NCBI GenBank assembly: GCA_003552665.1
Contig: PUNW01000220.1
Location: forward strand, 1 to 32,157
Origin: Spirochaetaceae bacterium
GTDB lineage: Bacteria; Spirochaetota; Spirochaetia; DSM-27196; SLAA01
Direction of reading: 5' to 3'
DNA length: 32,157 nucleotides
A program made the translations under genes and the position numbers. Positions 1 to 32,157 of this stretch are shown in pieces. Under the pieces are notes generated by a model, which saw nothing but the letters and a program-made list of their open reading frames with translations, did no database searches and had not been told where the DNA came from. The first letter of the stretch is position 1. The number at the start of each line of letters is the position of its first letter.

Positions 1-499
1 CACAGCCACTAAGTTCAAGTACCTCAAGCAGCTCAGGAATCGCGGTGATCTCGTTGGACTTCTCATCCACCCGTCGCTGTGCAAGCGTTAGCCCCGCCTT
101 GGAGGCCCACGCGCTTACCATGTGCAGCGCCGAGCGCCCGTTCGCCCCGTCATGCGAACGGCGTGCTGTCTTGCCGTCGATGTTGATAATCTCGCCTTCG
201 TGCTGCTCATAGACCGCCTGCACCCACTGGTGAAAACGCTCGGCGAGCGCTTGCGGATCGAGTTTTGCGAACACCCGTGCGAAGGTATCGTGTGAGGGGA
301 TGCCGTGCGGCAGTTCGAGGTACTTCCGCAACCAGCTCTCTTTCGCCTTGCCGAACGCTTCAATATCCTTCCACTTCTCCGCACCGCAGACCGCCGCACA
401 GATAACGATGAACAGTATCTCTATGAGCTTATGTCGCCTGTTATCTTCGCGCGGGTCCGGCATACTGCCGAAATGATCAATGATGTTCGCTGTTCTCAT
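1..499 (-). mobile_element. ISAs1-family transposase, N-terminal part, cut by the window edge
   Basis: Minus-strand frame from ATG at 499 reads MRTANIIDHFGSMPDPREDNRRHKLIEILFIVICAAVCGAEKWKDIEAFGKAKESWLRKYLELPHGIPSHDTFARVF...INIDGKTARRSHDG...VSAWASKAGLTLAQRRVDEKSNEITAIPELLE; typical ISAs1/DDE_Tnp_1-associated motifs. Not in the ORF track because it runs off the edge. Confidence 0.9.
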
Positions 500-633
500 C
501 AAGTCCCTCCCAGTGGTCGATCTAGGAGTGTTCCATGCTCTCCGGGCTAGCGCCTAAGTACAAGACGGGTAGTTACTAGTCATCTATTATGTAGGGGCAT
601 TTGCGTTAGCCCTGCGGTGTATGCAATTTGGGG

Positions 634-662
634 TTGACAATACCTGTATGGACAGGTATAGT
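634..662 (+). promoter_or_regulatory. Sigma70-like promoter (TTGACA-N17-TATAGT) overlapping a perfect inverted repeat ATACCTGT-ATGG-ACAGGTAT (640-659), probable GntR autoregulatory operator
   Basis: Direct sequence reading upstream of the GntR gene. Confidence 0.8.
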
Positions 663-670
663 GATGCATC

Positions 671-1405
671 ATGGGTGCCGGAATCTACAAAGATCAACTG
701 GTCCCTGTTCACCAGCAGTTGGAGAACATGATCCTTGATGAGATCGTCTCCGGACGGCTTAAGCCGGGGGCGCAAGTGTTCTCCGAACATGCAGTGGCCA
801 AGCAGTACAATCTCAGCCGCACTACCGTTCGTTCTGTCTATGACCGCCTGGTAGTCCGCGGTGTGCTTACGCGCAGCGCGGGCAAAGGCACCTTTGTGGC
901 GGTACCGCCGGTGACTCAAAGCATCAGTTTACTGGTCGGGTTTTCCCAGAAGATGAACACCGCGGGCGTCTCTCCAGCTACCCGTGTGCTCAGTATGCAA
1001 GTGATTCAACCGTCCGCGGAGGCGGCCGAAGCATTACGGCTCGGCCAAACCGGCCGAGTCGTGGAAGTTCAACGCTTACGTCTGCTCCGCGATGTTCCTT
1101 ACGTAATCCATACGGCCCTATTGCCGTATCCCCGCTTTAAATCTGTGCTCGAATATGACTTGGAAGGTGGCAAACTTACTGAGTTTCTGCAGGTCGCGAC
1201 CGGCAATCGGATCCAGCGGGCCGAAGAGACCGTTCTTGCGTATCCGGCCGGCTCCAGTGAGGTGGAGCTGCTCGATATTCCGGAAGGATACCCCGTGCTT
1301 TCCGTGCGAGGGGTAACTTACGACACGGACGAAATCCCGATTCGGTATTCTATTGCGAGGTACCACTCGAACATGGTGCGCTTGAGCACTAATCAGCACA
1401 AATAA
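671..1405 (+). CDS. GntR family transcriptional regulator, UTRA domain (HutC/FarR-like)
   Basis: N-terminal wHTH (VHQQLENMILDEIVSGRLKPGAQVFSEHAVAKQYNLSRTTVRSVYDRLVVRGVLTRSAGKGTFV) plus UTRA-like C terminus. Confidence 0.93.
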   Translation: MGAGIYKDQLVPVHQQLENMILDEIVSGRLKPGAQVFSEHAVAKQYNLSRTTVRSVYDRLVVRGVLTRSAGKGTFVAVPPVTQSISLLVGFSQKMNTAGVSPATRVLSMQVIQPSAEAAEALRLGQTGRVVEVQRLRLLRDVPYVIHTALLPYPRFKSVLEYDLEGGKLTEFLQVATGNRIQRAEETVLAYPAGSSEVELLDIPEGYPVLSVRGVTYDTDEIPIRYSIARYHSNMVRLSTNQHK

Positions 1406-1421
1406 GCGTAGGTGGATTGAC

Positions 1422-2375
1422 ATGGTTGAATTTGTCACTATCGGTGAGACTTGTGCTGTATTTGCCGCTAAGTATGTCGGCCGCATGCGCTACTGCACTG
1501 ACTACGAAATCCGTCCCGGTGGCTCGGAATCAACCGTAGCGGCCGGTGTTTCACGGCTTGGGCACACGGCATCCTGGGTGAGTAGATTGGGTGACGATGA
1601 GCTGGGTAGATATCTGCTGTCGTTCATCCGAGGTGAAGGCGTCGACGTCTCTAACGTTTCTACGCTTGCAAGTCACCCCACAGGAGTGTTCGTGCGTGAG
1701 CGGCTACCGCGTGGGAGAGCGCGGCATTTCTACTATCGGACCGGTTCAGCGTTCAGCACGATGGGACCACAGGATCTTCCGTTCGAGCTCATTGCGCAGT
1801 CCCGAATGCTGCATCTAACTGGTATCACCCCCGCTCTCTCTGCGTCTAACCATGCTCTAGTCGTGGAGGCAGTCAAATTCGCGCGCCAACACGGAGTGCC
1901 AGTGTTGTTTGATCCAAATATCAGACGCCGATTATGGACACGCGACCAAGCGCAGGCCGTGCTAGAGCCGATTATGGCGCAAGCGGATTATGTCCTACCC
2001 GGGCTGGACGACCTGCAGGGGTTGTATAGAGATGATTTAGGCGAGAATGAGGCAGTAGCTCATCTGCGATCATTAGGCTGTCGACAGATAATTCTCAAAC
2101 TTGGAGCCCAAGGGGCTCTGGTGGTAATAGGGGACAAGCAAGAGCGAGTCGAGTGTGTGCCGGTAGCTGACCCGATAGATCTCATGGGTGCGGGCGACGC
2201 ATTTGCCGCCGGCTTCGCCGTCGGCCTATTAGAAGGCAAGGACGCTATAGAATCTGCGATTTTCGGCAACGCAGTGGCCGGGATTTCGGTGGAGACGCCG
2301 GGCAACATTGAGTCGTTGCCAACAATAGCCGAATTGCACGCTCGCGAGCGGGGCGATAGGCCCGTGGAACGATAG
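1422..2375 (+). CDS. PfkB-family carbohydrate kinase (2-keto-3-deoxygluconate kinase-like)
   Basis: FVTIGET...PGGSESTVAAGVSRLG...DPNIRRRLW...DLMGAGDAFAAGFAVGLL (GAGD anion-hole motif). Confidence 0.9.
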   Translation: MVEFVTIGETCAVFAAKYVGRMRYCTDYEIRPGGSESTVAAGVSRLGHTASWVSRLGDDELGRYLLSFIRGEGVDVSNVSTLASHPTGVFVRERLPRGRARHFYYRTGSAFSTMGPQDLPFELIAQSRMLHLTGITPALSASNHALVVEAVKFARQHGVPVLFDPNIRRRLWTRDQAQAVLEPIMAQADYVLPGLDDLQGLYRDDLGENEAVAHLRSLGCRQIILKLGAQGALVVIGDKQERVECVPVADPIDLMGAGDAFAAGFAVGLLEGKDAIESAIFGNAVAGISVETPGNIESLPTIAELHARERGDRPVER

Positions 2376-2451
2376 GGAGGCAATAGGGAAGACGAAAAAA
2401 CGTCACGTACGGGTGACGCGAATAACGACCAGCTGTATAGGAGTAACACAG

Positions 2452-3345
2452 ATGAAAATAGAAGGAGTATTCCCGGCTCTGATCACGCCCTTCCGTGAAG
2501 ACGGGGAGGTCGCAGAAGACAAGCTGCGTGCATTATTGCGTTTTCTACTTCCGCATATACAAGGTTTGTATCCATGTGGTTCGTATGGGTCTGGCCCTTT
2601 GATGACCGCGGAACAACGTATGCGAGTCGCGGAAATCGTCATGGAAGAGGTGGACGGCAGCGTTCCGGTAATTCTGCACGTCGGCGCGCCCGATACCGCT
2701 TCCACAATAAAGCTCGCCCAACACGCCGAAAAGCTCGGGGTGGCGGCGATTGCCTGCTTAACCCCCTACTACTACCTTCACGGTTTTGCTAACATCCGAG
2801 AACATTTTCGACGCGTCGTCGACAGCGTGACGTTACGTGTTTTCGTGTATCACAACCCAAAATACACCAATTTCGAGTCGTTTACTCCCGAACAGCTTGC
2901 AGAACTTGCGCAGATTGGAGTCTCGGGACTAAAGGATAGCAGCGCGAATATCGGTTTCTTCTATAATTGTGTTTCTGCGGTTGATAACAGTGAGTTTACC
3001 TTTCTGATCGGCTCGCAAACCGTGTTATTGCCGGCCCTTGTCGGCGGTGGTCACGGGTGCGTTTCGGGACTGTCGAACTTATTCCCCGTACTGGTAAACA
3101 GAATCTTCGAGTTTGCGAAAGCAGGCGATTACGATGGCGCTCTAACGCTGCAACGCAAGGCGAATACTCTACGCAAATTAACCGGCTCAGGCATACCGGT
3201 CCCCTTTTATCATGCAGCATTGAAATATCGCGGAATAGATATCGGAGTTCCTCTCAGTCCGCATCTGCCTTACTCAAATGCCGATGAAGAACGGATTTCT
3301 GAGCCTATCAAGGAAGCCATTGAGCTGGAGAAGAGTTTGGTATAG
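2452..3345 (+). CDS. Dihydrodipicolinate synthase / N-acetylneuraminate lyase family aldolase
   Basis: MKIEGVFPALITPFREDGEV..., Schiff-base Lys motif GLKDSS, catalytic Tyr motif VYHNP; AGGAG upstream of ATG 2452 (the track's 2413 start is probably too long). Confidence 0.92.
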   Translation: MKIEGVFPALITPFREDGEVAEDKLRALLRFLLPHIQGLYPCGSYGSGPLMTAEQRMRVAEIVMEEVDGSVPVILHVGAPDTASTIKLAQHAEKLGVAAIACLTPYYYLHGFANIREHFRRVVDSVTLRVFVYHNPKYTNFESFTPEQLAELAQIGVSGLKDSSANIGFFYNCVSAVDNSEFTFLIGSQTVLLPALVGGGHGCVSGLSNLFPVLVNRIFEFAKAGDYDGALTLQRKANTLRKLTGSGIPVPFYHAALKYRGIDIGVPLSPHLPYSNADEERISEPIKEAIELEKSLV

Positions 3346-3405
3346 GCCGCGTACGTTGCTGCGCGGGAGAGCCGAGTCTTTGCTAATCTGGTAAGGAGGG
3401 TTGGT

Positions 3406-4380
3406 ATGCGGAAGGCTGCGATTATTGTGGTTGCGTTGTCACTTGTTGCCGGAACGGTCCTTTGGGGCGCCGGTGCGCCTGAGGAGGAGTTTCCGACCGG
3501 CGAGATCGACGTGTACGTTGGGTTTGCCGCAGGAGGAGGAACCGACGTACTGGCACGGCGGATTGCCGAGAATATGGAGCCTGAGCTGGGTGTACCAATG
3601 GTGATAGACAACCGACCGGGTGCTGGTGGATTGGTCGCGGTTCAAGAGGTAATTAACTCGCCACCTGACGGTTATACGCTCGGGATTTTACTCGGTAATC
3701 AGTTCCTGCAGAAGCACTACAGAGAGGCAGACGCATGGATTGATCCGCTGGAAGATGTAACACTGATCGGCGTATTCAATATGGACGCTTGGGGCATAGC
3801 TGTGCCGGCAGATGCTCCGTACGAGACTTTCAACGAATTTGTTGATTATGCTCGGGACAACCCCGGCATCCACGTTGGATCGGGTCCTCCTGGGACGTTG
3901 TACTATTGGACCTGGCAGGCCGTTATTGCCGAAACCGGCATTGAGCTGACCATCGTGCCCTATGACGGGACAGCCCAATCTCTCAGCGCCGCTGCCGGAG
4001 AGGAAGTGGCAGCTGCCGGTGCCGGACCCGGAGAGGCGGCCTCCTTAATGGATGGCGGTTTGGTGCGCATGATTGGTGTGGCTGCAGAGGACCGCGTCGA
4101 CGCGTTTCCGGATATCCCCACGTTCGCAGAGCAGGGTTTCGACATAGTAATCGGGCCTTGGAGATCATTGGTTGGGCCGCCCGACATGCCAAGCGACGTT
4201 GTCGACACGCTCGCAACAGCACTTGAGAACGCGTTTTACTCAGACGACTACCAGTCTTTCATTAGCGAGCACGGTCACGGTGCATTCTTTCGAGGTCCGG
4301 ATGACGGCATGGAATTCTATCGGAACGAAGACGACGTCTTCTATAACCTTATGGCTGCCGAGGGGCAAGCGCGGGAATAG
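3406..4380 (+). CDS. tctC: Tripartite tricarboxylate transporter substrate-binding protein (TctC/Bug family)
   Basis: Signal peptide MRKAAIIVVALSLVAGTVLWGAGA, then VGFAAGGGTDVLARRIAENM...VIDNRPGAGG...PPDGYTLG; AAGGAGG RBS. Confidence 0.95.
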   Translation: MRKAAIIVVALSLVAGTVLWGAGAPEEEFPTGEIDVYVGFAAGGGTDVLARRIAENMEPELGVPMVIDNRPGAGGLVAVQEVINSPPDGYTLGILLGNQFLQKHYREADAWIDPLEDVTLIGVFNMDAWGIAVPADAPYETFNEFVDYARDNPGIHVGSGPPGTLYYWTWQAVIAETGIELTIVPYDGTAQSLSAAAGEEVAAAGAGPGEAASLMDGGLVRMIGVAAEDRVDAFPDIPTFAEQGFDIVIGPWRSLVGPPDMPSDVVDTLATALENAFYSDDYQSFISEHGHGAFFRGPDDGMEFYRNEDDVFYNLMAAEGQARE

Positions 4381-4385
4381 CAACA

Positions 4386-4829
4386 GTGCGGGCCATCGTA
4401 AACAGCTTCACCGTCACCGGAACAGCAGTTCTAATACTGACGGCGTTGGTCGCGGCGTATCTGAGGCGAATTCCATTTGCGCCGTTGAGGGCGGGGCTCG
4501 GCCCCGCCTTCTTTCCGACAGTAACGGTTACTATGCTCGGTGTCCTTGGCGTTGCCTCGCTAGTTACTGGAATCGCCTGTTCCAGACGCCAAACGTCTGT
4601 AAATGACGTCGAGCCGGTTACCCCGAGATCGTTTGTTACGGTGCTTCTCGTCATCCTGTATGCCGTAGGCATTCGGCACGCGGGGTTTCTGATTCCGACG
4701 GGGGCGTTCTTATTTGTCTCAATGGTTGCACTCGGCGTACCTGTCCGGCGTGCGGTTTTGATTACAGTGCTAACCTCAACGGCCATTTACGTAGTTTTCG
4801 GTCTCATGTTCCGTATGCGGTTGTTCTAG
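4386..4829 (+). CDS. tctB: Tripartite tricarboxylate transporter small membrane protein (TctB family)
   Basis: Four hydrophobic segments, GTG start 5 nt after the tctC stop, position between tctC and tctA. Confidence 0.8.
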   Translation: MRAIVNSFTVTGTAVLILTALVAAYLRRIPFAPLRAGLGPAFFPTVTVTMLGVLGVASLVTGIACSRRQTSVNDVEPVTPRSFVTVLLVILYAVGIRHAGFLIPTGAFLFVSMVALGVPVRRAVLITVLTSTAIYVVFGLMFRMRLF

Positions 4830-4899
4830 ACTTCGAGACGTCGTAGCGACATAGCGCTTATAGCGCCAGTCAGTTGCCGTTTATTAGAGTAGGTGGTTT

Positions 4900-6453
4900 A
4901 TGATAGTTGGGCTGGGAGAAATGCTTGAGCTCGGCCTACCGCTCGTGCTGGACGGCAGTGTCCTGCTTCTTGCCGTTATAGGTACAATCACCGGGTTGTT
5001 CGTCGGGGCCATGCCCGGTCTGTCCAGTGTCATGGCGATGGCGATCCTGATTCCGCTGACCTATCGCTTGACGCCCCAACAGGCCTTCGGTTTGTTGTTG
5101 CCTGCGTATGCCGCCGGGACGTTCGGCGGCGCTATCGGCGCGCTACTCCTCAACATACCGGGAACCGGTGCAGCGATTATGACTACTTACGACGGTCATC
5201 CGATGGCTAAGCGAGGTGACGCGGGGTACGCTATCGGTTTGAGCTGCGTATATTCGTTTGTGGGTGGAATCATAAGCGCAATCTTTCTTGCAGTTTTCGC
5301 CCCCGTCGTCGCGTACTGGGCAATTCGATTGGGCACACGTGAATACTTTGCGGTGGCGGTATTCGGACTGGGCGTCATCTCCTATCTAAGTCCTTCCTTG
5401 ATAAAAGGCCTGATAGGCGGTGCCGTAGGGTTGTTGCTGGCGACGGTCGGCATGGACGCTATTACGGGCGTATCACGATTCACGTTTGGATACGCAGAAT
5501 TGGCGGGCGGCTTAGAGTTCGTTCCGGTCATGATAGGCATTTTCGGACTTGGCGAGATTATGTACAACATCGATAAGGGAACCCGCGAAGGGGCGTATCT
5601 GCCGCAGAGGTTCGGTCGCATGCTGCCGCGACTTAGCGACGTCAAACGGTGTTTGCCGACCACTATTCGCTCGCTCGTCGTCGGTACCTTCATTGGGGTC
5701 ATTCCCGCCTCGGGCCCGACGATTGGTGCCGTAGCATCTTACGGTTTGGAGAAGCGAATCGGCAAACGCCGCGCCGAAATGGGCACCGGTGTACCAGAAG
5801 GCATTGTTGCCGCGGAGACCGCCAACAATGCGGGAACTGGGTCGGCGATCGTTCCCATGATAACCCTCGGCATACCAGGCGATGCTGTCACCGCTGTGCT
5901 GCTTGGCGCGTTGATGTTACATAATCTGCGACCGGGACCAGCACTGTTCGCGCAAAGGCTGGATGTGGTGGCGAGCATTTTCATCCTCTTTTTTCTGGGA
6001 AACGTTTTGTTCGTCATATTCGGATTGCTGGGGGCTCGAGTTTTCGTGAGGGTGCTGAAGACACCGCAACGAGTTCTACTGCCGATCGTGGCCGCTCTCT
6101 GCTTCATTGGAGCTTACGCTACGCGCCGCAGCGTTTTCGATATCCACATACTGGTTATATTTGGTATAGTGGGCTTCCTGATTCGAAAGATCGGAGTGGC
6201 TCCAGCTCCACTGATTCTCGGATTCATACTCGGGCCAATCGTTGAAAGCAATCTGCGACGTGGTCTCATTACTACCGATGGGAGCATTGCTGCCTTCTTT
6301 GCCCGCCCGGTCAGTGCTTTCCTCCTGCTTCTGACACTGGTGTTGTTGTTTAGCCCAGGTTTGATTCGCCTTGCACGAGCCGGCTTTGCAGAAGTCCAAC
6401 GGCGGCGTACGAGGGGGCATAGATCAATCCACAACGAATCCGGTCGCGAATAG
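4900..6453 (+). CDS. tctA: Tripartite tricarboxylate transporter large permease (TctA family)
   Basis: GLFVGAMPGLSSVMAMAILIPLTY..., LLNIPGTGAAIMTTYDGHPMAKRGDA..., VIPASGPTIGAVASY. Confidence 0.96.
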   Translation: MIVGLGEMLELGLPLVLDGSVLLLAVIGTITGLFVGAMPGLSSVMAMAILIPLTYRLTPQQAFGLLLPAYAAGTFGGAIGALLLNIPGTGAAIMTTYDGHPMAKRGDAGYAIGLSCVYSFVGGIISAIFLAVFAPVVAYWAIRLGTREYFAVAVFGLGVISYLSPSLIKGLIGGAVGLLLATVGMDAITGVSRFTFGYAELAGGLEFVPVMIGIFGLGEIMYNIDKGTREGAYLPQRFGRMLPRLSDVKRCLPTTIRSLVVGTFIGVIPASGPTIGAVASYGLEKRIGKRRAEMGTGVPEGIVAAETANNAGTGSAIVPMITLGIPGDAVTAVLLGALMLHNLRPGPALFAQRLDVVASIFILFFLGNVLFVIFGLLGARVFVRVLKTPQRVLLPIVAALCFIGAYATRRSVFDIHILVIFGIVGFLIRKIGVAPAPLILGFILGPIVESNLRRGLITTDGSIAAFFARPVSAFLLLLTLVLLFSPGLIRLARAGFAEVQRRRTRGHRSIHNESGRE

Positions 6454-6491
6454 CGAATTCCGCCCGTCCCCTTACATCCATCATTCCCGGG

Positions 6492-7565
6492 TTGGGGCTG
6501 GTAACTCTCATTGCAATACTCAGCCTCGTCGCATCCGACTGGTTTGGTACGGCGGTATTGGGCTTTCCCCGAAGCCCCGTCTCGCCGGTGATGGTAGCGT
6601 TGATTTTCGGAATTGTAATACGCAACAGTCGCGGGTTGTCCTTACATTTCCGGAGTGGTGTAGCATTTGCTTCCAAACGTCTGCTACGTTTAGGCATTGT
6701 GTTGCTCGGGCTTCGCCTGAGTTTCCTGGAGGCTGTCGCTTTCGCGCAAGTCGGGATACCTGTGATAATTGCCTGTGTCGTAACGGGCCTGCTTATTCCC
6801 CAGGCGTTTAACAAGGTGACTAAGCTACCTGGACGGTTGGTGACGTTGATCGGTGTGGGCACTTCAATATGCGGCGTTAGCGCTATTGCAGCAATGTCAC
6901 CGAGCATACGCGCAAACGAGCACGAAACCACGTATGCGGTTGCAACGATAACGCTGTTCGGATTACTGGCAACACTCGTTTATCCGATGATAGCCGCTTT
7001 TGTGTTTTCTGGTCGGACCTTGGCTGCAGCGGTATTTCTGGGTGTGTCGATTCACGACACGTCACAGGTGACTGGCGCTGCGTTCTTATATCAAGACTAC
7101 TTCGCAGACCCCCAGGTTGTTGAAGCAGCCATGATTACCAAACTACTGCGTAATGTATTAATGGTGATTGTCATCCCTTTGGGCACTTACTGGTATAACC
7201 GCCGCTTGAAACCTGGGCCAACCGGGAGACCTGCCGGCTCGCGTTCGCAACCTGCGGTACCGTACTTCGTGCTCGGGTTTCTGGCTGCTACAGTCGTGCG
7301 TGCCGTGGGCGACTACGTAGTCACCGGCCACGCAGCCCAGACTACTGAAAGTATCGCTGCGCTCGACCACTGGAGATGGTTTATTCACCAGGGGGAGGTT
7401 CTGTCGTCGTTTCTGATTGTAGTCGCCCTTTCGGCCGTGGGCCTGAACACACCGCTCGCAGTTTTTCGGCGCTTAGGTCTCAAGCCGCTTATGGTGGGGC
7501 TCTTTGCGGCAGTGCTCGTTGGGATCGTCGGTGCCGTACTCATTTACTTGCTCGACGTGACTTAG
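6492..7565 (+). CDS. YeiH/UPF0324 family putative sulfate/anion exporter
   Basis: SPVMVALIFGIVIRN...LRLGIVLLGLRLS...GVGTSICGVSAIAAMSP...VSIHDTSQVTGAAFLY. Start uncertain (TTG; no ATG/GTG between 6423 and 6492 in frame). Confidence 0.9.
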   Translation: MGLVTLIAILSLVASDWFGTAVLGFPRSPVSPVMVALIFGIVIRNSRGLSLHFRSGVAFASKRLLRLGIVLLGLRLSFLEAVAFAQVGIPVIIACVVTGLLIPQAFNKVTKLPGRLVTLIGVGTSICGVSAIAAMSPSIRANEHETTYAVATITLFGLLATLVYPMIAAFVFSGRTLAAAVFLGVSIHDTSQVTGAAFLYQDYFADPQVVEAAMITKLLRNVLMVIVIPLGTYWYNRRLKPGPTGRPAGSRSQPAVPYFVLGFLAATVVRAVGDYVVTGHAAQTTESIAALDHWRWFIHQGEVLSSFLIVVALSAVGLNTPLAVFRRLGLKPLMVGLFAAVLVGIVGAVLIYLLDVT

Positions 7566-7935
7566 TGAAGCTCCATCCCGATGCCGTTGTCAGCGCCCGG
7601 AACATGTGCCTTTGAAACTCGCTTCGAGTGGCTGATGCTCTGCCACGCTTCCGAGACCCTGTATTTATCAAGTGCTTGCAGCAGTACTGGAGTAGCCCTG
7701 CGCGGAGCGTAACTGAAAAGTACCGTGTTGAGTCCGAGTCGTTCAGCAAGCTCGTCGCAAACTGGCCGGAGGTTCACGGGCTGAGATTCTCGAAAGTCGA
7801 CAGAGAAGCGCTGTATCGAGATCGCGACTGGTTGGGCGAGCGAACCGCCCCACGTATGATCAATCGTATCATGCAGGCGGGACGGGTACGTATTTCGGTC
7901 GCAGCCGAAACGGCGCAAATATCGCACGCCCCGGT

Positions 7936-8098
7936 GGATGTAGCCGGTGTGAAGCTCCTGCATCATACCCTATTTCACCGCCTTTGCCTTGTCACACCGT
8001 TTTTCGAGTGCCGAGATTTCGACGTCCATGTCGGTGAAGCCGGCGGCGATGGCGGTTAGTTCTTCAGTCGGGGGCAAATGCGATTCGATAGCAATGCG
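7936..8098 (-). pseudogene. C-terminal remnant of a type I restriction specificity subunit (HsdS) with an in-frame TAG
   Basis: Minus-strand translation IAIESHLPPTEELTAIAAGFTDMDVEISALEKRCDKAKAVK*GMMQELHTGYI, resembling the conserved HsdS tail (PPTxEEQxAIAxxLSDMDxEIxALExxxxKxxxxKQGMMQxLLTG). Confidence 0.8.
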
Positions 8099-8114
8099 AG
8101 CCCAGCACACCGAC

Positions 8115-11100
8115 TCACAATGACAGTCCCGCGTTTGTGCCCGCTTCACCTGGACCCAGATCGATCTTCAACTCCTCGGCAATACTCGCGAGGTCGTCGG
8201 AATCTACTTCGCCGGAAAGGTATACGATAAGGTCCTCCTGTCGCGGCTGACCGAAAGCGAGTCGGTAGGAAGCCACCGCTTTCTGTAGGGCCTCAGCCCG
8301 GCTACGATCTCGCGAGAGCGGGAGTGAGGGGATGTAGCGCTCCACGGCGTTGCTTTGATCATCGGTATAGATCCAGTGGGGGACGATGTCATTCTGCCCT
8401 GCCGGACGATCACGTTCGGCGGCGCTGAACATGGCGTGCCACGGACTTCCGTCTGCGGCGAGCCCGCATTCGGTGTAGTGCTTAGCGATATTCCGACGGA
8501 CTGCGTGACCGTGGTAACGATGGACGCGACCTTCACGCTGTTCGAGATCCACGGGGTTCCCGGGAAGGTTCCAGTGTACAACCGCATGGCAGTACGGATG
8601 AAAGTCCAGACCTTCCTGACCAACGGAAGTGGTTGCGAGCACGAAAGGTCGAAACGGTGAGTTGAACGCTTCGCGTACTTGTGAGCGGCGGGTGGCCGTT
8701 CCGTCCTCGTTTCGCTCGTCGGCCAGCCGCAGAGCAAAGTTCGCCCGCAGTCGGTCCGGAGTGATAGACACGAGATCATCCTCGACCTCGACTCGTTTGA
8801 CGCCGTAGCGCACCGTGCGAAGGCTCACGGTATTGTGCAGAACGTGGGCAGTATCCCACAAGGCCTCAAGTGAGTTCGGGTCCAGGTGGCCGCGCGAGCC
8901 GATGAGGCTGTGGATGTACTCATCGAATACCGATTGCAGATTCCCGGCCATTGTGTAGTCGAGGGTGCGTTGCCAGTACCTTTCGCCCGGATAGAGGTAG
9001 TGAATGACCTCAGTGATGTCGGTATTGTTGAAGAGGCTGCGTACGCCCCAGGCGACGCGCGAGGCTGCATATCGCATGTCGATATCCGTTGGGAGACGAC
9101 CGGTCGCACGGGTGAGCGCACGGAGCGCGCAGACACCGTAGCCGGCGAGGGCGATGGTTGCGAGCACTTCCGCAAGATCGCCGGGCATCCGGCCTAGCTG
9201 CGGCGCATCCTCGTGAAGGACAGCGGCGCGGGCCAGCGCGAGGTGTTCGGCGAATCGGCTGCCGGCATCGCCGGCATCGCCGTGCTCGTCGGTCGTGAAT
9301 GCTGCATGTAGCGTATCAACATCGCCCAGATAATCCGAAAATTGCTCGGGAGCCTGCATTCGGTCGAGCCAGAGCGGGGCGGCCCAATACCACCGCTCAT
9401 CGGCACCGGGGCTCTGCGTGGGTTCACCCAAGGATTGCGCGCCCGTATCCGGGCGGCGCATGCGATTGAGCTCGTCGAGCGGCCTTTGCAGCCGCCCGGC
9501 GACGAGCTCCACGGCACGTTCGGGCGCTATGGGCCGGCCACCGTGCTCCCGAGTGAGTGCCAAAGGGTCGCCGAGCTCCGCAAGCACTACCGCGGGATAC
9601 ATAAGCGCGAAGACCGGCATGCCGCTCAGCCGATCTTCGCTGAGCGAGAACTCGAGAAGTCGGGACATCCTCTGTCGGCCTTCGGGAGTGTTGCTGTAGC
9701 GAACACGACCGTCGGCTCGCACCATGCGACGCTCGGCTTCATACGTAAGGATGGTGCTGATCGCAGTGGGAACCATTGCCCAGGATGAGAACACGAGCCG
9801 CTTCGTGAAATTGAATAAGGACGGGTTGGCGAATGGCCCCGTGGGCTCAAGATACGGAAGCGACGGTGGTATCCAGAGCAGCTGCCACGTTCCTCTTCCA
9901 ATCGTATCATCGATGAGCCAGCGCATTCTTGAATGCTCGATCGGTATCGGCTCAAAGGCGTGTATCTGCTCGAACGACAGCCGTTCCGCCGCCTCCACAA
10001 ACGGAACGAGACGGCGCGAATCCGTCTCCGCGATGTCATCCAGTCGTTTCCCGAGGACGTAGCGATCCATGAAGTTGACGATGTACGGGGCCGATTTCCA
10101 GTACTCCACAGTGTCGGGAGCCCGTAGCTGGCGCGCAAGCTGCGCGCTAGCCACGAACGCGCCCACTTCAGCGTCGGAGAGGCTCAGGCCGTGACAGGGA
10201 CGAGAGACGAGCATTCCGGAGCGGTCAGGAGTCGCCGAGAGCCGCTCCGTGCGCACCATGACTCGCCGCAGCGTCGTCTGCACCAGGTCACGCGCCGTAG
10301 CTGCCGCCGCTCCACCATCCTGGCCGGCCTGCAACAGACCGCGGCGCAGCGCCCGAAGGTTCGCACGAAGGCTGTCAACCGCGGCTGCGTCGTGCTCGAG
10401 TAGGAAATCGATGGTGTGCACGAGGTCCTCGTGATGATCATCATCAGTCTCTTCTGCAGTGGTGAACATCTTATATGGTGTGGCCGACAGTAGCAGCACG
10501 CGCGCTTGTGAACCCGACGCGTGATCGACATGCTCGAATAGCTCGCGGGCGAGCTCGGATGCTTCGCTCGCCAGTTCGCTACCGGGAGCAGCGAGCAGAT
10601 GCTTGAAACGCTGAAACTCATCGAGGATGATAAGGTCGGGTCGCAGGGCATCGAGGCAGGCGCGCGCAAGAAGATCGCGCATCTGGCCGATGAACTGGTT
10701 GCATTTGCGGCGTTCACTCTTTGGCCAACCGCTCACCGAACGCCCGTGCCCGAAGATACCGCACAGCTCATCGAATCGCTCGAGCAGCGTGGGCTTCCCC
10801 AACTTCACAGCAGCGGCGTCGTGCTCGTTCACAAGCCGAACAAAGCTCTCGACGAGCGTCGAGTCGAGGCGACGCCAGTGACTGTGGGCGATGTCGCGGT
10901 ACGTTTGCTCAAATCGCTGCAGCTTCTGCACACCGCCCTGAAAGACGCGCATCGATCCCCTACTCCTGAACCGCTCCTGGCCCCATGCCTGCAGCAGCAT
11001 CAATCGCAAAAGCGCGCGCTCTCGTGCCTTACCCGATCCGGCGGTAAGCTCGAATGAGGTGCCTGGGGTAAAGGAGATCATGTTCACCTTGTTCTTCGCA

Positions 11101-11438
11101 AGCTCGTGGGCCTTCGCCGGAAGCATCGTGATGCGTTCAGCAAGCTCAAAGTGCCCCTGCGCGTCAACTTGAAGACGCTGCAGGTTTTGTCGGGCGATGA
11201 GCGCGTTGGAACAGACGTAAATGATGTCGACACGTTCGACGACATCCTGAAGATGCTCGATCGTCCTCGCTATTACGCCTCGAGCAACGAGCGTTTTGCC
11301 GAGCCCAACCTCGTCGGCAATTAGAAACCGTTTTGCCGGATCGCTGTCGCGGTAGAGCCGGGAGAACACGTGCTCTGCGGTAGCACGCTGAAAGTCCTTC
11401 AGCGGCGCGAGTGCGGGTTCGGCTACGAAACGGTTCAT
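8115..11438 (-). CDS. Large DEAD/SNF2-like helicase with conserved C-terminal helicase domain
   Basis: Walker A ADEVGLGKT, Walker B LIILDEFQRF, motif III LLLSATPYKMF, motifs V/VI TTSVGQEGLDFHPYCHAVVHWNLPGNPVDLEQREGRVHRYHG. Start set at ATG 11438 (MNRFVAEPALAPLKDFQ) because of the ATGA overlap with the upstream gene; the track's M is at 11477. Confidence 0.92.
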   Translation of the reverse strand: MNRFVAEPALAPLKDFQRATAEHVFSRLYRDSDPAKRFLIADEVGLGKTLVARGVIARTIEHLQDVVERVDIIYVCSNALIARQNLQRLQVDAQGHFELAERITMLPAKAHELAKNKVNMISFTPGTSFELTAGSGKARERALLRLMLLQAWGQERFRSRGSMRVFQGGVQKLQRFEQTYRDIAHSHWRRLDSTLVESFVRLVNEHDAAAVKLGKPTLLERFDELCGIFGHGRSVSGWPKSERRKCNQFIGQMRDLLARACLDALRPDLIILDEFQRFKHLLAAPGSELASEASELARELFEHVDHASGSQARVLLLSATPYKMFTTAEETDDDHHEDLVHTIDFLLEHDAAAVDSLRANLRALRRGLLQAGQDGGAAAATARDLVQTTLRRVMVRTERLSATPDRSGMLVSRPCHGLSLSDAEVGAFVASAQLARQLRAPDTVEYWKSAPYIVNFMDRYVLGKRLDDIAETDSRRLVPFVEAAERLSFEQIHAFEPIPIEHSRMRWLIDDTIGRGTWQLLWIPPSLPYLEPTGPFANPSLFNFTKRLVFSSWAMVPTAISTILTYEAERRMVRADGRVRYSNTPEGRQRMSRLLEFSLSEDRLSGMPVFALMYPAVVLAELGDPLALTREHGGRPIAPERAVELVAGRLQRPLDELNRMRRPDTGAQSLGEPTQSPGADERWYWAAPLWLDRMQAPEQFSDYLGDVDTLHAAFTTDEHGDAGDAGSRFAEHLALARAAVLHEDAPQLGRMPGDLAEVLATIALAGYGVCALRALTRATGRLPTDIDMRYAASRVAWGVRSLFNNTDITEVIHYLYPGERYWQRTLDYTMAGNLQSVFDEYIHSLIGSRGHLDPNSLEALWDTAHVLHNTVSLRTVRYGVKRVEVEDDLVSITPDRLRANFALRLADERNEDGTATRRSQVREAFNSPFRPFVLATTSVGQEGLDFHPYCHAVVHWNLPGNPVDLEQREGRVHRYHGHAVRRNIAKHYTECGLAADGSPWHAMFSAAERDRPAGQNDIVPHWIYTDDQSNAVERYIPSLPLSRDRSRAEALQKAVASYRLAFGQPRQEDLIVYLSGEVDSDDLASIAEELKIDLGPGEAGTNAGLSL

Positions 11439-13336
11439 ATGCGATCCTTCTGCCGACAGCGCCATATCGGCTCCCATACGGTGTCGAACTCAGCCGGCAG
11501 CAGCTCGGTGCGCTCCTCAGCGAGGTCATTGAGCAGCCGATTGATGTGATCCAGTCGATCAGGATTCCGGTCGAGGGCCTGAAGAAGAAGCTCGAGAAAC
11601 GGTAAATCTCCGCTTCCGCCCGCGAGCAAGCCATTGAGCCACCGCGAGTTTCCGCCGTTCGCCAGCCGCTCAATCTGTTCGTCATTGGGACGAAGCAACA
11701 TCAACAGATAGCGAAGAAGTCGGTCGCGATCGCGGAGCATCGCCGCGAGCAAGCGGCTGCGGCGGTCGGACGGTGCGCCGTGTAGCTGCGCGTTCACCAG
11801 GAAACTGGTTGTCGCCCGAGCACTTGCCTGTTGCGCCGTGGCCCGCACGGCAATGAACGATGAGATGCCGTCAGCGGTTACGGAGAACGTGGCGCGCGCC
11901 GGGCGGCCTGGTTCCAAAGCCAACGCCGACGACGATTCCTGGAGCGTGACCGGCCAGGTCCAAAGCTCGAGTGAGTCGAAGCGTGACTCAGGTAACGCGC
12001 TGTCAGAGTGGATCTGCAGGAGGTAGTGATCATCTGCCGCTTCCACGGTCGCCCGAAAGCAGATCGAGGCCATCTCTATTCGCAGTGAGCTCAGCTCCTG
12101 CTCAAGTTTTTCGGAATCATCGGGCTCGACTGGTTTATCCGGAAAGTGATAGTCGGCGAGCAGACCGGCGAAGCTGATCTCACCTGGCACCTCGGCGAGC
12201 AACAAATCTACTCCGGTACCGCGAGGTCCTGTCAGCTCGGCAAGCACCTCGATATTGCCGTCGAACCCCGCAGCCGTCGCGTTTGCCGAGCCGGTAAAGA
12301 TGCGGCTACCCTTGTCGGTATCGAATAGGTAGAGCTTCGCGTGCAGACCGCCGATTCGCAAACCGGGGGCATGATGCTCCACCGCCCGTGTTGTTGCGGC
12401 TCCTGTGGGTTCGCGGTCGAACTCAGCATCATCCTGATGCTCTACCGTTTCGGCGTTGATTTCGACGCCGGAACTGAGAACTGCTATCCTGCCTACCGCT
12501 CCCAGTGCCGCCGCCGGTATCCTGTCGAGCGACTCCATGCGTGAAACGAGTAGCGTCAGCTCGTGCTTCCGCGTGAAGCGGTTGAGGAACGATTCGCCGA
12601 GGAATGGCGAGACAACTACCGAGCGCCTGGTACGAACTGGGAATGGGTTGGGCCTATCCGGAGCGAGCCCGAAAACGTGGAAAGCAAGCCTTTCGAACGG
12701 CTGTGGCGGTATAAGCGGTACGCGCTCGAGATCATCAGCAAGTGACGCTATCGCGTGCTCTCTTTCCGTGGGTATCGGATTCTGCGCAAGCTGTGGTAGC
12801 CGGCGAAACAACTCGGCAAGCTCCAACTGGCCTTCGACCGGCAAGTTCCTGCCGGGGGCGGTGTACGGGTGGGACTCCGCACGCAGTAGCGTGTCCGAAG
12901 AGGTGTCGAACGTGAGATTCCGCGTCGCACAGAGCACCCGCAGCAGCGCCGACTCACCGTCGATGGCACGAAAGCGCGCGAGCCATACTTTGGGATGAAA
13001 GAGACGATGCGGCCGCGGAGGCTTGACCACGTAGACCGCATCCTCGAGCCAGGCGAAAACCGTCCGCCGACGCACCGGCACCGCGATCTGGCCGGCCTGA
13101 CAGAAAATGGTGATGCTCTCCGCGTGCCGCCGGATCGCGTCTAAAAGCCCGATCGGCTCGACCTCGTTCTCAGCTATGTCAACCTCCGTCGTCTCGTAGA
13201 ATGCGCACGCCACTGGTACGGTGAGCACCGTTTCGAGGTCAAGCGAATACGACGTACCGGCTGCCGCCTCCAGCACGAAACCTTCCGGCGGACGCAACGC
13301 TTCGAAAAGGGTTGTACGATCGTGCGGACTAAGCAT
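11435..13336 (-). CDS. Phospholipase D-family (HKD) protein associated with the helicase
   Basis: GLHAKLYLFD...TGSANATAAGF = HxK(x)4D...GSxN; first half carries a degenerate motif (LFHPKVWLARF...CATRNLTFD). Start set at ATG 13336 (MLSPHDRTTLFEALRPPEGF). Confidence 0.85.
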   Translation of the reverse strand: MLSPHDRTTLFEALRPPEGFVLEAAAGTSYSLDLETVLTVPVACAFYETTEVDIAENEVEPIGLLDAIRRHAESITIFCQAGQIAVPVRRRTVFAWLEDAVYVVKPPRPHRLFHPKVWLARFRAIDGESALLRVLCATRNLTFDTSSDTLLRAESHPYTAPGRNLPVEGQLELAELFRRLPQLAQNPIPTEREHAIASLADDLERVPLIPPQPFERLAFHVFGLAPDRPNPFPVRTRRSVVVSPFLGESFLNRFTRKHELTLLVSRMESLDRIPAAALGAVGRIAVLSSGVEINAETVEHQDDAEFDREPTGAATTRAVEHHAPGLRIGGLHAKLYLFDTDKGSRIFTGSANATAAGFDGNIEVLAELTGPRGTGVDLLLAEVPGEISFAGLLADYHFPDKPVEPDDSEKLEQELSSLRIEMASICFRATVEAADDHYLLQIHSDSALPESRFDSLELWTWPVTLQESSSALALEPGRPARATFSVTADGISSFIAVRATAQQASARATTSFLVNAQLHGAPSDRRSRLLAAMLRDRDRLLRYLLMLLRPNDEQIERLANGGNSRWLNGLLAGGSGDLPFLELLLQALDRNPDRLDHINRLLNDLAEERTELLPAEFDTVWEPIWRCRQKDRI

Positions 13337-14525
13337 TGCGCTCCATCCCTTCGTGAATATCACCGACGATCCGTTGTACCTGTGCCCAGCGGAACGACAT
13401 CAACCCGCCTCCCTGGGCCGCCGGCGACTGCTCGCGCGCACGGCGGTTCGACAGCTTTGCCCGCGCTCCCTTAACCCGCTCCTCGCGCGCGATGATTCTT
13501 CGACCGATTTCGGCAGACGATACGACCTCCCTCGGATTGCCGATTGCCCGCTCGAGCCACCAGTCAACGAACAGTCGGGCGACCCGCACCCGCGGATTCA
13601 CACCCTCGAGAACACTCCAGAGCTCACCGCGCTTCCAGGCACGAAACTCCTGCCGACGGCTCTCCATCTCTCCCACCCACTCATTTAGGCGGCTCCGGAA
13701 ATCGCCGCGCAGCCCTCCCTGCCCATCTTCTGCTAGGCGCTCGGAAAGGATCACGTTGTACAGAAGTCCCGCACCCAAGACGGCGTAAGCAAACAGCCGC
13801 GCGTGAGTCAGCTGTGCGCGCACCTCCCCGGACGCTTGACCGGCGACCGGATGGGTCCATGGAGCATCACCGTGCTGGCTTGTCGACCCGTCGCGCAGAA
13901 GCAGCTCGAGGTAACTCCCTTTTTTCGCGAGCATGGCCCGGTCACGCAGAAAATCGGCTTCTTCAGGTAGAAGCTCCAGCGTAGTAGACTCGAAGAGCCC
14001 GATAGGCTCTTCCGGTAACCCCGGCCATAGCAGCTCCGCCGGATCTCGTTCCCCGGTCTGAGCGCTTTCCCGGCGGCGTTTGTCGAGCGTCGCCACATAC
14101 TCCTGAGTCGTTCCATCAAATCGGCGTATGCCCCAGGCGCCGAGACCGCCCCAGTATATGACTCCCGCAAGGCGCTTCGTCGCCGCACCCGACTCCCGGC
14201 CGATAATCCCTTCCTTCTCCGAGCTCCCCCGCATCAGCGCCTCGATCGTCGCCACCTCGAGCTCCCGGGCCCGACGCAGCCCGTTCGCTGAGGTCACCCG
14301 CTCACGGTCGAGCCGGCGATAGACCCACGGAACAAGCAGAAAGTATCGAGCGCGTGTCTGAATCGTGCTTATACCGGGGAAAAGGATGTCGCTGAATGTG
14401 TCGCGAATAATGCCGAGGCCCAGCGGATCCACCATTCCCGGTTGGTCGAATGCGGCAAGCGCTTCGCGCACTCGTTGCTGGTCTTCGTCGCGGGTATCAA
14501 ACCAGGTGAAGGTGGAGACTGGCAC
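13329..14525 (-). CDS. DUF6361-like protein, first gene of the PLD/helicase operon
   Basis: MPVSTFTWFDTRDEDQQRVREALAAFDQPGMVDPLGLGIIRDTFSDILFPGISTIQTRARYFLLVPWVYRRL; recalled family signature. GTG start with GGAGG 6 nt upstream. Confidence 0.75.
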   Translation of the reverse strand: MPVSTFTWFDTRDEDQQRVREALAAFDQPGMVDPLGLGIIRDTFSDILFPGISTIQTRARYFLLVPWVYRRLDRERVTSANGLRRARELEVATIEALMRGSSEKEGIIGRESGAATKRLAGVIYWGGLGAWGIRRFDGTTQEYVATLDKRRRESAQTGERDPAELLWPGLPEEPIGLFESTTLELLPEEADFLRDRAMLAKKGSYLELLLRDGSTSQHGDAPWTHPVAGQASGEVRAQLTHARLFAYAVLGAGLLYNVILSERLAEDGQGGLRGDFRSRLNEWVGEMESRRQEFRAWKRGELWSVLEGVNPRVRVARLFVDWWLERAIGNPREVVSSAEIGRRIIAREERVKGARAKLSNRRAREQSPAAQGGGLMSFRWAQVQRIVGDIHEGMERNA

Positions 14526-14563
14526 CTAATGCCTCCGTTTCTCGTGCCGTTTCGTCGGGCGAA

Positions 14564-14592
14564 ATCATAGACACAAATCACGGTGGAGTCAA
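14564..14592 (-). promoter_or_regulatory. Promoter of the DUF6361/PLD/helicase operon (TTGACT-N17-TATGAT)
   Basis: Minus strand reads TTGACT CCACCGTGATTTGTGTC TATGAT (14592 to 14564), about 40 nt upstream of GTG 14525. Confidence 0.65.
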
Positions 14593-14596
14593 AGCC

Positions 14597-14625
14597 TTGA
14601 CCATCCCATGTTGGTACGATAGAGT
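14597..14625 (+). promoter_or_regulatory. Promoter of the TPP riboswitch-tenA transcript (TTGACC-N17-TAGAGT)
   Basis: Sequence match just upstream of the riboswitch. Confidence 0.5.
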
Positions 14626-14637
14626 ACGAGTCATTAA

Positions 14638-14732
14638 ATCCGTAGGGGAGCCTGCAAGGGCGGGCTGAGAGGAAGGCGAATGCCTTCGACCCTGCGAACC
14701 TGATCTGGGTAATTCCAGCGAAGGAAACGGAG
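14638..14732 (+). ncRNA. TPP riboswitch (THI element)
   Basis: GGGGAGCC...GGGCTGAGAGG...GACCCTGCGAACCTGATCTGGGTAATTCCAGCGAAGGAAAC matches the THI-box consensus; P1 TCCGT (14639-14643) / ACGGA (14727-14731). Confidence 0.95.
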
Positions 14733-14835
14733 CGCCCCACGTGCCGATACCCGATAGCTACAGCCAGCACCACGGTCATCACAGCCGACGCGCGCACGCT
14801 CCGATTTCTTTCCGGAGCCTGAAAGGAGGCAACAG

Positions 14836-15480
14836 GTGAGTCACCTATCGAGTCGCTTGTGGCAGGAGTGTGCAGACAAGGCTTACGCAATCCTCGATCA
14901 CCCGTTCGTCCGTGGTATCGCCGAGGCCACGCTCGATCCGACGGCATTCAAGTACTACATCGCGCAGGATCGGCTCTATCTGCAATCGTTCGCTCGCGCC
15001 TATTCGATTGCTGCCGCTAAATCGCCGGATTGGCATGCGTTCCAGTCGTTCCACGAGCTCGCCGGCGGTGTACTGGATGAACTGAAACTTCACAAAAGCT
15101 ACGCCGAATCGTGGGGTCTTGAGCCTGAGTCCGTCGTTGCTTCAGCGACAACTCGTCGTTATACCGATTTCCTGCTGGCCACAGCATGGAGCAGCGACGT
15201 GGGTACCACCGCTGCCGCCATGACGCCATGCATGAAACTATATGGCTTCTTGGGCTCGGAGATTGCCGAAAGACGCGGGATACCGGCCGATCCGTTCGGC
15301 GAATGGGTGAAGACCTATGCCGCGCCGAGCTTCCATGACTTGGTGAGTCAGCTCGAAGGGCTGGTAGACCGATACGCCGACGACAGCTCTGCCGTTCATT
15401 CCTGTTATCAGTACGCTATCGAGTGCGAGGAAGCCTTCTTCTCCGCTGCGATGGCCGAAGCCGGAGCGTCCGGCGGGTGA
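14836..15480 (+). CDS. tenA: TenA family thiaminase II / aminopyrimidine aminohydrolase
   Basis: LSSRLWQECADKAYAILDHPFVRGIAEATLDPTAFKYYIAQDRLYLQSFARAYSIAAAK; GTG start with AAAGGAGG; preceded by a TPP riboswitch. Confidence 0.93.
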   Translation: MSHLSSRLWQECADKAYAILDHPFVRGIAEATLDPTAFKYYIAQDRLYLQSFARAYSIAAAKSPDWHAFQSFHELAGGVLDELKLHKSYAESWGLEPESVVASATTRRYTDFLLATAWSSDVGTTAAAMTPCMKLYGFLGSEIAERRGIPADPFGEWVKTYAAPSFHDLVSQLEGLVDRYADDSSAVHSCYQYAIECEEAFFSAAMAEAGASGG

Positions 15481-15551
15481 GCCGAGCTCGGCAATACCCG
15501 GCTCAAAGCTGTAGAGCGCGGAGCCCCTGCGCGGTGAGAAAGCGGTAGATC

Positions 15552-15597
15552 GAGCGCTCGCAAACGTGAGCGCTCTCATCAAGGGTTGTTACCGCGG
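15552..15597 (+). ncRNA. Possible degenerate T-box-like leader 3' part (stem III-like hairpin plus T-box-like core)
   Basis: Hairpin GAGCGCTC-GCAAACGT-GAGCGCTC (15552-15575) followed by AGGGTTGTTACCGCGG (15582-15597), close to the T-box consensus AGGGTGGNACCGCGG. Confidence 0.4.
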
Positions 15598-15697
15598 CGG
15601 GGCGCCTTCTTATCGTCGGCTGGGAGGGAGGCCCCTCAGGTCTCTGTATTGATCTCCCCCGGGAACTAGTGTCAGTATGTAGCCGCAGCGAGGGCTC

Positions 15698-17050
15698 ATG
15701 TCGATCGACGAACTGCATCAGAGGATTCGCGCCACCCGTACACAGGATCTCGAGACCTTATGCGAGCTCGTACGCCGGCCGAGTATCAGTACCCGGGGTG
15801 AAGGCATCGAGGAATGCGCTTCGCACCTGAAGGACATCATGACACAGGCCGGTATTGGCGCACGGGTGTACGAAACCGTAGGGAACCCGGTGGTGTTCGG
15901 GGAGGTCGCGGCCGGGGCCGAGGGTATGCCGACGGTGTTGTTCTACGGTCATTACGACGTGCAACCGCCAGAGCCGCTCGACGAATGGCTCTCACCGCCG
16001 TTCTCACCCACCGTGCGAAACGGGCGCCTCTACGGTCGCGGCACCGGCGACAACAAGGGCCAGCTGCTGACGCACATCCTCGCGGTGCGGTCGTATCTGC
16101 AGACCACCGGCACGGTCCCGATCAACGTCAAGTTCCTGTTTGAAGGCGAGGAAGAGACCGGAAGTCCGTCCTTAACCGAGTTCGTAACAACCAACCGCGA
16201 GCTGCTCGCCGCGGATCTGGTACTGACCTCCGACGGGCCGATGCACGAAAGCGGCGCTCCGCAGGTGGTGTTCGGAGTCCGCGGCATCATGAACATGGAG
16301 CTGCGCCTTTGCACCGCCAGGAGCGACAATCACTCCGGCAACCGCGGAGGCGTGATCCCGAATGCGGCATGGGAGCTGGTGGAGCTCCTGCGGACAATGC
16401 GAAGCCCCGACGGTGAGGTCACGATCGAGGGCTTCTACGACGACGTAGTGCCGCCGAGCCAGTACGAGCTTCAGATGCTCGACAGGCTGCCCTACGATCC
16501 GAGCGCGCTCGCCGCGGTATACGGCGTGGAGCGCCTTGACCTCGAAAAGACCGAGTTCTATCGCAATCTGATGTTTCGTCCCACGCTCACGATCAACGGC
16601 CTCTCGGGCGGCTATAGCGGAGCCGGCACAAAGACGATTATCCCCGGTGCCGCTTCCGCCAAACTCGATGTTCGCCTGGTGCGCGACCAGAAACCGCACG
16701 ACATATTCGCCAAGATCGAGCGTCATATCCGCACACATAACCCCCGCGCTGAGCTGATCCCTCAGGAGGAAGACATGCTGCCGTCGCGCACCTCGGCCGA
16801 ACTGCCGATCTCACAGGCGGTAATCGCAGCGGTCGAGCAAGCGTTCGGCCGGCGGCCTTTTGTGTTGCCGTCGATGGGAGGAAGTCTGCCGGACTACGTC
16901 TGGACCAAACGGCTGGGCGTGCCCTCGATCATGGTGCCGTACGCGAACGCCGACGAAGCGAACCACGCGCCGAACGAGAACATAGCACTCGAGTGCTTCT
17001 ACAACGGAATCCACTGCTCGGCTCACATCATGCACGAACTGCAGAAGTAA
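15698..17050 (+). CDS. M20 family metallopeptidase (dipeptidase/deacylase)
   Basis: VLFYGHYDVQPPEPLDEWLSPPFSPTVRNGRLYGRGTGDNKGQ...FLFEGEEETGSPSL: M20 metal-site motifs. Confidence 0.95.
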   Translation: MSIDELHQRIRATRTQDLETLCELVRRPSISTRGEGIEECASHLKDIMTQAGIGARVYETVGNPVVFGEVAAGAEGMPTVLFYGHYDVQPPEPLDEWLSPPFSPTVRNGRLYGRGTGDNKGQLLTHILAVRSYLQTTGTVPINVKFLFEGEEETGSPSLTEFVTTNRELLAADLVLTSDGPMHESGAPQVVFGVRGIMNMELRLCTARSDNHSGNRGGVIPNAAWELVELLRTMRSPDGEVTIEGFYDDVVPPSQYELQMLDRLPYDPSALAAVYGVERLDLEKTEFYRNLMFRPTLTINGLSGGYSGAGTKTIIPGAASAKLDVRLVRDQKPHDIFAKIERHIRTHNPRAELIPQEEDMLPSRTSAELPISQAVIAAVEQAFGRRPFVLPSMGGSLPDYVWTKRLGVPSIMVPYANADEANHAPNENIALECFYNGIHCSAHIMHELQK

Positions 17051-17265
17051 CGCCGGGCACCGTTTATCGGTATTGCTTCGGCGATCGCGACCGACCGGCG
17101 GTGTCGTCGGCGCTTTCAAGCCGCCTGGTCAGATCGCTATCACGGAGTGTCGACAAGCGAATGATCGATGCCGGACGCCTGCGTCATATCGCCGGACCCG
17201 TCAGAGCCGAACAGCCTGATTTCCTCCGAGCCCTAAGGGTAAGAGCCATGGAGCCCCGCAGGCTG

Positions 17266-17741
17266 TCAGTCATGGAAGCCTAAGATATCCCGGACTTCCC
17301 CTTCTGTGAGGCCGGTGATCTCGGCCACGTCAGCCACAGTGAACCCACGATCAAGGAGGCGCCGCGCAGTCTCGGCGCTCATCTCCCGGCGGCCCTCCTG
17401 GCGGCCCTCTCGGCGACCTTCCTGTATACCTTCGTGTTTCAGTCTCTCGGCTGTATTCACCACTCGCTCCTTAATTGACTCCTTGATAAACTCCGTCTCC
17501 AGCAAACGGTTGATCATCTCGATGAGCTCATTCGGCTCGTACGGCGTGGCGGCGAACATATATAATTGTAGAATACAAAACCCGCGTGTTCCACCAACAC
17601 TCTGCCCACCGTTGACGCAAGTCGGTCAAGAGCAGCGATAAGCGCTTCCGGACGGGCGAACTCAAGCAGACTGCGCAGAAGCTCAGGGCGGGAGAAGTAG
17701 GAGCGGAAGAACTCGTCGTGGGGATGTTTTGGAATCTTCAT
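17266..17741 (-). pseudogene. Degenerate Rpn-family (recombination-promoting nuclease / PD-(D/E)XK transposase-like) gene
   Basis: Intact N terminus MKIPKHPHDEFFRSYFSRPELLRSLLEFARPEAL (17741 downward) and C terminus FAATPYEPNELIEMINRLLETEFIKESIKERV...EGRREGRQEGRREM...(17559-17266) in different frames; central nuclease core missing. Confidence 0.8.
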
Positions 17742-17874
17742 CGTGTTCGCGGCTGCCTTCTCAACCTACTACTACCGGGGTTGCGGGCTCCGTGTTTCGC
17801 TAAATGCCGCCACTATTGAAAAACCCTGTCGCTCTGGTTTGTGTCGCGGCCCTCATGTAGAGTAGGATCGGGAT

Positions 17875-19578
17875 ATGGCAAAGATCATCCAATTCCCAGG
17901 AGGCGACTCCCGCAACCACGGCAACAATCATGATCACAGCCATCATGATAATCACGACCATCATGATCACGGCCATCGTGAGAACCGGCACGAGTCGCCG
18001 TTCCCACACAGCCGCTATCCGAACCTCATGATGTTCGACCTTGGGTTGTCCGACCGTCAGGTAGAGATGCTTGTCTCCGGTGACCCAGCTTCCCGGCGTA
18101 CAATCGTTGAGATCGCGCCGGAGCTCACCGAAGCCGACCTCGCGTCTGTTCCCATGCTGCGTTACGCCGATGGCCTTCTCAGTGCCGTTTACGACAATGA
18201 ACCGGTCAAGCTGACTGCCAAAGGCTATCTGCCGAGAGCGATGGTCAAGGCGCTCATGGAGGGGGCGTTTGCTGATGCCGAGCCGTTAAGCGCTCGCGTG
18301 AACCGGGAAGGCGACACCGTGATGCTCTCCTGGACTCGCCGGCTGTGTCAGTTTGGAGGGTTGCTATCAGTTCGAAGCGGCGAGTTGCGCCTTACAAAGG
18401 CCGGTCGAGCTGCGGTGGAAGCATCGAACTATTCGGAGATCTACCGGCTGCTGCTTGAGTGCCACCTTCGTAAACCGCAGATGCTCGACGCATTTGATCG
18501 CTACGACGACGGAGGCGCCATCGGACGCAGTCTACCGTTTTTGCTGTTCGCCGCGCGGGACAGTAACCACAGCTTTCTCTATGAGGAGGATTTCGCCCTA
18601 CTCCTGTACGCGGTGCACCCCAATATCAGGTTCATCCTCGAAGAGCTCAACCGCGCCGTCACACTCAAGATGTTCAGGCGCTTCGGCGTTCCGTTCGGAT
18701 TGTTTTCGCCGGGGCCTTCGTTCACTCCACCGGTCCATACTGGAAAGCAGTACCGCGACCACTTCGGCCGCTGGGAGCGAACACCGATATTCGAGCGCGT
18801 GTTCCGCTGGCATACCGAACCGCCGCCGCGCGGTGTAATGAGCCCGGAGCAGGCTGCCGTCCATTGGATGAACGCAGCCCACGAGACCGGCGTTGAGGGC
18901 GACGACGCGATCGGCTGGTACGTGGAACGCTACTGCATGCGCGCGATCGAACGCTGCCCGGAGGACCCGGATGCCTACGTTGTTTGGGCACGGTTACACC
19001 CCGAGGAGCCCGAAACCGCGCTTGCAATCATCGAGCACGGACTATCCGCGTCGGCCGGACGTGCTCCGGATATGCCGGAAGGCATGAGCCCGTGGAGCGA
19101 CCACGAGTTTCGCGACGTCATGAGGCTGCACTTCCAGCGGGCCGAAACGCTTGCGAAGCTCAAGCGCTACGAGGAGGCGGCCGCCGAGTACGAGTGGCTG
19201 CTTGAGCTGGATCCATACGACGCAGTTGGCGCTGCCGACTGCTATGTGCCGTTGCTGATCTTAGACGGCCGGTACGACAAAGCCGAAGAACTCCTGCGTT
19301 CACGCACCCGTGAAGATGACTGCTTTGCGGCGTGGAATCGGGTGCTCGCCGCCTACGCCCGTGGGGACCGGGAGGCCGCACGCGCACGACTCAAGCAGGC
19401 GCTGCAGATCAACCCGTACGTGCCTCAGTGTCTGCTCGACCGTGTACGGGAGTCAATGCCGAGTCGATACGTCCCCGGCGACATCAGCGAGGCAATCGTC
19501 TACGAGAACCTCTCGTTCTCCGCCTGGAAAGCGGTCAAGGGCGCACGCGAATGGCTGAAACGAAACGTCCCCGACTGA
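17875..19578 (+). CDS. TPR-repeat protein with His-rich N-terminal segment; N-terminal domain reminiscent of pRiA4b ORF-3/SEC-C-associated proteins
   Basis: NHDHSHHDNHDHHDHGHRENRH at residues ~17-38; LTAKGYLPRAMVKAL...FGGLLSVRSGELRLTKAGRAAVE; C-terminal TPR-like helices. Confidence 0.75.
   Translation: MAKIIQFPGGDSRNHGNNHDHSHHDNHDHHDHGHRENRHESPFPHSRYPNLMMFDLGLSDRQVEMLVSGDPASRRTIVEIAPELTEADLASVPMLRYADGLLSAVYDNEPVKLTAKGYLPRAMVKALMEGAFADAEPLSARVNREGDTVMLSWTRRLCQFGGLLSVRSGELRLTKAGRAAVEASNYSEIYRLLLECHLRKPQMLDAFDRYDDGGAIGRSLPFLLFAARDSNHSFLYEEDFALLLYAVHPNIRFILEELNRAVTLKMFRRFGVPFGLFSPGPSFTPPVHTGKQYRDHFGRWERTPIFERVFRWHTEPPPRGVMSPEQAAVHWMNAAHETGVEGDDAIGWYVERYCMRAIERCPEDPDAYVVWARLHPEEPETALAIIEHGLSASAGRAPDMPEGMSPWSDHEFRDVMRLHFQRAETLAKLKRYEEAAAEYEWLLELDPYDAVGAADCYVPLLILDGRYDKAEELLRSRTREDDCFAAWNRVLAAYARGDREAARARLKQALQINPYVPQCLLDRVRESMPSRYVPGDISEAIVYENLSFSAWKAVKGAREWLKRNVPD
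17927..17977 (+). repeat. Imperfect intragenic repeat encoding the His-rich tract
   Basis: ATCATGATCACAGCCATC (17927-17944) and ATCATGATCACGGCCATC (17960-17977), one mismatch, 33-bp period (11 codons). Confidence 0.8.
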
Positions 19579-19750
19579 AAGTGGGGCCGGAGATTGTGCT
19601 GCCGCACCGTAGGCATCTGCAAGCGTGCATGTCGATCACATTGCTTTCTGGAACAACACCCCGCGGCGTTGAGCCGTACCCAAGCGTCGGCCTATACTCC
19701 TGAGCCGTAGTCGTCGCCGGATCGGCACCGGCGTGTTTGGAGGAGTACTG

Positions 19751-21562
19751 ATGACAGCTCGCAAACCCCTTGCCTTTAAGCCGTTTTGTGAGGCACTCGA
19801 ACAGCATTGCCGCACGCTCTCGTACGACGAACTGGTTGAACTGGTGATCGCCCTCGGAGCCCGAGTGCGCCCCGGCGAGCGGCACGCGTTTCTCGAGGAG
19901 GTGGGCAGTCTGGCCGACCCCGCCGCGCTGGAGGTCGATCCCGGATCGTTAGCCGCGAAAGCCGAGAGCTTTGCGCAGGAGCTGCAGACCCGTTGGGAGG
20001 CGATCGCCGACGGCAGCTACTGGGAGTTGTACGGCGACGAAGAACTCGAGATTTCGGGCCGCTATTATCGCGACCCATTTGACGTGCCGGCTATTACCGA
20101 AGAGCACTGGGCAAGACTGCTCGAGCTGTTCGCAGAGGCAGATTCGCTGTTCGCCGACGGCAGCCTTGAGGATGCCCGCAGAGCGTACGAACCGCTCATC
20201 TCTCTGTTTCGACGCGGAGACGATCTCCCGTTTCACGCCTACGCATCCGACGACCCAGAGAAACTCGATCTCCGGGAAACGCGGGCACGCTACGCGCGCT
20301 GCGTATACGAGACCGCTCCGCTCGAGAGTCGCTTAGAGCGCACCCTTTGGGCGATGGAAGCGACCGTACAGTCTCCGTTCGCCGATCTGGCCCTGTCCGA
20401 TTCCTACCCCACCTTCACTGAGATGGCTGAAGCCCGGCGCGCCGAGCTACCCGATAGGGAGAGCTTTCTGCAGAGCTGGAGAGAGCGGTTGCACGAAGAA
20501 GTCGGTGTTTCGGCCCGAGCGCAGGCCCTGTTTCTGGAGGCCGTGGAGCTCACCGAGGGTGAGCCGGGGCTGCAGCGAGTGGCGCGCGAGTGGTGGCCCG
20601 GGCGGCCGCTTGCTTATCGGTACTGGATTGAGTATCTCCGCAACCGCGAGCGCCGGCTGGAGGCGGTCCACGCCGCCCGGGAGGTGCTGCGACTGGAGGA
20701 CACCGGTTCTGCGAACGAAGCCTTTGATTCCCGTGACCGCCGAAGCGTGAGAAGATATGCCGCAGAGACACTCGTGCATGTAGGGCGGCAGCTGCAGGAC
20801 GATGAGATCGTGCTCGAAGGCCGTAGGGCCCTGTTCTTACTCGAGCGCTCCGAAGAATCGCTGGCCAATTTGCTGCAGGCAGCCGAGACGCTCGACCGTC
20901 GAGAGATCGAGCTTAAGCAGGCGATTGATATCCTCGCGGCCGGTAAGCAGCGCCACAACGCCACGCATGTGAAGGCGCTCATAATTGCCGGACGGTTGGG
21001 TGACACATTTGCGATCGCGCGTTCCGGGAAATCGGTCGGCTGGTCATACTCCGATTGCGCTATGGGCCTGTGTTTCGCGGCCATACTCGCCCACAGCGCC
21101 GACCGGGATGCCCGACGCGCAGGCGGGGGCGGTGCCGGTACTCCCACAATCAAGCGGCTCCTGGTGGAGTACGCGGAGGCTCCACACCCCTTCATCGATC
21201 CTGAGGTTAAGACCTCCTCCGACGAAGAAGCAGACCGGCCCAATAGCTATCTCGTACAGGTGATCTTTGAAGGGCTGACGCAGGCCGGGCTCGGCCGGGA
21301 AACCGCTGCGTCGTATCTGCGGTGGGCCGAGAAGGTTGGCCGCGCACGGGTCGATCACATTGTTTCCGAGAAGCACCGTGGGGCGTATCGGCGCGCCGCT
21401 GAGACCCTGGTAGCGCTTGGAGAATACTATGCCGCAACGGCTCGACCGGACTCGGCAGCTGCCTTGATTCAAGAGTACCGTGAACGCTTCAACCGGCACA
21501 TCGCGTTTAAGCGGGAGCTCCGCGAGGTTCTTTCGGAAAGCGGACTCATAACGGACCTGTGA
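19751..21562 (+). CDS. Large alpha-helical / TPR-like protein of unknown function
   Basis: Long intact ORF, start MTARKPLAFKPFCEALEQHC at 19751 with GGAGG RBS; helical repeat composition, no catalytic motif recognised. Confidence 0.75.
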   Translation: MTARKPLAFKPFCEALEQHCRTLSYDELVELVIALGARVRPGERHAFLEEVGSLADPAALEVDPGSLAAKAESFAQELQTRWEAIADGSYWELYGDEELEISGRYYRDPFDVPAITEEHWARLLELFAEADSLFADGSLEDARRAYEPLISLFRRGDDLPFHAYASDDPEKLDLRETRARYARCVYETAPLESRLERTLWAMEATVQSPFADLALSDSYPTFTEMAEARRAELPDRESFLQSWRERLHEEVGVSARAQALFLEAVELTEGEPGLQRVAREWWPGRPLAYRYWIEYLRNRERRLEAVHAAREVLRLEDTGSANEAFDSRDRRSVRRYAAETLVHVGRQLQDDEIVLEGRRALFLLERSEESLANLLQAAETLDRREIELKQAIDILAAGKQRHNATHVKALIIAGRLGDTFAIARSGKSVGWSYSDCAMGLCFAAILAHSADRDARRAGGGGAGTPTIKRLLVEYAEAPHPFIDPEVKTSSDEEADRPNSYLVQVIFEGLTQAGLGRETAASYLRWAEKVGRARVDHIVSEKHRGAYRRAAETLVALGEYYAATARPDSAAALIQEYRERFNRHIAFKRELREVLSESGLITDL

Positions 21563-21987
21563 TCAAGTCACCGAAGCTCTACTTTGTCGACGCCGGCTTA
21601 GCTGCCTATCTTCTGTCGATCCATGAGCCCGAACAGGTTCAAACCCATCCGTTGCGTGGACCGCTGTTCGAGACCGCAGTGGTCTCGGAGTATCTCAAAC
21701 AGTCCTGCAACTACCGCCCCAAACTGCGGCTTAGCTACTGGCGCGAGCGCTCCGGTCAGGAGGTCGACCTGATTCTGGAAACCTCGCAGGGCCTCACTCC
21801 CGTTGAGATCAAAAGCGGAGCTACCGTGACGCGAGAAATGTTCCGAAGCCTTCGACGGTGGACGGAGGTCGCGGGAGCGGAATCATCCACCCCCACCCTC
21901 GTGTACGGCGGCAGTCCGGGAGAGAAGCGCAGCGACATAACGGTTCGACCGTGGCATTCACCTCTCATATTTCAGCCCGGCAACTGA
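21559..21987 (+). pseudogene. C-terminal (DUF4143) fragment of an AAA ATPase
   Basis: IKSPKLYFVDAGLAAYLLSIHEPEQVQTHPLRGPLFETAVVSEYLK...LSYWRERSGQEVDLILE...PVEIKSGATV, typical DUF4143 tail lacking the AAA half. Confidence 0.85.
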
Positions 21988-22190
21988 CAGTCGCGCGGCA
22001 TCTCGCGGGAACTCGAGATCCAGGTAGGTGGCGGGGATTGTCTCCATGATCTGCCTGGCCAGGGTCGTCTTGCCGCACTGCCGGGGCTCTAAGATTGCCG
22101 CAATTTTCGACCTGTTCAACGCGGTCAGTACTCGGTTACGTTGATTTTGTCGTGGAAGCGTCGTAGCGATTTTCAAACCGTCTGAATGGA
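21958..22190 (-). pseudogene. N-terminal (Walker A) fragment of an AAA/DUF4143 ATPase
   Basis: RNRVLTALNRSKIAAILEPRQCGKTTLARQIMETIPATYLDLEFPRDAARL then divergent tail; the C-terminal half is absent on this strand. Confidence 0.8.
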
Positions 22191-22265
22191 CCACACCCGG
22201 CGTGTACATCGTCCCCAAGACGACTGGAAGCGACGGCAAGCGGGCCTGCGTCTCGTACGAGCGCA

Positions 22266-22574
22266 TCAGGGCGGCCATTGGGTCTGAAACCCCTGTTGGT
22301 CGAAATGCGGATCAAAGGCAAACGCTCTGTCGCACCCGTTGCACCGCATCATCTCGACACAGACCGGGAGTATTTCCACCCCCAGATCCCGCACCGCATC
22401 CATTTTCAGACGGTGCTGCAGGAGCGCCGTCAGCTCAAGGACGATGTAGTTGTGCGTAATCAAACGAGTATCAGCAGATAGCAGAGCTTCCCAGCTCCGG
22501 CCGGCAGCCTCATGGTTCTCATCGTCCCGATCGAAAACCGCGTACAAAGCGGAGGAGTCGAGGAGCACGGTCAC
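22266..22574 (-). pseudogene. PIN-domain toxin gene with internal deletion
   Basis: MTVLLDSSALYAVFDRDDENHEAAGRSW...LITHNYIVLELTALLQHRLKMDAVRDL...RAFAFDPHFDQQGF; the central segment normally carrying the VSLVDC-type acidic motif is missing. Confidence 0.75.
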
Positions 22575-22759
22575 ATCCGCGCCCCGTCGGCCCGGGAGCG
22601 CAGCGCATACCCCAAGCTCGCCATCCGGGAGTTCTGCGAAAAACCCTCCCGCCCCGCCCGGTGCACGTGGTCTGGTGGGCGTGGTGTTTTCGGTCGCGTC
22701 GACCGATCTGGTACTGTTTCGGACCCGGATTCCTTAGCGCAAGCCGTTACACTACACTA

Positions 22760-22794
22760 TTGACAGTGCGGTAATTACCACACATAATTACCGC
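22760..22794 (+). promoter_or_regulatory. Promoter TTGACA-N17-CATAAT overlapping a perfect 10-bp inverted repeat GCGGTAATTA-CCACACA-TAATTACCGC (22768-22794), TA autoregulatory operator
   Basis: Direct reading immediately upstream of ATG 22795. Confidence 0.85.
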
Positions 22795-23064
22795 ATGAGC
22801 CGAGCCAAACATCGAACAAGCTTCGCGCTCGACGAGGCTACAGTTCGGCGGCTCAGGGAGCTGTCGCGCACCTGGAACGTCTCGCAGGCTGAAGTTGTGC
22901 GGCGCGCCGTCCAGATCGCGTCCGACCACCTGGAGTCTCAAGCCGGTGAAGTCCGCGAGCGCCTTGCCGAATACCGCGCCGCAGGCCGCTTGGCGCCCGA
23001 CGAAGCTGACGCGTATCTGCGCCGCGTCGTCGAGGATCGCAGGGACTGGGGTCGCCAACCGTGA
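22795..23064 (+). CDS. Ribbon-helix-helix antitoxin (VapB/CopG-like)
   Basis: RTSFALDEATVRRLRELSRTWNVSQAEVVRRAVQIA; GTGA overlap with the downstream PIN gene. Confidence 0.9.
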   Translation: MSRAKHRTSFALDEATVRRLRELSRTWNVSQAEVVRRAVQIASDHLESQAGEVRERLAEYRAAGRLAPDEADAYLRRVVEDRRDWGRQP

Positions 23065-23435
23065 TCCTACTCGATACGAACTACCTGATTCGCCTCCTGG
23101 TATCCGGATCCAAGGAGGCACAACAGGTCGATCTCTGGGTGGAAGAGCAGCGGCCGCTATGCACCTTCAGTATCTGCTGGTATGAGTTTGCCTCCGGTCC
23201 GGTGGACACCGAAGGTATTGAGATCGTTTATGCGCTGCTCGATGCCGGTATCCTTCCCTTTGACGTGACAGCCGCGACTGAAGCGTCGCGTCTGTTTAGT
23301 CGAACCGGCCGAAACCGAGGCCTGCGTGTAAATGCCATGATTGCCGCGGCGGCGATCACCGCGGGCGCGCGCCTAGCAACCGGCAACGAGGCGGACTTCC
23401 GCGTGTTCGCCCCGCAGGGGCTCGAGCTCGTCTAG
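23061..23435 (+). CDS. PIN-domain toxin (VapC-like)
   Basis: MILLDTNYLIRLLVSG...WYEFASGPVD...RLATGNEADFRVF. Confidence 0.92.
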   Translation: MILLDTNYLIRLLVSGSKEAQQVDLWVEEQRPLCTFSICWYEFASGPVDTEGIEIVYALLDAGILPFDVTAATEASRLFSRTGRNRGLRVNAMIAAAAITAGARLATGNEADFRVFAPQGLELV

Positions 23436-23617
23436 GGGGCGCGATGCTTGATCGCAATCTCCCACGCGGAGCGCTGCCGCAGCGTGGTTCACGGACCCGT
23501 CGGCCGGCCGCCACGTACCGCCCCGGCATTGGCAGCATGCTTCCCGGGGATTGACCGTCCGAGCGTTCGGAAATAGACTTGGTATCCTTCCGGCCGCGGG
23601 GCGGGAGTCGAGCGAAC

Positions 23618-24499
23618 ATGGAAAACTTCCATGAGTTCATTAGAACGAACCCACAGGTCAGGCGGCTCAGCATCAACGATCTGCTGATTGCCGAGTATCG
23701 ATGCCCGCTCAGCGACACCCGCTACGATATCTGGTCACATCTCAACTACTTCATCTACGTCACGAGCGGCAGGAAGAGGTGGTCCACCGCAACTGAAGAG
23801 GTCCTTGTTGAACGCGGGGACTGCCTGTTCGTACGCAAGGGCGCACATTGCGTCTATCAGTATTTCGACGATCAGTTCTGCGCACTGGTGGTGTTCGTTC
23901 CGGACTCGCTCATAAGGTCGGTTCTCCTAGAGAGCCGCATCGAGTTGAACGAGGTGGCTGCAACCGACGGCGGGACGTCCCTTTTCCCGATCAATCCGAA
24001 TGCGCTTTTGAAGAGTTACTTTCGCTCGTTTCTCGCCTATCTGGCGGAGCCTAACCCGCCCGCCTCCGCATTGGTCGAGTTGAAGTTCAAAGAGCTGGTC
24101 ATGATCGTTGCCACCGAACTCGGTGGGGCCGGCATTCATGGCTATTTTTTCGAGCTATGCAGGACCGGCAAGCCCTCGCTGCGGGAGATCATGGAAAAGA
24201 ACTTTAGTTTTCCGATGAACCTCCAGGAGTATGCGCGACTGAGCGGCCGGAGCCTCTCCGCGTTCAAGCGCGAGTTCAAAAGCATCTTCGACACAACGCC
24301 CGCACGATGGTTGATTCACAAGCGCCTGGAGTACGGGAAGTATCTCCTCGAGAATACCGACAGGACCGTCACTGAGGTAGTGCTCGATTGCGGATTCAAG
24401 GACGCTTCCCACTTCAGCCGGGCATTCCGGGAGACCTACGGCATGACGCCGCTGCAGGCGAGCAGAAGGCAGCAGTACCAAGACCCCAGTCCGAGTTAG
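23618..24499 (+). CDS. AraC family transcriptional regulator (ExsA-like N-terminal sensing domain)
   Basis: C-terminal LQEYARLSGRSLSAFKREFKSIFDTTPARWLIHKRLEYGKYLLENTDRTVTEVVLDCGFKDASHFSRAFRETYGMTPLQ; start MENFHEF at 23618. Confidence 0.93.
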   Translation: MENFHEFIRTNPQVRRLSINDLLIAEYRCPLSDTRYDIWSHLNYFIYVTSGRKRWSTATEEVLVERGDCLFVRKGAHCVYQYFDDQFCALVVFVPDSLIRSVLLESRIELNEVAATDGGTSLFPINPNALLKSYFRSFLAYLAEPNPPASALVELKFKELVMIVATELGGAGIHGYFFELCRTGKPSLREIMEKNFSFPMNLQEYARLSGRSLSAFKREFKSIFDTTPARWLIHKRLEYGKYLLENTDRTVTEVVLDCGFKDASHFSRAFRETYGMTPLQASRRQQYQDPSPS

Positions 24500-24700
24500 A
24501 AACGCACAGCACAACTCTTGGACCGCACAACAAAGCACCACACTCTCGGGAACGATAGACTGAGCCATGGTCGTGTTCGACTCCTCTTCGACTACCCGAG
24601 GTCGGACGCGACTACCGGCCACCAACGCCGGATTCCGCACCCCGGCGGAAAACATGGCGCGTCCCGCGGCAGGCGCATGCGGGGCAAGGAGGATAATATC

Positions 24701-25522
24701 GTGACCAGCAGTACTGCAGACTACGCGCAGGTAACCGAGACTCGACGAAGGATATGGTCAAGCGGCGACTTCAGCCACATAGACCGTCACAACGTCGTAA
24801 TAGCCGAAGCGCTGTGCGCAGCCGTCGACCCCGGTCCGGGCCGGCGCGTCCTCGACATCGCGTGCGGTGCGGGAACGGCCGCACTAGTTGCCGGACGCCG
24901 GTATTGCAAGGTAACCGGCATCGACTTCGTACCGGAGTTGATCGACCGCGCCCACAAGAGAGCGGGCGCTCAGGGAATAGAGGCGGAGTTCATGGTGGGT
25001 GACGCGCAGGAGTTGCCGTTTCCCGACAGCAGCTTTGACGTAGTCATGTCGGTATACGGCGTGCAGTTCGCCCCGGATCAGGAGAGAGCAGCTCGCGAGA
25101 TCCTGCGCGTCTGCAAACCCGGCGGGGTTATCGGCCTCGCCGGTCCCATCCCCGAAGGATGGAGCGGAGAGCTCTTCGCCGCTCACGGGAAGTACATGCC
25201 GCTTCCTCCCGGGCTACGCCCGCCGGCGCGTTGGGGAACCGAAGAAGGCGTGCACGCGCTCCTCGGCCAGGGGTGCTCGTCCATGCGCAACGAAAAGCGC
25301 ACGGCCCTGCAGTACTGGCTGTCGCCGGATCACGCGGTGGAGGTCTTCACCAACTGGTTCGGGCCGACCGTCAGTGCGCTTCAGAACCTGGAGCCTGTGC
25401 AACAACACAACCTCGTACGCGAGATCGAAGGCGTGTTCCGCAAATACAACCGGGCAACTGACGGCACAGCGGTCGTCGAAAACACCTACATGCAGACCGT
25501 GGCGCGTATGGACCCATCGTGA
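24701..25522 (+). CDS. Class I SAM-dependent methyltransferase (UbiE/Methyltransf_11-like)
   Basis: VLDIACGAGTAALVAG...VTGIDFVPELIDRA...GDAQELPFPDSSFDVVMSVYGVQFAPDQERAAREILRVCKPGG; GTG 24701 with AAGGAGGA. Confidence 0.93.
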   Translation: MTSSTADYAQVTETRRRIWSSGDFSHIDRHNVVIAEALCAAVDPGPGRRVLDIACGAGTAALVAGRRYCKVTGIDFVPELIDRAHKRAGAQGIEAEFMVGDAQELPFPDSSFDVVMSVYGVQFAPDQERAAREILRVCKPGGVIGLAGPIPEGWSGELFAAHGKYMPLPPGLRPPARWGTEEGVHALLGQGCSSMRNEKRTALQYWLSPDHAVEVFTNWFGPTVSALQNLEPVQQHNLVREIEGVFRKYNRATDGTAVVENTYMQTVARMDPS

Positions 25523-25580
25523 CGGGTTTAACGCTTATGCGGGGCCTGCAAGTCCCGTACGCTGTCATCACGATTATTAG

Positions 25581-25596
25581 ATGCCTCGTGAGGCAT
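25581..25596. promoter_or_regulatory. Inverted repeat ATGCCTC-GT-GAGGCAT, candidate operator upstream of the FAD oxidoreductase
   Basis: Perfect 7-bp arms, 24 nt before the GTG start. Confidence 0.45.
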
Positions 25597-25619
25597 TCGG
25601 ATGAACAGGAGGTGTTACT

Positions 25620-27074
25620 GTGGGGAATCATGCAACAACGCAGCGCGGGTCTGCCGTCGGCGCCGAAGCGTTAGAAACGCTCAGGGCGAACCTCGGGGGA
25701 GAGGTACTGCTCCCTGACGAACAGGGGTACGACGAGGCCCGCGCGATCTGGAACGGAATGCACGACAAACGTCCGGCCGTCACGGTTCGGCCCTCCGGGG
25801 TCGCCGACGTGATTACGGCGGTCACGTTCGCGCAGCAACATGGGCTCGCTTTGGCGATCAAGGGCGGCGGGCACAACGTCGCCGGCCAGGCGCTTTGCGA
25901 CGGAGGGCTGGTGCTCGACATGTCGAGCATGCGCTCGGTGCGGGTGGACGCGAAAGCCCGCACCGCCTACGTGGAAGGAGGCGCCCTTTGGGAAGACTTC
26001 GACCGCGAGACCGCCGTGTTTCGACTGGGCTCGACAGGCGGCATTGTCTCAACGACAGGTGTCGCCGGCGTAACACTCGGAGGCGGCATCGGATGGCTGA
26101 ATACGAAGTTCGGCGCGGCGTGCGACAATGTGCTTGCGTACGATCTCGTGCTCGCGGACGGCCGGTTCATCCGCGTCGACGCTCGCGAGCATACCGACCT
26201 GTTCTGGGCGCTCAAAGGAGGCGGCGGGAACTTCGGCGTCGTGACCGGGTTTCTCTTTCAGCTGCACGACCTGGATCCGCAGGTGCTCGCGGGTGCCCGC
26301 TTCTACCCCGTCGAAAGCTCCCGCGAGCTTTTGGGTTTCTACCGCGACTTCACCCGCTCGACCTCGCGAGACATCGTCGTCTACTCGGCAATCTGGGTCA
26401 ATCCGGCCGACGGGAGCCACGCATGCGCCATCGCATTATGTCATTCCGGCGAAAGCGCCGCGGCGGAACGAGAGACGGCACCGGTGCGCGGCTACGGCGA
26501 AGCCGAGCTCGACATCATCGCGCCGATGCCCTACACCGCATGGCAACAGGCGTTCAATCCGCTGGTACCGCCCGGGCGAAACTACTACTGGAAGTCGCTG
26601 TTGTTCACCGAGCTGACCGACGAGGTTCTGGACATTATCGCCGAGCACGGAACAAAGAAGCCGAACCCCGCGTCGTACGCCGTCATCGAGCAGTTCGGCG
26701 GCGCGTTCGGAGAGGTGGCCAAAACCGATACCGCGTTCTGGCATCGCGACATCAGGTACCAGCTGGTAATCGGCGGAGCCTGGGACGATCCTACCGAGCA
26801 GGAGGCGTGCATACAGTACGTTCGGCAGCTCCACGACGCGCTCGCCGCTCACGCGGCGCCGGCGCGTTACCTGAACTTCAACCTCATCGACGAAACCGAC
26901 GTCGCCGACCGCGTCCGAGCAGGATTCGGCGCGAACTACGATCGCCTCGTACAGGTCAAGACCACGTACGACCCCGAAAACTTCTTCCGAATCAATAACA
27001 ACATCGAGCCGTCGGGTGGTCGGCCAGGCCCCGCGGAGCTGAACGACGCACACCGCAGAGAGGAGGACGCGTAA
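25620..27074 (+). CDS. FAD-binding (PCMH) oxidoreductase with berberine-bridge-enzyme C terminus
   Basis: [27 protein letters not shown]...[24 protein letters not shown]...[31 protein letters not shown] before GTG. Confidence 0.95.
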
Positions 27075-28675
27075 TGTACGACTACATCATCGTAGGCGCC
27101 GGTTCGGCCGGGTGCGTGCTTGCGGCGCGCCTGAGCGAAGACCCGAATGCCCGGATTGCGCTCGTCGAGGCGGGGGGTACGGACGATCTCGACGACATAC
27201 GCATACCGATGGGGCAAGGCACGCTTCGCAAGACGCACCTTGACTGGGACTACACGAGCGACCCCGAGTACGAGCTCGGTGAACGAACTGTCCACCTGCC
27301 GCGCGGCAAGGTCATAGGCGGGTCGAGCTCGATCAACGCCATGATCTACATCCGCGGAAACCGTGCCGACTACGACGAGTGGGCGGCCGCGGGCTGTCCC
27401 GGCTGGGGATACGACGACGTTCTCCCCTACTTCAAGCGCTCGGAGGACAACGAGCGCGGGGAGGACGCTTATCATGCCGCCGACGGCCCGCTGGCGGTTA
27501 GGGACACGCGCTGCCGGCACCCGCTCAGCGAGGTGTTTCTGGAAGCAACCGGGCAGGCCGGTATAGAGCCGAACGCCGACTTCAACGGGGCACGGCAGGC
27601 CGGTTCCGGGCTATACCAGCTCACCCAGAAAGACGGCCTGCGCTGCAGCGCCTCAACGGCGTTCCTTCATCCGGCGGCCGGCCGCCCGAACCTTACGGTC
27701 ATCAGCGGCGCGCTGACGACCGCCGTTCTCTTCGAAGGCGCGCGAGCGGCCGGTGTAGCGGTGACGCGCGCCGATAAGCACGAAGAGCTCCGTGCCGAGC
27801 GTGAAGTCATCCTTTCGGCCGGAGCGTATAACACGGCGCAACTGCTTCTGCTTTCGGGAATAGGACCCGCCGAGGAGTTACGGTCGCAGTCGATCGACCC
27901 GCTCGTCGACCTGCCGGTCGGCTACAATCTCCAGGACCATCCCGGGACCTTCATCAGTTACTTCACTCATGAAGCAAGCGTCACCTCGGCAACCGACCCG
28001 GCTAACCTTCCGTTTAGCCGGAAGCTCCTGTGGACCGAGGGACGCGGACCGCTGACCTGCACCGCCGAAGCGGGAGCGTTCGTGCACAGCGGCCGGAGCC
28101 GCGGCGTGCCGGACGTTCAGTTCCACGCAATGCCGATCATGCTGCATGAAGAGAACCTGGGAATTCCCTTCGACCACGCGCTTTCGTTCGGGCCGTGTGT
28201 GCTCAAACCCGAGAGCCGCGGCCGGGTCAAGCTTCGTTCGACAATGCCTACCGCAAAACCGCGAGTCATCAACAACTATCTTGCCACCGAGTCGGACCGG
28301 CGCTGCATGATCGAAGGAGTGCGCATAGCGCGGGAGTTTGGCGCCCAGCCTGCGATGCGCCGATCGGTCCGTGGCCCGCACCGCGTACCTGACTCAGATC
28401 GCGACACCGATCTTCTCGAGTTCGCCCGGCGAACTACCCAGACGCTCTATCATCCGGTGGGAACCTGCGCGATCGGCAGTGTAGTCGACAACGAGCTTCG
28501 CGTGTTCGGCGTCGATGGGCTGCGAGTGGTGGACGCTTCGGTCATGCCGACCATCCCCCGCGGGAACACGAACGCACCGACGATCATGATCGCCGAGCGC
28601 GCGTCGGATCTCATCCGAAGGCGGATACCCCTGTTCGGCGCCGAAGAGTCGCGGCGGCGCGTCGCCGTTACATAA
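27074..28675 (+). CDS. GMC family oxidoreductase (choline dehydrogenase-like)
   Basis: [34 protein letters not shown]...[21 protein letters not shown]...[10 protein letters not shown]; 1-nt TAATG overlap with the preceding gene. Confidence 0.96.
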
Positions 28676-28694
28676 TGGAGGGGTTCCCCCGTCC

Positions 28695-28731
28695 GAGACG
28701 GCGCCGTATCACTCGCTTACGGCGGCGTCTC
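28695..28731. terminator. Long hairpin between convergent genes, possible bidirectional terminator
   Basis: GAGACGGCGCCGTA-TCACTCGCT-TACGGCGGCGTCTC: 14-bp arms with one mismatch; overlaps the 3' end of the minus-strand gene. Confidence 0.6.
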
Positions 28732-29751
28732 GAAGCGGGTAGTCTGAAATCTACGGCGGTAGGCCCCCGGGGCAACTCGGGTGACCCGTCGAAAAACTCG
28801 CCGGAAGTACGCCACGTTTTCGTAACCCACGTCGTAACTGATCTGCTCAACCGGAGCAGTCGTTCGCTCCAGCCGGCGCTTTGCCGCTTCGATTCTGAGT
28901 CTCTGCACGTAACCGATCGGTGTGAACCCCGTCGCGGCCTTGAAACGGCGCTCGAGGCTGCGCTTCGGAATCCCCCCGCGTTTCACCATCTCATCCACGG
29001 GATAGATCACCTGGAAATGCTCGTGCAGCCAGTGCTGAAGGTTCAGGACCAGAGCGTCGCCGTGATCGGTTATCGGAGAGAAGGTGACATACGGGGCCTG
29101 TCCCCCGGAATGCCATTGCAGCATCAGAAGCTTCGCCATGCCTTGAGCCGCGGTCGATCCCACGTGCCGGGCGATCAAGTGCAGCACGAGATCGTGCCAG
29201 GACATCGTGCCCCCGCTCATGACAAACTCCTCGCGGTCTCCCCCGGTGATGAGCACTTCATCGGTGCGCAGGCGCACGCCGGGGAAATTGCGCCGGAACG
29301 TCGGGGCGAACGCCCAGTGCAACGTGGCGTCGCGGCCGTCCAGCAATCCGGTCTCCGCGAGCAGCAGCACTCCGGTGCATGCGGAACAGAGCATGGCGCC
29401 CGCGTTGTGCATCCTCCGCAGCCAGTCCACCAGTCCGGGGTAGCGGCCGGTAACCCAGTCGGCACCGTGCGCCATCATGAGCGCCACGATGACGATGTCG
29501 GTCCGATCGATATCTGCGTAGGAGCGGTTCGCACCCACCGGCAGGCCGCTTGCGCCGTTCATGGGCTCGGTGCCGGGCCCGACAATATCGACGAGAAAGG
29601 GTTGTTCCGGAACGCCGGGCTCAAAAACTGCCAGCAATCCGAATGAGGTCAGCGCTTCAAACAGACCGCTCAGAGGAGCGACCTGAGCATCGGGGGTCGC
29701 TACCAGGCTGACATGGAGCTGAGGGTGGGGCGTAGGTGTCGTCGAGCTCAT
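28717..29751 (-). CDS. GlxA-like transcriptional regulator (DJ-1/PfpI domain + AraC HTH)
   Basis: DIVIVALMMAHG...NAGAMLCSACTGVLLLAETGLLDGRDATLHWAF... and C-terminal RSLERRFKAATGFTPIGYVQRLRIEAAKRRLERTTAPVEQISYDVGYENVAYFRRVFRRVTRVAPGAYRR. Confidence 0.94.
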   Translation of the reverse strand: MSSTTPTPHPQLHVSLVATPDAQVAPLSGLFEALTSFGLLAVFEPGVPEQPFLVDIVGPGTEPMNGASGLPVGANRSYADIDRTDIVIVALMMAHGADWVTGRYPGLVDWLRRMHNAGAMLCSACTGVLLLAETGLLDGRDATLHWAFAPTFRRNFPGVRLRTDEVLITGGDREEFVMSGGTMSWHDLVLHLIARHVGSTAAQGMAKLLMLQWHSGGQAPYVTFSPITDHGDALVLNLQHWLHEHFQVIYPVDEMVKRGGIPKRSLERRFKAATGFTPIGYVQRLRIEAAKRRLERTTAPVEQISYDVGYENVAYFRRVFRRVTRVAPGAYRRRFQTTRFETPP

Positions 29752-30019
29752 ACGCAGTTCTCCCGCTACGGCTCTCTCGGGCTCGCCGGCCTTGACAGTC
29801 TGATGACGACACCTGCCGGCGCCTCACCGGTCCGACTCGTGCCGCCATCACGCCCGACCCGAAACGCGCGTTTTCGGCAAATTTCTCATCGAGCGGCAAC
29901 TCCGATTGGAGCATACATGACTTCTTTCGTCAAGATTCCTGGCGAGCGGGCGATGTCCTGGGCGAGGCTTTCCTGTGACGCCTCGTCAAAGCCAAAGCTG
30001 TACGTAGCCGTCGTGGTCC

Positions 30020-30049
30020 TTGTAACCCAGGCCAATATGACTATATAAT
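30020..30049 (+). promoter_or_regulatory. Promoter TTGTAA-N18-TATAAT for the Phd-like antitoxin
   Basis: TATAAT at 30044-30049; ATG at 30056. Confidence 0.6.
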
Positions 30050-30055
30050 GACCAT

Positions 30056-30295
30056 ATGAAGACCATCGGCGTTGCCGAGCTAAAAGCCCATCTCAGCCGT
30101 GAACTGCGCCGTGTCGCCGCAGGGGAGTCGCTCATCGTTACCGACCACTCCCGGCCGATCGCAGTACTAGCGCCCCTTCCGTCTCCGCTGCCTCTGGTGA
30201 GTTCCGCCACAGGACCTCCGGAGCTTCCGGCGGTACCCCCGCTTATATCGTCTGACCCGGTTGACTACCTTCGGGCGGAACGAGGAGATCGGTGA
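30056..30295 (+). CDS. Phd/YefM-like antitoxin
   Basis: MKTIGVAELKAHLSRELRRVAAGESLIVTDHSRPIAVLAPL. Confidence 0.92.
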   Translation: MKTIGVAELKAHLSRELRRVAAGESLIVTDHSRPIAVLAPLPSPLPLVSSATGPPELPAVPPLISSDPVDYLRAERGDR

Positions 30296-30729
30296 CCGCA
30301 TATCTGGACTCCTCGGTAGCATTACGGTATATCCTGGCCGGCGAAACCACCATTCGGCGCGTACTGGAATACCCGCGAGTGATTTCGAGCGAGCTGATGC
30401 AGGTCGAGTGCAGGCGGGTTATTCAGCGAGCGAGAATGCAACAGGAACTCTCGGACGACGGTGTTGTGGAAGCGTACCGTCGTCTTGACAGCGTGCTGCG
30501 TGGTATCGATTTGGTTGAGCTCTCCCGGGAGGTGAAGCTCCGCGCCGCAGAGAGCTTCCCGGTGGTGGTGGGCACACTGGATGCGCTCCATCTTGCCACT
30601 GCCCTATTATGGGCCCGAGATGCCGCCGTGGAGGCCGGTGACACCGAGGCGGTCCACATATTCTCTCACGACGCTGCCCTCAATACCTGCGCGCGCACCA
30701 TCGGGCTGGGTGTGCGCCTGGGTAGCTGA
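30292..30729 (+). CDS. PIN-domain toxin (VapC-like)
   Basis: MTAYLDSSVALRYIL...SSELMQVECRRV...VVVGTLDALHLATALLW...FSHDAAL; GTGA overlap with the antitoxin. Confidence 0.92.
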   Translation: MTAYLDSSVALRYILAGETTIRRVLEYPRVISSELMQVECRRVIQRARMQQELSDDGVVEAYRRLDSVLRGIDLVELSREVKLRAAESFPVVVGTLDALHLATALLWARDAAVEAGDTEAVHIFSHDAALNTCARTIGLGVRLGS

Positions 30730-30819
30730 CAGCCTTTCGAGATCCAAAAACGACGCCCGCGGGGCTGCCAAAGCCGAGCTGACGAGCCCGAGCTCACGCA
30801 CGCCGGCCCCCCAAAAGGC

Positions 30820-30848
30820 TTGCACTCAGCGAGTACCACCGGTACATT
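30820..30848 (+). promoter_or_regulatory. Promoter-like TTGCAC-N17-TACATT with GTACC-ACC-GGTAC inverted repeat, upstream of the VapB-like gene
   Basis: Direct reading; ATG at 30855. Confidence 0.5.
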
Positions 30849-30854
30849 ATACAT

Positions 30855-31064
30855 ATGAAACGCACAAATCTTGTGCTTGATGAGCAAGTGCTCGATCGCG
30901 CCAAAGCCGTTTCCGGACTGCGGACCTACTCGGAAGTTGTGAACGTCGCGCTGCGTGAGTATGTCCGTTTGAAGACCTACGCAGAGATCGACCAGTTCGC
31001 CTCGAGCGGGGCCTGGGAGGGCAATCTGGCGGTCATGCGTGAGGACCATGCGGACACTCGTTGA
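30855..31064 (+). CDS. VapB-family antitoxin
   Basis: MKRTNLVLDEQVLDRAKAVSGLRTYSEVVNVALREYVRLK. Confidence 0.9.
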   Translation: MKRTNLVLDEQVLDRAKAVSGLRTYSEVVNVALREYVRLKTYAEIDQFASSGAWEGNLAVMREDHADTR

Positions 31065-31458
31065 CACCTCTGTCTGGATCCGCCACTTTTCCGCGAGCGA
31101 CTCGCTCGATCTTCGCACACTCTGTCCGGTAGAAAGGCGGTTTATCTGTCTGCCGATCTATCAGGAGATCCTGCAAGGACTCCCCGATGAAGGCGCCTTC
31201 CGTCGAATGCGTGAAGCGCTCGATGCCGCCAACATCGTCGATGACCCGCTGCCGCGCGAACGCTATCTGGAAGCGGCTCAGCTCTATCGCGCAGCGCGCC
31301 GACACGGGCTGACGGTACGGTCCTCGGTGGACTGCCTGATCGCCGCCTGCGCGATTCATCACGATCTGGTGGTTCTGCACAGCGACCGCGACTTTGCCGC
31401 TCTTGCAAGGGTCTCGATGCTGAAGGAGGAGGGTGCGACTGGAAAGCCGGCGGGTTAG
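31048..31458 (+). CDS. PIN-domain toxin (VapC-like)
   Basis: MRTLVDTSVWIRHF...CLPIYQEILQGL...RSSVDCLIAACAIHHDLVVLHSDRDFAAL; start 31048 overlaps the antitoxin end by 17 bp. Confidence 0.92.
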   Translation: MRTLVDTSVWIRHFSASDSLDLRTLCPVERRFICLPIYQEILQGLPDEGAFRRMREALDAANIVDDPLPRERYLEAAQLYRAARRHGLTVRSSVDCLIAACAIHHDLVVLHSDRDFAALARVSMLKEEGATGKPAG

Positions 31459-31491
31459 CCGGTGGTTTAGGCCTTCCTGAAGCCGGCCTAT

Positions 31492-32148
31492 CTACGTTTC
31501 ATGTTCGCCGGGAGGCATCTCAGGCAGGGGCGAAGTAAGGTCCGCAAGGTGGCAGGTGTCGTTGACGGATTGCAGCGTGAAGGAACGCTTCTCGATCTCG
31601 ACGACGTTGACGGCACACGGGTCCTGCCCGATGTGCCAAAAATGGCGTAATCCAACCGCAAGGGCACCCAGAAGCACGAGCCGGTTGACGACGGTGTGCG
31701 CCACCGCGACAACCACGTCCTCGGGATGTCGGGAGGCGATACTCAGGACCGCGTCCAGACAGCGCCGCTGTACAGCCCGAAGCGGCTCGCCGCCGGGGGG
31801 ACACGCCCATCGCGACCCTGATTGCCACCGGCGCATCTGCCGAGGATAGCGCCGCCGGGCTTCGTCGGGTGTGAGGCCTTGCCAGCTGCCGTAGTCGATA
31901 TCCGAAAGCATGCGGTCAACCTGAACGGCCGCCTTGCACCGTGCGCCGATTGTCTCTGCGGTTACCCTCGCGCGGGACAGCGGACTGCAGTACACCGCCG
32001 CGGGTGCCCATTGGCGGGCTATACGCTCGGCCGTGAGCTGCGCCTGCCGGACTCCGACCTCATCGAGCGGAACATCCTCCTGCCCACGGAAGCGTTCATT
32101 CACATTCCAGGCGGTCTGCCCGTGGCGAACCAAGATTACCGTCGTCAT
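31492..32148 (-). CDS. Histidine phosphatase family protein (phosphoglycerate mutase/cobalamin phosphatase-like)
   Basis: VILVRHGQTAWNVNERFRGQEDVPLDEVG...YCSPLSRARVTAETI...VAVAHTVVNRLVLL. Confidence 0.95.
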   Translation of the reverse strand: MTTVILVRHGQTAWNVNERFRGQEDVPLDEVGVRQAQLTAERIARQWAPAAVYCSPLSRARVTAETIGARCKAAVQVDRMLSDIDYGSWQGLTPDEARRRYPRQMRRWQSGSRWACPPGGEPLRAVQRRCLDAVLSIASRHPEDVVVAVAHTVVNRLVLLGALAVGLRHFWHIGQDPCAVNVVEIEKRSFTLQSVNDTCHLADLTSPLPEMPPGEHET

Positions 32149-32157
32149 GCGCCCCCC

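Follow-up and report, generated by a model that had tools for sequence, protein, structure and literature searches.

DISARM, which comprises DrmA, DrmB, DrmC, DrmD and a methyltransferase, combines a PLD-family protein with a large SF2 helicase. A PLD nuclease is also found in SauUSI and other PLD-helicase restriction enzymes, which include the NgoAVII R protein and BfiI, and in SauUSI, the PLD domain is fused to the helicase. Two further PLD proteins, Tdp1 and PLD3, carry both HxK..N half-sites in a single chain. The closest known system is ZacABC, a candidate defence system that is represented in PADLOC-DB 2.0.0 by the protein models PDLC03828, PDLC03829 and PDLC03830. No description or experimental test of ZacABC or DUF6361 was found in the open-access literature searched, and both are absent from the two PADLOC papers.

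Here, an operon is described from a contig of 32,157 nucleotides, called the window, which belongs to an incomplete Spirochaetaceae bin (76% complete). Three intact minus-strand genes fill positions 8115–14525, and they lie adjacent to one another in the order zacA-zacB-zacC. Each product is matched by its PADLOC model: ZacA over residues 4–395 of 398 (368 bits) and ZacB and ZacC over nearly their full lengths. By sequence, the operon is thus an intact copy of ZacABC, an assignment that rests on the protein models matched and on gene order. This answers a question left by the preliminary description, namely whether a defence finder already names the trio. The window copy agrees with the PADLOC system in the order and strand of its genes and in each of the three proteins, with no difference found, and its proteins are approximately 19–45% identical to those of other members. 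Pfam, in turn, finds no more in the trio than DUF6361, a weakly matched PLD domain and the C-terminal domain of a helicase.

The genes had been described as translationally coupled behind one promoter, and both overlaps are present in the sequence (Table 1). Relatives likewise show short overlaps or gaps between zacA and zacB, and a spacing of –4, as in the window, is the commonest between zacB and zacC. One good promoter-like site, a candidate identified by consensus match, lies 39 nt 5′ of zacA. It agrees with the consensus at 10 of 12 positions, and the shuffled region averages 0.2 such sites.

Table 1. Coordinates of the zac operon and of neighbouring features in the window
Feature	Position	Strand	Remarks
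zacA (DUF6361)	13329–14525	minus	398 aa; GTG start, GGAGG ribosome site upstream
zacB, tandem PLD protein	11435–13336	minus	633 aa; PADLOC ZacB, 505 bits
zacC, SF2 helicase	8115–11438	minus	1107 aa; PADLOC ZacC, 1107 bits
zacA/zacB overlap	13329–13336	minus	8 nt
zacB/zacC overlap	11435–11438	minus	ATGA
Sigma-70-like promoter candidate, TTGACT-17-TATGAT	14592–14564	minus	consensus match only
HsdS C-terminal relic, internal TAG	7935–8110	minus	just 3′ of zacC; neighbour, outside the system
TPP riboswitch (Rfam RF00059)	14634–14743	opposite to zacA	5′ of a tenA-like thiaminase gene, divergent from zacA

Conservation of the trio was assessed using a ZacC profile scan of one genome per species, which gave at least 556 confirmed relatives, of which the best 80 were kept. 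Among these 80, 66 independent loci have at least 3.1 kb of upstream sequence, and 64 of the 66 contain the full zacA-zacB-zacC in the same order and on the same strand, so the operon arrangement is not due to chance. Of the two exceptions, L081 retains a remnant of zacB and has no zacA, and in L094, zacA is split. In addition, DUF6361 and a long zacB match occur in the identical 7 genomes of a 393-genome sample from the window's phylum, and in an eighth (G353), zacB is reduced to a fragment that contains a stop. There is no universal fourth gene, the top neighbour cluster being present in 14 of 86 loci. The three-gene make-up is constant, which supports the earlier proposal of a stand-alone system with no other partner. 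The best 80 of the at least 556 ZacC relatives, all of them near full-length, come from many bacterial phyla and from archaea. One Gemmatimonadetes contig (L125) holds two complete Zac operons (6788–13207 and 16297–22648) in opposite orientation within 16 kb.

ZacA is assigned to DUF6361 by Pfam (E = 8.7e-52) and is predicted, confidently, to be all-helical (pLDDT 89.8). When the predicted model was searched, there was no PDB or BFVD match at E ≤ 0.001, and for this reason a role as adaptor or sensor is a guess. ZacC contains the full set of SF2 motifs, namely Walker A DEVGLGKT, DEFQ, SATP, TSVGQEGLDFH and QREGRVHR, and these are conserved across 11 sequences, in agreement with its earlier description as a large DEFQ helicase. 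The two RecA lobes are separated by about 580 residues. Among proteins of solved structure, RapA is the one closest to ZacC by sequence, and ZacC is only loosely related to DrmD, DpdE and RapA. The conserved motifs point to a putative ATPase.

ZacB had been described as a PLD-HKD protein; the PLD family stands, and the single HKD motif does not. Instead, two conserved HxK..N half-sites are present in one chain. The first comprises F113-H114-P115-K116 and N140 (pattern FHPKxW...R...N...D, 113–148) and the second, H332-A333-K334, G349-S350-N352 and E363 (pattern HAK...GSANAT...N.E, 332–363). H114, K116, N140, D148 and E363 are invariant in all 70 sequences compared, and 68–69 of these keep H332, K334 and N352. 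These two half-sites rule out a single-HKD dimer of the kind formed by DrmC or BfiI.

The AlphaFold model of ZacB (pLDDT 86.4) has Tdp1 and PLD3 as its nearest solved folds (Foldseek E down to 3.3e-6, probability 1.00, TM only 0.30–0.44). The identity to these proteins is approximately 11%, and unlike them, ZacB carries an additional beta and helical region at its C-terminus and has a helicase as its partner. Conservation within ZacB is lowest in the C-terminal beta region, where target recognition could possibly take place. The conserved motifs suggest putative nuclease chemistry. Polyphosphate kinase is also among the fold matches, and since PLD folds occur in such non-nucleases as well, this is a point against the nuclease reading.

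Sequence and fold similarity also connect the second PLD half of ZacB to the restriction enzymes SauUSI (profile match 1e-7) and BfiI (2e-4). In contrast to enzymes of this type, Zac has separate polypeptides, a tandem PLD and the extra subunit ZacA. The make-up of a SauUSI-like type IV enzyme is not seen here, as the PLD protein and helicase are encoded by separate genes and no SRA-type domain was found in the Pfam scan.

The resemblance to DISARM is one of logic, a PLD protein paired with an SF2 helicase, and there is weak similarity to DrmD and DrmC. However, the NCBIfam scores fall far below the cut-offs (67.5 versus 610 bits for DrmD and 18 versus 133 bits for DrmC), and the DpdE model also matches far below its own. 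Neither DrmB nor the DISARM methyltransferase DrmM was matched by PADLOC among the window proteins scanned, and no MZB domain was found among those scanned against Pfam; the sole MZB gene of the genome is on another contig. The window does encode a methyltransferase (24518–25522), which is of the Methyltransf_11/25 type and not a DNA methylase. Zac differs further in the two HxK half-sites of ZacB and in ZacA, which has no DISARM counterpart. The preliminary description, which noted the shared logic and the missing DrmB and methyltransferase and set the locus apart from DISARM, is supported on this point. That Zac is a degenerate DISARM variant is highly improbable; it was rejected on the cut-offs and missing parts, and Zac has models of its own and a constant three-gene make-up.

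Several lines of evidence suggest that ZacABC travels between distant microbes. In a tree of 91 ZacC sequences, the phylum labels require 37 changes, where the minimum is 15. Near-identical ZacC proteins are shared by an Achromobacter isolate and by bins of Synergistaceae and Desulfovibrionaceae, although stray contigs can occur in bins. The trio is carried on plasmids, some of them conjugative, in Cronobacter, Bradyrhizobium, Phaeobacter and the archaeon Halomarina, and in Cronobacter and Phaeobacter it adjoins recombinases or transposases. A phage-borne Zac was rejected, as two scans of 2.9 million viral contigs gave no confirmed copy and the sole match in a phage collection comes from a faecal scaffold that is unverified and also bears type I restriction genes. 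In that scaffold (L065, 2946–18266), hsdM-like, hsdS-like and hsdR-like genes are followed, after a 12 bp gap, by zacA.

In Cronobacter, a 6.3 kb segment (L061, 8875–15159) consists of the Zac operon and an adjoining tyrosine recombinase gene. In C. malonaticus p1, approximately 30 bp stand in place of this segment and the flanks align at 86–95% identity, which by alignment makes p1 a natural empty site for Zac in Cronobacter plasmids. By DNA similarity, at least 32 Cronobacter plasmids have part of the downstream flank, 18 have Zac, and the Cronobacter zacC has no E. coli homologue. Within the window's own genus, the region is rearranged in the relative G395, which was compared for an empty site. 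The zac operon has a GC3 of 0.69, with values of 0.53–0.63 in the left half of the window (671–7565) and 0.66–0.79 in the right (14836–28675), a step which suggests that the two halves have different histories.

The genes around Zac in its relatives appear rich in restriction and defence functions. At E ≤ 1e-15, 125 and 94 PADLOC families were matched among 77 and 72 flank proteins, compared to 22 for a control of 120 proteins taken from arbitrary stretches of genomes; this enrichment is only indicative, since redundant helicase models inflate the count and the control is taxonomically different. The flank clusters include HsdR-like, DrmD-like, HNH, UvrD/AddA-like, HsdM and HsdS proteins, with names given partly from sequence inspection. 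The proposed defence-island setting is supported by these neighbourhoods, and the HsdS relic beside zacC, which had been reported with it, is real and fits them. Its translation, LPPTEELTAIAAGFTDMDVEISALEKRCDKAKAVK*GMMQELHTG, matches the type I S subunit 1yf2 (E = 2.5e-6) and is at most 62% identical to plasmid S subunits. In an alphaproteobacterial subgroup (L063, 794–6963; L066, 921–6973; L143, 840–6907), PD-(D/E)XK and UvrD genes, which are AddAB-like, lie directly 5′ of zacA and possibly form an extended system with Zac. The window's bin also contains a second, partial zacAB, ended by the contig edge (L001, contig C294, 1–2439). It is 61–67% identical to the Halomarina haloarchaeal plasmid copy and only 36–37% to that of the window, and it may represent another Zac system of the bin or a haloarchaeal contig that strayed into it.

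The reading favoured here, with moderate confidence and from anatomy, is that ZacABC is a defence system in which ZacC is the motor, ZacB the nuclease and ZacA the tether or recogniser. ZacC, an ATP-driven SF2 motor, would load on incoming foreign DNA, move along or remodel it and deliver it to ZacB. ZacB would then cut the DNA as a phosphodiesterase of the tandem-PLD kind that probably needs no metal and has one complete predicted active site in each chain. The all-helical ZacA would tether ZacB and ZacC to each other or recognise the target. As no cognate methyltransferase is conserved, a dedicated mark that protects self DNA is improbable, and self DNA would probably be spared, in a type IV-like logic, through the modification of the target, the structure of the DNA or its state of replication. 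The same absence makes classical restriction-modification less likely and favours type IV-like or structure-based targeting, or abortive infection.

Abortive infection, in which ZacB would degrade cellular DNA after ZacA and ZacC sense infection, draws on this lack of a conserved protective methyltransferase beside Zac and on the fact that PLD nucleases can be non-specific. However, no toxin-antitoxin-like control element was seen and direct restriction is the more typical setting for large motor ATPases, which makes it unlikely, if worth keeping in view. The same modest weight is given to the idea that the targets of the trio are plasmids or conjugating DNA and not phage, or that it serves mobile elements themselves as a competition module. 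Carriage on plasmids, including conjugative ones, the adjoining recombinases or transposases and the lack of a confirmed copy in the 2.9 million viral contigs all fit this idea, but defence systems generally ride on mobile elements, and Zac is also common on chromosome-like contigs amid restriction genes.

The Tdp1-like fold of ZacB, together with the AddAB-like genes upstream of zacA in one alphaproteobacterial group, could instead indicate a housekeeping operon for DNA repair or recombination, for example one that clears blocked or protein-linked ends. This is improbable given the sparse, patchy distribution in the phylum sample (7 of 393 genomes), the plasmid carriage, the natural presence and absence and the restriction-gene neighbourhoods. 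A defensive form of the same chemistry, slightly more doubtful still, would have a Tdp1-like ZacB attack DNA ends that are blocked or linked to protein, such as those of relaxase-bound conjugating strands or terminal-protein phage genomes, while ZacC would expose such an end and ZacA would recognise it. Were this true, Zac would be a defence in which DNA ends and adducts are sensed, in place of sequence or methylation.

Zac is thus a widespread system that is listed in a defence database, yet it is without a description in the open literature searched. Its anatomy, with two putative catalytic histidines, a putative motor ATPase, an orphan helical subunit and no conserved protective methyltransferase, gives sharp predictions. 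Given that no such methyltransferase is conserved, how Zac spares its host is a testable question.
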